Source: Pararhizobium sp. IMCC21322 (GTDB taxonomy: Bacteria; Pseudomonadota; Alphaproteobacteria; Rhizobiales; GCA-2746425). From it: DNA of 64,000 bases. The notes beneath the pieces are model-generated. The model did no database searches, was not told the origin of the DNA, and was given only the letters and a program-made list of their open reading frames with translations. The translations under genes were made by a program, and so were the position numbers. Below are positions 1 to 64,000 of the stretch, one piece after another (positions within the stretch are counted from its first letter, which is position 1; each line of letters starts with the position of its first letter). The stretch spans positions 3,944,412-4,008,411 of the forward strand of contig NZ_CP132335.1 in the NCBI RefSeq assembly GCF_030758295.1. The letters are read 5' to 3'.

Positions 1-42
1 GAAGCGCTTGATGCGGCGAAATGACATGAGTCACAGGCCGCA

Positions 43-1281
43 ATGCCACTAGCCCTGCTCCCCCTTCTCATTGCTGCGGGCATTTTGCTCGCCGGCAACG
101 GCCTCCAAGGCACGCTCATTACCTTGCGTGGAACCTCGGAAGGCTTTTCAGCACTTGATATCGGGCTGATTGGCGCGAGCTATTCGACCGGTTTTCTGCT
201 GGCCTGCATCTATGCACCGCGTCTTCTTCAATCAGTCGGCCATATCCGAACTTTTGCGGCACTGGCAGCATTATCAGCGGTCTGCACCCTGTTAATGGTC
301 CTCGCAATTGACTCCATTCTTTGGGTCGCGCTGCGATTTGTCATGGGTTTTTGCTTTTCCGGGCTGTTCACAACGGTTGAAAGCTGGATCAATTCAAAAG
401 CAAAAAAACAAAACCGAGCCCGTGTCCTTTCGCTCTACAGGATGATTGATCTGCTTGCTGTCACCGGCAGCCAGTTTCTGATCCCGGCCTTCGGCGTCAT
501 GAGTTTCGCGATCTTCTCCGTGGCGGCCATGCTGTATTGCCTGTCCATCGTGCCAATTTCCCTGTCGGACAGATCAAGTCCTAAACCACCTGAGAATTTC
601 AAATTTGATCTAAAGGCCATTTGGGCGATTTCGCCATTGGCATGCTTCGGCTGTTTTACCATCGGCCTTACCAATTCTGCCTTCCGAAACATCGGGCCAC
701 TTTATGCACAGGATGTCGGGTTTGATGAAACGGGCATCGCTTTGTTCATGAGTGTTGGCATTGCTGGCGGCATTTTGCTGCAATATCCGTTGGGCTGGCT
801 GTCCGATAGGTTCAACCGCCGCATGTCTCTCATGATTGCGACCTGTGGCGCCATAGCAGCCAGTATTACCCTGTCCGCACTCGGCACCACATCGCAAACG
901 GGTAGCCTGATCGGCATTTTTGCCTTTGGAGCATTTGCCATGCCCCTTTATGCCTTGTCCGCAGCTCATGCCAATGATCAGGCTGAAGATGACCAATATG
1001 TGCTGGTGGCTGCCGGGTTGATGTTTTTCTTTTCGGCCGGCGCTATTGGTGGCCCGTTCTTTGCAGCCGTGTTTGCCGAACAATTCGGCTCACCGGCGAT
1101 ATTTGTCTACACAAGCCTCATGCATGGGATGCTGGTGGTGTTTACGATTGTTCGCTCGCTTGCAAGACCCGGCCTGTCACCAAAGCCCGACAGACGGTTC
1201 GTGGCACTGATCAGAACATCCCCGCAATTCCTGCGGCTGGCCAACAAAACCGCAAAACCGCCGAAAGAACCCAAAAGCTGA
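43..1281 (+). CDS. MFS transporter, 12 membrane segments
   Basis: A 412-residue inner-membrane carrier of the major facilitator superfamily. Hydrophobic segments run through the whole chain, and a typical cytoplasmic loop signature (GWLSDRFNRR, about residues 251-260) follows the sixth to seventh helix region. The ATG at 43 is preceded by an AGG six bases upstream and by an in-frame TGA at 22-24, so the gene is complete at its 5' end. The family resembles YcaD-type carriers, whose substrates are mostly unknown. It converges with the ABC ATPase gene on the other strand, one base separating the two stop codons, so the two are probably unrelated in function. Substrate unknown. Confidence 0.85.
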   Translation: MPLALLPLLIAAGILLAGNGLQGTLITLRGTSEGFSALDIGLIGASYSTGFLLACIYAPRLLQSVGHIRTFAALAALSAVCTLLMVLAIDSILWVALRFVMGFCFSGLFTTVESWINSKAKKQNRARVLSLYRMIDLLAVTGSQFLIPAFGVMSFAIFSVAAMLYCLSIVPISLSDRSSPKPPENFKFDLKAIWAISPLACFGCFTIGLTNSAFRNIGPLYAQDVGFDETGIALFMSVGIAGGILLQYPLGWLSDRFNRRMSLMIATCGAIAASITLSALGTTSQTGSLIGIFAFGAFAMPLYALSAAHANDQAEDDQYVLVAAGLMFFFSAGAIGGPFFAAVFAEQFGSPAIFVYTSLMHGMLVVFTIVRSLARPGLSPKPDRRFVALIRTSPQFLRLANKTAKPPKEPKS

Positions 1282-1282
1282 A

Positions 1283-3406
1283 TTACTCAGCTGGTTCCAA
1301 CTCGCCGGATTCCTTGTCGCTGCTCCCTTTGTTGCGAAAAACCGGGAGCATATTGTTCAGCGTTTCTTGGCTCAAATGGCACAGAATCTGGTGCCCGCGC
1401 AGCTGTTCTTCATCCTTGAATACCGTTCGGACCGGCGGAACTTCCGTATCGCATAATCCATCAATCTTGTACTGGCACCGGGTTGAGAAAGGACACCCTT
1501 TTGGCGGATTAAGCGATGATGGTAATTCGCCCTGCAGCACAATTTTTCGCTTCTCGATAGACGTATCGGCCACAGGAACTGCCGACAACAATGCTTCGGT
1601 GTAAGGATGATAGGGAGGCGAAAAGATTTCATCCGTGCTCCCCTGCTCCATTATCTGCCCCAGATACATGACAATAATGTGGTCTGCGAGATATCTGACA
1701 ACCGATAGATCATGACTGATAAACAACAGGGTTGTGCGATGATCACGTTGAATGTTCATCAACAACTCTGTCACTGCAGCCTGTACAGACACATCCAGGG
1801 CCGACACAGGTTCATCCGCAATTACCATAGATGGATTACCCGCAAACGCACGCGCGATGCCAACCCGTTGCTTTTGACCACCTGATAATTGCCTTGGTCG
1901 GCGTTTGGCAAAATCGCGGGGCAACTTGACAGTATCAAGGAGCTCCATGACCCGGGCTTCAACCTTCGCCGGATCCTTCTCAACGCCGAATTTTCTGATG
2001 ACACGTGATATCTGGCGGCCAATCGTATGGCTGGGATTCAGCGTATCAAAAGGGTTTTGAAACACCATCTGCAGCTTCGAAATTGTGTCGGCTGTCCGAT
2101 CCTGAACTGTCAAACTTCCAAGCTCCACATCCCCGAACTGGATGTTGCCGGACGTGGCATCTTCCAGCCCCATCAACACCTTTGCAAATGTCGATTTTCC
2201 ACAGCCGGATTCGCCAACAATGGCAACGGTTTCGGCTTCTCTTGCATGAAAACTGATACGTTCATTGGCCTTGACAGTACTTGCCTCACCTCCAAAGAGG
2301 AACAGACCTCCCCGTTCGACCCGGTAATGTTTCTGAAGTTCATGTATGTCCAGAACCACTTCGCCTGGCAAAACGGCATCACGCACAATGACGGTCGCTT
2401 GTTCAGCCTCCCAATCAATTTCACGAAACTTCACACATCGGGCAAAGTGATTTTTGCCTTCGTCCGTTTCTTCCAGCGCAACAAGCTCCTGGTCACAACG
2501 CCCTTCCTCAAAAAAATCACAACGCGGCCCAAAATAGCAACCAGTTGGTCTTTCATGCGGCAGCGGCAACTGCCCGCGAATAGGTACAAGAGGTTTGCTT
2601 TTCTTATCAGCACCCGGCAGCGGAATAGAGTTGAAAAGACCCCGCGTATAGGGGTGGCGCATTGCGTCAAACACATCACCGATATCACCAATTTCCACAG
2701 CCTGACCGGAATACATAACTGTGAGCCGCTCACAGGTCTCCAGAATGAGTCCCAAATTGTGTGAGATGAAGACAAGAGACGTGCCGAATTCAACCGCAAT
2801 ATCACGAATAAGTTCCACTATGCCGGCTTCCACAGTCACATCCAAAGCAGTTGTTGGTTCATCCAACAAAAGCAGTTTCGGATTTGACAAAAGCGCCATC
2901 GCAATCACAACACGTTGCTGCTGTCCGCCAGAAATCTGGTGCGGATAGGAGTTCATGATGCGCGATGGATCGGGCAATTTCACCTTTTCCAACATTTGCA
3001 AGGCTTTCACCTTTGCATCTTCGGCGCTCATCCCGTCATGAACCATCGGCACTTCTGCCAATTGGTCTGAAATCTTCATGGCCGGGTTCAGGGAGGCCAT
3101 CGGCTCCTGATACACCATCGCAATTTGCGACCCGCGAAGCTTTCGCAATTCTTCTTGGCTCATGGCAGTCATGTCACGACCATTGAAAAGAATTTTGCCG
3201 CTTTTGATGTAACCGTTAGTGCCGAGATATTGCATGATTGCAAGCGCAACCGTGGATTTACCGCAACCGGATTCACCGACGATGCCATGCGATTCATTCG
3301 GCATAAGTTTGAGATTGAAATCGATGACAGCCGGAATTTCACCAGCCCTCGTTTTATACGAAATGCACAAATCCCTGCATTCAAGAACCGGGGTAACGTT
3401 ATCCAT
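1283..3406 (-). CDS. Peptide/nickel-type ABC transporter, fused double ATPase
   Basis: A 707-residue protein with two complete ABC ATPase domains in tandem, equivalent to fused DppD and DppF. Domain 1 has Walker A GESGCGKST near residue 44, signature SGGQQQR and Walker B LLLLDEPTTALD. Domain 2 repeats GESGCGKST, SGGQKQR and ADEPVSALD. Each half ends in the oligopeptide-type cysteine motif (GCYFGPRC; GCPFSTRC). It powers import through the two permeases encoded just upstream on the same transcript. ATG at 3406 has GAGG nine bases upstream. It is the last gene of a four-gene minus-strand operon beginning with the binding protein at 7198. Confidence 0.95.
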   Translation of the reverse strand: MDNVTPVLECRDLCISYKTRAGEIPAVIDFNLKLMPNESHGIVGESGCGKSTVALAIMQYLGTNGYIKSGKILFNGRDMTAMSQEELRKLRGSQIAMVYQEPMASLNPAMKISDQLAEVPMVHDGMSAEDAKVKALQMLEKVKLPDPSRIMNSYPHQISGGQQQRVVIAMALLSNPKLLLLDEPTTALDVTVEAGIVELIRDIAVEFGTSLVFISHNLGLILETCERLTVMYSGQAVEIGDIGDVFDAMRHPYTRGLFNSIPLPGADKKSKPLVPIRGQLPLPHERPTGCYFGPRCDFFEEGRCDQELVALEETDEGKNHFARCVKFREIDWEAEQATVIVRDAVLPGEVVLDIHELQKHYRVERGGLFLFGGEASTVKANERISFHAREAETVAIVGESGCGKSTFAKVLMGLEDATSGNIQFGDVELGSLTVQDRTADTISKLQMVFQNPFDTLNPSHTIGRQISRVIRKFGVEKDPAKVEARVMELLDTVKLPRDFAKRRPRQLSGGQKQRVGIARAFAGNPSMVIADEPVSALDVSVQAAVTELLMNIQRDHRTTLLFISHDLSVVRYLADHIIVMYLGQIMEQGSTDEIFSPPYHPYTEALLSAVPVADTSIEKRKIVLQGELPSSLNPPKGCPFSTRCQYKIDGLCDTEVPPVRTVFKDEEQLRGHQILCHLSQETLNNMLPVFRNKGSSDKESGELEPAE

Positions 3407-3427
3407 TATTCAATCCTCACCCTGTTC

Positions 3428-4435
3428 CTAGTCTTTTAGGCTGATTTCACGGAGACCATCAGCCAGCAAGTTAAAGCCGAGGATCAATGAGGACACGGCA
3501 AGCGCCGGCACCAGCAGCATGTATGAGAATTTCCAGAGCATCGCGACCCGCGCCGACTCTCGGATCATGAGCCCCCAATCGGGATCAGGCGGCTGCAGGC
3601 CAAGGCCGAGAAAGGTCAGTGTTGTGATGGCAACCGTTGTATAGCCAAGCCTTAGGCAGGCATCCACAATCAATGGACCGCGTACATTGGGGAGCAGTTC
3701 AACCAGCATGATGTATAATGGATGCTCGCCCCGGGTTTGCGCCGCATACACGTAATCGCGGGTCTTGATGTCCAATGTCAGTCCTCGAACAATGCGCATG
3801 ATGGCAGGAGCTGATGCAAATGTGACTGCGATCACAATGTTGAAGCCGGATGGTCCCAGATAGTTCAAAACAACAATGAACAACACCATGACCGGAAAAG
3901 ACAAAAATACGTTGCCAATGAACGAGATCGCTTCATCCCACCACCCTGAAAGATAGCCGGCGATCAAACCAAACACGGTGCCGATCACATACGCAACAGC
4001 CGTGGCTGACACACCCCAGATAAGAACTCTCTGGCACCCCCAAATCATGCGGGAGAGAAGGTCTCGTCCTTTAAAATCACTACCCAGAATAAAGAAGGTA
4101 TCTTTCTTCTCGGTCCAGGGAGTTGCGAAAGGTGCAATGGGCTTGTTGGGATCTATCAAAGGCAGATAGGGCGCAGAAACCGCCATGATCAGCCAGAAAA
4201 ATACAAGCGTAAGCCCAACAAGCGCAACCGTGGATTCACGGAAGGCCCACAGGCAAATGACATAAAGCGCAATGGTGGCCGGGATGGCAGGCAGCAGAAC
4301 CACATCACCGAAACCAAACATCACGTAAAGCGTTAATGGAACCCACATGATCGCAAACAGAGCCAGCATGAGTTTTGGTTTCGCCAACCGCTCAAAAACA
4401 GAGCGTTGCGGCATTTGAAGATCTGCAACAGCCAT
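3428..4435 (-). CDS. Peptide-type ABC transporter permease (DppC-like)
   Basis: A 335-residue inner-membrane permease with the binding-protein-dependent transport fold of the DppC/OppC group. The N-terminus carries early membrane segments and a long periplasmic loop, followed by the conserved core with the cytoplasmic 'EAA' region (DYVYAAQTRGEHPLYIMLVE). I start it at the ATG at 4435, because the open frame to its right overlaps the neighbouring permease; this leaves a ten-base gap to that gene's stop. It should pair with the DppB-like permease to form the channel. The open frame can be extended to 4633, but that part reads as a shadow of the other gene. Confidence 0.92.
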   Translation of the reverse strand: MAVADLQMPQRSVFERLAKPKLMLALFAIMWVPLTLYVMFGFGDVVLLPAIPATIALYVICLWAFRESTVALVGLTLVFFWLIMAVSAPYLPLIDPNKPIAPFATPWTEKKDTFFILGSDFKGRDLLSRMIWGCQRVLIWGVSATAVAYVIGTVFGLIAGYLSGWWDEAISFIGNVFLSFPVMVLFIVVLNYLGPSGFNIVIAVTFASAPAIMRIVRGLTLDIKTRDYVYAAQTRGEHPLYIMLVELLPNVRGPLIVDACLRLGYTTVAITTLTFLGLGLQPPDPDWGLMIRESARVAMLWKFSYMLLVPALAVSSLILGFNLLADGLREISLKD

Positions 4436-4445
4436 GATTTTGTTC

Positions 4446-5396
4446 CTAACTGAACCGAATGCGAGGATTGAGGAACATGTAGCCGATGTCCGAGATAATC
4501 TGGGACAGGACGGCGACCATAACAGCAACCAGGGTGCAGGCCTGAACAACTTCAACATCGGGAAAGAGAGCTGCTTCAAGCAACATTTTGCCGAAACCGT
4601 CATATTCAAAGAAAACCTCCACAACAACCACACCGGATAGCAGCCAGTTAAGCTGCAGCACGATGATGGTGAATGGCGCGATCAGTGCGTTGCGCAGCGC
4701 ATGTTTCATGATCACCCGCCGGTACGGCAGGCCCTTCAAAATGGCTGTCCTGATATATTGCGAGGTCATGACTTCTGCCATCGATGCCCGCGTCATCCGC
4801 GCGACATAGCCAAAATCATAAATCACAAGTGTGAGCACAGGCAGCACAAGGGCTTTCCAATCAAAGCCCGAGATCATGGCAGATTTAGCCGGAACCAACC
4901 CCAGGCCGAGTGCCAGAAAAACCGTCAGCAAAATGGCGGTGGCGATTTCCGGAATGCTTGTGAAAAATACCGAGATGAAAGAAACCGTGCGATCCTGCAC
5001 AGATCCCTCTTTCATCCCAGCTAACACACCCAGAACAAGTGACAACGGGATCATCAGCGCAAACACCCAGAACGCAAGAATTCCGGTCTTTTTCAATTTG
5101 TCCCACAACAGGGGACCAACCTCCCGGTTTTTCTCTTGGGAAAACCCGAAATCACCTTTTATGACTGCACCAATCCAGTTGGAATAACGTTCATAGAAGG
5201 GAACATTGAGTCCCTTTTTTTCGAGCCAGGTTTCATAACTGGCATCGGTCAACGCACTCACGGCAAAGCCACCAAGCTCTTGAACGGCAAGACGCTTTTT
5301 GAATTCGGGTGTGTCAAATATCACAAACAGGATGAATGAAGCGGTCAGCATGATGAGGATCATCTGCAGGATACGTTTCAATAATAATTTGGTCAT
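4446..5396 (-). CDS. Peptide-type ABC transporter permease (DppB-like)
   Basis: About 316 residues, six predicted membrane segments, with the DppB/OppB layout: an N-terminal helix (KLLLKRILQMILIML), a periplasmic domain in which the FxxRYSNWIGA-type segment precedes the core, and an EAA-type loop (TAILKGLPYRRVIMKHALRN). Partner of the DppC-like permease downstream. I choose ATG 5396; a TTG at 5417 would add seven residues and cannot be excluded because neither start has an outstanding ribosome binding site. A strong hairpin at 5491-5520 separates it from the binding-protein gene, so its expression probably depends on read-through. Confidence 0.9.
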   Translation of the reverse strand: MTKLLLKRILQMILIMLTASFILFVIFDTPEFKKRLAVQELGGFAVSALTDASYETWLEKKGLNVPFYERYSNWIGAVIKGDFGFSQEKNREVGPLLWDKLKKTGILAFWVFALMIPLSLVLGVLAGMKEGSVQDRTVSFISVFFTSIPEIATAILLTVFLALGLGLVPAKSAMISGFDWKALVLPVLTLVIYDFGYVARMTRASMAEVMTSQYIRTAILKGLPYRRVIMKHALRNALIAPFTIIVLQLNWLLSGVVVVEVFFEYDGFGKMLLEAALFPDVEVVQACTLVAVMVAVLSQIISDIGYMFLNPRIRFS

Positions 5397-5490
5397 TTTG
5401 CCTGGAAATTGCTCCAATGGCTCACGTTAAACTGGCCACGGCAGGACCATCGATTGATGCCAGGCGCTGACGACCAGCGCTGATGAAAAG

Positions 5491-5520
5491 AGAGGCCGTG
5501 CAGGTTTCTGCACGGCCTCT
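5491..5520 (-). terminator. Hairpin between binding protein and permease genes
   Basis: A perfect 13-bp inverted repeat (agaggccgtgcag / ctgcacggcctct) with a four-base loop, followed on the minus strand by CTTTTC. It lies just past the stop codon of the binding-protein gene and before the first permease gene. This is a common arrangement in ABC operons, where it protects the 3' end of the abundant binding-protein message and reduces downstream expression. Confidence 0.75.
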
Positions 5521-5533
5521 GGGCATCCAGCAA

Positions 5534-7198
5534 CTAAGCTTTCCAAACCTTGTTGAACAAATGAAACTTCGTCGGATGCATGGCAACGCCATTTACGCTG
5601 TCATTTACAATGGAGTAGAGCGGCCGGTAAAGTGGAATACAAACGATCGCGGCATCCTGCATAATCTTCTCCACCTTTTCCATTTTGGCGCGGCGCTCCT
5701 CCACATCAAGAGTAGCTTCTGCATCATCCAGAGCTGCATCAAATTCAGCGCTTGCAAAATGGGTTTCGTTCCAGGGAACGCCGGATCTGTATCCCAATGA
5801 CAAGACCATAGTTCCCAGTGGACGATGGGTCCAGGAAGTGGCCCCAAAGGGAGTCTTGTCCCAGATTTCCCAGTATTTGGACGCAGGCATTACATTGATA
5901 TTGAGCTTAATTCCGGCATCTTTAACCTGATCCCTGACAGCTTCCACAACCGTCTGATGCCAGGGGCCATCGGTATTCCCGATATCAATGGTCAATTCAA
6001 TCCCGTCAGCGTAACCGGCCTCTGTCAAAAGCGCCTTTGCACCTTCGACATCCCGTGCCGGAACCGGAAGATCAAAATGCTCGGGATGGATAGGCGCAAC
6101 ATGATAATTGGCTCCAATATCGCCTCCTTCAGAATATACCAGTGGCTTCACGGCCGCATTATCAATCGCCATCAAAAAAGCGCGACGCACACGAATATCA
6201 TCAAAAGGAGCCTGATCAACCTGCATGCGCAAGGTCAGCGTTTGCGACGTACGCGCGGTCAAGATTGTGCCTTCGATTGCCTTCGCAAACTCCAGTTGCT
6301 CGACACCAAACTCAATGATCGTGTCCACGTCGCCGCCAGAAAATGCGATCAGCGAGTTCTCAGCTGAGAAGTTGTAATAGTGAATCTCGTCAAGATAGAC
6401 CTTACCTCCCCAATAGTCATGATCGGCTTTCTTTTTGAGGATGCACTTTTCCCCGACCACCAATTCAACCAGTTCATAAGCACCCGTTCCAATAGGATTG
6501 TCGGAAAAAGGAGCTTTGAAACTTGGATGCACAATCGAGGTTGGATAGTTGGAAAGATCTTCCGGCACTGACAGAACAGGCTTTTGAAGATTAAACCGGA
6601 TTGTATGGGAATCCAGTATCTCAACGGATCCCTCCACCATCGCTTTCTTCTCACCGACGTCTTCCAGCATTGCGGAAATGGAAGACAGGCCAATATTTGC
6701 AGAACCAAGATCCGGGTCCATCCAGCGTTCAATGTTAAACTTCACATGCTCCGCAGTAAGCTCATCTCCATTGTGCCATTTCACACCCTTGCGAATTGTG
6801 AAGGTCCAGGTTTTCAGATCATCTGAAGCTTGCCAGCCATCCGCTAACATAGGTCGGGTAATATTGTCGGTGCCGGTCAGGGTAAGAAACTCCAGGGTAT
6901 GTCTTGTCTGGTTTGACATCTCCGACCAAGAGTAGGTCGCTGGATCATCCATTTTCTGGACTTCCATACCGACCTTTAATATGCCGCCTGTTTTCGCATT
7001 TGGGTCGTCAGCAGCAAATGGCATATTGCCATGCCCAGCGGCCTCTGCAGGCTGGACAAGCCCTGACATTGCATAGGCACTGCCAGCTGAAACGCCCAAC
7101 AACGTGGCCACGCGCAGAAATGCGCGCCGGTCCATACGACCGTCATCCATCATCTTCTGCGCTTCTCTAACTTTTGGATGCAATTGATTACTGCTCAT
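5534..7198 (-). CDS. Tat-exported peptide-type ABC substrate-binding protein (family 5)
   Basis: A 554-residue periplasmic solute-binding protein of family 5 (DppA/OppA type). Near residue 23 the sequence MDRRAFLRVATLLGVSAGS gives a twin-arginine signal followed by a hydrophobic stretch and a likely cleavage site near PAEA. The mature part shows typical family 5 segments such as GWQASDDLKTWTFTIRKGVKWHNG and PIGTGAYELVE. ATG 7198 has AGAGGA spaced seven bases upstream. First gene of the importer operon. The substrate could be a peptide, an opine-like compound or another oligomer; the sequence alone does not decide. The adjacent LacI-type gene is a candidate regulator. Confidence 0.93.
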   Translation of the reverse strand: MSSNQLHPKVREAQKMMDDGRMDRRAFLRVATLLGVSAGSAYAMSGLVQPAEAAGHGNMPFAADDPNAKTGGILKVGMEVQKMDDPATYSWSEMSNQTRHTLEFLTLTGTDNITRPMLADGWQASDDLKTWTFTIRKGVKWHNGDELTAEHVKFNIERWMDPDLGSANIGLSSISAMLEDVGEKKAMVEGSVEILDSHTIRFNLQKPVLSVPEDLSNYPTSIVHPSFKAPFSDNPIGTGAYELVELVVGEKCILKKKADHDYWGGKVYLDEIHYYNFSAENSLIAFSGGDVDTIIEFGVEQLEFAKAIEGTILTARTSQTLTLRMQVDQAPFDDIRVRRAFLMAIDNAAVKPLVYSEGGDIGANYHVAPIHPEHFDLPVPARDVEGAKALLTEAGYADGIELTIDIGNTDGPWHQTVVEAVRDQVKDAGIKLNINVMPASKYWEIWDKTPFGATSWTHRPLGTMVLSLGYRSGVPWNETHFASAEFDAALDDAEATLDVEERRAKMEKVEKIMQDAAIVCIPLYRPLYSIVNDSVNGVAMHPTKFHLFNKVWKA

Positions 7199-7647
7199 GG
7201 ATTTCCTCTGGACTTCGTAAGAACATAAAAAAAAGCGAGGCCGCCTGTTTACGGACCCGCACTAAAATTTCTGAACCAGGATTTCAATCGAAACCTGTCA
7301 TGACAGACTTCATTTCCCGATACCGGGTAACAAGCCTCATGGCTGTACAGTTCATAACAAACTCTTCTAGTGGCCCATTCGCCCCTTAGTACTATAAGTG
7401 CAACCTTGTGCAGCAAAGTCAACCGTCCAGTGTAGCCACAGGGTCGCACGAACCAAAGCGCCACATATCAATTTTTCATGCTTTTATTCAGAAGGTTAGA
7501 CGTCAAATGTGAATCTCTCTATGAGGATCCAATCTATTCAAATCGCGACATAATGGGTCAATCGATGTCGTTTTTGCATAAAGCGTGTGCAATTGGGCGA
7601 GTGACTGTCCAGTCGGAATGAAATCTGCAAGACAGCCTCGCGCCGCG
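7199..7647. promoter_or_regulatory. Intergenic region upstream of the ABC operon, with palindrome
   Basis: No gene is supported in this 449-base gap. It must contain the promoter of the minus-strand ABC operon. It holds a perfect 12-bp palindrome, ctgtcatgacag, at 7295-7306, and a weaker one, cccgataccggg, at 7317-7328. The first could be an operator for the LacI-type protein encoded next door, but LacI-family sites usually have a central CG, which this one lacks, so the assignment is only a suggestion. Confidence 0.35.
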
Positions 7648-8676
7648 TCACGCCAAATCAGGAATGTTTGCAGGCGTCACGATCTGCACAGTAGAAAAGC
7701 GTCCCGCTTCGGTTTTAAATTTTGGCTTATGGAAGGTGATGAATCCGGCAAACGCCTGTCTCATATCTTTGTTAAGATCATGCACAATGACAGCGCTGAT
7801 GCGTCCCTCAGATAGTAGCATACGGTTTTCTTCATCAAGATCATGCCCGATTACAACAGGTTCTGGCACATCAAGTTCATTAAACGCCTCGAGAATTGCT
7901 CTATTGCCACCTCCCGCTGAATAAAGACCGATAATCTGATCGCCTCGCTCCAAAAGCTCTGTCACCTGTTTTTTTGTAGCATTCGATTGACCGTATCCAC
8001 CGCTTATTTCTACAAAATCCAAATCCGGCCGCACAAGCAATATGGATTGCCTGAAACTGGCGATACGATCAGCTTCGCCACTAAAATCGCTGTGACTTAT
8101 GGTCAGGAGAATAGTGCCGCCATGAGCGGTCACGAAACGCGACATCAAGTATGAGGCAGTCTCTCCTGCGCTGATGTTATCCATTCCTGCATACGCTATG
8201 CGAGTACTGTCAGGAATGTCTGTCACCAATGTTGCTGTGGGAATATGCTGGTGCCGCAGCGCCCCGATGGCTTCACAAATTTCTGGCAGATTCTTGGCTT
8301 TGAGAAGCACACCCTTACTGCCGTTAAGGCCGATCCGTCTTAGCCGCGCAACCAACTCCGGTGTTGTCCACGTCTCCCGAAAGTGAAACCGCGGACGAAC
8401 CAATGCTGGCAGAAAACTGGCAATCTCCGCCTCTACCGCATTACGTACGATCTCGGCAAATCGATCGGGTGCCTCAACCACAACATCGATCAGAAACCGC
8501 TCACCGGACAAATTCAGGCTATCCTGGAGTCGTTCCAATTCTTCAACCGCGCGCAGAACGCGCAGACGCGTCTGATGCTTCACTTGCGAACGATTGTTTA
8601 ACACCCGGTCGACCGTTGCAGTGCTAACGCCTGCCTGAACCGCTACTTCCTTCACAAGAAACCTATGTGATCCCAA
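7648..8676 (-). CDS. LacI-family transcriptional regulator
   Basis: A 342-residue repressor-type protein. The N-terminus has the LacI helix-turn-helix (EVAVQAGVSTATVDRVLNN) and hinge, followed by a periplasmic-binding-protein-like sensor domain (for example TLVTDIPDSTRIAYAGMDN near residue 165, and GLYSAGGGNRAILEAF). No ATG lies at the expected position. A TTG at 8676 preceded by GAGG six bases upstream is the best start; a GTG eight codons further in is an alternative. It is divergent from the dioxygenase gene and sits upstream of the ABC operon, so it may control one or both in response to a small sugar-like or related ligand. Confidence 0.9.
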   Translation of the reverse strand: MGSHRFLVKEVAVQAGVSTATVDRVLNNRSQVKHQTRLRVLRAVEELERLQDSLNLSGERFLIDVVVEAPDRFAEIVRNAVEAEIASFLPALVRPRFHFRETWTTPELVARLRRIGLNGSKGVLLKAKNLPEICEAIGALRHQHIPTATLVTDIPDSTRIAYAGMDNISAGETASYLMSRFVTAHGGTILLTISHSDFSGEADRIASFRQSILLVRPDLDFVEISGGYGQSNATKKQVTELLERGDQIIGLYSAGGGNRAILEAFNELDVPEPVVIGHDLDEENRMLLSEGRISAVIVHDLNKDMRQAFAGFITFHKPKFKTEAGRFSTVQIVTPANIPDLA

Positions 8677-8694
8677 ATCAAACCTCGATTCAAA

Positions 8695-8716
8695 TTGATG
8701 GTTTTTTGATGGTTTT
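8695..8716. repeat. Tandem 11-bp direct repeat in divergent promoter region
   Basis: The sequence ttgatggtttt occurs twice without a gap between the LacI-type gene and the dioxygenase gene. An 11-base period places both copies on nearly the same face of the helix, which suits a regulator site, but no binding protein can be named. Confidence 0.4.
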
Positions 8717-8776
8717 CAGGAGTGGGTGCATGAAACACAATCTGTATTCTGTAAAGAGAGTTTGGAGGAGACCAGC

Positions 8777-9970
8777 ATGTCAGGCCCACAAAAACAAAGC
8801 TATGCCCCCCGCGCCGCTGATTGGTACACCAAACAAGGTGCCAGTCTGGAGGAGTTCCTGGAATCACTGGAAGGCAAAACTGTTAAGACCGATGCACCAA
8901 ATGCGGTAACAATTGAGAGCGACATTCCAATTTACCGTTCACATGAATTGCGGGAGTTGTTCGGTGCTGCTGAGGGTCGAAGACAAGTGCTGGCAGAGCT
9001 GGGCCAGGTCTTGTTTCAGGGTGCAGGCACCTTCGTCATCCAAAATGCCTATGAGGATATGGGCGTGCTTGATGCTGCAAGCGAGATCTTCAATCAGATC
9101 ATAGCGCGCGAGAAAAGCTCAGGCTCAGGAGGCGATCATTTTGCAAAAGCTGGAGCAAATGATCGCATCTGGAATTCAATGCAGAAACTCTGTGAAGCAG
9201 ATCCAGCTACATTTGTAAGCTACTACGGCAATGACATGGTTGCCTTGGGGTGTGAAGCATGGCTTGGGCCTAACTATAAAATGGCATCCCAAGTGAACCT
9301 CGTCCGGCCTGGCGGTGAAGCACAAGATGCGCATCGGGATTACCATCTGGGGTTCCTGCCCGCAGAACAGGCGGCAAAATACCCACCGCATCTGCACCAC
9401 ATGTCGGCAGCCCTCACCTTGCAGGCTGCAATTGCCCATTGTGACATGCCAATTGAAAGCGGGCCGACAAAATTACTACCTTTCTCGCAGCGCTATGGTG
9501 CCGGCTATGTCGCCTATACCCGGAACGACTTTCGTGAGGTTTTTGAGGACCGCTGTGTCCAGCTCGCATTGAAAAAGGGCGACCTGCTATTTTTCAACCC
9601 TGCATTGTATCACGCAGCAGGCGCGAACAGGACTGCCGACATTGCAAGGATGGCAAATCTGCTGCAGGTCTCCTCAGCTTTTGGCCAACCAATGGAAACA
9701 ATCGATCGGACTGGTATGTGCAAGCGTATATATCCTGTCGTGAAGGCCGCAAAAGAGACAGGCAGACTATCAGCGCACGAAATAGAAAACGCCATTACCT
9801 GCGCAGCAGATGGCTATGCATTCCCCACGAGTCTGGACAACGATCCTCCAACAGGAGGACTTGCTCCACAAACACAGAAAGCACTTACTCTGCAGGCTCT
9901 CGATGAGAATTGGGACAGTGAAAGCTACAACAAGGCGCTGCTGGACCAAGAAAGCCGGCGTCACACATAA
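8777..9970 (+). CDS. Phytanoyl-CoA dioxygenase-like Fe(II)/2-oxoglutarate enzyme
   Basis: A 397-residue protein of the PhyH type. The iron-binding facial triad can be placed at H186-x-D188 (in AQDAHRDYHLGF) and H279 (NPALYHAAGANRT), with R285 as the likely 2-oxoglutarate anchor. Such enzymes hydroxylate or oxidatively cleave small molecules in the cytoplasm. ATG 8777 is chosen because GGAGGAG lies six bases upstream; an earlier ATG at 8726 has no such site. It is divergent from the LacI-type regulator and next to the peptide-type importer, so all may serve uptake and oxidation of one imported compound. That link is inference from position. Confidence 0.85.
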   Translation: MSGPQKQSYAPRAADWYTKQGASLEEFLESLEGKTVKTDAPNAVTIESDIPIYRSHELRELFGAAEGRRQVLAELGQVLFQGAGTFVIQNAYEDMGVLDAASEIFNQIIAREKSSGSGGDHFAKAGANDRIWNSMQKLCEADPATFVSYYGNDMVALGCEAWLGPNYKMASQVNLVRPGGEAQDAHRDYHLGFLPAEQAAKYPPHLHHMSAALTLQAAIAHCDMPIESGPTKLLPFSQRYGAGYVAYTRNDFREVFEDRCVQLALKKGDLLFFNPALYHAAGANRTADIARMANLLQVSSAFGQPMETIDRTGMCKRIYPVVKAAKETGRLSAHEIENAITCAADGYAFPTSLDNDPPTGGLAPQTQKALTLQALDENWDSESYNKALLDQESRRHT

Positions 9971-10105
9971 GTTTCCAAGCCGGGCTGCTGATACAACTGC
10001 GCCCCGGACTTGAAAGTGCAATTTATGCATAGCTGCCGCGTTTAAACTGCACTGGTGAACAGCTCAGTGAGCCATTAGTTTTGTCGGAGAAATGGAGATA
10101 AGTCT

Positions 10106-10237
10106 ATGACTTCGATAAAACCAAACTTCATGAACATATTTTTTGCTGGCGTTCGCGCCGGCCTGGCGACAAATCAAGGACGCAAAATCAACCAGCGCGA
10201 CCTTGATGTCTTGGGTGTAAATCTGCCCAAAAACTAA
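10106..10237 (+). CDS. Small ORF, 43 residues, unknown
   Basis: A short open frame with a convincing start: ATG at 10106, with GGAG about nine bases upstream (aatggagataagtct). The product begins MTSIKPNFMNIFFAGVRAG and ends GVNLPKN; it is basic in the middle (NQGRKINQRD) and has no clear membrane segment or signal. A strong terminator begins six bases after the stop, which supports a real transcript. It lies between the dioxygenase gene and the phage cassette and could belong to either, or be independent. No family recognised. Confidence 0.5.
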   Translation: MTSIKPNFMNIFFAGVRAGLATNQGRKINQRDLDVLGVNLPKN

Positions 10238-10242
10238 AACGC

Positions 10243-10293
10243 AAAAAACCCGCGACCATATTTGGGACTTCCAAATATGGTCGCGGGTTTTTT
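10243..10293. terminator. Strong bidirectional terminator at phage boundary
   Basis: A perfect 23-bp inverted repeat with a five-base loop (gactt): the arms run aaaaaacccgcgaccatat... at 10243-10265 and its exact complement at 10271-10293. Both ends carry six A or six T, so it can end transcription in both directions. It insulates the small ORF (plus strand) from the phage lysis genes (minus strand). Confidence 0.9.
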
Positions 10294-10314
10294 AATGCGG
10301 TTTTCGGGGCAGGA

Positions 10315-10563
10315 TTAGTTTTTGAACAAGACGCCAATTTTTTCCCATGCGGTGATAAGTCCGATCAAAAATGCAGCCGCTCCCAGCATGACTCCAAATG
10401 CGCCCTTCCACTTTGCTGCCTGCATCTTGATATCCGCCATGTCCGATTTTAAGGTACCAATCTCAGCCTTCATATCTGCAGTCGCAGAGCGGCTTTCATC
10501 CATCATGGTCTGCATCTGTTGAGACAGCAGCGCCAGTTGTACGTCAATCAATTGTTTGTTCAT
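10315..10563 (-). CDS. Small coiled-coil plus membrane-helix phage protein (holin/haemolysin-like)
   Basis: 82 residues. The first 50 form a helical, heptad-like segment (LALLSQQMQTMMDES, DMKAEIGTLKSDMADIKMQA), followed by one hydrophobic helix (GAFGVMLGAAAFLIGLITAW, about residues 54-73). This layout is shared by XhlA-type phage proteins that act in or next to the lysis cassette. It is the last gene of the phage transcript, after the endolysin and two other small membrane proteins. ATG at 10563 directly follows the previous gene by about 50 bases. Role in lysis is inferred from position and shape. Confidence 0.6.
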   Translation of the reverse strand: MNKQLIDVQLALLSQQMQTMMDESRSATADMKAEIGTLKSDMADIKMQAAKWKGAFGVMLGAAAFLIGLITAWEKIGVLFKN

Positions 10564-10610
10564 CCTGATAAATCCAACGCATCCTGAATAAAGCCGTTTC
10601 GTCTTGATCT

Positions 10611-10991
10611 CTAGAGACCTAGCTTTGGGAAAAACCTCTCAAAAGGTCTCATCAGGAAATAGGCACCAATCATTACCATCATGATCTCACCCAGTTCAGA
10701 TGACAAAGGGTCAGTACTTCCCCAGCCGAAAACTTTGTCCCACAGCACAACCTTCCAGAGATACGCGACGAACGGGAATGCAATAGCTGGCCTGATCCAA
10801 CGGGTCAGCGCTCTGCCCTGTTCTGCGATCAACAATTTTTGTTGCGCTTCCAACTGGCGAATCCGCAGATCAGCTTCAAGCTTTTGTTCATCGGATTCAG
10901 CCTGTTTCTTTGCCAGATAGGCATCCTTCAAATGGCGCCCAATTCGGTCCAGAGCTCCGCCTGCAACCCAACCTGTTATCTGCGCAATCAA
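10611..10991 (-). CDS. Holin-like protein, GTA 3-TM holin type
   Basis: 126 residues with an amphipathic, charged N-terminal helix (about residues 20-60: KKQAESDEQKLEADLRIRQL), then RALTRWIRPAIAFPFVAYLW and two further hydrophobic stretches. The RWIRPAIA motif followed by membrane helices is typical of the three-helix holins found with gene transfer agents and alphaproteobacterial prophages, which open the inner membrane for the endolysin. The start appears to be TTG at 10991, overlapping the previous gene's TGA as TTGA, which suggests coupled translation. Confidence 0.65.
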   Translation of the reverse strand: MIAQITGWVAGGALDRIGRHLKDAYLAKKQAESDEQKLEADLRIRQLEAQQKLLIAEQGRALTRWIRPAIAFPFVAYLWKVVLWDKVFGWGSTDPLSSELGEIMMVMIGAYFLMRPFERFFPKLGL

Positions 10992-11188
10992 AGTTTTTCA
11001 CCAACTGGCGTCGTGGTGATGAACCGAAGGCCGATATTCAGTAGGCCCACCAGCAGGATGAGCCATCCCGCACTTTCGGGTGGAAGCACCGAACGCCAGT
11101 CAAATACATCCAGGAATGCCAAAAGCTCACAAACCAATGGCAGCGTGGCTACGGCAGTGTTTACAATGATAGTACGAAATCCCTTCAC
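10988..11188 (-). CDS. Small phage membrane protein
   Basis: 66 residues with two hydrophobic segments (TIIVNTAVATLPLVCELLAF and AGWLILLVGLLNIGLRF) separated by a short polar turn. It starts at GTG 11188, with AGGAG about nine bases upstream. It lies between the endolysin and the holin-like gene and overlaps the latter by four bases, so it is probably part of the lysis block (second holin, antiholin or pinholin-like). No specific family recognised. Confidence 0.6.
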   Translation of the reverse strand: MKGFRTIIVNTAVATLPLVCELLAFLDVFDWRSVLPPESAGWLILLVGLLNIGLRFITTTPVGEKL

Positions 11189-11199
11189 GGGCTTATCTC

Positions 11200-11991
11200 C
11201 TATAAAAAAAGCCGCCCAATGAGAGCGGCCAAACGGATTCGAATTGATTGATGCATGCCCGGTGGCGCGCTTGACGGTAACTTTGGCGGCGGCACAGCCG
11301 GAATCTCCACCATAGGCAGCGACGGGGTTGTTAGGGCCTTCAAGGCAAAGTGGAAGGCATCCCGTGTTTGTGGTCCGCTGATTCCGTCCGTTTCGAGGCC
11401 CCTGTCAGACTGAAATTGCCAGATGCCGGATGGACCGACCCGATAGCCAAGATAAGCCAGCGCAAAACCATCATAGTATCGCAACCGATCAGTGTAGCCA
11501 TTCAGACCACCATTTATCAGTCGTGTGATGGCTTCAATGTTGTTCGTATCCGCATATTTGTTCAGATCGCGGGACGACCAATAATAAACCGATGCGAGAA
11601 ACGCCCACGGGAAGTCTGCAATGATTTCAGGATTGGCCTCGAAATCAGGACCGTAAGCATCACGCTTGCGCATCCACCGGGTGAAAGCCTTGGTATTAGA
11701 ACGCCCTGTCAACTGTATAAGGCCCCGGCCCCTGAATTTACGGCCGTCACCTTTGAATACGTTGCCAAGGTCCTTGCGCCCCTCATAATTCTCACCAGTC
11801 GCGTATTCAATTGTCGTGCGAAAGTGAGCACTTTCGTGAGCGATCTGGGCAAGGAAATGCACAGCCCGTTCCGGACGATCAAGTTCAAACTCAGCCGCGT
11901 GCTCCTGCATGCTGGATATCACGCCGTCAACGATCCTCTGGTTGGCGTTCTTGCCAACAACCTCTCGGATTTGATCACTTATCAAAAACAT
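11200..11991 (-). CDS. Endolysin, GH19 chitinase-like with peptidoglycan-binding domain
   Basis: 263 residues from ATG 11991 (AAGGA six bases upstream); an upstream in-frame ATG at 12090 lacks a binding site. The N-terminal two thirds is a GH19-type lysozyme domain: the likely catalytic glutamate is E53 in QIAHESAHF, followed by ENYEGRKDLGN, the substrate-site signature RGRGLIQLTG (87-96) and LINGG near 158-162. The C-terminal part has a peptidoglycan-binding repeat (WQFQSDRGLETDGISGPQT). It would degrade murein at the end of a lytic cycle or release of particles. No signal peptide, consistent with holin-dependent export. Confidence 0.85.
   Translation of the reverse strand: MFLISDQIREVVGKNANQRIVDGVISSMQEHAAEFELDRPERAVHFLAQIAHESAHFRTTIEYATGENYEGRKDLGNVFKGDGRKFRGRGLIQLTGRSNTKAFTRWMRKRDAYGPDFEANPEIIADFPWAFLASVYYWSSRDLNKYADTNNIEAITRLINGGLNGYTDRLRYYDGFALAYLGYRVGPSGIWQFQSDRGLETDGISGPQTRDAFHFALKALTTPSLPMVEIPAVPPPKLPSSAPPGMHQSIRIRLAALIGRLFL
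11204..11230 (-). terminator. Hairpin with T-run at end of endolysin gene
   Basis: On the minus strand GCCGC ... GCGGC closes a short hairpin followed by seven T. It overlaps the last codons of the endolysin gene and lies just upstream of the next gene's ribosome binding site, so it may partly stop transcription between endolysin and holin genes. Confidence 0.6.
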
Positions 11992-12216
11992 TGGATTTCC
12001 TTCGTTTGTAGATGATCCTGCAAAATATAGACACTGAAGCAAGACCGATTCGCCGCTACCGCTGGCTTGATGGTTTGGAGACAATAACAAAGGGCTTTGT
12101 CCGATAAGGCACTGAGAATGATAGAGATGTCACATGTTGTGTCTGAACATTGCTGTAATTGACAGTGGGGTCAGGACAGCGGGTAATCCAATGGATGCCA
12201 GTGCAATCGATTGAGA

Positions 12217-13086
12217 TCATGACAACCTCAGTTTTCCAGGGTTACCCTCTATTCCATCTGCATTTCCGTCACCGGCGCCACTCCTATCAGAATCCTCGGA
12301 ATTTGCCGGAACAGCACCAGAACCTGCGGTTGTTGATCCGCCGGAAATGTCTGCAGACAGATAACCGGAACCGCCGCCACCGCCGCCACGAGCACTTGAT
12401 CCTGCCCCAGAACGGTTGGCTCCGCCACCAAAAAAACCACCACCACCACCACCACCACGCTGGCCGCTATACCCCCCCTGCAGCGCGCTACCCTCAACTC
12501 CCCCGGAATTTCCGCCAGCCTGCCCGCCCACGACCTGTGAGCCGCCTCCCGCTATTGGTGACCCTCCACTGGCATCTGCACCAGAAGTCCCTCCGCCAGC
12601 TCCCCCCAGTGATGCTCCGGTTGTGCCCGCACCTGCTCCGCCACCACCACCAGCTAGGATCTTTGCATTAGCTTGAATTTCCAAAGTTTGAAAAATGCCT
12701 GAATAGCCACCACCACCAGAGCCTGATGATGCTGCGCCGCCACCGCCACCGGGTGCAAGCGCACCAGAAACATTATATCGACCGCCACGCCCAACCACCA
12801 AAACATATTCCCTAGTGTTTAGGAAAATAAGCATACCACCAGAGAACCCGCCACCTCCCCCAAATTTTGAAGAGTTTTCACCGCCGCCACCGCCGCCACC
12901 CCAAAGTTTGAGCGAAGCCGAAAAGTTGCCGGTGGGCTTGATTATCCATGTGCCAAAAGTGTCAAGTTCAAGAGACCCGTCAACATCAAGATCCCACGTA
13001 GACTGACCAGAGTGAGAGGGTGAAATATTGAATACACGTGAACCGCCGCCGAGAGAAGAAGACAGCATTCCTTGAGCCGCAAACAT
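12217..13086 (-). CDS. Glycine-rich phage tip / adhesin-like protein
   Basis: About 289 residues, very rich in glycine: runs of 5-7 glycines recur from residue 62 to the end, separated by short hydrophobic or Ser/Ala segments. Such chains can fold as packed polyglycine-II helices, as in the receptor-binding tip of phage S16 gp38 and other glycine-rich phage tail proteins. The N-terminal 60 residues (DGSLELDTFGTWIIKPTGNF) look like an ordered attachment part. ATG 13086 overlaps the previous stop (TGATG) and has GGAGG nine bases upstream. Probable role: host recognition at the end of the tail fibre. Homopolymeric codon runs make this a hotspot for slippage. Confidence 0.6.
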   Translation of the reverse strand: MFAAQGMLSSSLGGGSRVFNISPSHSGQSTWDLDVDGSLELDTFGTWIIKPTGNFSASLKLWGGGGGGGENSSKFGGGGGFSGGMLIFLNTREYVLVVGRGGRYNVSGALAPGGGGGAASSGSGGGGYSGIFQTLEIQANAKILAGGGGGAGAGTTGASLGGAGGGTSGADASGGSPIAGGGSQVVGGQAGGNSGGVEGSALQGGYSGQRGGGGGGGFFGGGANRSGAGSSARGGGGGGSGYLSADISGGSTTAGSGAVPANSEDSDRSGAGDGNADGIEGNPGKLRLS

Positions 13087-13568
13087 CAGGTATTCCCTCC
13101 GATTATCCATGCCGCCACTTCTGTATCAGAACCAAGCCCAATGGTTGCCATTTGACTAGCTACTAATGCATGATAGTGTATGTATTCTTCTGCATTTTGC
13201 CATTTTATCGAAGCGGCAAATCGTTCTGTTGAATGTTCAATTACATTGATTGCAACGAGAACAACTAAATCTTTAAGGTATAGATACAGCGGCCCGAGAC
13301 ATAATTGCCTGCGCGTCAGCGGACAGTCATTCGGATCACCCGAAGCATCAGAAAGTGTGGAGAGCGAGCATTGGTAAATCTCTGTCATAATATCAGTTAG
13401 TTGCGGTGTCGTTGCCCCTGCGCCACGCTTTGAAAGCGACAAAATATCACCATTTCGCAGGTCGGCAATTTGCGTACCATCAAACGTTTTCACTGCGAGC
13501 TTAAATCCGCCAAACTTAGTCAAGATCATGTCCTGTCTAGTCTGGGCGTCTAAATATCGTGTACCCAT
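13086..13568 (-). CDS. Phage protein of unknown function in tail-fibre operon
   Basis: 160 residues, mostly helical by composition, with no signal peptide. It lies between the tail fibre and the glycine-rich tip gene, joined to each by a one-base TGATG overlap, so its product is probably made in ratio with them and may be a chaperone, connector or fibre component. A central segment (GPLYLYLKDLVVLVAINVIE) is hydrophobic but interrupted by charges. I do not recognise the family. Confidence 0.6.
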   Translation of the reverse strand: MGTRYLDAQTRQDMILTKFGGFKLAVKTFDGTQIADLRNGDILSLSKRGAGATTPQLTDIMTEIYQCSLSTLSDASGDPNDCPLTRRQLCLGPLYLYLKDLVVLVAINVIEHSTERFAASIKWQNAEEYIHYHALVASQMATIGLGSDTEVAAWIIGGNT

Positions 13569-14941
13569 CAGCTAAAATCCTGTCCTGGTGTGAGAATCTG
13601 AATTGAAACGCCATCGAATGAAAAGCCTGAGATAACATCAATTCCTGTAGCGGTTGCCGTGAGTGTTGGAGCTGTGCCGCCCGGCCAGTCATATGCAGAG
13701 TCCCACGCCAAAGTTCTCGATCCAGTGCCATCTTGAATGATTTTGAATAGGTAGGTTGCGCCCGCCGTGATTATAGCTGGCGCTGCCATTGTGCGGTTGC
13801 CACCAAGCGTAATTTGATGGGCATTTTTCGTTCCTGTCGGCGTAATCGTTGCGCCATCCGACAGTGTTTCAATGCTCGATGCCTGAAGGGCTGAGAACGT
13901 TTGAGCCACATCAGTTTTGGCGGTATCCGCATCGTAAGCCTGAACCGATACGTTGACAGCTGCGGATATCCGAGCATCGGAAGATGTGTTAAAGTCTGTC
14001 AGGTCAGACGCAATATGTGTGTGGACCGACGGTGTAAATGTAGCCGGCACCCCCGTCAGTCCTGCCCATGGTGCAACATCTGCGGCATCTGCCGCGTCAA
14101 CCTTGCCATTATTGTTGCTGTCATAGGTGGCCTTGATCATGTCGCCGCCGCCGGGAGCAATAGTGGCAATCGCCGCCGCAATCTTCGCGGGACTGACAAC
14201 ACCTTCTGTGATTCCGGTACCGGCTTCCCAAATGCTGACATCCTGTGCAGAACTGGCAATTCTTGCATCAGATGCGGTGTTAAAATCATCAACGTCAGTT
14301 GCAGTGTGTGAGTGGGTTGCAGGCGTGAAACTGGCGGGAATGCCCGTCAGACCACTCCATGGTGCAATATCTGCTGTAATGGCTTCATTGACTTTGCCAT
14401 CACCGTCCGTGTCGTAAGTCGCTTTGAACATATCGCTACCAGCGACGGATTGAAGCGCATAAGTATCGTCAGCAAATGCCTTGGTGACAGCATCTTGCTC
14501 AGCAACCGGATCTGCAACATTGCCAATCCTGTTCAACCGCGCATCAAACAGCCCACTGCCATCCAAGGCGCTATCCGGCAGTGTCAGAGAGCGCGACAAT
14601 CTGTGCCATAGACGGTAAATCTGTCGAACTATTGCATCCAAGGCGCCTTCAAAACCTTCAGCGCGAAATGTATTGATAGTTGTGAGGTCTGTATTTTGCT
14701 CAAGAGGTTCTTCCCGAACAATTGAAATTCGTTGTCCCGCAGCAGGCGGTGTCAGGAAAGTGACGCTGGCAATCTGGGCTTCGATCCCGACGGAATAGTC
14801 GGTGGCAATCGTTTGAGTAATGTCATCCAGATAGACGGCAAGGTAGGCTTCATCCAGAAGTATCACATTTGAAAGAGTGTAGACCTCGCTCACCCCGTCC
14901 CCGACCCATTGCTGGAAATTCTTTGATACGGTTTCTGTCAT
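13568..14941 (-). CDS. Tail fibre protein, T7 gp17-like N-terminus
   Basis: 457 residues. Residues 1-115 resemble the T7-type fibre attachment domain (LDDITQTIATDYSVG, QRISIVREEPLEQNT, FEGALDAIVRQIYRL). Two repeats of about 60 residues follow (170-231 and 267-328): each has a calcium-loop-like DTDGDGKVN / DSNNNGKVD segment, an APWSGLTGIPA-type stretch, an HSH or HTH metal-binding-like motif and DFNTASDARI. The C-terminal part has beta-rich SFDGVSIQIL segments. ATG 14941 is preceded by AAAGAAG. It should form trimeric fibres on the tail that contact the host surface. Confidence 0.8.
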   Translation of the reverse strand: MTETVSKNFQQWVGDGVSEVYTLSNVILLDEAYLAVYLDDITQTIATDYSVGIEAQIASVTFLTPPAAGQRISIVREEPLEQNTDLTTINTFRAEGFEGALDAIVRQIYRLWHRLSRSLTLPDSALDGSGLFDARLNRIGNVADPVAEQDAVTKAFADDTYALQSVAGSDMFKATYDTDGDGKVNEAITADIAPWSGLTGIPASFTPATHSHTATDVDDFNTASDARIASSAQDVSIWEAGTGITEGVVSPAKIAAAIATIAPGGGDMIKATYDSNNNGKVDAADAADVAPWAGLTGVPATFTPSVHTHIASDLTDFNTSSDARISAAVNVSVQAYDADTAKTDVAQTFSALQASSIETLSDGATITPTGTKNAHQITLGGNRTMAAPAIITAGATYLFKIIQDGTGSRTLAWDSAYDWPGGTAPTLTATATGIDVISGFSFDGVSIQILTPGQDFS

Positions 14942-14953
14942 TGCTTCTTTCCA

Positions 14954-14980
14954 TAAAAAAAGCCGCCTCGCGGCAGCTGT
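14954..14980 (-). terminator. Hairpin with T-run upstream of tail fibre gene
   Basis: Minus-strand GCCGC-GAG-GCGGC followed by seven T, about 15 bases before the tail fibre start. It probably reduces transcription from the head and tail genes into the fibre operon. Confidence 0.65.
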
Positions 14981-15058
14981 AAAATTTAATGAATTTTGTT
15001 GGTAATGAGTGTTTCACACGGTCCCAATTGTGAACCGTTCAAGTCATGCAACGCTGAA

Positions 15059-15523
15059 TCATGAGGTCGCAAACCCCCGTCCAAAACTCGCAGCGGATCT
15101 GATGATGGGCGAAATGAATGCCAGTCCAGCGCCCTTGGATTGGCTTCTCGCATCATACCGCCGCTGCTGGGACTGATGCTCAAGATTATTCGCCTGAATT
15201 TGTCCGCCATAACGTATGGCCTGCAGGTCCAGATCACTTTCAGCAGCAGCGCTTTCAATAAAATCCAGCGTCGATCCATCGACCTGAAATCCACTGGCAG
15301 AAGCTGAGGCCACCTGTTTTGCCGCCAGGCGTTGTGCACTTTTCTGGTGTTGAGCTCCTTCATAGGAGGTCTTGTCACGCTCAAGCAAAGCCTGGCGCTT
15401 CAACAAATCTGCATTGGCCTGCGATTGCGCCGCCATGGCCTTTTGTTGTTGATATCCCGATACGCCCTGCATGGCTCCACCAGCAAGAGTTATCGCAGCG
15501 CCAATTTCCATTGGTCCACACAT
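15059..15523 (-). CDS. T7 gp14-like internal virion protein
   Basis: 154 residues beginning MCGPMEIGAAITLAGGAMQG, a short N-terminal hydrophobic, glycine-rich segment typical of the T7 gp14 family, followed by a long helical region rich in Ala, Gln and charged residues. In T7, gp14 is one of the three proteins ejected from the capsid and forms the outer-membrane part of the DNA channel. It overlaps the tail tube B gene by one base (TAATG). It is the only internal core protein with the usual size; recognisable full-length gp15 and gp16 are missing and appear to be replaced by the modular genes A-E. Confidence 0.7.
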   Translation of the reverse strand: MCGPMEIGAAITLAGGAMQGVSGYQQQKAMAAQSQANADLLKRQALLERDKTSYEGAQHQKSAQRLAAKQVASASASGFQVDGSTLDFIESAAAESDLDLQAIRYGGQIQANNLEHQSQQRRYDARSQSKGAGLAFISPIIRSAASFGRGFATS

Positions 15524-17958
15524 TATGGTTCTCCTTCTACACCCAACAAAACCGCTCGGATGGTCGCCGGATACATTCTATTTGTTGCAAATAGGCAAGT
15601 GCCACCATTCCGCCAGCTATCCTGGCTGGGAACAGAAAAGACGCCGCTCATAAGTGGGTGCGTACTGTCTAGGTTGTCTGTCATGGCTCGCGCCGTAATT
15701 TCTTCAATGCGTGCAGCTGTTCCGGCGCTCAATCCGGCGGTTTCAAGAACATCCACAGCAACCGAATTGATTGTCTTTCTCCGCCCAAGAGCGGTCCCAT
15801 CCTGGTTGCCGACCTGCGGCAGACGCAGGGTCTCACCATGCGATTCATATCGTAAACCGATGGTGATTTTTGAGGCTGATATATCTTTGGGTAACGTAAC
15901 CATCCCACCAGCCACAACAATGTCTCCAAGATCAAGCCCGTCAGCTAAGACGCCTACAGACTCGCCTTCAAGGTGATTGGCACCGCTGATCGAGATGGTG
16001 GAAGAGCCGGTATATTGCAGGGCACTGTCGGCAAAAACACCATCTTCAACAGCGTTGCCATCTTCCCAATTACTGAAATACTCAATGTGGCGTACTGAAT
16101 TGCCATTTATGGTTCGACGGACCACAAGCCAGGTCTGATCGGCTGTATCGCCGGCGATGGTCTCAACCGATTCCACAATGCCAACCGCATCGGCAGAACC
16201 GCCCGCAAGTTCAAAGGGGGTCATTCCGGCCACCTGCTGCGCTTTTTCAAGTGCCGTCACTGCCAATCTGCCATCTTCTGTCACGGCATACAGCAGACCT
16301 TCTGGCGAAGCTTGCCAGCTCAACTCTGTGATCTTCGCATTCAACAGGTGGTTTGAAAGGATCGATAATTCCGGCGTGCGATAGCCATTATTGTTGAAAT
16401 CGTAGAAAAACTCATGAATTGACTTGCGTGAGGCTTCAACAAAGAATGCAGTTTCGCCAACAAACACCGGTTCAATGCCTGCGCATTTTTCCTGGGTTTC
16501 CCGCCGCTGTCGCTTGTTTTCATTGGTAATGGCACTGTTGCCATCATTGGCGCGAATGGTCCGCGTTGCGCCAGAAGTGCCAACCAGCAAATCAAACCCC
16601 TCGGCCACCCATTGTATCTGGTTTAACTGACCACCATTCATGGTCATGTTCAGCGCGTCGGTATCCTCAGTTGGGGAACTGATGCCCATATTATCATAAT
16701 CGCCTGTCTGGCTTGACCAGAGCGTACGCGGATAGGAGGTAGAAGCAGCAAATGTAAGCCGGTCTTCAAAGAACGCAATCTGCTGTGGCCACCCCAATGC
16801 GTCCGACCATTGAGAGAGTTTCCAGCGGCTGAAGGAATCCGTATCAGGCAGGCACCTGCCATACATCCGCACCAGGATTTCCGTAGTGGACGTCACATTT
16901 GTTATCTGGCACCAACGGGTAATCCCGTCAGAGCCTGTAACCTGTAACGAACGCCCGACATCGCCCGATTGAAAGCCGGTATCATTGTTAATTCCATCGG
17001 TAGAAGAGGCGGTGATCGTAAACGGCGTTTGATCATCGCCTGCCCTGTTGATAAACCACTCAGCAAATCTTTTATCTGTTTCGTTTTCAGCTGCTGTAAT
17101 CGTCAGGCGATAGTATCGAAAGGCAATCGTATTATCGAAATCAAAGTGCCGTATTTCGTGACGCCCCCAACCCGTCTCATTTGATCGACTATCCAATGCA
17201 ACCCAGGTGGAGTTGTCGTTAGAACCATGAAGTTTGAATTCTGACGGCGCTTGATTTGGGACAACATCGTCCGCCTGCAAACTGTATGAATCGCTGACTT
17301 CAGCATTTCCGCCGCCAAGATTGATAGTGATTGTGGAAACAACACCGCCGCCCTGCGCCCAATCCGTTTTAGGATTGAGATCGAACAAATCTGATTCACT
17401 TGAACCACTCGATGTATAAGTGCCAGATGACAACGCGTTCCGCGCGCTTGGTGTCAGAACTGTCTGACCGTCGTGAGCATCCAGATAGGGTCCATCTTTG
17501 GAAACATAGTCCGAAAGTGTCCAGTTTGTTTCAGACAGGCGGCGCAGGATTTTTGGCGGATACCCCTCGCATACAAGATACAATTCATCCCCGGCACCGG
17601 CAGATCTGATGTTTGACAAATCTGCTTCCTGATAAGGAGTCACCACTTCAACAGGCACATCGGCAACCTCAACCCGGCCACCATTCGTCCAAAAACGAAT
17701 ATATTCTTCTCCAAATTCCAGAATGTAACTTTGCGATGTCGAAAACTCGAACTTGCCCAACCGCACTTGCTTGGCACTGTCCTTGACCTCGCCGGCAAAC
17801 AACGTACCCACACGCCGCCGCACGCCGCCCTCCTTCATCACCTGCCAGTTCAATGCGCTCACCAGCCCCGCCTGATAATGATCAAGGTCGGTTCGCCCCT
17901 GCAATCGGGGTCCCAGTTCACCGCGCGTAAAATTGGCCTGAATAGGATAAACACTCAT
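15523..17958 (-). CDS. Tail tubular protein B (nozzle), with discoidin-like insertion
   Basis: 811 residues, the length expected for T7 gp12-like nozzle proteins. The N-terminus (ANFTRGELGPRLQGRTDLDH and GGVRRRVGTLF) is characteristic of this family in podovirus-like prophages, and the middle has the usual FFEDRLTFAASTSYPRTLW segment near residue 395. Residues about 185-305 look like an inserted F5/8-type C (discoidin) module: a TDWAQGGG start, FKLHGSNDNSTWVALDSRS and RYYRLTITAAENE. Such domains bind sugars or lipids, so the insertion may add a surface-binding site to the tail. TGATG overlap with the tail tube A gene. Confidence 0.8.
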   Translation of the reverse strand: MSVYPIQANFTRGELGPRLQGRTDLDHYQAGLVSALNWQVMKEGGVRRRVGTLFAGEVKDSAKQVRLGKFEFSTSQSYILEFGEEYIRFWTNGGRVEVADVPVEVVTPYQEADLSNIRSAGAGDELYLVCEGYPPKILRRLSETNWTLSDYVSKDGPYLDAHDGQTVLTPSARNALSSGTYTSSGSSESDLFDLNPKTDWAQGGGVVSTITINLGGGNAEVSDSYSLQADDVVPNQAPSEFKLHGSNDNSTWVALDSRSNETGWGRHEIRHFDFDNTIAFRYYRLTITAAENETDKRFAEWFINRAGDDQTPFTITASSTDGINNDTGFQSGDVGRSLQVTGSDGITRWCQITNVTSTTEILVRMYGRCLPDTDSFSRWKLSQWSDALGWPQQIAFFEDRLTFAASTSYPRTLWSSQTGDYDNMGISSPTEDTDALNMTMNGGQLNQIQWVAEGFDLLVGTSGATRTIRANDGNSAITNENKRQRRETQEKCAGIEPVFVGETAFFVEASRKSIHEFFYDFNNNGYRTPELSILSNHLLNAKITELSWQASPEGLLYAVTEDGRLAVTALEKAQQVAGMTPFELAGGSADAVGIVESVETIAGDTADQTWLVVRRTINGNSVRHIEYFSNWEDGNAVEDGVFADSALQYTGSSTISISGANHLEGESVGVLADGLDLGDIVVAGGMVTLPKDISASKITIGLRYESHGETLRLPQVGNQDGTALGRRKTINSVAVDVLETAGLSAGTAARIEEITARAMTDNLDSTHPLMSGVFSVPSQDSWRNGGTCLFATNRMYPATIRAVLLGVEGEP

Positions 17959-18545
17959 CAGCCGCGCACCAGAATAACGTTGTTCTGATCCAGATCTTCC
18001 TGAAATTGCTCCAGTGCATCAATCCGCCGTGCCTCCCGCAGTGTGTGTTGATATGTTTGCTCCGCAATCTGAGCGTAAGAGCTTTTTCCGGTCAGCCAAT
18101 GGGCCATTTTGGCCGCCAGTTTTGCGGCAACCACATCCACAAAAAGCGTATCCCAAAGCCCGGTGGTTGTTACGCGCTTGATGTAACGCAATTTCAACGG
18201 CGCAATCGCGTCAGTCAAAATGGCCTCGCCTTCCAGCTCATAGGGTATCAAAGTGCCATTCAACGCCCCGTCTTGCCGCAGCGCCATCATGCGCAGACAA
18301 TCGCCCGGCAACTCATATTTGTAGCGCCAGCGCCATGCCGGCACCTCAACACTTGCAGCAAGCTGCACCCGCACCAGCGCAAAGTTCCATGCAAATTTCC
18401 GCATTTCACTGTCCCGCGTCTGGCCAAAATTCCGGCAAAACCAAAGCCGCACACTCGTATCTTCACTGGGTGACGACACCGGCGCTTCATGAAGCATATC
18501 CAGCGCCATGTTCCAGATATCAATTTCAGCGACACTTGAAGGCAT
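17958..18545 (-). CDS. Tail tubular protein A (adaptor, gp11-like)
   Basis: 195 residues, the usual length of T7 gp11-like adaptors that join portal to nozzle. Recognisable features are the start IDIWNMALDMLHEAPVSSPSED, then RKFAWNFALVRVQL and the YELPGDCLRMMAL stretch, with a basic helix near the C-terminus (TLREARRIDALEQFQEDLD). It follows the small 18549 gene by three bases and overlaps tail tube B by one base, as expected for proteins needed in fixed ratio. Confidence 0.85.
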   Translation of the reverse strand: MPSSVAEIDIWNMALDMLHEAPVSSPSEDTSVRLWFCRNFGQTRDSEMRKFAWNFALVRVQLAASVEVPAWRWRYKYELPGDCLRMMALRQDGALNGTLIPYELEGEAILTDAIAPLKLRYIKRVTTTGLWDTLFVDVVAAKLAAKMAHWLTGKSSYAQIAEQTYQHTLREARRIDALEQFQEDLDQNNVILVRG

Positions 18546-18548
18546 CAG

Positions 18549-18854
18549 CTAGTCTCCCTTCCCGGCAAGTTGGGCCTGCAATGCGCAGATTTGTGCTTGC
18601 AGAGCGGCAAACCCGGATTCTTCAGGCATGTTCGAAGTAACGGTCTCATCCACAACAGGCTTCACCGGTGGCAGTGCATCAATCAAAGCGTTCCGCTGCA
18701 CCTGCAGCAAATCAGTTTTGCCGGTCAATGCTTCCAAACGCGCAGTGCCATCTATCACGCGGCGGAAATGCGCCGCACGGGCCGTATCCGTCTCACGCGC
18801 AATCAATTTCATCAGTTGAGCGGTTTTAGGCGCCAACTTTTCTGATTTAGCCAT
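18549..18854 (-). CDS. Small phage protein between capsid and adaptor genes
   Basis: 101 residues from ATG 18854 (GGAG eight bases upstream); starts MAKSEKLAPKTAQLMKLI. Helical, charged N-terminal half and a C-terminal segment (FAALQAQICALQAQLAG) with heptad-like spacing. Its position just after the capsid gene matches small head-completion or decoration genes in podoviruses, but no family is recognised. Confidence 0.65.
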   Translation of the reverse strand: MAKSEKLAPKTAQLMKLIARETDTARAAHFRRVIDGTARLEALTGKTDLLQVQRNALIDALPPVKPVVDETVTSNMPEESGFAALQAQICALQAQLAGKGD

Positions 18855-18865
18855 TTTGAAATCTC

Positions 18866-18898
18866 CAATAAAAAGGGGCCGGCAAAATGCCGACCCCA
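18866..18898 (-). terminator. Terminator after major capsid gene
   Basis: Minus-strand hairpin ggggtcggca / tgccggcccc (ten pairs including one G-T) with a three-base loop, followed by TTTTTATT. It lies between the major capsid gene and the next gene, a usual place for partial termination that keeps capsid message in excess. Confidence 0.8.
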
Positions 18899-18956
18899 TC
18901 TGGTTCAATGATCTGAAAACCGTCATTCCCAGCCAGGTAACCACGTCAAAAGCGTA

Positions 18957-19982
18957 TCAGGCGTTGACCACCAATTGTGCCAGTCGAATGTTTTTACGGT
19001 TATAGACCCGGTCCCAATTGGTCGCGTTTTCCAACTCGGCCCAAGAGGGGGAAAGGGCTGCAACACTGCCGCTGGTGAATTTCACACCACGCGGATGCAG
19101 CAGCGCATGACGGCGCGTATGCACAGTGTCCTGACCGCCGCCATTTCCAACAGCCGGTTCCCGGTCCGTTTCAAACGCCACCAGATCAGCTCCGGCCCCG
19201 TCGGCAAAGGCAAACGCGCCCCGGCCAAACAGGTAACAAGTATAGGCCGGAGAATTGCTTCCAGCCGTCACCGGCATGCGGTCATCCACCACCACTTCCA
19301 TACCCTGGAACATGGCAATTTCAGTGGCGTCAGACGGTTTGATGAATTCAATCTCATCATTATCCGCCATATTCACATACACGGCAGAATGCACAGCAAT
19401 GGCTGCAAACTCATCCATATAGTCACCCATCGTCACGCGGGCGCGGCGCACCGCAGCGCCGGAAATGCGGTTGGCTGCTGTGATGGAACCAGAAACAACA
19501 TCACTGTAAATCGAATAAGTCATGTCGTCGCTGTCATTGGCCGCATTGTCAGCAAACACGCCTTTGGTTGAGGCAATCAGAGCGCCCTGTTCAGCAGATT
19601 CCCACCACGTCGCCATGCGGCTCAAAATCTGCTGCACCGGGTCTTTCGCCCGGCCGGTTGCCACCATTCCGGCAACATCCATGCTCGACCAGGATTTGTG
19701 CCAGAAATGCTTCACTGCCTGGTCCTTGTCAGCAGTTACCTTGTCTGGCGTTGCACTGGTATTGGGATCATCGGACATAATGTCCGGCTCACCCCGCCCC
19801 AGATCATCCCAGAACGGCATGTTGATCACAGTGCCGCCAGCATTCATCTGGCTCTGCACATTTTCAGGCGGCGGAACCACAATTCCGGAGCGCAACAGTC
19901 GGTTTCGCTCCGGATAGTCTTCCTGCATATAGTTGAGATAGACCTCGGGTGTAATGAGGTCAGCGATTTGTGTCTGTGCCAT
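18957..19982 (-). CDS. Major capsid protein
   Basis: 341 residues, starting MAQTQIADLITPEVYLNYMQ. The pattern of an N-terminal arm, an extended PFWDDLGRGEPDIMSDDPN loop, a long helix (VQQILSRMATWWESAEQGAL) and late beta-rich segments (AMFQGMEVVVDDRMPV, CYLFGRGAFAFA) matches the HK97-fold coat proteins of podovirus-like prophages. It follows the scaffold gene directly and is followed by a terminator. It would form the icosahedral head. Confidence 0.88.
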   Translation of the reverse strand: MAQTQIADLITPEVYLNYMQEDYPERNRLLRSGIVVPPPENVQSQMNAGGTVINMPFWDDLGRGEPDIMSDDPNTSATPDKVTADKDQAVKHFWHKSWSSMDVAGMVATGRAKDPVQQILSRMATWWESAEQGALIASTKGVFADNAANDSDDMTYSIYSDVVSGSITAANRISGAAVRRARVTMGDYMDEFAAIAVHSAVYVNMADNDEIEFIKPSDATEIAMFQGMEVVVDDRMPVTAGSNSPAYTCYLFGRGAFAFADGAGADLVAFETDREPAVGNGGGQDTVHTRRHALLHPRGVKFTSGSVAALSPSWAELENATNWDRVYNRKNIRLAQLVVNA

Positions 19983-20002
19983 AAATAGTGACTTTCCTTA
20001 AA

Positions 20003-20887
20003 TCAAAGGCCCCAATTGGCCGGGTCTCTGCCCGCCGCCAAAATGAGAGACCTTGCACGTCTTGGATCGTTGCGCTGAAGTTCAGATTGCTGAGTGAGAT
20101 TCTGGTCTTCTTTGGCAAAGGGATTATCAGCAGAACTGCTGCCCCCCAGTGCCAAGCCACCGGATGAACCGAACAGTTCCCGCCCCACATTGGCCATCGC
20201 CTTGGCAATGGCCGGATTGAGAATAATGCCCTGCGGCCCAATCATGCCCGCAGCTTCAAACCCGTCCAGAAGCGTGTCTCCGCCCAACTCACGAATGGCC
20301 CTGTCTGCCAGCGCCACCTGCTCATTGAATTGCGGCGTTCCCTGCTGCGCATTCCAGTCTTTTTCAAGCTGGCTTGTGGCAGCAATCGTACGCTCTTCCA
20401 ACTGGGCCACATGGCCATCCAGACCGGCCTGATAACCACCAACGGTCTCATGAACATAGAAGTCATGAAGGCCCTTGGCCTGTTCAGCAGAAATGCCATA
20501 TTTATGCGCGGTTTCTGCAAATTTACCTGCAAATTCCGTGTCATATGGCAGATCTTCCGGCATGTCTTCAGGTGGCGTCAGCGCGTAGCCAGACGCTTCC
20601 CTCGGACGGCCCAAACGCTCATAAAAAGCGTCATTCTCACTTTGCGTTGCATCCGGCCCTGGTTTCTGGAACGATTTTCCGATCAAACTTTCGGAATTGC
20701 GCGCCATTTTCACAAGGCTTTCAACATCTTTCACCCCGGCATTTTCAATCCATTCGCGGCTGCCTTCTGCCTGAAGACCGTCAAAAGGAGTTGCAGCACT
20801 TGCAGCGGTCGCAGATCCGTTGTCACCGCCCATGCTGTTTGGAGAACGGCCCTGCCCGGCGTGACCGGAAGCTGTTTCGTCCATCAT
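20003..20887 (-). CDS. Capsid assembly scaffolding protein
   Basis: 294 residues, acidic and low in hydrophobic residues, with a Gly/Ser/Ala-rich N-terminus, a YALTPPEDMPEDLPYD-type middle segment and a basic C-terminal tail (RNDPRRARSLILAAGRD) of the kind that contacts coat protein. Located directly before the major capsid gene, as in T7 and P22. ATG 20887 overlaps the previous stop as ATGA. The product directs procapsid assembly and then leaves the head. Confidence 0.8.
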   Translation of the reverse strand: MMDETASGHAGQGRSPNSMGGDNGSATAASAATPFDGLQAEGSREWIENAGVKDVESLVKMARNSESLIGKSFQKPGPDATQSENDAFYERLGRPREASGYALTPPEDMPEDLPYDTEFAGKFAETAHKYGISAEQAKGLHDFYVHETVGGYQAGLDGHVAQLEERTIAATSQLEKDWNAQQGTPQFNEQVALADRAIRELGGDTLLDGFEAAGMIGPQGIILNPAIAKAMANVGRELFGSSGGLALGGSSSADNPFAKEDQNLTQQSELQRNDPRRARSLILAAGRDPANWGL

Positions 20888-21216
20888 AAATCACCCTCTT
20901 CTGTGTTGGTGAGTTGCTCTTGCCTTGCCGCATCCTCCAGCGCTTGCTGAAGTTCACGAGGCATCCGCAGATGGTGGAGAATTCGTGCCATGACGAACCT
21001 CTTACCCTCTGCAAATCTCAAATCCGCGTCCGGCGTATCCGCCGGTGAAACGCGGTAATATCCTGTGTGGTTGGCCAGATCGGTCAAAACCAGATCCCGG
21101 TCCTGCTGGGCGGCATTGCCTGCCACCAGCACACGTTTATAGGCACCGGCCAGCAACAGCCGCGCAACAGCGCTTCTGCGCAAGCCGCGTGCAAACAGCG
21201 CACGCAGTCTGAACAT
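20884..21216 (-). CDS. Bbp19-like phage protein
   Basis: 110 residues from ATG 21216 (AGGA seven bases upstream); an earlier in-frame start at 21288 is unlikely. The segment LVLTDLANHTGYYRVSPAD followed by RFAEGKRFVMARILHHL resembles the small Bbp19-type domain found next to scaffold genes in BPP-1-like podoviruses; function unknown. Overlaps the scaffold gene by four bases. A basic, arginine-rich N-terminus precedes the domain. Confidence 0.55.
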   Translation of the reverse strand: MFRLRALFARGLRRSAVARLLLAGAYKRVLVAGNAAQQDRDLVLTDLANHTGYYRVSPADTPDADLRFAEGKRFVMARILHHLRMPRELQQALEDAARQEQLTNTEEGDL

Positions 21217-21309
21217 AGTGTTTCCTGTCAGGTTTAGGGGGTATGGCGCGCTATAAAGCCAGCACCAGACAATCCATTCACACGGCAAAAACGCCGCTGA
21301 ATGGGTCCG

Positions 21310-23199
21310 TTATTGGGCGTGCCCTGAAGGCAGCGCCCCATTGCTGGCAGTTCGTGCCAGACTGTAAGCAATCACATCATCCGTACGTGGCCCAAAGCTT
21401 TGCTGCAGCTCAGTGTAATGTTGCTTCAACTCCGCCTCACGCGCCCGGCGATCTGTCGGCGTTCTATCGCCAGCCTGGGGCACTTCAAACCGCGCCGCCA
21501 CCTGGCTTGCCCAGCGTGGCGGGATCATTTCAATGGCAGGCTCCGCAATCCCAACCTCCCGCTGCGCCGCTTCATGATAGAACAAAAACACATCCATCTC
21601 CTCTGCATCCACCGCCTCATTGGCATCAAAGGCTGCATCAAACCGTGCCTTGCGGTTGCTTAAATCAGAAGACAGCAACACCGCCTCTGACGGCTTGGTT
21701 CGGCGCATGTCCAAAATGTCTCTGGCACGCTCTGCCGCTGCTGCCAGCACCTTCGGCGTCATGAGTTCAGCAAGCTTCTCATGCGGCGCTTCAAGGGCTG
21801 TTGTGCCGTCAGCAATGCCGAACAACTCAGCATCCTGCAGCAAATGCAGTCCTGCCGTTGCATTGGAAATGATGCCGGCTTCCAACCGGTCATCCACAAA
21901 GGTCTGATAGGCCTCCTCCCCAAGCAAATCCCGCACTGCCTTGGGGTGGCCATACCGGTCCCACACAGTCGAGACTTTCCCGACCTTAACATCTTCCAGA
22001 TCTTGCTTCTGTTTGCGCTGCACATCAAAGCGCGCCAGCCGCTCAGCTTCTGCCTTGTCCGCCTCCTTGCGTCCATTGAAGCCAACTATCTCAGCCGTAA
22101 GGATCAACCGCCCATCATCGGGCATATCGTTCAGATAGCCCTCTTTGATCGGATTCAGCTTTGGCCGTGGGCGCGGTACTGGCGGCTCAACGGGCGCTTG
22201 TTCATTGTTTGTTCTATATCCAACAACCGCATTTTCCATTGCTGCCGCTGCACTCAACGGTATTGACTTATTGTTTTCCCCAGATGGAAACCATCCACTC
22301 AATTTTCCACGTACGCCATCCGGCAACAATGCCATATCAACGTTCGGCAACCGAAAATCGTTATCATATGAACCCGTAAACTCACCTTCGCGGTTCAAAA
22401 CATCAGTGAAGATTTCATTAATTGCTGAAGAACTGTCGGCGGCACTCGGCAGATACTCTCTCAGGTGCCCACCAATCTCATCATTACCAATGCCACCTAT
22501 GTGTTGTTGGTCGCTGTTTTCTGGTTGAGGTTTGGGCATTGGTACATTTTCAAGCCTAGTGTCGACGGGCCTCGGCACCGGAATAGGAACCTCAGCTGGA
22601 TCGACTGTCGGAGATGGGACATGTCCTGGCAACAAATCAAGCCCAAACCCTTTGTAATTTGGGAACCCTCCCGAAAACGTTCCGTTTTCATAAAGCTCCC
22701 GCATCCCCAACAAGACATCTTTCGGCTCTTTCCCCATAGCTTTCAAAAGTGTCGCAGCCACACTATTGCTGTTTTGAGGATTCAACCATGCCCTGTAATG
22801 CAGGTCAGCTTCATTAATTTTGGTACCCGCTTCCATTGCTTGCAGACGAAGCCTTGAAATCTCTTTGGGACTACCATTGAACAAACGCACAGGGTTCTGC
22901 GCATTGTTCCAAAAACGAGTTGGTATGTGCTGCCAGAACAAAATTCTATCGCTGGAGTCAAAAGGTGCCCCAAAAGTCTTCGTTTGTCTTGTTTTAGCAT
23001 CTGTAGCAAGCCCATTCATTTCCCACATTTGTCTGCCGTGCTCGTCAAACCCGGCAATTAGAATATGTCGATAAACCGTCTGCACAGCCGCACCTGACCT
23101 GCTCTGATATAGTCGTATGGGAAGTTCAGCAATGTAAATGGAATGCTGACCGTCTGATATGGATTGAGGATAATACGGACGGATTGAATTTTCATTCAT
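21310..23199 (-). CDS. Module A: candidate virion-borne toxin with shared C-terminal domain
   Basis: 629 residues from ATG 23199. The C-terminal 295 or so residues are the shared module found in B, C and D. The N-terminal 200 residues are unique: RHILIAGFDEHGRQMWEMNG near residue 50 and NPQNSNSVAATLLKAMG near 150 resemble the two active-site blocks of permuted papain-like folds (His block first, then an N-C-x-S-type block), but serine occupies the expected cysteine position. A proline-rich linker (PIPVPRPV) follows. The gene overlaps the upstream exported small gene by four bases (ATGA), as tightly coupled toxin and immunity genes do. Toxin role is inferred from architecture. Confidence 0.6.
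   Translation of the reverse strand: MNENSIRPYYPQSISDGQHSIYIAELPIRLYQSRSGAAVQTVYRHILIAGFDEHGRQMWEMNGLATDAKTRQTKTFGAPFDSSDRILFWQHIPTRFWNNAQNPVRLFNGSPKEISRLRLQAMEAGTKINEADLHYRAWLNPQNSNSVAATLLKAMGKEPKDVLLGMRELYENGTFSGGFPNYKGFGLDLLPGHVPSPTVDPAEVPIPVPRPVDTRLENVPMPKPQPENSDQQHIGGIGNDEIGGHLREYLPSAADSSSAINEIFTDVLNREGEFTGSYDNDFRLPNVDMALLPDGVRGKLSGWFPSGENNKSIPLSAAAAMENAVVGYRTNNEQAPVEPPVPRPRPKLNPIKEGYLNDMPDDGRLILTAEIVGFNGRKEADKAEAERLARFDVQRKQKQDLEDVKVGKVSTVWDRYGHPKAVRDLLGEEAYQTFVDDRLEAGIISNATAGLHLLQDAELFGIADGTTALEAPHEKLAELMTPKVLAAAAERARDILDMRRTKPSEAVLLSSDLSNRKARFDAAFDANEAVDAEEMDVFLFYHEAAQREVGIAEPAIEMIPPRWASQVAARFEVPQAGDRTPTDRRAREAELKQHYTELQQSFGPRTDDVIAYSLARTASNGALPSGHAQ
21321..22214 (-). repeat. Shared module, copy A
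   Basis: First of five copies of an ~895-bp DNA repeat encoding the conserved C-terminal protein module (PRPRPKLNPI ... SLARTASNGALPSG). Bases 21886-22128 are identical to 25102-25344 in copy B (243 bases, silent sites included), which points to recent recombination or gene conversion. Confidence 0.9.
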
Positions 23200-23666
23200 T
23201 CTGACAATTCTCCACGCAAGCATAACGTGACCGGTTTATAAAACTCACCCAAATCCGAACCGTAGTCATAAATAACAGTTCTATTTATACATGAACTTAC
23301 AATTCCGTTTTGAATTTCATATTTTACTGTATAAAATAACTCCGTAAGGCTTACTACATTATAATTGTCCAAAATATGATAAACTGTTACAGAAAATTTA
23401 CATTGTATATCACCAATATTTTCTCTTTGTATCATTAGATATCGGATGAATTCAGAAAAAGGCTTTCGCAAAAATTCTTTACCGCTGCCTTGATAGTATA
23501 TATCAAAATTTTCGATGATATACAGCTTCAAATCATCTTCTCTTGAGCAGTTTCGTGACGTGAAGTCAGAGGCGAATGGTTCGGGCCGTTCATGAGCATA
23601 ACCAAACGAACCAACACCGAATGTCGCAACAGCGAAAAGCAGTAATATTTCAAAAAATTTTGACAA
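23196..23666 (-). CDS. Candidate immunity protein for module A (exported)
   Basis: 156 residues from a TTG start at 23666 with AGGAG eight bases upstream. Residues 1-24 form a signal peptide (ILLLFAVATFGVGSFGYA), so the protein should reach the periplasm; four cysteines in the mature part may form disulfides. The DNA is clearly more AT-rich than neighbouring structural genes, a sign of separate origin. Its TGA overlaps the start of module A. No family recognised; immunity function is inferred from size, position and coupling. Confidence 0.55.
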   Translation of the reverse strand: MSKFFEILLLFAVATFGVGSFGYAHERPEPFASDFTSRNCSREDDLKLYIIENFDIYYQGSGKEFLRKPFSEFIRYLMIQRENIGDIQCKFSVTVYHILDNYNVVSLTELFYTVKYEIQNGIVSSCINRTVIYDYGSDLGEFYKPVTLCLRGELSE

Positions 23667-23849
23667 GATAATCTCCTTTTATGACTATTGGTCGAATAAT
23701 TCACGCAATTATCAAATATTTTTACCACGATCGACGTTTTAAACTTGCTCATAATTACGTTGAAAGTGGGTCAAAAACGACGAGAGAACTGGTAAAAAAA
23801 CTCCACGCGGCCTCCTTAGATCTTAAGGCCAAATTCAATATCCACGCGG

Positions 23850-23888
23850 CTACAGCATCGATGCCGGTCTCACGTTTCGGTTGGCCAT
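23850..23888 (-). pseudogene. Remnant of a PIN-module start (MANRN)
   Basis: The ATG at 23886-23888 and the next four codons give MANRN, identical in protein to the start of module B, and the upstream sequence with its hairpin also matches B. The frame then diverges and meets a TAG after 12 codons. Together with the orphan B-like small gene just upstream, this looks like what remains after most of a toxin gene was deleted. Confidence 0.55.
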
Positions 23889-23899
23889 GATGGTGCGCT

Positions 23900-23971
23900 C
23901 ACTTGTCTTCAAGTGTGAATAAAAGTCGAAATTGCTTGGGTCACAATTGTGCTCTCACTTGTCTTCAAGCG
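23900..23971 (-). repeat. Hairpin repeats upstream of toxin start (two copies)
   Basis: The palindromic element cacttgtcttcaagtg (six-base arms, four-base loop) at 23900-23915 and a variant at 23956-23971 sit upstream of the remnant start. A third copy (cacttgtcgtcaagtg) is at 27009-27024, immediately before module B. Placed in the leader, such a hairpin could modulate translation of the toxin gene. Confidence 0.6.
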
Positions 23972-24009
23972 TGTTCAGAATTAAAATTTAGAAATTGACT
24001 GCGGAAGTT

Positions 24010-24426
24010 CTAAGATGCCGCCGCATCATCGTATACGTCACACTCTGCCAGAAGCTCCGCCCGCAATTTCGAATCATCCACTCCGCTATAGACACCGGTT
24101 GCAATATCTCGCACGTGGGTTTGGGCTTCAACCACTGCAGTGGTTTCGTTGCCATATCTGAACAGCAGATAATCATTGAACCACGTTAACAAGAATCTCT
24201 CCTCTGGGGCAATGTGTCCATCCACATATGGGCTGCCCCAGACCGCAACGACCTCTGGTCGGCTGACCATATCTTCCAAGATCGTCAGTACAAGGCTCAA
24301 CGGAGCGAGCGGGATATCGGACGAGCGACGTCGCGAGCGATCAATTTTGGCCGTCTTCGTCAATTCATCAATATCCCGATACCACTGATACTGGTCCAAC
24401 TCGGTAAACATGGTTTTGTCAGTCAT
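24010..24426 (-). CDS. Orphan B-type candidate immunity protein
   Basis: 138 residues from ATG 24426 (AAGGAG about eight bases upstream). It shares the first 22 residues (MTDKTMFTELDQYQWYRDID) with the gene at 27064 and roughly half of the remainder, including RPEV, GNET and VDD..LRA blocks. No signal peptide: cytoplasmic. It is downstream of module B and upstream of the deleted toxin start, so it probably once paired with that lost toxin, and may now protect against related toxins from kin. Confidence 0.6.
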   Translation of the reverse strand: MTDKTMFTELDQYQWYRDIDELTKTAKIDRSRRRSSDIPLAPLSLVLTILEDMVSRPEVVAVWGSPYVDGHIAPEERFLLTWFNDYLLFRYGNETTAVVEAQTHVRDIATGVYSGVDDSKLRAELLAECDVYDDAAAS

Positions 24427-24478
24427 AACAGCGCTCCTTGGGAAACACGCAAACAGCATCAAACAATGCGCAATTTAT

Positions 24479-24507
24479 AGCATATGGCACCGGATACTGA
24501 GTTTCAA
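24479..24507 (-). promoter_or_regulatory. Putative sigma-70 promoter for orphan immunity gene
   Basis: On the minus strand TTGAAA, a 17-base spacer and TATGCT lie about 55 bases before the start codon. The ~85-base leader is largely conserved upstream of the paralogous gene at 27483, where the -35-like element is TTGAAG; the repeat of a leader region suggests it carries a promoter giving immunity expression independent of the phage late transcript. Confidence 0.35.
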
Positions 24508-24510
24508 AGG

Positions 24511-26997
24511 TCAAAGCGTCCCTGTTGCGTGACCCTGCCCTGAAGGCAGCGCCCCATTGCTGGCAGTTCGTGCCAGACTGTAAGCAATCACATCATCCGT
24601 ACCTGGCCCAAAGCTTTGCTGCAGCTCGGTGTAATGTTGTTTCAACTCCGCCTCACGTGCCCGCCGGTCAGTTGGGGTGCCATTGCCAGCCTGAGGCACT
24701 TCAAACCGCGCCGCCACCTGGCTTGCCCAGCGCGGCGGGATCATTTCAATGGCAGGCTCCGCAATCCCAATCTCCCGTTGCGCCGCTTCATGATAGAATA
24801 AAAACGCATCCATCTCCTCTGCATCCACAGCCTCATTGGCATCAAAGGCTGCATCAAACCGTGCCTTGCGGTTGCTCAAATCAGATGACAGCAACACAGC
24901 CTCAGACGGCTTGGTGCGGCGCATGTCCAAAATGTCTCGGGCGCGCTCTGCCGCTGCTGCCAGCACCTTAGGCGTCATCAGCTCCGTAAGCTTCTCATGC
25001 GGCGCTTCAAGGGCTGTTGTGCCGTCAGCAATGCCGAACAACTCAGCATCCTGCAGCAAATGCAATCCCGCCGTTGCATTGGAAATGAGGCCCGCTTCCA
25101 GCCGGTCATCCACAAAGGTCTGATAGGCCTCCTCCCCAAGCAAATCCCGCACTGCCTTGGGGTGGCCATACCGGTCCCACACAGTCGAGACTTTCCCGAC
25201 CTTAACATCTTCCAGATCTTGCTTCTGTTTGCGCTGCACATCAAAGCGCGCCAGCCGCTCAGCTTCTGCCTTGTCCGCCTCCTTGCGTCCATTGAAGCCA
25301 ACTATCTCAGCCGTAAGGATCAACCGCCCATCATCGGGCATATCCTTCAGATACCCTTCTGTAATTGGATTCAACTTTGGCCGTGGACGCGGAGTTGGAG
25401 GCTCGATGGGCAATTGTTCATTGTTTGTTCCATTTGCGCTCTCCATCTGACTTCTACGCCTGTCAAATCCTTTCCTGACTCCATGGGGCAGCAAATCAAT
25501 ATCCTGCCCCATGGCGGCTTCAAAACCGGCGCTTTGACCCGCTGTTGTAACAAGCGCATGCGCTTTATTGACTCGATTGAATGCAGTGCCCCCTTGCAAT
25601 TCAGCCATAGTCTGGCCCGGCACCGCTTCAGCAGCGCTTTGGCGCGCGTCTACGGCCTGCCCGTAAATAGGGCCCATATTGAAAGGCTGTAATTCGCCAT
25701 TCTCATCAACAAGTTCCCACGGCCCTGTCTGTGAATTAAGCCCACTTAAATCAAGCTCACTTTTAGGAATTTCAAGTCCTTCAACATCCAGATCATTCGC
25801 GTCAGAATAATCTTCAAACAGCTCAATAATGTCATCAACAACAATCGCTTTGCCATTGGCCTGTCGGGTTTGGATTTCCCGAACCATGTAAGACGTGAAC
25901 TCCCGACCCGCAGCATCTCCCAGATACCCGCCAACCAAAACACTGACGATTGCCAGTGGCACACCAACCAATGCGCCAACACCTGTTGCCGAAATTGCAG
26001 CCCCAGCCGCCATACCAGCAGCCGCACCACCCGCAGCAGAACCGCCAATGCCACCAACATAGGCAAACAGCAATTGTTCCGCTTCTGGTGTTCTGTCTTG
26101 CTCAATCAGTTTTGAAGATTCTTCAACAACCTGCGTAAATTCCACAACATCGCCGATTACACCAACGGCCCGCAATACATCGCCAGGTTTGGGCGTGCCC
26201 AGCAAATTCTGGCGGCTATTGGACCCACCCTTATCATCTGCACCAATCTCGGGCTGTCCAGCTTGCGAAGCTTTCAATGCCTCTCTTTCGGCTTGAACCC
26301 GTGCACGGTTGGCATCTCTGAATGTTTTTACTTCATTGCGAGGGTCGGGGTAGTCCCCGGTTTTCCACACTTGCTTGGACTCTCTCACTTGTTGAGCAGC
26401 TTCTCCACGATCGCGGAACTCAGCAGAGATCGACTCCAGCACTCTAAAATTTTCGCGAATGCGCCCGGTGTAGGCATTATAGACTTCATTGGTCATACGA
26501 CCCTCAAGCAGTTCCGTACGCAAAAAACCGAACACGCCCCGATGTGGGGCCAACATTCTCGTGCCGACACGTTTTCTCTCGGTTATGAAAAAATTTACCA
26601 ATTTTTTGTCACCAGACAAAAGTTGAAACTTGCTATTCGGATGGTCCATTAGGCTGTGCTTCAAATGTAGTCTGATCGAAGCATCTCCCATCCCTTTGCC
26701 ACCCCCTACCTCTTTGTAGGGGGTTTTTCTGTCGGGATCGGCTTCATTCAGTTTCTCGACGGTAATGTCGGGTTCTGAAATGTCTTGTCCATTTTTTTTC
26801 ATCCATTTCTTGAAGTCTTTGCTCAGATGGGATTCTTCCATTTCCTCTCTAATTACAGAGGTTACAACTATCTTGTCCCCCTTACTGAAAACTCTGTTCC
26901 ATGCTTCAACCCCACCAGCAGTGTAAAGTTGTTGAAGGAAATTAACGTCGACATACAGATAAGTGCCGTTGCCGACAATTGTGTTTCGATTGGCCAT
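24511..26997 (-). CDS. Module B: PIN-domain nuclease fused to shared phage module
   Basis: 828 residues from ATG 26997. Residues 10-140 look like a PIN nuclease: D17 in LYVDVNFL, E51/E52 in IREEMEE, D105 in GMGDASI and D130 in LLSGDKKL give the expected acidic set for metal-dependent RNA cleavage. A charged helical region follows, then a long glycine/alanine-rich hydrophobic stretch (about 309-364, GGIGGSAAGGAAAGMAAG) that could enter membranes, a linker with LLPHGVRKG, and the shared module from about residue 533. The partner gene upstream is cytoplasmic, fitting an RNA-cleaving toxin. Nuclease activity is inferred from motif pattern only. Confidence 0.65.
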   Translation of the reverse strand: MANRNTIVGNGTYLYVDVNFLQQLYTAGGVEAWNRVFSKGDKIVVTSVIREEMEESHLSKDFKKWMKKNGQDISEPDITVEKLNEADPDRKTPYKEVGGGKGMGDASIRLHLKHSLMDHPNSKFQLLSGDKKLVNFFITERKRVGTRMLAPHRGVFGFLRTELLEGRMTNEVYNAYTGRIRENFRVLESISAEFRDRGEAAQQVRESKQVWKTGDYPDPRNEVKTFRDANRARVQAEREALKASQAGQPEIGADDKGGSNSRQNLLGTPKPGDVLRAVGVIGDVVEFTQVVEESSKLIEQDRTPEAEQLLFAYVGGIGGSAAGGAAAGMAAGAAISATGVGALVGVPLAIVSVLVGGYLGDAAGREFTSYMVREIQTRQANGKAIVVDDIIELFEDYSDANDLDVEGLEIPKSELDLSGLNSQTGPWELVDENGELQPFNMGPIYGQAVDARQSAAEAVPGQTMAELQGGTAFNRVNKAHALVTTAGQSAGFEAAMGQDIDLLPHGVRKGFDRRRSQMESANGTNNEQLPIEPPTPRPRPKLNPITEGYLKDMPDDGRLILTAEIVGFNGRKEADKAEAERLARFDVQRKQKQDLEDVKVGKVSTVWDRYGHPKAVRDLLGEEAYQTFVDDRLEAGLISNATAGLHLLQDAELFGIADGTTALEAPHEKLTELMTPKVLAAAAERARDILDMRRTKPSEAVLLSSDLSNRKARFDAAFDANEAVDAEEMDAFLFYHEAAQREIGIAEPAIEMIPPRWASQVAARFEVPQAGNGTPTDRRAREAELKQHYTELQQSFGPGTDDVIAYSLARTASNGALPSGQGHATGTL
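24537..25430 (-). repeat. Shared module, copy B
   Basis: Second copy of the ~895-bp repeat, closest to copy A (243 identical bases at 25102-25344). The flanking end matches copies A and D through 'gccctgaaggcagcgcccc'. Confidence 0.9.
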
Positions 26998-27008
26998 GAT
27001 GATGCGCT

Positions 27009-27024
27009 CACTTGTCGTCAAGTG
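27009..27024 (-). repeat. Hairpin element before module B
   Basis: Third copy of the cacttg-N4-caagtg hairpin, 11 bases before the module B start codon; no strong ribosome binding site is visible between the two, so the hairpin may influence initiation. Confidence 0.5.
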
Positions 27025-27063
27025 TGAAAACAAAGGGAAGTATAAAGGTGAAAGAAACCGGTC

Positions 27064-27483
27064 CTAAGTGGAGCCCGCTCCATCATCATAAATGCTGTCA
27101 TCAGCAAGCAATGTGGCCCGAAGTTTCGGATCATCCACACCGCCATACGCACCATTTGCCAAATCTCTCATGTGGTATACTGCTTCAGACAAAGCTTGTG
27201 TTTCATTGCCATACTTGTGTTTGATGTACTCACGAAACCACATCAAAAGAAACTTTTCTTCAGGTCCGATCTGCCCATCAGCAGGCGCGCTGGCATAGGC
27301 CGCAAAAACCTCTGGTCGGCTTGTCATTTCCTCCATAATTGTCAACACGAGGCTAACGGGCGCTGGTGGAATTTCAGACAATAGGCGTTCCATACTTTTG
27401 AATTTTGAATGCTTCGCCAATTCATCAATATCCCGATACCACTGATACTGGTCCAGCTCGGTAAACATGGTTTTGTCAGTCAT
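27064..27483 (-). CDS. Candidate immunity protein for module B (cytoplasmic)
   Basis: 139 residues from ATG 27483, preceded by the same AAGGAGCGCTGTT leader as its paralogue at 24426. Mostly helical and acidic, no signal peptide or membrane segment. It ends 66 bases before the PIN-domain gene and is transcribed ahead of it. Divergence from the paralogue is concentrated after residue 22, as expected when immunity proteins change specificity while keeping the expression signals. Function inferred. Confidence 0.6.
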   Translation of the reverse strand: MTDKTMFTELDQYQWYRDIDELAKHSKFKSMERLLSEIPPAPVSLVLTIMEEMTSRPEVFAAYASAPADGQIGPEEKFLLMWFREYIKHKYGNETQALSEAVYHMRDLANGAYGGVDDPKLRATLLADDSIYDDGAGST

Positions 27484-27819
27484 AACAGCGCTCCTTATGA
27501 AACACGCAAACAGCATCAGACAGTGCACAATCTATAACACGTGGCACCGTATGCTGATCTTCAAAAAAATTGTTTGTTTGTTAGAAATTGCAGGTTGAAT
27601 TCCGCCTTCTGGCAGGCCAGGAATTCTCAGAATCGGGTGATCGATTAATCAGAAAAGGTCAAAGCCTTTTCGGTCACCAATATCGCATTAAAAGCATTCT
27701 CATTTGAATTGTACTTTCAATTTTCCGCTGCATTCTTTCTATAATCTTGCAAAAATCTGGCCAAATGAGGGCCGCTAGGTGTGAATTCCAAGAAGGACAA
27801 AGCAGATACTTGGCGACAG
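27484..27819. other. Intergenic region between portal gene and B module
   Basis: No gene is supported in these 336 bases. The leader conserved with 24427-24510 occupies 27484-27565. A small inverted repeat aaaagg-tcaaag-cctttt at 27653-27670 could terminate the portal transcript on the minus strand. The rest is AT-rich without recognisable features. Confidence 0.4.
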
Positions 27820-29562
27820 CTAATCCCTGCCAACCGGCCTCACCCGCCAGCCCGCCCCTGCAGCCATCGCCGCCAGCGCGGGCGACCCTTCAACTGCCTG
27901 CGCGCCCTCACCCACAGCTTTTGCAGCAGCGCCGCCCGCCTGCGCCATCTGCATGGCCTGCATCATCTGCTCCATTTGCGCAGCCTCCTCGCGGGCAGCC
28001 GCCAATTCCTCTTCGGTTTTAAACATGCTGGCGGGCGCACCAAACACTTTGCGCGCCGTATCCAGCATGGTATCAGCGTCAAATTTTTCCAGAATTTTCG
28101 GGTTCTGCTTCAGTTGCGCAATGGTTGCGCCAAACTCCAGCGTACGTTGCATACCGGTTACTTCGCCAGAGCGGCGCATCCGGTCCAGCGGTGTGTCCAT
28201 TTGCACCGCAATATCGCCGCCCTGCATCGTGTCCGGCACCGCCAATGGCTGGTCTGGCTCAAAGGCACCCCGGTCTGCCAGATATTGCGTTTCAACATCC
28301 ACCAAACGGGCAATCCCGGTATAAAGTGATGCGGCAGCAGGCCCCAGCAACTGGCCTTTTTCCTCGGCACGGATCAATGCTTCCGTCGCTGTCATGGAAG
28401 GTGAATTGATCAGCAATTGCCACAAATTGACATAAAGGCTTTCTTTGATCTGTTCACGCTTGATGTTCAAAATACTTTCGGCAAAATCCGGACGCGGGGC
28501 TGTGACAATCGGTTGCACCAGCAGCCGCCCTTCTGGCGACATCAGACCGGGATTGTTCTTGCCGGGGTTGAGGTTCACACGCCCAAACCCGTCATCAATG
28601 CTGGCGGTTGGCGGGTTCACTGCCTGTTGCGAGGCCATCAGCGCATCTTTGGAAAGAGCATTCAGGCTTTTCACCTCGGCCAAAGCCAGCGCCATCGGCC
28701 CTTCCGAATAGGCTTCATGGCCCATCTGGTTCCAGTGATACACCACATAGGGAAATGCATTGAAGCCGCCTTCATGCAGCACATGCTTGGTGCGCCGTTC
28801 AAAATAGAACTCCGCCCAGGCCGCATTGCGTCTGGAGTTTAGGCCTGATCCGCGCTCAGCCCGCGGCAAAACTGCATGCACCAGTTCAACCATCCGGTCG
28901 CGGGTTTTGGCATCCGCCGCCTTGGCACGGATATCAGCAGAGCAGCGTTCACCCCATTTGGCCACGCATTGCGCCGCCGTTTTGGTAAAGCACCGGAAAT
29001 TAGTGTCCACGACCCCTTCATAATTGGTTGCCAGATAGCTCTCCGACAATTGCACATAACGATAGGACATGGGTGCATCTGCGCCCCGTTGCAGATTTTC
29101 GCTGACAAATTGAATGCCCGTGCCAAGCGCCCACATGGCCCGCAAGGCTGATTTGTGAGACACCCAAAAGCCGGTTTGCGGGTTGTTGCGCATCTTGTGC
29201 AGATAATTGGCAAACCGGTCGGACCATTCCTCGGTTTCCTGATCCACATCGTCGGTCATGGCGTCAACACTGGCAATGCCATGCCAGGTTTCCGATTGCG
29301 GCGTTATCAGTGACATAAAGCCCGCCACACCCCGGTCCACGGCCCAAAGGCTGGTTGTATCGTAAATGGCGCGCGCACGATCAGGCCCTTTCGGGCCACT
29401 CGCCCAGCCATCTATCTGGCCTGCACCATTGTTGAACAGCCGGTCAAAGCGATCCACATTCGGCAATGCATAATTGGCAACATCCAGCCAGTGTTGCTCC
29501 CATTGGGAACGGTCTTTGGCCAGCGCCGCCTGCCTGTCCAGCAGGTCTTCCACCACGCCCAT
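27820..29562 (-). CDS. Portal / head-tail connector protein
   Basis: 580 residues, the length and layout of T7 gp8-type connectors. Diagnostic stretches include RSQWEQHWLDVANYALPNVD at the N-terminus, YDTTSLWAVDRGVAGFMSLITP, PMALALAEVKSLNALSKDAL in the long helix near residue 295, and SPSMTATEALIRAEEKGQLLGP near 400. The C-terminus is rich in Met, Ala and Gly. Twelve copies would form the DNA-packaging vertex, working with TerL and tail tube A. It directly abuts the stop codon of the small 29563 gene. Confidence 0.9.
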   Translation of the reverse strand: MGVVEDLLDRQAALAKDRSQWEQHWLDVANYALPNVDRFDRLFNNGAGQIDGWASGPKGPDRARAIYDTTSLWAVDRGVAGFMSLITPQSETWHGIASVDAMTDDVDQETEEWSDRFANYLHKMRNNPQTGFWVSHKSALRAMWALGTGIQFVSENLQRGADAPMSYRYVQLSESYLATNYEGVVDTNFRCFTKTAAQCVAKWGERCSADIRAKAADAKTRDRMVELVHAVLPRAERGSGLNSRRNAAWAEFYFERRTKHVLHEGGFNAFPYVVYHWNQMGHEAYSEGPMALALAEVKSLNALSKDALMASQQAVNPPTASIDDGFGRVNLNPGKNNPGLMSPEGRLLVQPIVTAPRPDFAESILNIKREQIKESLYVNLWQLLINSPSMTATEALIRAEEKGQLLGPAAASLYTGIARLVDVETQYLADRGAFEPDQPLAVPDTMQGGDIAVQMDTPLDRMRRSGEVTGMQRTLEFGATIAQLKQNPKILEKFDADTMLDTARKVFGAPASMFKTEEELAAAREEAAQMEQMMQAMQMAQAGGAAAKAVGEGAQAVEGSPALAAMAAGAGWRVRPVGRD

Positions 29563-29769
29563 CTAGGCGCTCTGTCCCAGCAGTGTTGCCCGGCTTACAT
29601 TCTTGCCAAAACCTGTATCCCCCAGAGCCGATGTAAACACCGATCCGGCAGCACCCTTTGCATTGCGCGCACGGCGGCGTGCATCCTGAACCAGAGACGC
29701 CTCTTCATCGCGCTTTGGTGCCGTTGGCAGTGGTTTTGGTTTCGCAATTTTTGGTTTCGACATGCACAT
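29563..29769 (-). CDS. Small phage protein upstream of portal
   Basis: 68 residues, basic, with a KPKIAKPKPLP start and a Gly/Ala-rich end (GSVFTSALGDTGFGKN). ATG 29769 has GGAG ten bases upstream; an ATG two codons later is possible. It overlaps the end of the gp13-like gene and abuts the portal gene. Similar short basic proteins sit before portal genes in many podovirus-like prophages; function unknown. Confidence 0.6.
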   Translation of the reverse strand: MCMSKPKIAKPKPLPTAPKRDEEASLVQDARRRARNAKGAAGSVFTSALGDTGFGKNVSRATLLGQSA

Positions 29770-30304
29770 GTTTGAAAGTCTCCGTAAATCGGCTCAACAG
29801 GCGAAGCGTCTGCTTCAGCCGGTCGCGATGCCATGCAAATAAAATGAAAATTTCGCCGTCCCGGCCAAGGCCGGACAGCCGCCCTTCTTCCACCGCGCCA
29901 ATGGCTTTCAGCCAGCGATGCGCAGTGCTGTGCTCGGCAATGGAACGCGCCTCGATGCGTGTAACGCCACTACTTAGCCAGCCGGGCAACAACGTGTCGC
30001 CCACCCAGCGGGTCAGATCGCCTATAATGTAAGGACTGTCCTTTGTGCCGAACGCCCAGGCATTCAGCGCATTGCCAGCAAGGGTAATGGCATCAAAGCC
30101 AAACACCATCACCGGCATGCCCTTCCAATAGGCCACAAAACTGGTTCCGGGCCGGGTGCAGATATAACCAATTTCCCGGGCACTGATACTGGCTGGCAAC
30201 TGGCAGAAAACTTCTCGCTGATCGCCCGGTCTCAACTTGCCCGCAATATAGGAAACATCGCGCACATTGGCTGGCCCCACCTCAAATCTGTGGGGCAAGC
30301 GCAA
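29705..30304 (-). CDS. T7 gp13-like internal protein (acetyltransferase-like fold)
   Basis: 199 residues. The pattern GPANVRDVSYIAGKLRPGDQRE, then GTSFVAYWKGMPVMVFGFDA and the C-terminal AHRWLKAIGAVEEGRLSGLGRDGE resembles the GNAT-like DUF2833 / T7 gene 13 family, needed for correct assembly of internal virion proteins. The start is uncertain: TTG 30304 overlaps the upstream gene by 23 bases, and GTG at 30280 is an alternative. Lies just before the portal block. Its retention fits a particle that still loads internal proteins. Confidence 0.6.
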   Translation of the reverse strand: MRLPHRFEVGPANVRDVSYIAGKLRPGDQREVFCQLPASISAREIGYICTRPGTSFVAYWKGMPVMVFGFDAITLAGNALNAWAFGTKDSPYIIGDLTRWVGDTLLPGWLSSGVTRIEARSIAEHSTAHRWLKAIGAVEEGRLSGLGRDGEIFILFAWHRDRLKQTLRLLSRFTETFKHVHVETKNCETKTTANGTKAR

Positions 30305-30512
30305 TCACCGCAGCCAGCGGATAGGCCACAAGGGTTACGTAATACAAATGGGCCGCATTTCGTCCTGCTTCTGCTGCATAACGCAGCCAGTCAGCCCCAA
30401 GCCCAGCCAGCACCAGCACAAACGCAACTGCATGGCCCCAGGCAATCGCCGCCAGCGCAATCAGCACCGCCGCAACAACCGACAGGACAGCCGAAATCGT
30501 GTCATGAAACAT
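30282..30512 (-). CDS. Small two-helix membrane protein in phage operon
   Basis: 76 residues, with hydrophobic segments at about 8-42 and 56-74 separated by WLRYAAEAGRNAAH. ATG 30512 has AAGGA nine bases upstream. It precedes and overlaps the gp13-like gene. It could be a phage accessory or a leftover partner of module C located just upstream; no family recognised. Confidence 0.55.
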   Translation of the reverse strand: MFHDTISAVLSVVAAVLIALAAIAWGHAVAFVLVLAGLGADWLRYAAEAGRNAAHLYYVTLVAYPLAAVIALAPQI

Positions 30513-30645
30513 GAAATTATCCTTCTATCATTGTGAATTTTTAAATTTGATACGGGACAGCGCGGTCCGGCACAATCAGCAGTCAGAAAATTGATGGACT
30601 AAGGTCTGGCCAAGGTCTGGCCAAGGTCCGTGCCGACCACGCCCC

Positions 30646-32619
30646 TCATTGCGCGCGAGATCCGGCTGGCGCGCCATCATCAGGCCGAAACACCCGATTG
30701 CTGGCAGTTCGTGCCAGACTATAGGCAATCACATCATCCGTGCGTGGCCCAAAGCTTTGCTGCAGCTCGGTGTAATACTGCTTCAACACCGCCTCACGTG
30801 CCCGCCGGTCGGTTGGGGTGGCATTGCCAGCCTGAGGCGCTTCAAACCGCGCCGCCACCTGGCTTGCCCAGCGCGGCGGGATCATCTCAATGGCAGGCTC
30901 TGCAATCCCAATCTCTTTTTGCGCCGCTTCATGGTAGAATAAAAACGCATCCATCTCTTCAGCATCCACCGCCTCATTGGCATCAAAGGCTGCATCAAAC
31001 TGTGCCTTGCGGTTGCTCAAATCAGGAGACAACAACACAGCCTCAGACGGCTTGGTGCGGCGCATGTCCAAAATGTCTCTGGCACGCTCTGCCGCTGCTG
31101 CCAGCACCTTAGGCGTCATCAGTTCCGTAAGCTTCTCATGCGGCGCTTCAAGGGCTGTTGTGCCGTCAGCAATGCCGAACAACTCAGCATCCTGCAGCAA
31201 ATGCAGTCCTGCTGTTGCATTGGAAATGATGCCGGCTTCCAATCGGTCATCGACAAAATTCTGATAGGCCTCTTCCCCAAGCAAATCCCGCACAGCTTTG
31301 GGGTGTCGATACCGGTCCCACACAGTCGAGACTTTGCCGACTTTGATATCCTCCAGATCCTGCGCCATTTTTCGCTGTACATCAAACCGCGCCAGCCGCT
31401 CGGCTTCTGCCTTGTCTGTCTTCTTACGCCCATTAAAGCCAACCATCTCCGCCGCCAGGATCAACCGCCCATCCTCAGGCATATCCTTCAGGTAACCTTC
31501 TGTAATTGGGTTCAGTTTTGGCCGTGGGCGCGGAAGTGGTGACACCTCCGGCAATTGTTCATTGTTTGTTCCCTCAACCAATTGATCAGAAACCACTTTT
31601 GAACGTTGCTCCAATGCCCGTCCGACACCCGGCAAAAACTCACCAATATCAGCAGTTCCAATTCTTCTGATCATCTCGCTCTCACCGACACGATTAAGCG
31701 CTGAGTTCTGCTTCTGGTAGCTTGCAGGCTTAATCAAATCATCAATGTCGACCGGATTGCGAAAGCCCTGCCTGTCACTGGTAACAGGGGTTGAGCGTCG
31801 AATTGGCGTTTGCGGTAAAGGGATCGCTTGATTATCTTCGTCAACCATCCCTTCAACAACGGTAGCAGGAGTTGACCCGCCCCCACCATCAACTGGAAAC
31901 GTCACGTCAGATGGTATCTCATCAAACAGGCGCCGACTTGGCTCAGAAAGTTGAGCTGCTACATCATCCAGCGCTTCGTGGGTTGCCTTTATACGAGCGC
32001 TGATTTCAGGTCCATCGCGGCTGTACAAGCTGCGCTCATCAACAGAGAGGAATTCCAGCTTCGTTTTCTCCGGCTCGATTCCCTGAGATGTGTCTTCTTC
32101 AGTTCCATCAATTATCAGATCAACTCTCACGCCATCTTCAATCAGCTGAAACCGTGTCGCTTCATCCAGGCTCTTAATGTATTTCCCGACATCCCTTATG
32201 TCCTCAAATTCAAAACCCGCAATTTCACGAGAAATGATGAAGGCGACCAGTTCCCAAGGATGATCATCGCTTGGAACTATTGATCTCACATAACCCAGTT
32301 TCTCTGCTCGTAATCTGTGATATTCGTCCTGATGACTGCTCAAGTCTCTGTATGAGTAATGTTTTCCAGTCGTAGCAAGCAAAAATATTTCTGCATATCT
32401 TTCAGGAGTATCAACTATTGCACCAAGAAGCGCGCCAGCCACACCACCCTTCCCGATAGGGTTTTTCCTCATACTTTTCAGTAATGACAGACCCGATGTA
32501 ACGGTTTCCTTGGTGTCCACAATCCGCGATAAAACAGATTTCTCTCCTCGAATTACATTCTCAATCTCAAGCAGTGCCTTTGAAAAATTAACTTTAAATT
32601 CAATACCGAAGTTTTCCAT
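30646..32619 (-). CDS. Module C: candidate virion-borne toxin, unknown N-terminal domain
   Basis: 657 residues. The N-terminal 350 or so are unrelated to modules A, B and D: an amphipathic start (FGIEFKVNFSKALLEIEN), a glycine-rich hydrophobic patch (GKGGVAGALLGAIVD, about residues 57-71) and an acidic, mostly helical middle. I recognise no family; the patch may suggest membrane action. From GTNNEQLP on, the protein is the shared C-terminal module. ATG 32619 abuts the TAG of the upstream exported gene, so the pair is co-translated. A degraded relative of this pair is at 37465-38701. Toxin role inferred from architecture. Confidence 0.55.
   Translation of the reverse strand: MENFGIEFKVNFSKALLEIENVIRGEKSVLSRIVDTKETVTSGLSLLKSMRKNPIGKGGVAGALLGAIVDTPERYAEIFLLATTGKHYSYRDLSSHQDEYHRLRAEKLGYVRSIVPSDDHPWELVAFIISREIAGFEFEDIRDVGKYIKSLDEATRFQLIEDGVRVDLIIDGTEEDTSQGIEPEKTKLEFLSVDERSLYSRDGPEISARIKATHEALDDVAAQLSEPSRRLFDEIPSDVTFPVDGGGGSTPATVVEGMVDEDNQAIPLPQTPIRRSTPVTSDRQGFRNPVDIDDLIKPASYQKQNSALNRVGESEMIRRIGTADIGEFLPGVGRALEQRSKVVSDQLVEGTNNEQLPEVSPLPRPRPKLNPITEGYLKDMPEDGRLILAAEMVGFNGRKKTDKAEAERLARFDVQRKMAQDLEDIKVGKVSTVWDRYRHPKAVRDLLGEEAYQNFVDDRLEAGIISNATAGLHLLQDAELFGIADGTTALEAPHEKLTELMTPKVLAAAAERARDILDMRRTKPSEAVLLSPDLSNRKAQFDAAFDANEAVDAEEMDAFLFYHEAAQKEIGIAEPAIEMIPPRWASQVAARFEAPQAGNATPTDRRAREAVLKQYYTELQQSFGPRTDDVIAYSLARTASNRVFRPDDGAPAGSRAQ
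30698..31570 (-). repeat. Shared module, copy C
   Basis: Third copy of the repeat. It is closer to copy D than to A and B in the segment coding for RKMAQDLEDIKVGKVSTVW. Its left end has diverged (the last codons read VFRPDDGAPAG instead of GALPSG). Confidence 0.9.
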
Positions 32620-33183
32620 CTAGCGCTTCCAAACAATACTGTAGTTCGGGCCGGTGACTCCGTTTAAATTGAATATCTGTCCGAAGCCAATGCATCCACA
32701 ATTCGGAACTTCACATGTCTCAATCGTTTCATGTCCTCCACCATAGGAAAATAATATCTTTTCTATTTTATCTACGTCTCCTTCAAAACCAATTATATCT
32801 ATTTTTCGTGATGTCATCACGTAATTCAAGTAATGCTTCAAAATATGATGGCCCACATCAAATGACGCATCGTTAATCCAACTTGGTAAAATTCCATGGA
32901 CTGCAAGTTGGTTTATCTGTTCTTTTTCTGCATCAAAATCTATTATAATTGACGCGCTGGATATACGAATTATAAATCCAGATTCTGTTTTGGTTAGATA
33001 CCGTACTGGATCAAATAAAAATTGATCCCCCAAATTGTCATAATCTTGAATTGGCAAGTCGATACCAAAAAAATATGGGTCTTTGCATGCAGGCTCCTCT
33101 TCAGTACCGGTTGCTTCACCATATGCCGGCGACGCGGCAATCAGCATGAAAAGCGAAATCAATTTGCTGAATCTGCGTATCAT
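32620..33183 (-). CDS. Candidate immunity protein for module C (exported)
   Basis: 187 residues from ATG 33183 (AAGGG about nine bases upstream). A signal peptide (LISLFMLIAASPAYG) directs it to the periplasm. The mature part starts with an ACKDPYFFGIDLP block and ends with a cysteine cluster CEVPNCGC near residue 163, suggesting disulfides. AT-rich compared with the structural genes. A frameshifted relative lies at 38127-38701, next to the remains of a C-like toxin, so the two genes evolve as a pair. Family not recognised. Confidence 0.6.
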   Translation of the reverse strand: MIRRFSKLISLFMLIAASPAYGEATGTEEEPACKDPYFFGIDLPIQDYDNLGDQFLFDPVRYLTKTESGFIIRISSASIIIDFDAEKEQINQLAVHGILPSWINDASFDVGHHILKHYLNYVMTSRKIDIIGFEGDVDKIEKILFSYGGGHETIETCEVPNCGCIGFGQIFNLNGVTGPNYSIVWKR

Positions 33184-33247
33184 TTCTGCGGCCCTTTCAT
33201 TAACAAATTCAGTTCTGATGTTTCAGCCGAATACAAGATCCTACGCT

Positions 33248-33529
33248 TCAGCTTTGGCTATCTGTAGGAGGGCGATGAGAAGTCACATTTAGTCGGTTTC
33301 GTTCGGCCTTGCGGCTTCCTGCTGACGCAACGTATATCTCGCAGCCAATCCAAATCGCAAACATCGGCAAGATCCATAACGCTGCCAAATAAAAATGTAA
33401 CGTAATCACCCAATAGGGAGCTAGATAGTCAGCAATATTCACGCCAAGAACAAAACAGGGTTCAAAGGCATTACGATAATAATTGCATCCCCATGCCTCA
33501 GCTAAAGGCGTAGTTATAATCTCAATCAA
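33248..33529 (-). CDS. Small membrane protein near module C
   Basis: 93 residues, with one or two hydrophobic stretches (NIADYLAPYWVITLHFYLAA and LWILPMFAIWIGCEIYVA) and a polar, basic C-terminal tail. AT-rich. It is transcribed ahead of the module C pair and may be a further membrane-located protective protein or an orphan from an earlier module. No family recognised; coding status likely but not certain. Confidence 0.45.
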   Translation of the reverse strand: MIEIITTPLAEAWGCNYYRNAFEPCFVLGVNIADYLAPYWVITLHFYLAALWILPMFAIWIGCEIYVASAGSRKAERNRLNVTSHRPPTDSQS

Positions 33530-33628
33530 AACAACTATTGCGGGCCAAAATACAAATAGTGATATTAATATCCTGAATTTTACGAAAATAACTCACATTT
33601 TTATGATTTTCACATCTGGAACGAAGAA

Positions 33629-33709
33629 TTAATTCAGATACAGCGTCCAGATCACACCACCTGAAATCAGAAACAGCAACTTAAGCCACGACGGAGCATT
33701 CAAAAGCAT
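33629..33709 (-). CDS. Possible 26-residue membrane peptide
   Basis: A short frame, MLLNAPSWLKLLFLISGG to the stop, containing a single hydrophobic helix. The upstream GGTGA is only a weak ribosome binding site. It resembles in size and nature the 38-residue peptide before module D. Coding is not certain. Confidence 0.3.
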   Translation of the reverse strand: MLLNAPSWLKLLFLISGGVIWTLYLN

Positions 33710-33846
33710 AGTTTGTTCACCGACGGAAAAAGGCCCCACACCAACCAGATCTTACGCCATCTGGCGCACCAGAAAATTATAAATTGTCGGCGCAAGAAGA
33801 CGACAGTGTGACACATCCATGCAAATCTCTGAGCATAAACCCTACG

Positions 33847-34563
33847 CTAGTCTAAAACCGGTTCAAGGCCAATCACCACATCGCCAAACAACCCGTTCCG
33901 CGCAGCTTTAAAACGCGATGTCTGCATCACCTCGTCAACCATCTGTGCGCGCAGATTTGCAGGCAGAGGAGCCGCTTCTGCAACCTCCAAAAGTCGCTGC
34001 ACATGTGTGTCAAAGCTCTCAGGTAGAACTTCATTCAGCATTTGGTCGCGTCGGGCTTCCACCACCTGGACGCCATAATCAATCCCCTGATCGCGCTCAC
34101 GCATTGCCGCCTTTTGCTCAAACAAATCAACATCTTTTGCAAGCCGTTCCTGAAACAGAACCTGCTCGTTCTCGGGAATTTGGTCCAGCAATGTACGCGC
34201 GCCCACGTCAAGCACATCATTTTTGAAGCTTTCGAAAATCCCATGGCCATTTGCCGGCGCAGCACTCGTCACTTCGTCCAATGCATTGTCCATTTGCGCA
34301 TTAAACTGTTGTTGTTGTTGGTAGGCTTCTGTTTTCCCTCGCTTACGCTCCAGCTCTGCTTGCCGTTTCGCAAGATCTCCAGCCTCGCCTTTTGCGTCTT
34401 GTTCGGCTCTCTGTGTCGTGATCTTCAACGCAGTTTGCCCTGCCTCCTCAACAGCCCGGCCAAACTCTCCAAGTCGCTGCAAACGCGATGTATCAACGGA
34501 AAGCTGTTGTGCGGAGCCTGTATCCAATCCCCGCTGCGCGCGGTAATCCGGTAATCTTGCCAT
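33847..34563 (-). CDS. Internal virion protein-like coiled-coil protein, probably truncated
   Basis: 238 residues starting MARLPDYRAQRGLDTGSA, a start I associate with long internal (gp15/gp16-like) proteins of alphaproteobacterial podoviruses. Residues 50-110 are highly charged and glutamine-rich (AELERKRGKTEAYQQQQQF), a likely coiled coil. It ends at a TAG after VVIGLEPVLD, much shorter than typical internal core proteins (800 residues or more). A reasonable reading is that this is the N-terminal piece of the original ejection protein whose C-terminal part now forms the shared module of the toxin genes. AGGA seven bases before ATG 34563. Confidence 0.55.
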   Translation of the reverse strand: MARLPDYRAQRGLDTGSAQQLSVDTSRLQRLGEFGRAVEEAGQTALKITTQRAEQDAKGEAGDLAKRQAELERKRGKTEAYQQQQQFNAQMDNALDEVTSAAPANGHGIFESFKNDVLDVGARTLLDQIPENEQVLFQERLAKDVDLFEQKAAMRERDQGIDYGVQVVEARRDQMLNEVLPESFDTHVQRLLEVAEAAPLPANLRAQMVDEVMQTSRFKAARNGLFGDVVIGLEPVLD

Positions 34564-34656
34564 ATCAAATCCTGTGAAAAAGTGGTTCTAAAATCTGGTT
34601 GATTGCGAATAGCCACCTGCCGACTAATCCACACGTTAGAGCGCCGCAAATACGCT

Positions 34657-36546
34657 TTATTGGGAGATGCCCTGCCCTGAAGGCAGCGCCCCATTGCTGG
34701 CAGTTCGTGCCAGACTGTAGGCAATCACATCATCCGTGCGTGGCCCAAAGCTTTGCTGCAGCTGGGTGTAATGCTGTTTCAGCTCCGCCTCACGTGCCCG
34801 CCGGTCAGTTGGGGTGCCATTGCCAGCCTGAGGCACTTCAAACCGCGCCGCCACCTGGCTTGCCCAGCGCGGCGGGATCATTTCAATAGCAGGTTCTGCA
34901 ATGCCAATCTCCCGCTGCGCTGCTTCATGATAGAATAAAACCGCATCCATCTCCTCTGCATCCACCGCCTCATTGGCATCAAAGGCTGCATCAAACTGTG
35001 CTTTGCGGTTGCTCAAATCAGATGACAGTAACACAGCCTCAGACGGCTTGGTGCGGCGCATGTCCAAAATGTCTCTGGCACGCTCTGCCGCTGCCGCCAG
35101 CACCTTCGGCGTCATCAATTCAGCCAGCTTCTCATGAGGCGCTTCCAGCTTTGTTGTGCCGTCAGCAATGCCGAACAACTCAGCATCCTGCAGCAAGTGC
35201 AATCCTGCCGTTGCATTGGAAATGAAGCCCGCTTCCAGCCGGTCATCCACAAAGGCCTGATAGGCCTCCTCCCCAAGCAAATCCCGCACAGTTTTGGGGT
35301 GTCCATACCGGTCCCACACAGTCGAGACTTTCCCGACTTTGATATCCTCCAGATCCTGCGCCATTTTCCGCTGTACATCAAAGCGCGCCAGCCGCTCAGC
35401 TTCTGCCTTGTCCGCCTCTTTGCGCCCATTGTAGCCAACCATCTCAGCCGCAAGGATCAACCGCCCATCATCAGGCATATCCTTCAGATAACCTTCTGTA
35501 ATCGGGTTCAGCTTTGGCCGTGGGCGCGGAACTGGTGGCATCTCCGACAATCGTTCATTGTTTGTTCCATTAATGATTTCAACACTTCGGTTGAGTCGTT
35601 CAAGCCCTTTTCTCACCCCGTCCGGCAACAAACCACTATCAAGACCTAGAGCTGCTTCCATTTCAGTATCCCGGCTACCAGTGGTAACAAGTGTATGCGC
35701 TCTATCGACCCGGTCAAATGCTGTTTTTCCGTGTAATCCGTCTCTTCTTTTGTCAGCCTCCTCGACCAGGGGTTGGCCGTAAAATGAACCGCTCTTTGAC
35801 ACTCGAAAGTTGCCATCGCCAACTTTATTATTGAAACCATACATGTCACTATTTTGAGAGGAACTCCGCTGGGAAGGAACCTCGTAAACGCCATATGGGT
35901 GTGTTGGCGTTTGTGGAATCGCGTCTATTCCAATTTTATTCGGAAGTGACCACTTTTCATACTGCCAGGCTTTCATCTTCATAACCTGCTTCATAAAATA
36001 GGGCGTGGTTTTGGTCTTATAGTTTTGATAGGTACGATCATGGGCCATGGAGTTATAGAGAGAGTAAATGTCTTCTGGATAGGGTTCATCCAACCTCTTC
36101 CTGATTTCCGACAAAAGCTTTGCGGTAAGGCGGATATTATCCCCCTTGTTGCGGATATCAGTTCCTGGGATTAGGTCTTCCCATTTTTCTAGGATGTTGC
36201 CCGGTAAAATAGTGTCTGAACCTGAGAGATTAATTCTGTCATACCACCCCCTACTCATCTCTGTATATATAATGGCACGTACCAAATCCGGCTCAATCCC
36301 AAATTCACGGGCTGCGGCTGAAATCAGACCATCATTTTCTCTAACAAATTTTCCAGCTCCAAAGTTGTCCTGCAAACTCAGATAAACTGGAATTCCGAAC
36401 GGGTTTACATCAAGTCTGTTCTCGAATATTCCATTTCTAAATTCTTCGACCTCTGCAATTTCCTGATGCTGAAACTTAAATTTGTCGTTGGTGCTGTTCA
36501 GGATGGACCCAACACGTTCAGCCGCGATAACGAGATATTTTGACAT
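34657..36546 (-). CDS. Module D: lysozyme-like domain fused to shared phage module
   Basis: 629 residues from ATG 36546; the open frame extends upstream to 36681 without a good start. Residues 70-190 resemble a lysozyme-fold muramidase: E96 in AIIYTEMSRGWYD is a good catalytic candidate, followed by a LPGNILEKWEDL block and NSMAHDRTYQNY. The linker (LLPDGVRKG, near 330) and C-terminal shared module follow. This layout, murein-cleaving N-terminus and long C-terminal part, recalls T7 gp16. The protein may therefore be closest to the ancestral ejection protein. A membrane-anchored periplasmic small protein is encoded upstream. Confidence 0.65.
   Translation of the reverse strand: MSKYLVIAAERVGSILNSTNDKFKFQHQEIAEVEEFRNGIFENRLDVNPFGIPVYLSLQDNFGAGKFVRENDGLISAAAREFGIEPDLVRAIIYTEMSRGWYDRINLSGSDTILPGNILEKWEDLIPGTDIRNKGDNIRLTAKLLSEIRKRLDEPYPEDIYSLYNSMAHDRTYQNYKTKTTPYFMKQVMKMKAWQYEKWSLPNKIGIDAIPQTPTHPYGVYEVPSQRSSSQNSDMYGFNNKVGDGNFRVSKSGSFYGQPLVEEADKRRDGLHGKTAFDRVDRAHTLVTTGSRDTEMEAALGLDSGLLPDGVRKGLERLNRSVEIINGTNNERLSEMPPVPRPRPKLNPITEGYLKDMPDDGRLILAAEMVGYNGRKEADKAEAERLARFDVQRKMAQDLEDIKVGKVSTVWDRYGHPKTVRDLLGEEAYQAFVDDRLEAGFISNATAGLHLLQDAELFGIADGTTKLEAPHEKLAELMTPKVLAAAAERARDILDMRRTKPSEAVLLSSDLSNRKAQFDAAFDANEAVDAEEMDAVLFYHEAAQREIGIAEPAIEMIPPRWASQVAARFEVPQAGNGTPTDRRAREAELKQHYTQLQQSFGPRTDDVIAYSLARTASNGALPSGQGISQ
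34674..35567 (-). repeat. Shared module, copy D
   Basis: Fourth copy of the ~895-bp repeat, with the same left end as copies A and B and the KMAQDLEDIKVG variant shared with copy C, so it is a mosaic between the two subgroups. Confidence 0.9.
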
Positions 36547-36771
36547 TACTAATCTTTCAGCTTTTGTTGTTGAAGATTGTGCTGGATACAAAGTCACAAG
36601 CACATACCAAGCATCCGGCGGTTGCTTCGGTTTCCATTTGCGCCTTACAAGACTTGGAACAAGCGCAGCTGACCTCGCCAATCGGCTGGTCGAGAAAAAT
36701 GTATTCTTACTTTACGTGGATGGAATCCAACTTAGCTAATGATTGGAAATAATCAGAAAGTTAGCCGAGCG

Positions 36772-36888
36772 TTAAATTCTTATCGCTAACATTAGTTCCG
36801 CTGTGACGTGCGACAAGGGAAATGCGGTGACCAACAGTGCAAAAATCAGGACAGACAAAAGGAACAAATACCCTAATTGAGAGGCCAT
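36772..36888 (-). CDS. Possible 38-residue membrane peptide upstream of module D
   Basis: MASQLGYLFLLSVLIFALLV leads a single strong hydrophobic helix, ending at TAA. It starts 15 bases after the immunity candidate's stop and shares its transcript; the nearest SD-like sequence (GGTAGG) is rather far. It could help export or membrane insertion, or be an unrelated short frame. Confidence 0.4.
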   Translation of the reverse strand: MASQLGYLFLLSVLIFALLVTAFPLSHVTAELMLAIRI

Positions 36889-36903
36889 TTGTTGCTTTTG
36901 TGC

Positions 36904-37386
36904 CTACCAGCATCTGAAGTCCAATCCTACAGAAAAACCTCCAGAATCAATCCTTACAAGCATGAGACTATCTACAATATCCAGATAGACATCAGCATTT
37001 GACCCATCATCCGGCTTACGCGCTGCGGCGAAAACATGGTTTTGGGCGACCAGTTTCCAATTCAATAATTGCTCCGCATTAAAGCCGCCAAAAGTCTCAT
37101 ACAACCGCGTCCCCGAATAAAAGCAATACTCCCCACTTCCAATGTTAGCACTGATATAACGCCCTTCCGCAATGAGCCTACTATTGGTGTTTTCCGCCAA
37201 TTCATCGAAAACATGCAACTGTCGGGCAAATTTCCACAGCCGGAACTCATTCAAAACCATCGTGTACACAACCGGAACAGTTGGTAGCAACGCAATCACA
37301 AGGACAACAATCAATATCCGGGACAACACTCGTAACCAGCGAAATGACCTTTTGTCAGTTTTTTGGAGCTTAACTGCTTCGCTCAT
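36904..37386 (-). CDS. Candidate immunity protein for module D (membrane-anchored)
   Basis: 160 residues from ATG 37386. A basic N-terminus (KLQKTDKRSFRWLR) is followed by one hydrophobic helix (VLSRILIVVLVIALLPTVPV), placing the remaining 110 residues in the periplasm. That location fits protection against a murein-cleaving enzyme. Two cysteines (EYCFYSG; DFRCW) may pair. It ends about 360 bases before module D, with only a short hydrophobic frame between. No family recognised; immunity role inferred. Confidence 0.55.
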   Translation of the reverse strand: MSEAVKLQKTDKRSFRWLRVLSRILIVVLVIALLPTVPVVYTMVLNEFRLWKFARQLHVFDELAENTNSRLIAEGRYISANIGSGEYCFYSGTRLYETFGGFNAEQLLNWKLVAQNHVFAAARKPDDGSNADVYLDIVDSLMLVRIDSGGFSVGLDFRCW

Positions 37387-37464
37387 TTTTGGTCACTTCC
37401 ACACATAGATATTATGACACCAAGTTTGGCTTTCCATCGAGAGGCTAAACACCCATATTGGCGG

Positions 37465-38126
37465 TTAAATCTGGCCAATATACGGCTGACAATGCAGTCC
37501 TGCCGTTGCATTGGAAATGAGGCCCGCTTCCAACCGGTCATCCACAAAACTCTGATAGGCCTCCTCCCCAAGCAAATCCGGCACCGCTTTGGGGTGTCCA
37601 TACCGGTCCCACACAGTCGAGACTTTCCCGGCCTTAACATCCTCCAGATCCTGCGCCATTTTCCGCTGCACATCAAAGCGTGCCATCCGCTCAGCTTCTG
37701 CCTTGTCCGCTTCCTTGCGCCCATTAAAGCCAACCATCTCAACTGCCAGGATCAACCGCCCATCATCCGGCATATCTTTTAGATAGCCTTCCGTAATCGG
37801 GTTCAGCTTTGGCCGTGGGCGCGGAATTGGAGGCTCAACGGGCGATTGTTCATTGTTTGTTCTATTCTCCAGGCGAGCAGAAATCATCTTTGAACGATGA
37901 GCAATAGCTGCTCCAATACCAGGCAACACCTCAAAAATATCATTGGGTGCCAGTCCTTCGATCAATTCTCCGGCCCTTTCATTGTCAAAGTAAACCAGTC
38001 CCCAGAAGAGATTGGTCCGGCGTCTACAAAACGCGATAAGACAGAGCCGTCACCACTAATTGTCTTCTCGAGTTCCAGCAGTGCTTTGGCAAAGTCTACC
38101 TTGAACTATATACTCAGATCCGCCAT
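37465..38126 (-). pseudogene. Module E: degraded C-like toxin gene
   Basis: From ATG 38126 the frame reads MADLSI, then a TAG, then FKVDFAKALLELEKTISGDG, clearly related to the start of module C (MENFGIEFKVNFSKALLEIEN). After about 35 codons the frame shifts, most of the N-terminal domain is missing, and the sequence resumes with IFEVLPGIGAAIAHRSKM and the first part of the shared module. It then breaks off at NATAGLHCQPYIGQI. So it has an in-frame stop, a frameshift, an internal deletion and a truncation; it cannot make a full toxin. Confidence 0.8.
37489..37862 (-). repeat. Shared module, copy E (partial)
   Basis: Fifth copy, only the first 374 or so bases of the module-coding repeat (TNNE to NATAGLH). 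It could still serve as a donor for recombination with the intact copies. Confidence 0.85.
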
Positions 38127-38701
38127 CTAACGCCTCCACAAAATGCTGTACGTTGGACCCAAATGCCCGTCAAAATCATAAATTTTTGCGATACCAACAC
38201 AACCGCAATTCGGCGCTTCACACGCTTCAATCTCTTCATGTCCTTAACCGTGGAATAAGGAGATTTCCTCAAATTCCATTCCGCTCATTTCGACGTCCAG
38301 AATCTGCCAACCACCTACATTCAGAAAGTAGCCAATAAAATGGGTTATTATCTCCGGGCCTACATCAATTGATGCGTCATGAACCCAATTTGGAAGAAAC
38401 CCATAGCCCCCAATTGCATGATCTGCTCAGTTTCAAAATTGTAAGAAATAAACGTCGGTCCATAAACTGATCGGAGTAAAAATCCATCTTCAGTTTTAGA
38501 CATACTTCGTATTGGATAGGTTCCTCCCAGGTCGGACGAAATCTCCACAGAGACTGCAATTTCCTCAAGTGGGTTATCGAGACCGAAAAAGAGTGGATTT
38601 TTGCAGAATGCGTCCTCATTACTGTATGCCGCCTTCGAATAAACAAGGGAAACTGCAAACAACATTATAAGTAGAGAAAATTTTTTCGATATTTGTTTCA
38701 T
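38127..38701 (-). pseudogene. Degraded C-type immunity gene
   Basis: Starts at ATG 38701 with a signal peptide (FSLLIMLFAVSLVYSKAAYS) and an FCKNPLFFGLDNPL block matching the module C partner. Near 38400 the frame shifts; the other frame continues with NWVHDASIDVG, then after an in-frame TAA (SLFHG-stop-GHEEIEACE) the conserved CEAPNCGC end and a YSILWRR C-terminus. Its final TAG abuts the ATG of the degraded toxin, exactly as in the intact C pair. Loss of both partners fits decay of a duplicated pair. Confidence 0.8.
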
Positions 38702-38999
38702 TGTTTGGGATACATCTATTTCAAAATCATGTATAACTCGGTTCAATATTTGTAGAACTTATTCTGATTTATGCCATTGTTATAAATTTTGTTTTCTATT
38801 TTCTTCATCCAATTACACAATTAGAGATAACTTCTTTGAAACGCACCTCACGTCATGGTCATTCCGGAACATACTAAAATACTACAGAAATAACTTCCGA
38901 TCAGACATTTCATTTTTGAAAATACCAATACTTCATTGTGCTGATATTCATGAACAATAATTATGTTCATTTTTCGCTCTCTGAAATTGCCAGTTCTAT

Positions 39000-40328
39000 T
39001 CAAAACCCGCCTAGCGGGTCATTCAGAGGGGCATGCGAATTCTGCTCCGCATAATCTGCGGATGAAACCATCACCGGGGAAACGCGTTCGGCAAATGTCA
39101 GTGCCAGCGCGTCCCCCAGATCCGGCGACGGAATACCGCGTTTCTTCATGTCATCTTTCTTCTCAAGCTGAATGCGGTTATTCGCGTCGTAACTGTATTC
39201 AGGGCCCAGCAGGTCAAATTCCAGTTCCGGGTTGGCGGCAATCATGCCCCGGTCCTTCAACCAATCGCGCATGCGGCCCCAGCATTCAGCGCGTTTGTTG
39301 TAATAGCGCGTCTGCTCGGTGGCCCGGCCACCGGCATTCACATCCACGGCCCGCAGGCCCAATTGCCGCAAACGATCCACCACGCCGCCACCAACGCCCA
39401 CCCCATCGACAAAAATCCGGTCAGGGCGCGCCCTGTCTGCAATTTCAGCCACTTTCGAAGCCGTCTGCATGGTATCCAGCCCCTGCCAGGTGATGATTTT
39501 CATCAGCTTGTCGCCATGGCGAATGGCCAGTGCAGAGCGGTCATCGCCAAAACGAGCCACATCCAGACCAAAAATCATAGGCCGCTGCGGGTCGTCCATA
39601 ATCCGGCCTAGCGCCTGCTGCAAATGCTCATAGGTGATAAATTGCACCGCTTCTGCGGCTTCAAACGAGCAGTAATATTCCTGCTGTACCTTGTCTTCCG
39701 ACATGCCGGACAGGCGTTCTTCCTGCATATGCTCTTTGGTCAGCACCTGCGTATCCTCCACCGTCAAACGTTCAAAAAACCAGGCCGGGTTTTTCTGTGC
39801 CATCACCGCCATCTGGAAAGCGTGGTTGCGCCCGCGCGGTGTGGTGTTGAACCAGGCCCAGCCGCCATTTTCCATCAGGATCGGACGAATGAAATCCCAC
39901 GATTGCGGGTTGGTCAGCGCCCATTCGGAAAACACCACCCCAACCGGGTTGGCCCCCACCAGCGCATCGTAATTATCCGCTCCCGCCAATTGCCAGACCG
40001 AGCCGTTTTTAAACTCGATCAGCATTTCATCACTCAGCTTGCGCGCCCGCAACGCTTCGGGAAACGCCTGATCAATCATGCGGCGGCCCTGCCGGTCCAC
40101 ATTGTTCCACACCACCTTGCGCGCCTGGCGCTGCGAGGGCAGCAAATGCCAGTAAACACCGGGACGGCGAAACATCTCCTTGGCGGCATAGTTCAACCCG
40201 GCGGAATCCTTACCGGCACGCCGATGCCAAAGCGACATCGCCCGCTTCCCGCCCCCATCCAGATACGACATGACCGGTATCTGGTAAGCGCGCGGCGTCC
40301 AGTCATTGGGAAGGCGTATCTGGGTCAT
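39000..40328 (-). CDS. terL: Terminase large subunit
   Basis: 442 residues. The ATPase part has a Walker A-like loop HRRAGKDS (35-42) and Walker B with catalytic glutamate in VGVVFSEWAL (129-138). The nuclease part has the first aspartate in GLDVARFGDDRSA (254-266), VDGVGVGGGVVDRL near 310 and the last acidic site in SPDLGDALALTF near 410. It packages DNA into the head through the portal. It overlaps terS by 26 bases. All key residues are present, so the particle may still package DNA, host or element. Confidence 0.92.
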   Translation of the reverse strand: MTQIRLPNDWTPRAYQIPVMSYLDGGGKRAMSLWHRRAGKDSAGLNYAAKEMFRRPGVYWHLLPSQRQARKVVWNNVDRQGRRMIDQAFPEALRARKLSDEMLIEFKNGSVWQLAGADNYDALVGANPVGVVFSEWALTNPQSWDFIRPILMENGGWAWFNTTPRGRNHAFQMAVMAQKNPAWFFERLTVEDTQVLTKEHMQEERLSGMSEDKVQQEYYCSFEAAEAVQFITYEHLQQALGRIMDDPQRPMIFGLDVARFGDDRSALAIRHGDKLMKIITWQGLDTMQTASKVAEIADRARPDRIFVDGVGVGGGVVDRLRQLGLRAVDVNAGGRATEQTRYYNKRAECWGRMRDWLKDRGMIAANPELEFDLLGPEYSYDANNRIQLEKKDDMKKRGIPSPDLGDALALTFAERVSPVMVSSADYAEQNSHAPLNDPLGGF

Positions 40329-40836
40329 GGCTCATCTTTGCAAAATCTATAATGGCAACAGTCACACTGCTCGCCTCACTCTTGGTCGCCGGCGTCCTGC
40401 TGTCCGTCATCAGCCCCAGCAATTTGGCCTTGCCCATCGTGGCGGAAACAGCGGTATTCGCGCCCTTCTCGTCGCCCATCGCCTTCACACGGGCTTTTTC
40501 CAACTCACAGGTCAGCGCACGAATATCGGCATCCGACACGCCGTGCCCAGCCGAGGCAGCGCTCGCCACCGCAGCCCTGGCCACCCCCGCCCCATTTTCT
40601 GCAGCGGCAACCTCCTGCAACTCCATAATCCGCAAAATCACATCCTGATTGCCCAGCACAGCGCTGGCCTCATGCCAGACCACCGCATCCGAAACCGCAT
40701 CCGGCACATCAAACGCCGCCCGATACGCCTCCAGCGCCCGATAGGACGCCACATAAGCCACAACAAAGGCCGCCTGCGCCTCTGTCAGCACAAGCCCACG
40801 CTCAAACAGCATGCCATTAGGCTGTGTTTCGCTCAT
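40303..40836 (-). CDS. terS: Terminase small subunit-like protein
   Basis: 177 residues directly before TerL. The LTEAQAAFVVAYVASYRALE helix and AYRAAFDVPDAVSDAVVWHE segment match the DNA-recognition part of Terminase_2-type small subunits, followed by a helical region and a less conserved C-terminus. It is the first gene of the phage transcript. A possible promoter (TTGATA, 18 bases, TATTAA on the minus strand) lies near 40890-40920. Confidence 0.75.
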   Translation of the reverse strand: MSETQPNGMLFERGLVLTEAQAAFVVAYVASYRALEAYRAAFDVPDAVSDAVVWHEASAVLGNQDVILRIMELQEVAAAENGAGVARAAVASAASAGHGVSDADIRALTCELEKARVKAMGDEKGANTAVSATMGKAKLLGLMTDSRTPATKSEASSVTVAIIDFAKMSHDPDTPSQ

Positions 40837-41024
40837 AACAGGCCTGCTTATGTGTGATTTTTGGGAGATCGCGATTGGACATTTTAATACGCCAAAGTGA
40901 ATGGATGTATCAAAATGCCAAATATAGTCTGGATGAACCGGGATTTATTCGAAAGTGGTTCGGAAAGCAGAAAAGCCAATCAAGTGTCAATTTTTTAAAA
41001 GTAACGTTAAATAGATCTGCCAAT

Positions 41025-41050
41025 ACTGGCCCCAAAAATCTGGGGCCAGT
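41025..41050. terminator. Hairpin after secreted-protein gene
   Basis: Perfect ten-bp inverted repeat actggcccca / tggggccagt with a six-base loop. It lies 14 bases past the stop of the minus-strand gene at 41064. No strong T-run follows on the minus strand, so it may stabilise the 3' end rather than terminate by itself. Confidence 0.5.
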
Positions 41051-41063
41051 GATTGTGTTTGCT

Positions 41064-41678
41064 TTAGTTCACCAGGCTCGCGCGGCCTCGGCTGCAACGA
41101 ATGGCACTATCGCTGTGCCAGGTTTTGTAGCGCGATGTTTTTGGAACGCCCTGTGCCATACCATTGTCGTTTGGCACGTTTCTGGCATTTGCTGGCAATG
41201 CACATTCTCTACGCACATCCTTGGAGCCAAGAACAAACGTATAGATCTGCGCATTCCGCACCATCGCCTGAGGCCTGCCAATGTTAGAAGACTGGCGGCA
41301 AAGCGCATCATAGGCGATAGTTTTGGCATTCTGCAGATTGAAGTTTAAGGCACGACCAGCAGAATTGGATCGCAATGGCGCTCCCGAACGGCAGTTGCGT
41401 GGCAGTTGCCCACCTCGAACAGCCGCATTCATGCAGCCCATTGCAGCGTCAGCCGCATGGAACCGAGCAAAGCCACGATTGTTGTTGGTGTTGCCGGCTC
41501 TGCCCTGAAACACAACATTTCCATTCGGAATTGTTATTGAGCTGATGCCCTCCGCTTTTACGCGAACCTCATACTTGCACTGCCTGTCGGCAGCATCTGC
41601 ACTGGTAATTGCCGCAGTCGCGACGCTCGTAGTTGCCGCAAATAATACGGCGAGTTTTGCAAGACGTGAAATAAACAA
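41064..41678 (-). CDS. Secreted cysteine-containing protein, unknown
   Basis: About 204 residues. I favour a TTG start at 41678, because AAGGAG lies six bases upstream; the ATG at 41723 has no binding site. A signal peptide (LAKLAVLFAATTSVATA) is followed by a mature domain with seven cysteines, including MGCMNAAV, RNCRSG, ALCRQS and a final IRCSRG, so an oxidised extracytoplasmic protein. The segment NNRGFARFHAADAAMGCM recalls small domains of unknown function in alphaproteobacteria. It lies beside the phage terminase but has no phage features. Confidence 0.65.
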   Translation of the reverse strand: MFISRLAKLAVLFAATTSVATAAITSADAADRQCKYEVRVKAEGISSITIPNGNVVFQGRAGNTNNNRGFARFHAADAAMGCMNAAVRGGQLPRNCRSGAPLRSNSAGRALNFNLQNAKTIAYDALCRQSSNIGRPQAMVRNAQIYTFVLGSKDVRRECALPANARNVPNDNGMAQGVPKTSRYKTWHSDSAIRCSRGRASLVN

Positions 41679-42280
41679 ATTTTTCTCCTTCCCAAGTGTT
41701 GCCCTTGGGGAAGTAAGCATCATCAGTTTAATTTTTGCTGAAAGCGATATTCAGGTCTGGTTCACCTTTCTTAACCCGATAAGTTAACAAGGACTTATGT
41801 AGTTGGAGCTTCAATGTCACGTTGGTCCGAAGTGAGAGCTCAAACTGCTTCACTCTCTGTTTACGGCCCGATCTGTAAAGATTTTCAAAGCCAGCATCGG
41901 CCAACTGACACCAAGCAGTTACGATGCATTCCAACCCAGAGCATTCATCTCGCACAATCAACGAATAGAACAGCTAACAGCCTCACATCGCCCGATGATC
42001 TATTTCTTGCATAAGCCGGTTCCGGCAACAAGGCACTGGAAACAAACACGAGCAGCTTTTTCCCAATTTGTTCGGAACCAAAACCTGCCTTGCCTGCAGC
42101 TCAGAAAATCCTGAATGCAAACTGAACAATGGTTTCAAAAACCATTCAGCCTGCCTGTTCTATTCATCTGTTCATCGGCGGCCAATTCAGGATCGCCAGA
42201 ATCGCCAGGATCAATAACAACAGGCTGCAGCGCGCTTCAAAAGCAAAATGCCAGACAGCCCTTCACTTAGGAAACGTACC
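41679..42280. other. Intergenic region with no supported gene
   Basis: Six hundred bases between two divergent secreted-protein genes. Short open frames occur on both strands, but none has a ribosome binding site with a plausible product. The part near 41680-41760 is AT-rich and likely holds the promoter of the minus-strand gene; nothing else is recognised. Confidence 0.4.
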
Positions 42281-42556
42281 ATGAAACATCTTTTTGCTCT
42301 CGCCATCATCGGATCAGTCAGCCTCACAAGCGCTGCAAACGCCAGCCCCCTGTCAGACTGCTACGATCTCGTCATCGACTCCTGTAACAAGGGCAGCCAC
42401 CCCGTCCCTTGTGCCAGTAGCGGCATGGATCAGTGCGATGAAGTTCACACTGCAGTCATCATGACAACGCCAAAATTCAAACTGAAGCAGACCCGCAAAA
42501 GCGCTGAAATGGCTGTCATCGCCATCCAGCCAGCTAAGAAGCCTGCTCGCAAATAA
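42281..42556 (+). CDS. Small secreted protein, unknown
   Basis: 91 residues from ATG 42281 (TAGGA nine bases upstream). A signal peptide (HLFALAIIGSVSLTSAANA) precedes a short mature part with four cysteines (DCYDL, DSCNKG, PCASS, QCDEV) and a basic C-terminus (QPAKKPARK). Likely periplasmic and disulfide-bonded. It is followed by a strong terminator and appears to be a single-gene unit. No family recognised. Confidence 0.6.
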   Translation: MKHLFALAIIGSVSLTSAANASPLSDCYDLVIDSCNKGSHPVPCASSGMDQCDEVHTAVIMTTPKFKLKQTRKSAEMAVIAIQPAKKPARK

Positions 42557-42590
42557 CCCTCCAAAACGCAGTACCCAATGCTGCCGCACC

Positions 42591-42623
42591 AATGCCCGGG
42601 ATGGTTCTGCCATCCCGGGCATT
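42591..42623 (+). terminator. Terminator of small secreted-protein gene
   Basis: Perfect 14-bp inverted repeat aatgcccgggatgg / ccatcccgggcatt with loop ttctg, starting 34 bases after the stop codon. A T-rich stretch follows a few bases later (cgttttg). Confidence 0.75.
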
Positions 42624-42797
42624 CTGGTATCGTTTTGAACAAACGAGAAAACAGAAATGTGTATTGAAAACCAAAGCTTGTTGGCCAATCACCAACTCTG
42701 CTGATGCTCTATTTATTGCAGCTGCAGCGAGCTGCCGCAATAAATATCAAACCGGTGCAGCAGCTTTTTCCGGATTTTAACGCGCGGCTCTGTTAGC

Positions 42798-43157
42798 TCA
42801 AAGAAACAAGGAAACCATTGCCAATACGGCCGGAATTGTCTGCACATACAGCGTTTTTTTCGTAACGCTGATCGCGCCATAAAGCCCGGCAACAGCAACG
42901 CACAGCAGAAAAAACAACGCAATCATCACCTGCCATTCGGCATCGGCAATCATCAGCGACCAGATCAGACCTGCCGCCAGAAATCCATTGTAGAGCCCCT
43001 GATTGGCAGCCATTGCTTTGGTTTGCCCAAACAGCTCTTTCGGCAGGCTGGAAAACACCTTCGGCCCCCGGCTTTCCCAGGCAAACATCTCGATCCACAC
43101 AATATAAAGATGGATAAGGGCAACCACACCAATAAGCACTTCGGACAAAATTGTCAT
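42798..43157 (-). CDS. DUF1304 membrane protein
   Basis: 119 residues with four membrane segments. The N-terminal VALIHLYIVWIEMFAWESRG and FGQTKAMAANQGLYNGFLAA blocks are characteristic of the DUF1304 family, small inner-membrane proteins without an established function. It follows the methyltransferase gene by about 45 bases on the same strand and could be the last gene of that operon. Confidence 0.85.
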   Translation of the reverse strand: MTILSEVLIGVVALIHLYIVWIEMFAWESRGPKVFSSLPKELFGQTKAMAANQGLYNGFLAAGLIWSLMIADAEWQVMIALFFLLCVAVAGLYGAISVTKKTLYVQTIPAVLAMVSLFL

Positions 43158-43202
43158 AATGACCCCTGCAATTTGGTTTCAGTCGGTTAGGCCCAGCACG
43201 TC

Positions 43203-43757
43203 TCAGCGCCGACGCTCCACCACAAGCAAATCCGGCGCTGGCTTGCGTGAATTGATCCGTTGATACCGGTTCACCGCAAAATCATCCTCCAGATTCTGCG
43301 CAAAGGCCAGCACATTCCGCGCCTCTTCCGCACCGCCAGTATGGCCGGGATACAGCACAATCGTCATCAGGCCACCAACACTCAGCAACGCTAAAGCCTG
43401 CTGCACCGCCGCCAATGTGGTTTCAGCGCCGGTCATGACTGTCTTGTCGGCACCCGGCAGATATCCCAGATTAAACATGACAGCAGCCAGTTTGACAGTC
43501 TGGCCATCCAGATGCGCCGCCAGCGTCTCATGCCCTGCATGCACAAGCCTGACATGAGTTCGCTCACCCAAACGGGCCACGGTGTATTCCAGTGCAGCCT
43601 TTTGTACATCAAACCCGATCACCCGCCCGGACGGCCCAACCTGATCTGCCAAAAACAAGGTGTCATGCCCGTTCCCAACGGTTGCATCGACAACAACATC
43701 GCCCTCTTTCAGCCTTTGCCCCAGCAACAACTGAGCCATACAAGTCGCCCGCAGCAT
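43203..43757 (-). CDS. mnmM: MnmM (YtqB)-like tRNA wobble-uridine methyltransferase
   Basis: 184 residues, a Rossmann-fold SAM-dependent methyltransferase. Motif I VVDATVGNGHDTLFLA (about 22-37) and the FNLGYLPGADKTVMT block (about 95-109) are signatures of the YtqB/MnmM family, which methylates the aminomethyl group of nm5s2U at tRNA position 34. ATG 43757 overlaps the stop of the DAO-type oxidoreductase gene by one base (TGATG). That neighbour resembles the oxidase half of MnmC, so the pair may carry out the same two steps as the bifunctional MnmC enzyme. Substrate assignment is from family and context. Confidence 0.75.
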   Translation of the reverse strand: MLRATCMAQLLLGQRLKEGDVVVDATVGNGHDTLFLADQVGPSGRVIGFDVQKAALEYTVARLGERTHVRLVHAGHETLAAHLDGQTVKLAAVMFNLGYLPGADKTVMTGAETTLAAVQQALALLSVGGLMTIVLYPGHTGGAEEARNVLAFAQNLEDDFAVNRYQRINSRKPAPDLLVVERRR

Positions 43758-44818
43758 CAGGCTGGGTCTCCCGGCTTTGCATATTGCTGCACATCAAAGT
43801 CCGCAGGCACCGGACTTCCCGTCACCAGACAGTCGCAAAAAAGATGGGCAAACCAGGGCCCATGCAATGATCCTTTGGAACCAAGCGCGTTGAAAAAACC
43901 CAATTGCGAATGGGTGGGATGAAACCCGATCAAAGCTTTGCTTTCCCGCACAATGGGCCGCACAGCCGCCTCATGATTGATGACCTTGTAGGGCACATGA
44001 AAGAAGGATTTCAGCTTTTCTTCCAGCACCAAACCGGCAGCAGCGTCAGGCACGTCATCCAACTGCGCCCAATCATAGCTCGCCCCAAGGCGAAACACGA
44101 AAGGGTCCTCGGTCGGGGCAAGCCACATACCACGATGCAGGCTGTAAGCGGGAACGGGGGCAGCAAACCGCAACGTCAGAATGTCACCCTTGGCCGCATT
44201 AAAAGGCACGAACCCGAAATACGGGTTGGCCGCAGCCCCATAGCCCTCGCACGAGACGACATAACGCGTTGTATGCCCCAAAACGCTCACCGCATCTGCA
44301 TCAAATGCCACATCTCGGTGCCAATCCACAGCGGTCTGCTCAACGGCTAGCAAACCCCTCGCAGCATCCAGAAATGCCGCCACATCCAACTGAGCCGCTT
44401 TCATGGAAAAGCCGCCAGCGGATATATCCGCAACATTTTCTGGCAACAACGCATCCACAGCCTCATCGGCCAGATGCGCACAAAATTGCGGATCAGCACG
44501 CCGCTTTTCAAAAACCGCCTGCTCCGCCTCTTTAGTGAACAACCGCACGGCCTTGCGGTCATGGAAAAAGCGGCGGTGAGACTTGTCCTCAATCTGTCTA
44601 TAAAAGCTGCGCGCATAGGGCAGAAAATCATCCGCCCGCCAACTTACAGTCAATCGCTGACCGGTGATAGGCGTCATCAATCCGGCTGCTATTTTGGAGG
44701 CCGTTACCGCCTTTCCTGCATCCAGCACCAGCACGCGCTGCCCTGCCGCCTGCAGATGCAGCGCCAGATTTGTGCCGGCCAACCCCTGCCCGACAATGAC
44801 CACATCAAATGCGGCCAT
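43757..44818 (-). CDS. DAO-family FAD-dependent oxidoreductase (MnmC oxidase-like)
   Basis: 353 residues. FAD-binding GQGLAGTNLALHLQAAG (11-27) with the dinucleotide GxGxxG pattern, then GLMTPITGQRL near 46, typical of the DAO fold in MnmC-type enzymes. Near the C-terminus GFFNALGSKGSLHGPWFA gives the conserved GSKG-type FAD motif. It probably removes the carboxymethyl group from cmnm5s2U in tRNA before methylation by the MnmM-like partner encoded immediately downstream. One-base overlaps (TGATG) join it to both neighbours. Alternative: oxidation of a free amino acid. Confidence 0.75.
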   Translation of the reverse strand: MAAFDVVIVGQGLAGTNLALHLQAAGQRVLVLDAGKAVTASKIAAGLMTPITGQRLTVSWRADDFLPYARSFYRQIEDKSHRRFFHDRKAVRLFTKEAEQAVFEKRRADPQFCAHLADEAVDALLPENVADISAGGFSMKAAQLDVAAFLDAARGLLAVEQTAVDWHRDVAFDADAVSVLGHTTRYVVSCEGYGAAANPYFGFVPFNAAKGDILTLRFAAPVPAYSLHRGMWLAPTEDPFVFRLGASYDWAQLDDVPDAAAGLVLEEKLKSFFHVPYKVINHEAAVRPIVRESKALIGFHPTHSQLGFFNALGSKGSLHGPWFAHLFCDCLVTGSPVPADFDVQQYAKPGDPA

Positions 44819-46011
44819 CAGCTTGCAACTTTCTGAAGAACGTCATCGCTGCGCCGTGTGGCCAACAGCACCGCAAAAGCCGCAATAGTTCCACGAGAGG
44901 CCAGTTGAATCGCCGTCCTGAAATCATAAAAATGGGCGATCAATCCCATGGATGAACTTGCAATCAGCCCACCCAAAAACAGGCCGTTCATATAGAGTGA
45001 CGTCGCCCTTGCCATCCGCCCGGCGGCAAAACTTTGCACAAAGGTAATGCCCACTCCGGCAAAGATTCCGTAATACAGCCCTTCCAGAGCAGATCCGACA
45101 ATCATGGTGGTAAGGTTGGAAACGGAAGACCGCACCCAAAACGCCACAAGCCCCAGAACTGCAGCACCCAAAAGCACGTGACGCGCGCCAAAGCGAATGA
45201 TCAAAACAGGCGCACTCAAAATGGCGATAATCTCCACAAAAGTCTTCACCGAAAAGGAAAGTCCTGGCGCAAAAGTCGGCAGGCCAACTTCCTGAATGTA
45301 AAACAAGGGCAGCGCATTGCTGCACAGAATATGTGCCAGCGAAAAACAGAAACACGCAGTGGCCGCATACCAGAGCGGTCGGTTAAAAGCCTCCGGTTTG
45401 GCGTCGGTAGCAACACCCGATGCGACACGAGGTTCCACAGCAAAATCCGCTGGCATCACAAAATACCACAGAATAAGCCACAACGCTGCCATCCCCAAAG
45501 CCACCTTGAAAACAGCAACATGCCCGAATTGCCCTGCCACAAAAAATGCCAGGGCCGGAGAAATCATCCACCCAAGAGATGTCATGGACCGCAAATAGGA
45601 ATTATAGCGCACAATGTTCAGGCCTTCGCGCTCGGCATAGAGCCGACCGAAACTGTACATCGTGGAAAGCGCGGCTGATGCCACGCCAAAACACAGAAAA
45701 GCGACGCTCACAAGAACCCAGTAGGATTGCACAATCAATATAGAACAATTGGCAATGACAAACGCCACAATGCAGACCAGCACAAGTGGTGCAACACGCC
45801 GCCCCTGGTCAATCCATTCGCCAAATCGACGGTTTACAATCAACGCCACGACCAGCGTCATGGCAGAGTAAACGCTGATCATCCAGGGGTCTTTTCCAAG
45901 CCCCTCGACAATATAGACACCCATGAACGGAACAATGGCTGATGTGGACATGACGCCAACCAGCAACAGCACAAGCGTCCACACGGCCCTATGATTCTGA
46001 ATCGCCATCAT
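44818..46011 (-). CDS. MFS transporter (SET-like)
   Basis: 397 residues and 12 hydrophobic segments. NRRFGEWIDQGRR after the second helix and the overall pattern (GVASAALSTMYSFGRLYAER) resemble sugar-efflux SET-type carriers. First gene of the operon with the DAO-type oxidoreductase and MnmM-like genes. The two ATGs at 46011 and 46008 both lack a clear ribosome binding site. Its link to tRNA modification is not obvious; it may only be co-transcribed. Confidence 0.8.
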   Translation of the reverse strand: MMAIQNHRAVWTLVLLLVGVMSTSAIVPFMGVYIVEGLGKDPWMISVYSAMTLVVALIVNRRFGEWIDQGRRVAPLVLVCIVAFVIANCSILIVQSYWVLVSVAFLCFGVASAALSTMYSFGRLYAEREGLNIVRYNSYLRSMTSLGWMISPALAFFVAGQFGHVAVFKVALGMAALWLILWYFVMPADFAVEPRVASGVATDAKPEAFNRPLWYAATACFCFSLAHILCSNALPLFYIQEVGLPTFAPGLSFSVKTFVEIIAILSAPVLIIRFGARHVLLGAAVLGLVAFWVRSSVSNLTTMIVGSALEGLYYGIFAGVGITFVQSFAAGRMARATSLYMNGLFLGGLIASSSMGLIAHFYDFRTAIQLASRGTIAAFAVLLATRRSDDVLQKVAS

Positions 46012-46503
46012 AAAGCGTGACGTATCAGAAATTGCAGTGAAACGTCAGCCCTGTCGGGGCATTTTACAACGCAGTAGACGCCTTAACGCTGTCTGCAAAA
46101 GTCAGATGCAGCCTGCCAGACAGCACCATTTCTGATCTGGTTTTCAAAACAGGTTACCGTGCCAAGGCCAGCAGGGGTGCGCCCGCAAAGCCGAGCGGCA
46201 TTTTCCGGCACCCACCCCGTTTGGTAACCATTGGCACTACCACAAGTCTGGATGCGATCATCCCGGATACGATCGTCATTGTACGATTTTCGGCGAAACC
46301 ATCATTTTACCCCTGCACCATACTCACCTGCCTGCAATTCGCTCAACGGAATGAGTTCCTTACTCCTTATGAAATGTTAGGCCATTTCTGAACGTAACAT
46401 GAACGCGCCCTTCGCCTTTGGTTCAGGTGCTTAACCTTAACAACCTTTCAAAAGCGACAGTCAGGTTGAGTGGCAAACAGCCACCAAAGTTTGAGGGGAT
46501 AAC
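46012..46503. other. Divergent intergenic region with possible structured element
   Basis: No gene is supported. The region separates the minus-strand MFS gene from the plus-strand SH3-like gene and should hold both promoters. It contains the nested inverted repeats listed separately at 46152-46229. Confidence 0.4.
46152..46229. ncRNA. Candidate structured RNA or regulatory element
   Basis: Nested complementary arms: GGTTACC (46152) with GGTAACC (46223), GGGTGC (46175) with GCACCC (46208), and an inner GCC/GGC pair around 46190-46199. They enclose a GC-rich core in otherwise mixed sequence. It does not match a riboswitch I know. It lies about 275 bases upstream of the SH3-like gene and 140 bases upstream of the MFS gene, so strand is undecided. 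Confidence 0.25.
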
Positions 46504-47517
46504 ATGAAAAACTTCATCACAATCATCATGAAACAGAGCCGTCATTTGCTGGCCTCGTTTCTCTTTCTTGGCCTGGGAGCCAGCAGCGCCAGTGCCGCGT
46601 CATTGGCAGGCCAATGGCTTCAAACCGGATCCAATGCAGGCTATTGTGGTGACTGCAGCGTGACCATTGAGCGCACCTCCAGCTTTTCACCAATGCTTCA
46701 AATCACAGCAAACAACGGGTGGAGCGCCCAAGTGACACTATCCGGCTACGGAACTGAAACTGCCAACGGCTTCGGTCGTTGGGATCGCGCGGTCGCAGGA
46801 CAATACGCCGGACGTGCTTTCCAGATCAGCCTTCAGACGACGGGAAGCATTCTGAAACTGAATATGCAGCATATGGATCCGGGTTTGTCTGGCGCGGTGA
46901 CTGCCACTTTCAGCAAACGCCAGCAAGCAGCCACCAACAATAATCCGCAGCCTGACATCAACTATCCGTATCAGGCTTCGTCCTGGGGCGGAATTGTCCG
47001 CACAGGGCCTGGAATGCACTTCGACCGCACCGCCAGCCTGTTTGAAAAAGAAGCCATCACAATCATTGCCCGCACCAGCGAGAAGATGAATGGCTACCCT
47101 TGGATGCAAGTGAAATACAGGAATAACCAATATGGCTACCAGTGGGGCGGTATCATTTGCGCCACAGACCGCCTGCGTTCTGAACTACACGAGTTATGTT
47201 CCGCGCCGCAGCAACTGCAGAATGAACAGCAGTCAACAACTTTGCCACGCGATACCGCCCGTTACCAATGTAATGATGGAACCGTCATGGACGTTCGTCT
47301 GGACAATCGCGCCGCCGAGACACTTGCTGTTGTCGAGCGCGATGGCATTTCGGATTATCTGGTGCAAATCGTTTCCGCATCAGGTTCTCTCTATTCCAAT
47401 GGCATCATTGATCTGCATACCAAGGCGGCCTCTGCCCTTTTGAGCGAAAATGCTGACACGCTTCAATGCCATGTCATCGACGATTTGGCTGACTTCACCT
47501 TTTCATCGAACCGTTAA
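46504..47517 (+). CDS. Secreted protein with SH3-like domain
   Basis: 337 residues from ATG 46504 (GAGGGG seven bases upstream). A signal peptide (HLLASFLFLGLGASSASA) is followed by a beta-rich domain with a cysteine pair (GYCGDCSVTIER) that resembles lipocalin-like or extracellular carbohydrate-binding folds. A bacterial SH3 domain follows (WGGIVRTGPGMHFDRTASL and YPWMQVKYRNNQYGYQWGGI, about 160-220), and then a C-terminal domain with two cysteines (ARYQCNDG; TLQCHV). Probably periplasmic or cell-wall related. Single-gene unit. Confidence 0.75.
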   Translation: MKNFITIIMKQSRHLLASFLFLGLGASSASAASLAGQWLQTGSNAGYCGDCSVTIERTSSFSPMLQITANNGWSAQVTLSGYGTETANGFGRWDRAVAGQYAGRAFQISLQTTGSILKLNMQHMDPGLSGAVTATFSKRQQAATNNNPQPDINYPYQASSWGGIVRTGPGMHFDRTASLFEKEAITIIARTSEKMNGYPWMQVKYRNNQYGYQWGGIICATDRLRSELHELCSAPQQLQNEQQSTTLPRDTARYQCNDGTVMDVRLDNRAAETLAVVERDGISDYLVQIVSASGSLYSNGIIDLHTKAASALLSENADTLQCHVIDDLADFTFSSNR

Positions 47518-47682
47518 TCTTTTCGACTAAATCGAGCGTTTTAACAGCGTGTTATGTTTGACAACACACTGGCAAAACGCTTCAGTCCAGTTCAATCGAC
47601 AGCTGCAACTGGCGCCCAACCCCAACGGTCAGGGTGGCGGATAGCCGGCGGAACAACACACCGGCAGCAGCAATGGCCCAAA

Positions 47683-48780
47683 TCAGATGGATTTCGTGCT
47701 AAGGTGATTGTCCCAGCCAAGCTCTGAGGTACGGTCTCCAACAACGCCGCTGCCAGTGGAAAAGCAAAAACGGCTCTCATGGCCCTCGACACCACAAACG
47801 TCGGTCATGTGTCTCGTCTCCAGGATGCTACCGCTTTTGGCATCTAACACATGGGCAACGTGTCCACGTGGCGAGGAAATGGCAATCTGACCAGTGGTCC
47901 TGTTGGCCGCAATGGATCCCACATAACCGCGAAGGCTCGCCAGAACCGCGTCCGACAGTTCAACAGTCGAAAAAGCACCGCTGGCAAAAGAAACCCGCCC
48001 AACCAGCGGAACCAACTGCGTTTGATCACCTTCGTTCTGACAGGCAAACCAGACAGTATCTTCATCAAGCATGGTCAGATGCCTGATCGACAATTGATGA
48101 AGCTCTGCAGGCAGCCTGTATTGCGCTTTCAGATCACCTGTGGACAGGTCAATGAAACTCAGATTTGGCTGCATCGTTGGTATGTTCAGCTTGGTACGGA
48201 AAAATTCGGGATGCGTCTCAATACCGCCATTGGCCACCACAAGGGTGCGGCCATCTGGCAGGAGGTTCATGTCGTGTGGTCCCAGACCATGAGACTCCAA
48301 CTCACCGTTCCGTTCAAACCCGGCAGACACATCATAAATTCCGATCGTGCCACGTGGAGCTTCATAGTCATTCTCGGTCGCATAGAGCCATCGCCCATCA
48401 GCTGAGAACACACCATGACCGTAAAAATGCCTGCCTTCCGGAGCGTGAAAGACAGTCGGAGCGCTCCTGGAGTTAACCCGAATGACCGCTCCAAACACTC
48501 CCGGTCGCCGCGCAAATGCCACCATCAAGCTGTTATCAGGGCTCCAGACTACATCATGCCCACGGGCGGGCAAATCATATCGATGAACGACATCACCACT
48601 TGCAGTAAGAGTAGCAACGCCAAAACCTCCATTCTGCGATCTGTAGGCCGACGCAAAAACCGCATCTGAAGTATTCACGGCCATCGCCGCCTTCGGTGAC
48701 AGCGCAGCCAGAAATATGCCACCAGTGGATTGCAGGAAAGAGCGCCGGTCAATCAGCCTTGTTGAGCCAACATCATCCAT
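47683..48780 (-). CDS. DUF1513 Tat-exported beta-propeller-like protein
   Basis: 365 residues from ATG 48780 (TGATG overlap with the upstream gene). A twin-arginine signal (DRRSFLQSTGGIFLAAL) is followed by repeated beta-propeller blades (HDVVWSPDNSLMVAFARRPG, HGVFSADGRWLYATENDY, LGPHDMNLLPDGRTLVVANG). DUF1513 proteins occur with imelysin-like and di-haem proteins in iron-related operons of Gram-negative bacteria; biochemical role unknown. Last gene of a four-gene operon beginning at 52763. Confidence 0.85.
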   Translation of the reverse strand: MDDVGSTRLIDRRSFLQSTGGIFLAALSPKAAMAVNTSDAVFASAYRSQNGGFGVATLTASGDVVHRYDLPARGHDVVWSPDNSLMVAFARRPGVFGAVIRVNSRSAPTVFHAPEGRHFYGHGVFSADGRWLYATENDYEAPRGTIGIYDVSAGFERNGELESHGLGPHDMNLLPDGRTLVVANGGIETHPEFFRTKLNIPTMQPNLSFIDLSTGDLKAQYRLPAELHQLSIRHLTMLDEDTVWFACQNEGDQTQLVPLVGRVSFASGAFSTVELSDAVLASLRGYVGSIAANRTTGQIAISSPRGHVAHVLDAKSGSILETRHMTDVCGVEGHESRFCFSTGSGVVGDRTSELGWDNHLSTKSI

Positions 48781-49889
48781 CAATCGCCGTCCAGCGATGA
48801 AAAACCGGATGACAGTCCAAATATGGGTTTGATCATATCGCGCGTAATCGTGAGCATGCTGTCGACAACAAGTCTCACATAGGTCAACCGGTTATAAGTC
48901 TCTTTTTCGGACAGCATAATAGGAAGCGGCTTATCCAGATTAGCCACAGCGCGCTTTGCATTTCCCAGTTCAAAATTGAGACTTGAAATAATGCGTCGAT
49001 CATCCCCCTCAACCCGTCGCTCAAGTTGGGCAGATTTCATGACGGCTTCAAACCCATCAAAATTGGCTTTCAAAGACGGTATTGTATTTCCAGAGCGCCA
49101 AAACAAAGCAGATTTTGGCCTTGCACTGGCCATGTCATCTCGCAAAACCGGTTCAAGACGTTGATGAGACACGATTTCAAGCCCGTCTTCCAAGATTTCC
49201 AGCACGGCCGAAAACTGCTCGGCTTCATCACGAAACAGAGCGTTTATCGGTGATGGGTTCAACCAGATATGGGAAATACTGGTGTCACCTTCCGCCTGCC
49301 ACAGATTGCTCAGCTCTCCGGTCAGCTGCGCCACAGCGCTCGCTATTGCCGTTGCATAAACACAGCGATGGCTGTCTGCAGCGGCCATCTCAATCTCGGC
49401 ATCATCAGAGAAAAGCGTATATTCCAAAGCCAGAAGGCCTTGAACCGCAACGCTTTTTTGCACAAGAAATTCCGGGTCCAGAACAGTTTTGTCAGCCAAC
49501 CGGATGATATCACGAACCTGCTTCAGCCCCCGTCCGCGCCTGTCGGGCCAGAACAGCATCCGTTCAAGCCGGCTGTCTGCGCCAAGTGGTCCAAGCCTGA
49601 TGAACTCAACCCGCCCCCAACGCGCCAAAAGTCCGTCAAAGGCTTCATGAACGTTTGAATATCCAGCTTCTGTCGGTGCTTCACAATAGGTGTTTATTTG
49701 CTGAGACATGGTTGCGGCACTCCGCTCCAGATCAGCAAAACCGGGCCGGATCACATTGGTGATCAAATCGGAAACCATATCTTTGGCATTCAGCTGCTCA
49801 ATGTCTTTCCCAATTGCAATTGGCAACGGCGCTATCAACAGACAAACCGACAGAGCAAAATATCTTACAAAACAGCTGGCAAAAATCAT
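48780..49889 (-). CDS. Imelysin-like (M75 family) exported protein
   Basis: 369 residues from ATG 49889, one base after the stop of the di-haem gene. A signal peptide (FALSVCLLIAPLPIAIG) leads to a helical imelysin fold: RWGRVEFIRLGPLG and QGLLALEYTLFSDD are the typical blocks, the latter in the position of the GxHxxE motif, which is not conserved here. Such second imelysin-like proteins accompany IrpA-type proteins. Peptidase activity is doubtful; a role in periplasmic iron handling is more likely. Confidence 0.8.
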   Translation of the reverse strand: MIFASCFVRYFALSVCLLIAPLPIAIGKDIEQLNAKDMVSDLITNVIRPGFADLERSAATMSQQINTYCEAPTEAGYSNVHEAFDGLLARWGRVEFIRLGPLGADSRLERMLFWPDRRGRGLKQVRDIIRLADKTVLDPEFLVQKSVAVQGLLALEYTLFSDDAEIEMAAADSHRCVYATAIASAVAQLTGELSNLWQAEGDTSISHIWLNPSPINALFRDEAEQFSAVLEILEDGLEIVSHQRLEPVLRDDMASARPKSALFWRSGNTIPSLKANFDGFEAVMKSAQLERRVEGDDRRIISSLNFELGNAKRAVANLDKPLPIMLSEKETYNRLTYVRLVVDSMLTITRDMIKPIFGLSSGFSSLDGD

Positions 49890-49890
49890 C

Positions 49891-51450
49891 TCAAAGACTT
49901 TCCAAAAAGGCAATCAGCGCATCACGATCTGTTGTTTCCATCTCGGCAAAGGTGTCGCGTGCGGCTTCCGCCTCTCCGCCATGCCACAGGACGGCTTCTG
50001 TCAGATTGCGCGCCCGTCCATCATGCAGAAAAAACGTGTGGCCATTGACCATCTCGGTCAGGCCAATACCCCAAAGTGGCGGTGTGCGCCATTCACGGCC
50101 ATTGGCCACGCCCACCGGCTGACCGTCTGCCAGTCCATCGCCCATATCGTGCAACAGGAAGTCTGAATAAGGCCAGATCAATTGGAAGGCATGAGAAGGA
50201 TGCCTGGCATTCCGCGAGGTCACGAATTTGGGTGTATGACAGGAAACGCAGCCTGCACTGTAAAACAATTCCTTGCCTTTCAAAACCTGCTCCTCTTCAA
50301 CCTGCCGTCGCGCTGGCACCGCCAGGTTTTCAGAGTAAAAGGTCACAAGGTCCAGCACGGGATCAGGCGCTTCGGTGTCACCAAGTCGGGCCTGAACACC
50401 CGTGGTGTAAGACCAGCACTCAGACTGGTTTTGCGTACAGTCTCCAAAGTGACGCGGCTCATCCGGGGACGAAATCCCGATATCGCCTGCAAAGGCAGAG
50501 GCACTCTGCTGACGCACGGTGGCATTTTCGGCCTTCCAGCCAAATCGGCCAGTCAATATCTGCCCGCTGCTCTTGTCACGCGCCAACGCCACACGTCCCG
50601 ATATGCCATCCCGGTCAACGTCATGTGGGTCGGCACCTGCACGAATGTCCGCAGCTTCAATAGCTTCAATCAGACCCATACCGATCATTGGTGGCGCTAT
50701 TCTGGGCGAAAGAGTGGTATCGGGATGAAGCGGTCCATAGGCAAGGTTGACCACTGAATAGACCGGCTCTCTCAGGCTGACGACGCTACCATCACCCAAC
50801 ACGAATCCGCGCTCGGTATAGGAAATCACCATATTTCCTTCAGCCCGAAGGCCAGGCACGGCCAGATCCTGCAATTGGCCACCATAGGTTGGGTCCTGAA
50901 GACTGCCGACAAAAAAAGCGCCGGAGTTGCGTTCCTCATCCGTAACTTCAGCGGGTCGTGCGAGCCGCAAAAACATCGATGTAGCATCCGTGTCGCCTTC
51001 CGGCGGATGCCCCCGTCCATCCTTCAAATGGCAGCTTTGGCATGCTCTGGCGTTAAACAGCGGGCCCAAACCATCAGATGCTTGTGTCGTTGCCGGTGAT
51101 GACACCCACAATTTTCGAAACAACGCGTTGCCAAGCTTAAAATTCTGCTCATCCTCAAAGCTGATCGTCGCGGTAAAGTGAGAAAATGCATCCCCGTTGA
51201 CAGACTTCAACGACGTTCCCGCGCCACCCTGGTTAACTTCAAAGACTTCCCCTTTTGAAAAATCAGTCGTCGGCGCAGAAACGGCAATGACCCGCTCCAG
51301 ATCAAGCTCCGACAAATCGGTACGTTTGACGGTCTCTGCGGAACCGCCCTCCGCAAACAGGCCTGTCTGCAGGAATAACAAACAAGCAAGACCGGCGAGA
51401 AAACTCGCCGGTCCAACAAAACGATCAAATGCAGTCCACATCAGAATCAC
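49891..51450 (-). CDS. Di-haem oxidoreductase-like protein (DUF1111)
   Basis: 519 residues with an N-terminal signal or anchor (FLAGLACLLFLQTGLFAEG). Two c-type haem sites, ACQSCHLKDG (about 136) and GCVSCHTPKF (about 401), and a PLWGIGLTEMVNGHTFFLHDGRARNL end as in DUF1111/thiol oxidoreductase family proteins. Probably a periplasmic c-type cytochrome. GTG at 51450 or ATG at 51441 are both possible starts. Second gene of the imelysin operon; 24 bases after the stop of the first gene. Likely to take part in redox steps of iron uptake. Confidence 0.85.
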   Translation of the reverse strand: MILMWTAFDRFVGPASFLAGLACLLFLQTGLFAEGGSAETVKRTDLSELDLERVIAVSAPTTDFSKGEVFEVNQGGAGTSLKSVNGDAFSHFTATISFEDEQNFKLGNALFRKLWVSSPATTQASDGLGPLFNARACQSCHLKDGRGHPPEGDTDATSMFLRLARPAEVTDEERNSGAFFVGSLQDPTYGGQLQDLAVPGLRAEGNMVISYTERGFVLGDGSVVSLREPVYSVVNLAYGPLHPDTTLSPRIAPPMIGMGLIEAIEAADIRAGADPHDVDRDGISGRVALARDKSSGQILTGRFGWKAENATVRQQSASAFAGDIGISSPDEPRHFGDCTQNQSECWSYTTGVQARLGDTEAPDPVLDLVTFYSENLAVPARRQVEEEQVLKGKELFYSAGCVSCHTPKFVTSRNARHPSHAFQLIWPYSDFLLHDMGDGLADGQPVGVANGREWRTPPLWGIGLTEMVNGHTFFLHDGRARNLTEAVLWHGGEAEAARDTFAEMETTDRDALIAFLESL

Positions 51451-51473
51451 AAAATCCGCTTCGGGTAAAAATA

Positions 51474-52763
51474 CTACTGAAATACCGCCGTCGGGCTATC
51501 AAGGCTGTCTGAACCTTCGATCTCGAGTGGGTTCAATTCAAGCGCAGCAACTGCACGCTCAATTGATCTTGTCTGATCGATGAGCCCGTCAATCGCAGCC
51601 TGAACAACCGCATTGCCCTCGGTATTTCCTTCGGCAATCATCTGGTCATAGGCTTCGGTCGCGTCTGCCCGTTTAGCCATGTCCTGCATACGCTCAATCG
51701 TAAATGCCAGTTTTGCCAGCAACTCACCGTCCACCGCATCGTCTTTCCCTGCAACGATCTGGGAAAGCGAGGGACCGCTCAGCGTTGTTCCATCAATGCG
51801 GGTGTAAGAGCCGATATAGACGTTCTGAATGCCAACGGCGTCATAGAGATGCGAATTGTGGGTGTTATCGGAAAAGCAATCATGCTCTTCCTCCGGGTCA
51901 CCAAGCAAAAGGCCCAGCTTCATGCGCTCACCTGCAAGTTCCCCATAAGACAGTGAACCCATGCCGGTCAGAATAGTTGAAAGAGCAGCGGCCGGGTCTT
52001 CCATAATGGCCGCGCGTGCTGCGCCATCCTCGGCCCAGTTGCCTGTCATTTCTTCAAGATCTGCAATCAAAAGATCGGATGCAGCGCCCAGATAGGCCGC
52101 GCGTCGGTCACAATTGCCATTTGTACAATCATCGTCTTTTGCAAAGTCACCCCAGGGACGATTGCCAGCGCCAGGGCCTGTCCCGTTCAAATCCTGGCCC
52201 CAAAGCAAAAACTCAATAGCGTGATAGCCAGTTGCAACATTGGCTTCCACCTCACCTGCCTCATGCAATGTGGAGGACAGGAACGCAGGGGTAATATCAC
52301 TGGCGTCCACACTCTCACCATTTACAACAACTGCAGCATTCGCAATGACATTGGCCGCGTAAAGTGTGTTCTCGTCGTTTTCATTGCCATAGGAGGCGTC
52401 AACATAGTCTATGAGCCCCTCATCAAGAGGCCATGCATTCACCCGGCCTTCCCAATCATCCACAATGGCATTACCAAACCGGTAGACTTCACTCTGCTGA
52501 TAAGGAACCCGCGCCGCCAGCCAGGCTTCTTTGGCAGCTTGCTGCGTTTCAGCTGAAGGGGATGACACCAGCGCATCAATCGCCTTGCCCAGTGTCCTGG
52601 CAGTCGTAAGCGAATCTTCATACTTGGCTTGTGCAATATCAGCATAATGCTTGGCGACAGCATCAGCGGATGTTTCAGCGGCTGCGGGTATTGCAACCAG
52701 AGCCGTTGTTAGAAGCAAAACGCCTCCCATTCCGACGCGGCAGGCATTGCGGGTCAATTTCAT
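51474..52763 (-). CDS. Imelysin family protein (IrpA-like)
   Basis: 429 residues from ATG 52763 (AGGAG six bases upstream). Signal peptide (VLLLTTALVAIPAAAE) and a two-repeat helical imelysin domain, with the GxHxxE motif in TGYHAIEFLLWGQDLNG (about 168-184) and VYRFGNAIVDDWEGRVNAWP upstream. Two cysteines in DDDCTNGNCDRR. Members of this family are exported iron-regulated proteins thought to bind iron or a siderophore-like compound. First gene of the operon with the di-haem, second imelysin-like and DUF1513 genes. Its promoter region has a palindrome at 52861. Confidence 0.9.
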   Translation of the reverse strand: MKLTRNACRVGMGGVLLLTTALVAIPAAAETSADAVAKHYADIAQAKYEDSLTTARTLGKAIDALVSSPSAETQQAAKEAWLAARVPYQQSEVYRFGNAIVDDWEGRVNAWPLDEGLIDYVDASYGNENDENTLYAANVIANAAVVVNGESVDASDITPAFLSSTLHEAGEVEANVATGYHAIEFLLWGQDLNGTGPGAGNRPWGDFAKDDDCTNGNCDRRAAYLGAASDLLIADLEEMTGNWAEDGAARAAIMEDPAAALSTILTGMGSLSYGELAGERMKLGLLLGDPEEEHDCFSDNTHNSHLYDAVGIQNVYIGSYTRIDGTTLSGPSLSQIVAGKDDAVDGELLAKLAFTIERMQDMAKRADATEAYDQMIAEGNTEGNAVVQAAIDGLIDQTRSIERAVAALELNPLEIEGSDSLDSPTAVFQ

Positions 52764-52860
52764 TTTCGTCTCCTGTAATGAATTGCTGTAACGCGACAAA
52801 GGAAATCGTTTCGCTGCCAACATGCGTGTTGAGCGTTGCAAAAACTTCGCATAATTCAGA

Positions 52861-52880
52861 AACCGTTAATGATAACGGTT
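52861..52880 (-). promoter_or_regulatory. Putative operator upstream of imelysin operon
   Basis: A perfect inverted repeat aaccgtta-atga-taacggtt about 100 bases before the imelysin start. The core gttaatgataac resembles half-sites for Fur-type iron regulators. Which regulator binds cannot be told from sequence. Confidence 0.45.
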
Positions 52881-52932
52881 TTGATTTCTGCAGGTCGGGA
52901 TTTCTGAAATATGTCACGGGACCGTGCTGGGT

Positions 52933-53004
52933 GAATTAAACTTGAGTGTGTTTGTCACCTTATCCATTGTTTTAAACATGTGTCAAATACTCAAGTTTAA
53001 ATTC
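52933..53004. promoter_or_regulatory. Long spaced inverted repeat in imelysin promoter region
   Basis: gaattaaacttgagt (52933-52947) and actcaagtttaaattc (52989-53004) are complementary except for one inserted base, separated by 41 bases. Such spacing is compatible with looping or two operator sites rather than an RNA hairpin. No gene lies in the 391 bases between 52764 and 53154. Confidence 0.45.
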
Positions 53005-53154
53005 AACGACATTTCGACGGAATATCAGTGGGCGCAACCCAGCCGGAATCACTCAGATCGACGAGAGCGGATCCGATATCAGGACTTTCCAGGAGTTATC
53101 TGAGCAAATTAGTTTGAGAAAACGTCAGGTCGATTAACCGAAATCCGTCTGGTT

Positions 53155-54183
53155 TTAAGACCCGTTCATGGCTTGGGCACGAAACAGCGCATCCATTTTT
53201 TTATAGGTACTTCGATTGTCAAAGAAGTGAGTGTGAGCCCATCCAAAGCCAATTGCCATGACGCCTTTTCGGTTCATTGTATCGGTTGTGTAGGGCTGCT
53301 TGGCCAACATGCCACGCATCGCGATCAACAGCAGCAATTGGTTGTCACTGGTTGACACCTCGCCACGATCAAAGGCTTTGCGCCAATGCTCTGCATTCTG
53401 CTTTCCATCCTCGACATGTTTTGGATGAACCTGATCCCATTCCACTTGAATCCATGAAGTTGCGGCTCGATTGTAAGTCCGTTTCCACCGGTAAGATTCA
53501 TTGGTTTCAGACACCAGCGCCATAAGGCTGTCCGCATATTTCAGGCCGTTTTGGGTGCGCAAGTCGAAGAAGACGGCAAACTCGTTAAACTGCGGGCCAG
53601 CGCCATCACCGCGTTGAAGTTCGGCCCATTTCAATGCCTTGTCATAAGCCTGTGTTGCAATCGCTTCCAGTCCAACTATCTGGGCATCACGGATGGTGTC
53701 ATGAAGCAGGAAAGCCTTTATTTCCTTGACGAGAGTCTTGTCTGCAAAGCGGACACCATTTCGCTTGTGATCGTTGCAGGCACCTGCTGAATAATTTGGC
53801 TTCTGCCAGCCTCTGGCCTGAGAAACGGCCTCTTTAATTTCTCCGTTTTTTCCAAGCGAAATCATTTTGGCCCAGTCGTCACCATAAGTGGGCATCAGCT
53901 CCGCGCTGATCGCTTCGATGTCAGAAGCTTCAATATCCTGCAGCAACTCGAAAAAAGAGCCCGTTCCCAATGGCCAGTTCAAATAACCCAATGAGAGGCC
54001 CTGACAGTCAAAATCGCCCGTGACCGCAGAGAACTTCTCGTTCTTATCCGTACCACCGCTTTCAAACGAGCCGGAAATCTCTGAAATTGCCTCAATCCAT
54101 GGCTGCGGCAGCTTGGGCTGCGCGCCGGCAATTGAAGGGCCAAGCACCAGCGAGGCAAGTAAAATGACGAAACGAATTAACAT
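53155..54183 (-). CDS. Secreted lysozyme-fold (chitosanase-like) protein
   Basis: 342 residues from ATG 54183. A signal peptide (FVILLASLVLGPSIAGA) precedes a domain beginning ISGSFESGG...DFDCQGLSLGYLNWPLG (about 33-68). The FDxxG[IL]SxGxLxWxxGxG pattern is shared by lysozyme-superfamily enzymes related to GH46 chitosanases and by secreted peptidoglycan hydrolases; the likely catalytic glutamate is in SFESGG. The remaining 250 residues are helical. A beta-lytic or murein-modifying role in the periplasm is possible; substrate unknown. Stands alone. Confidence 0.6.
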   Translation of the reverse strand: MLIRFVILLASLVLGPSIAGAQPKLPQPWIEAISEISGSFESGGTDKNEKFSAVTGDFDCQGLSLGYLNWPLGTGSFFELLQDIEASDIEAISAELMPTYGDDWAKMISLGKNGEIKEAVSQARGWQKPNYSAGACNDHKRNGVRFADKTLVKEIKAFLLHDTIRDAQIVGLEAIATQAYDKALKWAELQRGDGAGPQFNEFAVFFDLRTQNGLKYADSLMALVSETNESYRWKRTYNRAATSWIQVEWDQVHPKHVEDGKQNAEHWRKAFDRGEVSTSDNQLLLLIAMRGMLAKQPYTTDTMNRKGVMAIGFGWAHTHFFDNRSTYKKMDALFRAQAMNGS

Positions 54184-54896
54184 ATAACGGACCACAAAGA
54201 ACTGCTGAATGCACAAGCATTTAGCCAAAAAAGATTCAATTTCAACACATCGTGTTAAAACAGGTTAATTTCGTTCAGCCGTCTAACTACACATCCGGGA
54301 GCAAAATGCGTAGTCCAATTCGAGGCAAACCCCTGGGGCCGCAAAAATCCATCAGGACTGAAGCAAGCCAATCACAGAGCCATTGCCAATACAGCTTTGA
54401 ACGAGTTTGTTTAAGTTGCCACAACACAAATCATATGCTGTTGCCCAACCGCAGAAGAGCGTTTGAACCGGAACCTAGGCAGTAATGTGGCACTGCAACA
54501 TAGCAGCAGGATGGTGAAACTATGTTCGTTCTGCGGAAGTTTGTGTCCTCACAAAGGCGCACGGATCTCTAGGTGACAAATTTCTATCTGCCGTTGATAT
54601 TTTCTTGATGACACCACAATCACCCTTGTCCCACAAACCTGTTCAAGACGCCGATAAGTGGCGTCGCTTCCCAACGCTTAGAAGCAACAGACTTGGCATT
54701 CACGAGAAACGCACCATATACGTTTCGCAGACCATGTTCAGATATGCCCGTAAACTATATCAATCCAATCAAAATCTCTGCCAGATCAAAGCGCGAGAGC
54801 ATTTCGCAACCCATTAATTCCCTTAATTCAGCACGGTCGCTCCGATAAGGCAGTCTCATATTCCAATACCCTCCCCTCCAATCCGGAATCAAATCA
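54184..54896. other. Intergenic region with no supported gene
   Basis: 713 bases between two divergent genes. Short frames exist (for example on the plus strand at 54605-54817) but have no ribosome binding site and no recognisable product. The region immediately before 54897 should hold the GST promoter. Nothing else recognised. Confidence 0.4.
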
Positions 54897-55772
54897 ATGA
54901 CAGATAAAACTGACTACACACCGCCTAAAGTCTGGAAATGGGAAACCGAAAATGGCGGCGAGTTTGCAAAAACAAACCGTCCCATTGCCGGACCAACACA
55001 TGATAAAATTCTGCCCGTTGGAAAGCATCCGTTGCAACTCTATTCGCTGGCCACACCCAACGGTGTGAAAGTTAATATCATGCTGGAAGAGCTTCTGGCA
55101 TTGGGACATGAAGGTGCCGAATATGATGCGCATCTCATTCGCATCGGCGAAGGTGATCAGTTTGGAAGCGGATTTGTAGAGATCAACCCGAATTCCAAAA
55201 TTCCAGCGCTTATGGATCACAGCACAGCGGAACCCACGCGGGTTTTCGAGTCCGGCTCCATCCTCCTGTACCTGGCTGAGAAATTTGGGGAATTTCTTCC
55301 GACAGATCACGCACAGAAAACTGAATGCCTGTCCTGGCTGTTCTGGCAGATGGGCAGTGCGCCCTATCTTGGCGGCGGTTTTGGCCACTTCTATGTCTAT
55401 GCACCAGTGAAGATCGAGTATTGTATCGATCGCTTCACAATGGAAGTGAAGCGCCAATTGGATGTGCTGGACCGTCATCTGGCCGACAACCAATATATGT
55501 GCGGCGATACCTACACCATCGCCGACATGGCTATCTGGCCTTGGTATGGGGCATTGGTTCAAGACATTGTTTACGAAGCATCAGAATTTCTCGATGCCGC
55601 GTCCTACAAGCACGTCAACAGATGGGCCGACCAGATCGCAGACCGGGCAGCCGTTAAACGTGGCAGAATGGTAAATCGAACATTCGGTCCGCTCAATGAA
55701 CAACTTCACGAGCGCCACGACGCCAGTGACTTTGAAAACAAGACCCAGGACAAACTCGAAACGGCAACGTAG
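54897..55772 (+). CDS. yghU: YghU-like glutathione transferase / disulfide reductase
   Basis: 291 residues, full-length for the Nu-class GST YghU. N-terminal extension (YTPPKVWKWETENGGEFAKT) and RPIAGPTHDKILPVGKHPLQ are characteristic; the glutathione-binding thioredoxin fold runs from about 47 to 130 (YSLATPNGVKVNIMLEELL, IPALMDH, FESGSILLYLAEKFG), followed by the helical domain with YTIADMAIWPWYG. Nu-class enzymes bind two glutathiones and reduce organic peroxides and disulfides in the cytoplasm. GGAA lies eight bases before ATG 54897. A strong terminator follows. Confidence 0.9.
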   Translation: MTDKTDYTPPKVWKWETENGGEFAKTNRPIAGPTHDKILPVGKHPLQLYSLATPNGVKVNIMLEELLALGHEGAEYDAHLIRIGEGDQFGSGFVEINPNSKIPALMDHSTAEPTRVFESGSILLYLAEKFGEFLPTDHAQKTECLSWLFWQMGSAPYLGGGFGHFYVYAPVKIEYCIDRFTMEVKRQLDVLDRHLADNQYMCGDTYTIADMAIWPWYGALVQDIVYEASEFLDAASYKHVNRWADQIADRAAVKRGRMVNRTFGPLNEQLHERHDASDFENKTQDKLETAT

Positions 55773-55843
55773 CCATAACGGTCAAAGCGTTTCGATAGCT
55801 TGGACCAACCGCGACTTTGCGTTGGTAACCTTGGAAATTTAAA

Positions 55844-55874
55844 GCCTCCCGCAGGATCACTCCCTGCGGGAGGC
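55844..55874. terminator. Bidirectional terminator between gst and BCCT genes
   Basis: A 12-bp perfect inverted repeat gcctcccgcagg / cctgcgggaggc, with a T-rich tail on the plus side (TTTCTTTT) and AAA before it (TTT on the minus side). It serves the converging GST and BCCT genes. Confidence 0.85.
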
Positions 55875-55880
55875 TTTCTT

Positions 55881-57509
55881 TTATTTCGACAATTTGCGGC
55901 TTTGATTCAGCCCAATCAGCAGGCTGACACACATGGCCAGCAGCACAATTGTGAATGGGAAGCCCGTACTCACGGCCATCGCCTGAAGTGCGGTCAGCGC
56001 CCCTGCCCCGCCAACCAGCAGCAATGTAGCAGCAACGACGCCCTCAAAGGTACACCAGAACACACGTTGTGAGACAGGCGCATCTGTCTTTCCTCCTGCC
56101 GTAATCGTATCGATCACAAGCGAACCGGAATCCGATGACGTTACAAAGAACACCAGAACCAGAATAATACCCAGAAATGATGTGATACCCGACAGCGGCA
56201 AAGGCTTCAGCATTTCAAACAGCTTCAGTTCCAACGCAGCATCCTTCACAGGAGCGGCGGCATCGGCCACGACCTGAGAAATTGCTGTTCCACCGAATGC
56301 ACCCATCCAGAAAACGCTTATGACAGATGGAATGACAATCACGCAGAAGATGAACTCACGCACAGTACGACCACGGGATACGCGGGCGATAAACATGCCG
56401 ACAAATGGTGACCAGGAAATCCACCAGGCCCAGTAGAAGGAAGTCCAGCCCTGAGAAAAGTTCACATCTTCACGCCCGAATGGCATCGACAAAGGAATGA
56501 AGTTGGTCACATAGGCGGCGCCACCGGAAAAAATGGTTGCAAAAATATCAGCCGTAGGTCCCACCAGCAGAATAAACACCAGCAGCAGCGCGGCAAGCCC
56601 GATATTGACCTCGGACAGTATTTTCACGCCGCCATCAAGACCGCGTATAACGGAAATAAGCGCCAATCCGGTAATCGCTGCAATGAGGATCACCTTCGCA
56701 CCATTGCCGGTTCCCCAGCCAAACAGATAATTCAGTCCGGCAAGCGCCTGCTCTGTTCCAAAGCCCAGAGAAGTGGCCAGGCCGAACAAAGTCGCGAAGA
56801 CAGCCAGAATATCAATAGTGTGGCCCCACCAGCCCCAGATCCTCTCACCCAGCAGCGGATAGAATGCGGATCGCAATGTCAGAGGCAATCCGCGATTATA
56901 GGTGAAGAACGCAAGAGACAAGGCCACAACAGCATAGATTGCCCATGGATGGAGCGCCCAGTGAAATATGCTTGCGGCCATGCCAAGATTACGCGCTGCT
57001 TCCACATCACCGGCAGCTGCTCCCAGAGGTGCCCAATCGGTTCGCGCACCAGCCTCTCCGGCAACGCCGCCCATTGACGATGCAAAATGGGACATGGGTT
57101 CAGAGACGCCAAAGAACATCAACCCGATGCCCATTCCGGCAGCAAACAGCATGGCAAACCAGCCCACATAGCCATAATCCGGTTTGGCGTCATCTCCACC
57201 AAGGCGAATAGAGCCCAACGGGGAAATCAAAAGGTAAACGCATAGAAGTACAAAAATGTTGGCCGCACTCAGAAAGAACCAGTCAAAGGTGGAGGTGAGA
57301 AAAGGGCGAAGCCAACCAAAAAATTCGGTGGCCCCGTCCTGAAACATCAAAGTGACCAGCACAAAGACAACAATAGATAGGCCGGAAATTAAGAAAACGG
57401 GATTGTGAATATCCAACCCAAAAGGTGAAATATTGTGTTGTCCCAGCTCAAAATCTGTTTCCACAGGGTGAGGAGCCACCTCATCCTGTTTCACTGTCTC
57501 TTGTGTCAT
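55881..57509 (-). CDS. BCCT family betaine/choline/carnitine transporter
   Basis: 542 residues from ATG 57509 (GAGGGG about seven bases upstream). Twelve membrane segments; the BCCT signature is clear: FYWAWWISWSPFVGMFIARV followed by SRGRTVREF (about 370-400), and GMGIGLMFFGVSEP near 140, where the trimethylammonium substrate binds. The ligand is probably glycine betaine, choline or a related osmolyte. C-terminal tail is short, so sensor-type osmoregulation is not evident. Confidence 0.92.
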   Translation of the reverse strand: MTQETVKQDEVAPHPVETDFELGQHNISPFGLDIHNPVFLISGLSIVVFVLVTLMFQDGATEFFGWLRPFLTSTFDWFFLSAANIFVLLCVYLLISPLGSIRLGGDDAKPDYGYVGWFAMLFAAGMGIGLMFFGVSEPMSHFASSMGGVAGEAGARTDWAPLGAAAGDVEAARNLGMAASIFHWALHPWAIYAVVALSLAFFTYNRGLPLTLRSAFYPLLGERIWGWWGHTIDILAVFATLFGLATSLGFGTEQALAGLNYLFGWGTGNGAKVILIAAITGLALISVIRGLDGGVKILSEVNIGLAALLLVFILLVGPTADIFATIFSGGAAYVTNFIPLSMPFGREDVNFSQGWTSFYWAWWISWSPFVGMFIARVSRGRTVREFIFCVIVIPSVISVFWMGAFGGTAISQVVADAAAPVKDAALELKLFEMLKPLPLSGITSFLGIILVLVFFVTSSDSGSLVIDTITAGGKTDAPVSQRVFWCTFEGVVAATLLLVGGAGALTALQAMAVSTGFPFTIVLLAMCVSLLIGLNQSRKLSK

Positions 57510-57687
57510 AGTTCGACCCCTCAAAATTGAATTTTTTCGCTTAACCAATGGCCGACATCAGCCACATTAGTCTTGGGTGAGGACAGGACGTTAACATGGT
57601 TACTTAATGCTTCAAAAAGAAACTGCGCCCCGCACATGTCTGATTGCGACATATTCGTGACATTTGAACTGAAAAACGACACGGAAT

Positions 57688-58860
57688 TCAGGCTTCTGCT
57701 GCTGAACTGTCCAAAATTTTCGCAAGCACAACAATCGCCAGCGCCAGACCGCACAAGATCAAAAATGCAAAACGAATAGATGTCGCCTCCGCCGCAAAAC
57801 CAATCAGGGGTGGGCCAAGCAACATGCCGCCATATCCAAGCGTTGCAACGCTTGCAATGGCTTGGCCTTGCCCATGACGAGAATCATTCGCGGCTCGGCT
57901 GAAGGCCAGTGGCATGACAACCGCATACCCGATACCCATCAGGGCGAATCCCAGCAAAACAGGCAGATATTCAGCAGAGATTACAGCCAGTGCAGAACCT
58001 GATGCCGCGACAAGTCCGGCCAACCGGGCGGCCGAAACCGGACCCAGAGCCACAATAATCCGATCACCGACCAGCCGCGTTAAGACCATGGCCAAGGAAA
58101 ACAATGTATATCCAAGGGCCGCATTGGCGTCATTTGCCCTTGCCACCTCAACCAGAAATATTGCGCTCCAATCAGCCATGGCGCCTTCCCCGATTGAAGC
58201 GCAAAAGGCGATAAACCCAACAAAAAACAAGGGCCCTTTTGGCAAGGAAAAAACCGGGCTGGCTTTAATTGAGTCCGTTTTTTCCGATATCCAGCCAATA
58301 GAGGAAAACCAGAATGTCACTGCGCCAAACAGACCCGCTGCCAAAATGAAATGAAACTGCATCGATAGATTTGCCGAGGCAGCAACATAGCCGCTCGCAG
58401 CTCCCAACCCGGCACCAAAGCTGAACATGGCGTGAAAAGACGACATCAGGGGCCGCCCGCTTTTGCGCTCCACTTCCGCAGCCCACACATTCATCGCAAC
58501 ATCCATGGCTCCATGGGCCATACCAAACAGAAACAATGCAACGCCCAGCAGCCAGACATTCGGCATCAGGGCTATGACGATGAGAGACAGAATGTAAGCC
58601 AACGCGATATGGCGTGTGATAGCGGCGCTGCCAAGACGATCTGCTGCACGCCCGGCAAGCGGGAAAGACACAATCGCACCGGCGGCCATCAGCAGTAGAA
58701 GAACACCCAATTGGCCAGGCGCCAGATCATGCCGCGTTGCAACAGCGGGAATGCGGGAAGCCCAAATGCCAAACAGGGCTCCATTCAGGATGAACATAGC
58801 GGAGACAGCACGCCAAGGTGTGCGCCAAATCCGCTTTTTGGTTGTTAGCGCGTCAGACAT
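57688..58860 (-). CDS. MFS transporter
   Basis: 390 residues from ATG 58860; the ATG overlaps the DeoR gene's stop by eight bases. Twelve hydrophobic segments, with early MFILNGALFGIWASRIPAVA, loop FPLAGRAADRLGSAA and AHGAMDVAMNVWAAEVER, the pattern of MFS proteins related to fucose/sugar or drug carriers. Being translationally coupled to a DeoR-type regulator suggests sugar or sugar-derivative transport. Substrate unknown. Confidence 0.85.
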   Translation of the reverse strand: MSDALTTKKRIWRTPWRAVSAMFILNGALFGIWASRIPAVATRHDLAPGQLGVLLLLMAAGAIVSFPLAGRAADRLGSAAITRHIALAYILSLIVIALMPNVWLLGVALFLFGMAHGAMDVAMNVWAAEVERKSGRPLMSSFHAMFSFGAGLGAASGYVAASANLSMQFHFILAAGLFGAVTFWFSSIGWISEKTDSIKASPVFSLPKGPLFFVGFIAFCASIGEGAMADWSAIFLVEVARANDANAALGYTLFSLAMVLTRLVGDRIIVALGPVSAARLAGLVAASGSALAVISAEYLPVLLGFALMGIGYAVVMPLAFSRAANDSRHGQGQAIASVATLGYGGMLLGPPLIGFAAEATSIRFAFLILCGLALAIVVLAKILDSSAAEA

Positions 58861-59617
58861 GCAGCAATTCCAACCCGTCCGTTTCAAACGCGCGAACCAC
58901 CTCAATGCTTGCATCAGTGACCAAAACATCAATGGTCTGACAATCAGCGACACGATGACGTGCTCTTCGGCCAAGCTTTTCTGAAGTTGTCACAACACAG
59001 ACCTTGGCTGACGACGCACAAATCTGTTTTTTGACAAACGCCTCATCAAAATCATCCGCTCCCAAACCGAATTCAGCATCCAGCGCACATGCGCCCAAAA
59101 AGCAAAGATCAGCTGAAACATGACTGACAGCCTGCACGGTCTCTGCTCCGACAGCCAAACCACCCGCGACACTCAACCGGCCGCCAATCAACACAGTTGG
59201 AATGGCATTGGCCAATGTCGCCAAGGCAACGGCAGGTGACGGTGTGACGACCAGACTGTTTGGCATCATCGGCAGGTTTTGGGCCAGGCATATCAAGGTC
59301 GAGCCGCCGTCCAGCAACAGAACCATGCCATCAGCGGCCAGACCGGCAGCACGCTTCGCCAGTGCATCACGCGGCCGGTTCTGTGTTTCAAGTCGAGAAA
59401 AAACCGGATTTGGGCGTACAAGAAGCGGTACCGCTCCGCCGCGAACCCGTTGCACATAGCCGGCTTCTTCAAGGGTCAAAATGTCCCGCCGGATCGTATC
59501 AAGCGACACATCCAATTCCAATGCCAACGCACTCGCAATCAATGTATCGCCCGCTGCCACGCGGTTTCTCAATATCGTTTGTCGCATTTCGGGATTGTTC
59601 AATTCGGGAGGATTCAC
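58853..59617 (-). CDS. DeoR-family transcriptional regulator
   Basis: About 254 residues. N-terminal DeoR helix-turn-helix (RQTILRNRV..., LDVSLDTIRRDILTLEEAGY, RVRGGAV) followed by a sugar-phosphate-binding DeoRC domain with LLLDGGSTLICLA and CFLGACALDAEFGL. I prefer GTG 59617 (AGGTG upstream), since the region beyond holds a promoter-like palindrome tgcatattaatgca; ATG 59653 is possible. Operon with the MFS gene, presumably its regulator, with a phosphorylated sugar as effector. Confidence 0.85.
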   Translation of the reverse strand: MNPPELNNPEMRQTILRNRVAAGDTLIASALALELDVSLDTIRRDILTLEEAGYVQRVRGGAVPLLVRPNPVFSRLETQNRPRDALAKRAAGLAADGMVLLLDGGSTLICLAQNLPMMPNSLVVTPSPAVALATLANAIPTVLIGGRLSVAGGLAVGAETVQAVSHVSADLCFLGACALDAEFGLGADDFDEAFVKKQICASSAKVCVVTTSEKLGRRARHRVADCQTIDVLVTDASIEVVRAFETDGLELLHV

Positions 59618-59767
59618 AACTACGCACCTGCGGTATACTGCAATATTGTGCATTAATATGCATGATCCTGCATTTTAGCGCAAGATGCCCAATGAATGGC
59701 AACAATCCTTTCAATCGCTCAACCCGATCAGACACAATTGTCTCATATGCTTCAGCGGTGGGGCGAT

Positions 59768-60067
59768 CTAAGAGCAATAAAGCTTGTGCAGTGTTTTAAG
59801 GACTTCGCCAACTTCCCTGCCTTTGAGGGAGTAGTAAATTGTCTGTGCATCCCTGCGGGTTTGTACAATTCCTGCTGCGCGCAGCTTCTTCAAATGATGC
59901 GACATCGCCGGTTGCGACATATCAACAAGATCCGCGAGCGCCAGAACACTCTGCTCACCTTCCAGCAAAATACAAAGAATGCGGAGCCGCGTCGGTTGCG
60001 ACAGCATCCCCATCAACTCGGAGGCTTCTCGTATTTTTGGCTCCAATGCGCCAACTGAATTATCCAT
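59768..60067 (-). CDS. bigR: BigR-like ArsR-family repressor
   Basis: 99 residues from ATG 60067. The winged-helix domain has LSQPTRLRILCILLEGEQSV and SQPAMSHHLKKLRAAGIVQ. Two cysteines, C32 and C98, are 66 positions apart, exactly the spacing of the redox pair Cys42/Cys108 in BigR, in which disulfide or polysulfide formation releases DNA. It is divergent from the sulfur-handling genes that BigR usually controls (DUF2892, YeeE-type, persulfide dioxygenase-like). Hence probably a sulfide/persulfide-responsive repressor of that operon and of itself. Confidence 0.85.
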   Translation of the reverse strand: MDNSVGALEPKIREASELMGMLSQPTRLRILCILLEGEQSVLALADLVDMSQPAMSHHLKKLRAAGIVQTRRDAQTIYYSLKGREVGEVLKTLHKLYCS

Positions 60068-60082
60068 AGAAATTTTCACTCT

Positions 60083-60123
60083 TGAATATATGAAGTCACT
60101 TATATAAATGTATATTGATATAA
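60083..60123. promoter_or_regulatory. AT-rich operator/promoter between bigR and sulfur operon
   Basis: The 77-base gap between the divergent starts (60068-60144) is dominated by ATATA-type inverted motifs (tatatgaagtcacttatata, tgtatattgatata). BigR boxes are AT-rich palindromes covering the -10 region of such promoters, so this is the likely binding site. Confidence 0.5.
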
Positions 60124-60144
60124 CAACAAGCAAGGATGAATATC

Positions 60145-60366
60145 ATGTTCAAAACTGCAAATGTCGGCTCTGTGGATCGCGTTATTAGGCTGGTTATCGG
60201 AGCTGTCTTCATCAGTCTGCCTTTTATCTCCTCATCACCACTTTGGTCTGGAGCACTCATGATCTGGTTGCTGCCGATCATCGGCATAATTTTGATCGCA
60301 ACAGCATTCTTCCGCATCTGTCCACTCTACAAGATCCTCGGCGTCAAGACCTGCAAAGCCGTCTGA
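60145..60366 (+). CDS. DUF2892 membrane protein
   Basis: 73 residues from ATG 60145, preceded by AAGGATGAATATC; an ATG nine bases earlier overlaps the binding site. Starts MFKTANVGSVDRVIRLVIGA, the DUF2892 signature, with two membrane helices and a cysteine end (FRICPLYKILGVKTC). The CPLY...C motif is typical of members in sulfur-oxidation clusters, and may bind persulfide sulfur. First gene of the operon. Confidence 0.88.
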   Translation: MFKTANVGSVDRVIRLVIGAVFISLPFISSSPLWSGALMIWLLPIIGIILIATAFFRICPLYKILGVKTCKAV

Positions 60367-60385
60367 CGGCAAAAGAAAGTATTTT

Positions 60386-60808
60386 ATGACCGAATTTACT
60401 CCATGGGCATCGCTCGGTGGCGGTGTCCTCATCGGAATTGCCGCCATTCTGTTGATGGCACTCCATGGCCGTATTGCCGGAATGACGGGAATTTTGTCCG
60501 GTGTCATTCCGCCCCTTGGCACAGATTGGAGCTGGCGCCTTGCTTTTCTGGCAGGTGCCATTGCAGCCCCCCCGGTCTATCTGTTGCTCGGAGGAACCGT
60601 ATCATTTGCTGTTCCTGTCAGCACGGTTGCGCTCATTATTGGCGGGCTGATCGTTGGCGCCGGTGTCTTTTTTGGCTCCGGATGCACAAGCGGACACGGT
60701 GTTTGCGGCATGGCCCGTCTGTCTCCCCGCTCCATCGTGGCAACCTGTGTGTTCATGCTTGCCACCTTCATCACCGTTTTCATCACCCGTCATATATTGG
60801 GACTGTAG
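60386..60808 (+). CDS. YeeE/YedE-type sulfur transporter, first half
   Basis: 140 residues with about four membrane helices. The SGCTSGHGVCGMARLSPRS motif (about 98-116) is the thiosulfate/sulfur-compound binding site of YeeE/YedE (PmpA/TsuA-like) transporters, with two cysteines. It lies two bases upstream of a second half-size member, so the two subunits likely form one pseudo-dimeric channel. Confidence 0.88.
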   Translation: MTEFTPWASLGGGVLIGIAAILLMALHGRIAGMTGILSGVIPPLGTDWSWRLAFLAGAIAAPPVYLLLGGTVSFAVPVSTVALIIGGLIVGAGVFFGSGCTSGHGVCGMARLSPRSIVATCVFMLATFITVFITRHILGL

Positions 60809-60809
60809 C

Positions 60810-61250
60810 ATGACACGTCTGTTATCTTCATTCGTTATCGGCGCAATATTTGGTCTCGGAATTGCAATTTCCGGCATGGCAAATCCGGCAAAGGTCCTCA
60901 ATTTTTTTGATCTGTTCGGAACCTGGGATCCAAGCCTCATCTTGGTTATGGGGGGCGCGCTCATTACCACCGCCATTGGCTACCGCATTGTATTTGCCAC
61001 ACAGCAAAAACCCGTAATGGGACCAAGCTTTGTGGTGCCTAAAAACAGAGCCATTGATTCCCGTTTGATTGCAGGTTCGGCGACTTTTGGTGTTGGCTGG
61101 GGTCTTGCCGGGTTTTGTCCTGGAGGCGCTATCCCTGCTCTTGGTCTGGGATACTCCGAAACGTTGATTTTTGTAGCCGCAATGATCATCGGAATCATTG
61201 GCGCAAGGCAGGCCAACAAACGCTTTCAGGAAAATGCCATAATCGCCTGA
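60810..61250 (+). CDS. YeeE/YedE-type sulfur transporter, second half (DUF6691)
   Basis: 146 residues from ATG 60810, one base after the stop of the first half. FGLGIAISGMANPAKVLNFFD at the N-terminus and GVGWGLAGFCPGGAIPALG (about 92-110) with one conserved cysteine are hallmarks of PmpB-like half-transporters. Works with the preceding protein to move a reduced sulfur compound across the inner membrane. Confidence 0.88.
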   Translation: MTRLLSSFVIGAIFGLGIAISGMANPAKVLNFFDLFGTWDPSLILVMGGALITTAIGYRIVFATQQKPVMGPSFVVPKNRAIDSRLIAGSATFGVGWGLAGFCPGGAIPALGLGYSETLIFVAAMIIGIIGARQANKRFQENAIIA

Positions 61251-61319
61251 CGTCGCAATCCCTGCCCCGCCCAGCCAAAACAACAGATCGACCCGTTGAA
61301 CAAGAAAAATCAAATATTA

Positions 61320-61337
61320 TATTCAAAAATATGAATA
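61320..61337. promoter_or_regulatory. AT-rich inverted repeat before the persulfide dioxygenase-like gene
   Basis: tattca-aaaata-tgaata: perfect six-base arms, within the 97-base gap between the transporter and the metallo-beta-lactamase-fold gene. May be a second site for the BigR-like repressor or an internal promoter element. Confidence 0.35.
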
Positions 61338-61347
61338 GGAGAATGTG

Positions 61348-62232
61348 ATGAGCGAATACGCCCTAAATCTGACAGTTCAGCCAGAAGTTACCGCATTTTT
61401 TGACGAGGCCACAAACACAATCAGCTATGTTGTCAAAGATCCGGCCAGCAATTCCTGTGCGGTCATCGATTCAGTCATGGACATCGACTATGCCGCTGGA
61501 CGGCTTGCCTATGACCATGCAGATCGCATCAATGCCTTTATCTCTGATAACGGGCTGGCACTGGAATGGATCATTGAGACACACGTCCATGCAGACCACT
61601 TGTCCGCTGCCCCCTATATCCAGGAAAAACTGGGTGGAAAGATCGGCATCGGTGACAAAATTCTGATCGTTCAGGACACATTTGGCAAGGTCTTCAACGA
61701 AGGCACCGAGTTCCGACGCGACGGGTCCCAGTTTGATGCGTTATTCAAGGATGGTGACACCTACAGCATTGGCTCAATGCAAGCCCTTGCGATTCATACA
61801 CCCGGCCACACACCTGCATGCATGGTTCACGTCATGGGGAATGTTGCCTTTGTCGGTGACACATTGTTTATGCCGGATGCCGGGTCCGCTCGTGCAGACT
61901 TCCCGGGCGGAGATGCCGGAACGCTTTATGACAGTATCCAGAAGGTTCTCACCCTGCCAGATGAGATGCGGTTGTTCATGTGCCACGATTATGGGCCCAA
62001 TGGTCGCGATATCCGCTGGGAAACCAGTGTTGGCGAGGAAAAACAGCACAATATTCACGTTGGCAACGGCAAATCCCGTGAAGAATTTGTCAAGTTTCGA
62101 AGTGAACGTGATGCCACACTCGGCATGCCGACGCTCATTCTACCATCGCTTCAGGTCAATATGCGCGCAGGCGAAGTGCCACGCGATGATGACGGAAACC
62201 CAATGCTGAAAGTGCCAATCAATCAGCTGTGA
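61348..62232 (+). CDS. Persulfide dioxygenase-like metallo-beta-lactamase-fold protein (Blh-like)
   Basis: 294 residues from ATG 61348 (AGGAG six bases upstream). Metal site: H79-x-H81-x-D83-H84 in ETHVHADHL, H154 in TPGHTPAC, D171 in VGDTLFMPDAGSARADF and a later CHDYGPNGRD. The FMPDxGxxRxDFPGGxA block marks ETHE1/Blh-type sulfur dioxygenases, with one iron, which oxidise glutathione persulfide to sulfite. In BigR operons this domain is often fused to a DUF442 domain; here DUF442 is a separate downstream gene. Confidence 0.88.
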   Translation: MSEYALNLTVQPEVTAFFDEATNTISYVVKDPASNSCAVIDSVMDIDYAAGRLAYDHADRINAFISDNGLALEWIIETHVHADHLSAAPYIQEKLGGKIGIGDKILIVQDTFGKVFNEGTEFRRDGSQFDALFKDGDTYSIGSMQALAIHTPGHTPACMVHVMGNVAFVGDTLFMPDAGSARADFPGGDAGTLYDSIQKVLTLPDEMRLFMCHDYGPNGRDIRWETSVGEEKQHNIHVGNGKSREEFVKFRSERDATLGMPTLILPSLQVNMRAGEVPRDDDGNPMLKVPINQL

Positions 62233-62323
62233 AGCACCTAAGTGCGGACATCTTGCAAAGGTAAGGCTGTCCGCACCCGCGATCGGTTTACACGCGGCTT
62301 TAAACACAAGGGAATCTATCGAG

Positions 62324-62674
62324 ATGACTTATACAACAATCAATGATGATCTTTCGGTCAGTTCGCAGATCTATACCGACGATATCGAACAGATAATCAA
62401 AAGTGGCTTTCGGTCCATCATCTGCAACAGGCCGGATGGGGAAACACCGGATCAACCGGATTTCGTCACAATCGCATCACACGCGAAACAGGCCGGATTG
62501 GAAGCCCTCTACATCCCTGTCACACCCGGCGAGATGCAGGAAAAACAAGCAGTTCAATTTGCGGCGGCCTTGCGCACACTTCCCGGCCCCATTCTGGCAT
62601 ACTGCCGCAGCGGTGCCCGTTCTTCTGCAATATGGAAACGGCAGAAAGAACTGGCTGAAAACAACTCCAATTAA
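62324..62674 (+). CDS. DUF442-type phosphatase-like / sulfurtransferase domain protein
   Basis: 116 residues. The CRSGARSSAIW motif (C94) near the C-terminus, and SGFRSIICNRPDGETPDQP near residue 27, identify the DUF442 family (PTP fold), normally the N-terminal domain of Blh. As a stand-alone protein it probably handles persulfide sulfur with the dioxygenase, C94 carrying the sulfur. Starts at ATG 62324. Confidence 0.85.
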   Translation: MTYTTINDDLSVSSQIYTDDIEQIIKSGFRSIICNRPDGETPDQPDFVTIASHAKQAGLEALYIPVTPGEMQEKQAVQFAAALRTLPGPILAYCRSGARSSAIWKRQKELAENNSN

Positions 62675-62694
62675 CGGCGCAGTGGCACCATACC

Positions 62695-64000
62695 ATGTTC
62701 ACACAGTCTTTCCGGAAATTGGCCAAGGTTGCGCCTCGCTATCTACCAATACTGACATGGAGCAAGTCCTATAATCGGGATATTTTCAGCAGTGACATGA
62801 TGGCCGCGCTGATCGTAACAATCATGCTGATCCCGCAATCACTTGCCTATGCCTTGTTGGCAGGACTTCCAGCACAAATGGGCATCTATGCGTCCATGTT
62901 GCCGATCATTCTATACGCAATTTTTGGGACAAGTGGCACATTGGCTGTGGGGCCCGTCGCAGTCATCTCACTCATGACTGCCGCTGCAATCGGAAAAATC
63001 GCTGACCCCGGATCAGCGGAATTTGTCGTAGCCGCTCTTACGCTGGCATTCCTGTCTGGCGCTCTGCTTATGATTCTGGGCATTCTGCGGTTGGGGTTTC
63101 TCGCCAACTTTCTATCCCATCCGGTGATTTCCGGTTTCATAACCGCGTCCGGTATTTTGATTGCTACCAGCCAACTCAAACATATTCTTGGCGTGACGGC
63201 AAAGGGGCATAATCTGCCAGCGCTTCTGGCTTCGCTAGCACAAAACATCCAGTATACGAACCTCTATACCGCCGCACTCGGTATCGGGGCACTGATGCTG
63301 CTATTCTGGGCCAGAAGCGGCTTGAAACCGCTGCTCTGCCGGTGCGGCATGCCTTCTGGAGCAGCAGATATCGCCGCCAAGACGGGACCCGTCGCTGCCG
63401 TTATTGGCACCATCCTGCTTGCATGGTCACTTGATCTGGGCACCAAAGGCGTTGCGCTGGTGGGCGAAGTGCCACAAGGCCTGCCTCCCCTCACGCTTCC
63501 CTCCTTCTCAACTGCACTTTGGCGCGATCTCATCGGTTCGGCTGTTATCATCTCTGTCATCGGCTTCGTTGAATCAATCTCTGTGGCCCAGACCCTTGCT
63601 GCTAAAAAACGGCAACGCATAGACCCCGATCAGGAATTGATCGGCCTTGGGGCCGCCAATATGGGAGCGGCATTTACAGGCGGATTTCCAGTGACAGGTG
63701 GTTTTTCAAGGTCTGTCGTCAATTATGATGCTGGTGCCCGCACACCTGCAGCAGGTGCCTATACTGCGCTCGGACTTGCCTTGGCTGCACTGTTTCTCAC
63801 ACCGTTCATCGCTTTTCTGCCAAAGGCCACTTTGGCCGCCACCATTATCGTTGCCGTCTTGTCGCTGGTGGATTTTTCAATTCTGAAGAAAACCTGGCAA
63901 TACTCCAAAGCGGACTTTTCGGCGGTCTTCACCACGCTGCTGGTAACTCTTTTATTTGGTGTGGAATGGGGTGTCATTGCGGGGGTTGTGATTTCGCTCC
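62695..64000 (+). CDS. SulP family sulfate permease, 3' end outside window
   Basis: First 435 codons of a SulP/SLC26-type inner-membrane carrier, cut by the window edge. It starts 20 bases after the DUF442 gene. SSDMMAALIVTIMLIPQSLAYALLAGLP (signature helix 1) and FSTALWRDLIGSAVIISVIGFVES, plus AFTGGFPVTGGFSRSVVNYDAGA, are strongly conserved. It probably exports sulfate or sulfite produced by the upstream enzymes, or takes up sulfate. The STAS domain would lie beyond 64000. Confidence 0.93.
   Translation, partial: MFTQSFRKLAKVAPRYLPILTWSKSYNRDIFSSDMMAALIVTIMLIPQSLAYALLAGLPAQMGIYASMLPIILYAIFGTSGTLAVGPVAVISLMTAAAIGKIADPGSAEFVVAALTLAFLSGALLMILGILRLGFLANFLSHPVISGFITASGILIATSQLKHILGVTAKGHNLPALLASLAQNIQYTNLYTAALGIGALMLLFWARSGLKPLLCRCGMPSGAADIAAKTGPVAAVIGTILLAWSLDLGTKGVALVGEVPQGLPPLTLPSFSTALWRDLIGSAVIISVIGFVESISVAQTLAAKKRQRIDPDQELIGLGAANMGAAFTGGFPVTGGFSRSVVNYDAGARTPAAGAYTALGLALAALFLTPFIAFLPKATLAATIIVAVLSLVDFSILKKTWQYSKADFSAVFTTLLVTLLFGVEWGVIAGVVISL

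Follow-up and report, generated by a model that had tools for sequence, protein, structure and literature searches.

An FAD-dependent oxidoreductase linked to MnmM and a probable joint role of the two in mnm5(s2)U34 synthesis in Pararhizobium sp. IMCC21322

In the genome of Pararhizobium sp. IMCC21322, a gene for an FAD-dependent oxidoreductase, here called X, overlaps a gene for a tRNA methyltransferase of the MnmM (YtqB) family, and the two products probably complete the synthesis of mnm5(s2)U34 in tRNA by catalysing its final two steps. The substrate, cmnm5(s2)U34, would come from MnmE and MnmG, whose genes lie at other sites in the genome; X would oxidise the C(alpha)-N bond of its carboxymethylamino side chain, an N-substituted glycine; hydrolysis of the imine would yield glyoxylate and leave nm5(s2)U34; and MnmM would methylate the amine of nm5(s2)U34 with SAM to give mnm5(s2)U34. 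Judged by family, the methylation step is close to certain, its reaction being taken from the literature on the B. subtilis, S. aureus and plant enzymes. The oxidation step, for which we infer the chemistry described in the literature for MnmC(o), is well supported. Most likely, the pair does the work of both domains of E. coli MnmC with an unrelated methylase. The observations made here concern the identity of the genes, their overlap, the conservation of their linkage up to fusion, the absence of mnmC (above cut-off) and mnmL, key residues and the predicted fold.

The window analysed, a stretch of 64,000 nucleotides, contains both reading frames at the coordinates listed in Table 1. Inspection of the sequence bore out the one-base overlap that the original prediction had reported for the oxidoreductase and the methyltransferase: the stop of X and the start of MnmM share one base in TGATG.

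Table 1. Genes of the overlapping run in the window, with their profile matches
Feature	Coordinates	Strand	Profile match
X, FAD-dependent oxidoreductase, glycine oxidase/MnmC(o) type, 353 aa	43757..44818	(-)	PF01266 DAO, 86 bits
MnmM (YtqB), tRNA nm5(s2)U34 methyltransferase by family, 184 aa	43203..43757	(-)	NF053511, 197.4 bits
MFS transporter	44818..46011	(-)	PF07690, 75 bits; TIGR00899 (sugar efflux transporter), score below cut-off

The methyltransferase had been placed in the YtqB/MnmM family, as distinct from the methylase of MnmC, and this assignment held. The protein exceeded the equivalog cut-off of NF053511 (135 bits; Table 1), scored 137 bits against PF06962 and matched B. subtilis MnmM (8h0s) with an E-value of 4.6e-39. 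Passages of a study of the B. subtilis enzyme report that mutating D34, N101, Y104, K110, Y141 or H144 nearly abolishes activity and that K11 is also essential (PMC9976899). In the alignment, the first six of these correspond to D32, N96, Y99, K105, Y136 and H139 of the window protein, K11 lying outside the aligned stretch. Among 87 distinct MnmM sequences, D34, N101 and Y141 were invariant, H144 was kept in 86 and K110 in 66, and the position of Y104 was aromatic in all 87 (Y in 73, W in 11). The window protein thus shares both the family and the essential residues of the B. subtilis, S. aureus and plant enzymes. It differs from its Gram-positive counterparts in its partner, which is an FAD oxidase here and the radical-SAM protein MnmL there. 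It also differs from the B. subtilis enzyme in the residues contacting U35: Q163, Q176 and N178 are not kept in the X-linked MnmM group (window residues 158, 170 and 172). Because these U35-reading residues are missing, X-linked MnmM may extend its activity to tRNAs that lack U35, e.g. tRNA-Arg(UCU), as MnmC does; the loss of the contacts, together with W at the Y104 position, may reflect a different tRNA range.

The genome, a single contig of 5.25 Mb that is 100% complete, was then considered for known enzymes of the pathway. It encodes MnmE (257 bits, just above the TIGR00450 cut-off of 252.6, and well above that of NF003661) and, in the gene next to mnmE, MnmG (800 bits). A search of the whole genome gave no match to the MnmC(m) methylase domain (PF05430) and none above cut-off to MnmC(o) (TIGR03197). 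The best TIGR03197 match reached 63 bits, below cut-off, over positions 1-207, and X itself scored 39 bits in the same genome search. A normal mnmC hidden elsewhere in this complete genome was rejected on these grounds, in line with the absence of mnmC that the original prediction had proposed to check. The route of Gram-positive bacteria, in which the radical-SAM protein MnmL precedes MnmM, was rejected as well: no member of TIGR01212, the family to which we take MnmL to belong, was present in the genome at E 1e-20, in a search that does register B. subtilis. At the same threshold TIGR01212 was found in three of 64 genomes (G164, G166 and G171), none of which has MnmM above cut-off. With mnmE and mnmG present and neither mnmC (above cut-off) nor mnmL found, the enzymes for making the substrate are in place and no other known finishing enzyme was found.

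We also determined the family relationships of X. Its best NCBIfam matches were ThiO (TIGR02352, 53.8 bits, cut-off 250.8) and MnmC1 (TIGR03197, 52.4 bits, cut-off 174.2), and it failed both models. Since it lies below the MnmC1 cut-off, X is not filed as MnmC, and that it works like MnmC(o) is what we infer from other features. The identity of X to MnmC(o) and to ThiO is approximately 18% in each case, so that pairwise identity does not separate the two, and the profile scores together with the profile matches in the PDB place ThiO closer to X than MnmC(o). When a profile of 49 X sequences was searched against the PDB at E 1e-5, 14 sequences were returned, namely glycine oxidases and their relatives, then three MnmC and then weak matches.

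Table 2 of a study of MnmC lists the oxidase-half residues conserved in more than 98% of MnmC proteins and gives R567 as FAD binding (PMC3648344). Seven of the eight are found in window X (G271, G273, G287, G518, R567, G578 and G619 in MnmC numbering), and R653 is replaced by Q; most of the seven also occur in ThiO, so these residues do not single out MnmC. MnmC R567 aligns with R287 of window X, which is present in all 136 X rows (approximately 111 distinct), in 3/3 MnmC(o) and in 6/6 ThiO sequences. Among the controls, this arginine was found in 10/10 oxidases of mnmD-carrying Hyphomicrobiales and in 3/21 other DAO proteins (L197, L266 and L270). In glycine oxidase, the matching arginine binds the carboxylate of glycine. 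Further, a G[ST][KR]G motif at 313-316 was present in 115 of the 136 X rows and in two of the three MnmC(o) sequences, and in none of the six ThiO, ten mnmD-group or 21 other sequences; Y or F at 248 was likewise shared by X (133/136) and MnmC(o) (3/3), and was absent from the six ThiO sequences.

In the trees, X and MnmC(o), the latter represented by three sequences, formed one group with a support of 1.00 in FastTree and of 88.9 (SH-aLRT) and 92 (UFBoot) in IQ-TREE. Deeper IQ-TREE nodes were weak (47.4/65), and the node of X itself had a value of 0.74 in FastTree. For the first tree, 12 named loci were dropped as duplicates or fragments, along with any sequence containing X letters; the ThiO row L253 was trimmed to about half its length (167 aa). 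The IQ-TREE set held 66 sequences, 29 of them X, after three rows of the class ‘other’ had been dropped. Two further alignments comprised 49 of 53 planned rows, some with shortened ends (A3; L036, L054, L057 and L079 left out), and 13 of the 14 fused loci described below (A2; L068 left out).

The predicted model of X (pLDDT 94.8) matched, in this order, CmiS2 (Z 35.7, rmsd 2.3, 325 aligned residues), glycine oxidases (Z 35.5, rmsd 2.9, 340 aligned for glycine oxidase), iminodiacetate oxidase and then E. coli MnmC (Z 32.7, rmsd 3.4, 337 aligned). As the score of MnmC is barely above those of L-proline dehydrogenase (Z 32.0) and sarcosine oxidase (Z 31.4), the fold comparison does not point to MnmC in particular. 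In fold, FAD site and conserved arginine, X agrees with ThiO/glycine oxidase, CmiS2 and IdaA (iminodiacetate oxidase by PDB title), enzymes that oxidise the C-N bond of glycine or of N-substituted glycines. CmiS2 takes an N-carboxymethyl group off an amine as glyoxylate (PMC11284099), the chemistry required for cmnm5U. On sequence and predicted structure, X is thus best classified with the glycine oxidases and MnmC(o). The claim that the oxidoreductase resembles the FAD half of MnmC stands with regard to this type and fails with regard to the MnmC1 model; as to the nearest relative, the trees favour MnmC(o) and the profile scores ThiO.

In order to follow the linkage beyond this genome, 150 genomes of the order were searched. 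X was found in 11 of them (E 1e-20) and MnmM above cut-off in 10, belonging to three families; all ten MnmM genomes carry X, adjoining MnmM in every one (P = 9e-15 for the co-occurrence, uncorrected for relatedness). The X genome without MnmM above cut-off is a genus mate that is 98% complete (G145). The PF05430 methylase scored above 100 bits in 26 of the 150 genomes and in none of the 11 X genomes, a difference that is not significant alone (P = 0.11). MnmC1 was above cut-off in one genome (G044), in the same 593-aa frame as PF05430; this order-wide TIGR03197 search covered the top 11 candidates of each genome.

A second sample, of 398 genomes of the phylum, was searched starting from MnmM, which was above cut-off in 37. 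X was present in 35 of these: six have it in the same ORF as MnmM, 23 next to MnmM and six at a distance of 0.55-1.15 kb. Nearly all of the MnmM genomes belong to one family, that of the Zetaproteobacteria genome of locus L067 (G195, again as G258), so the 35 cases are not independent and the independent count is nearer seven genera. At L277 and L274 a gene lies between X and MnmM; judged by eye, it encodes an MFS transporter in the former and a cyclic-nucleotide-binding-like protein in the latter. Of the two exceptions, G283 lacks X within the 12.9 kb surrounding MnmM. The other, G292 (L286), has an MnmC1 ORF of 412 bits without PF05430 approximately 3 kb from MnmM (1127-2794 and 5775-6350), which indicates that a true MnmC(o) was combined with MnmM there by another way. 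The X HMM hit none of six ThiO loci at E 0.001 and gave 20-39 bits with a few other oxidases, so the link between X and MnmM is specific.

Further, when the X alignment was used to scan GTDB contigs, 80 loci were obtained from 97 relatives. MnmM was adjacent to X in 31 and fused to it in 14; none was nearby in 33, and the contig ended in two. For three of the 33 (L055, L057 and L079), the genome (G155, G156 and G168) carries MnmM at another site. Of the 42 loci of lower similarity (L059-L100), 27 had no nearby MnmM, 24 of them labelled Bacteroidota. The fused ORFs measure 534-668 aa from stop to stop and carry X first and MnmM second, joined by a variable linker. By label, 12 of the 14 come from Planctomycetota, one from Zetaproteobacteria and one from Akkermansiaceae, although some MAG labels look unreliable. 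One of the six fusions in the phylum sample is the L067 genome again and the other five are additional to the 14. For one fusion, the predicted structure (mean pLDDT 86.6) was confident in both domains and not in the linker (351-375); among PDB structures, one domain matched MnmM and the other the glycine oxidase group.

Together, the order and phylum samples and the fusions rule out that X and MnmM are chance neighbours. The joint function that the original prediction had proposed is in agreement with a linkage that is conserved past this genome, up to single X-MnmM proteins. The proposed composition, MnmM with an oxidase partner of the glycine oxidase/MnmC(o) type, also stood, whereas the notion of a split MnmC did not hold as a matter of descent, given the other methylase family and the reversed order of the fusions. 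Like E. coli MnmC, the pair combines an FAD oxidase of glycine-oxidase fold with a SAM methylase, and the same two reactions are proposed for it. In MnmC, in contrast, the methylase is of PF05430 and precedes the oxidase; here it is MnmM, the genes are separate, and the oxidase comes first where the two are fused.

For 50 of the 80 X loci, the genome was also searched with PF05430 and NF053511. MnmM was above cut-off in 18, and PF05430 in 18 as well. Fifteen of the PF05430 matches were strong (66 bits or more); none of these 15 genomes has MnmM, and 14 come from loci labelled Bacteroidota. The three weak matches (23-32 bits) were in G153, G168 and G193, of which G168 and G193 also have MnmM. 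MnmM and a strong MnmD match are both missing from 17 of the 50 genomes, one of them a Gemmata assembly of 9.3 Mb (G153); possible explanations are incomplete assemblies, nm5U as the end product or another substrate.

These 17 genomes would also suit an X that oxidises a small-molecule amine or amino acid and leaves MnmM to act alone on nm5(s2)U34 made by MnmEG with ammonium, a reaction of which MnmEG is capable according to a passage of PMC9976899. The fusion of the domains in records of several phyla, the near-complete co-occurrence of X and MnmM in two samples and the features that X has in common with MnmC(o) argue against this explanation, which we regard as unlikely.

Less probable still is that X is a ThiO glycine oxidase making iminoglycine for thiamine synthesis, with its adjacency to MnmM incidental. 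ThiO is by a small margin the best NCBIfam match of X, glycine oxidases are its best structural and profile matches, and its own genome has no ThiO above cut-off. Yet X scores far under the ThiO cut-off, and the fusion genomes G195 and G197 hold a separate ThiO above it (272 and 301 bits). Nor would a role in thiamine synthesis give a reason for the fusion and the repeated adjacency to a tRNA methylase. That X demethylates or oxidises mnm5(s2)U in the manner of a sarcosine oxidase, tuning the modification, is the least probable of all: sarcosine oxidases have the same fold and the linkage to MnmM suits any reaction at the U34 base, but mnm5U has no carboxylate, every X row keeps the arginine common to glycine oxidases and MnmC(o), and without X the genome would have no known enzyme for the conversion of cmnm5 to nm5.

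Besides X, oxidases of glycine-oxidase type were found beside mnmD in seven other Hyphomicrobiales genomes (L288-L293 and L295, in G116, G113, G084, G149, G093, G036 and G119). As in the X-MnmM pair, the oxidase gene adjoins that of a wobble-uridine methylase. In contrast to the pair, the methylase is of PF05430, the genes are divergent in 7/7 cases, and the oxidases belong to clades other than X, two separate ones, all below the MnmC1 cut-off. The ten mnmD-group oxidases used as controls comprise these seven and three from genomes in which oxidase and mnmD are on different contigs (G007, G006 and G094). Enzymes resembling MnmC(o) may therefore be less absent from alphaproteobacteria than reported.

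In passages of their study, Cho et al. 2023 describe the MnmC(o)-like enzyme of MnmM organisms as unknown, and mnmC(o) as missing in alphaproteobacteria and in Bacteroides, the latter carrying mnmC(m) (PMC9976899). The MnmD group of X genomes fits this account of Bacteroides. We tentatively suggest, as a possibility rather than an expectation, that X occurs widely as an enzyme resembling MnmC(o) and fills part of this gap. Its partner would be MnmM in Hyphomicrobiales, Zetaproteobacteria, Planctomycetota and Verrucomicrobiota, and in Bacteroidota an MnmD encoded at an unlinked site; the fusion of X to MnmM would then represent a second, convergent MnmC with another methylase and the reverse domain order, and MnmM of this group might also accept tRNAs that lack U35. 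The pair offers a concrete and testable candidate for part of the gap, in some species as one polypeptide, and suggests that different methylases were recruited on more than one occasion to build the same two-step chemistry on tRNA. Annotation pipelines could also give a name to X, which now passes general DAO models only. The titles and abstract openings of the tRNA-related matches listed in our literature search mention no operon or fusion of MnmM with an FAD oxidase. The abstract of Jaroch et al. 2024 reportedly names MnmL (radical SAM YtqA) along with fusion proteins and alternate arrangements; that work on alternative routes may therefore already contain part of the present finding.

With regard to mobile elements, plasmid records contained no relative of X at E 1e-10. 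Relatives of MnmM occurred in 10 plasmid records, all at less than 60% identity. Among the matches listed, two were N. gonorrhoeae records, with MnmM at 44% identity.

Finally, the neighbourhood of the pair was inspected. The MFS gene, not part of the original prediction, overlaps the start of X by one base and is the third member of an overlapping run that reads MFS, X and MnmM on the minus strand. It is found in the matching position in three genus mates (L010, L011 and L012) and gave no tblastn match in the other eight loci (L013-L020). It is perhaps on one transcript with the pair, and a role in the tRNA modification pathway is doubtful. On the far side of MnmM, positions 24511-40836 hold phage genes, among them a head-tail adaptor (27820-29562) and the large and small terminase subunits (39000-40836), which suggests that a prophage ends a few kb from the pair. 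On the other side, at 47683-51450, genes for a DUF1513 protein, an imelysin (Peptidase_M75) and a di-haem oxidoreductase (DHOR) lie on one strand with overlapping ends, which we take to be perhaps a cluster of the iron-uptake type.
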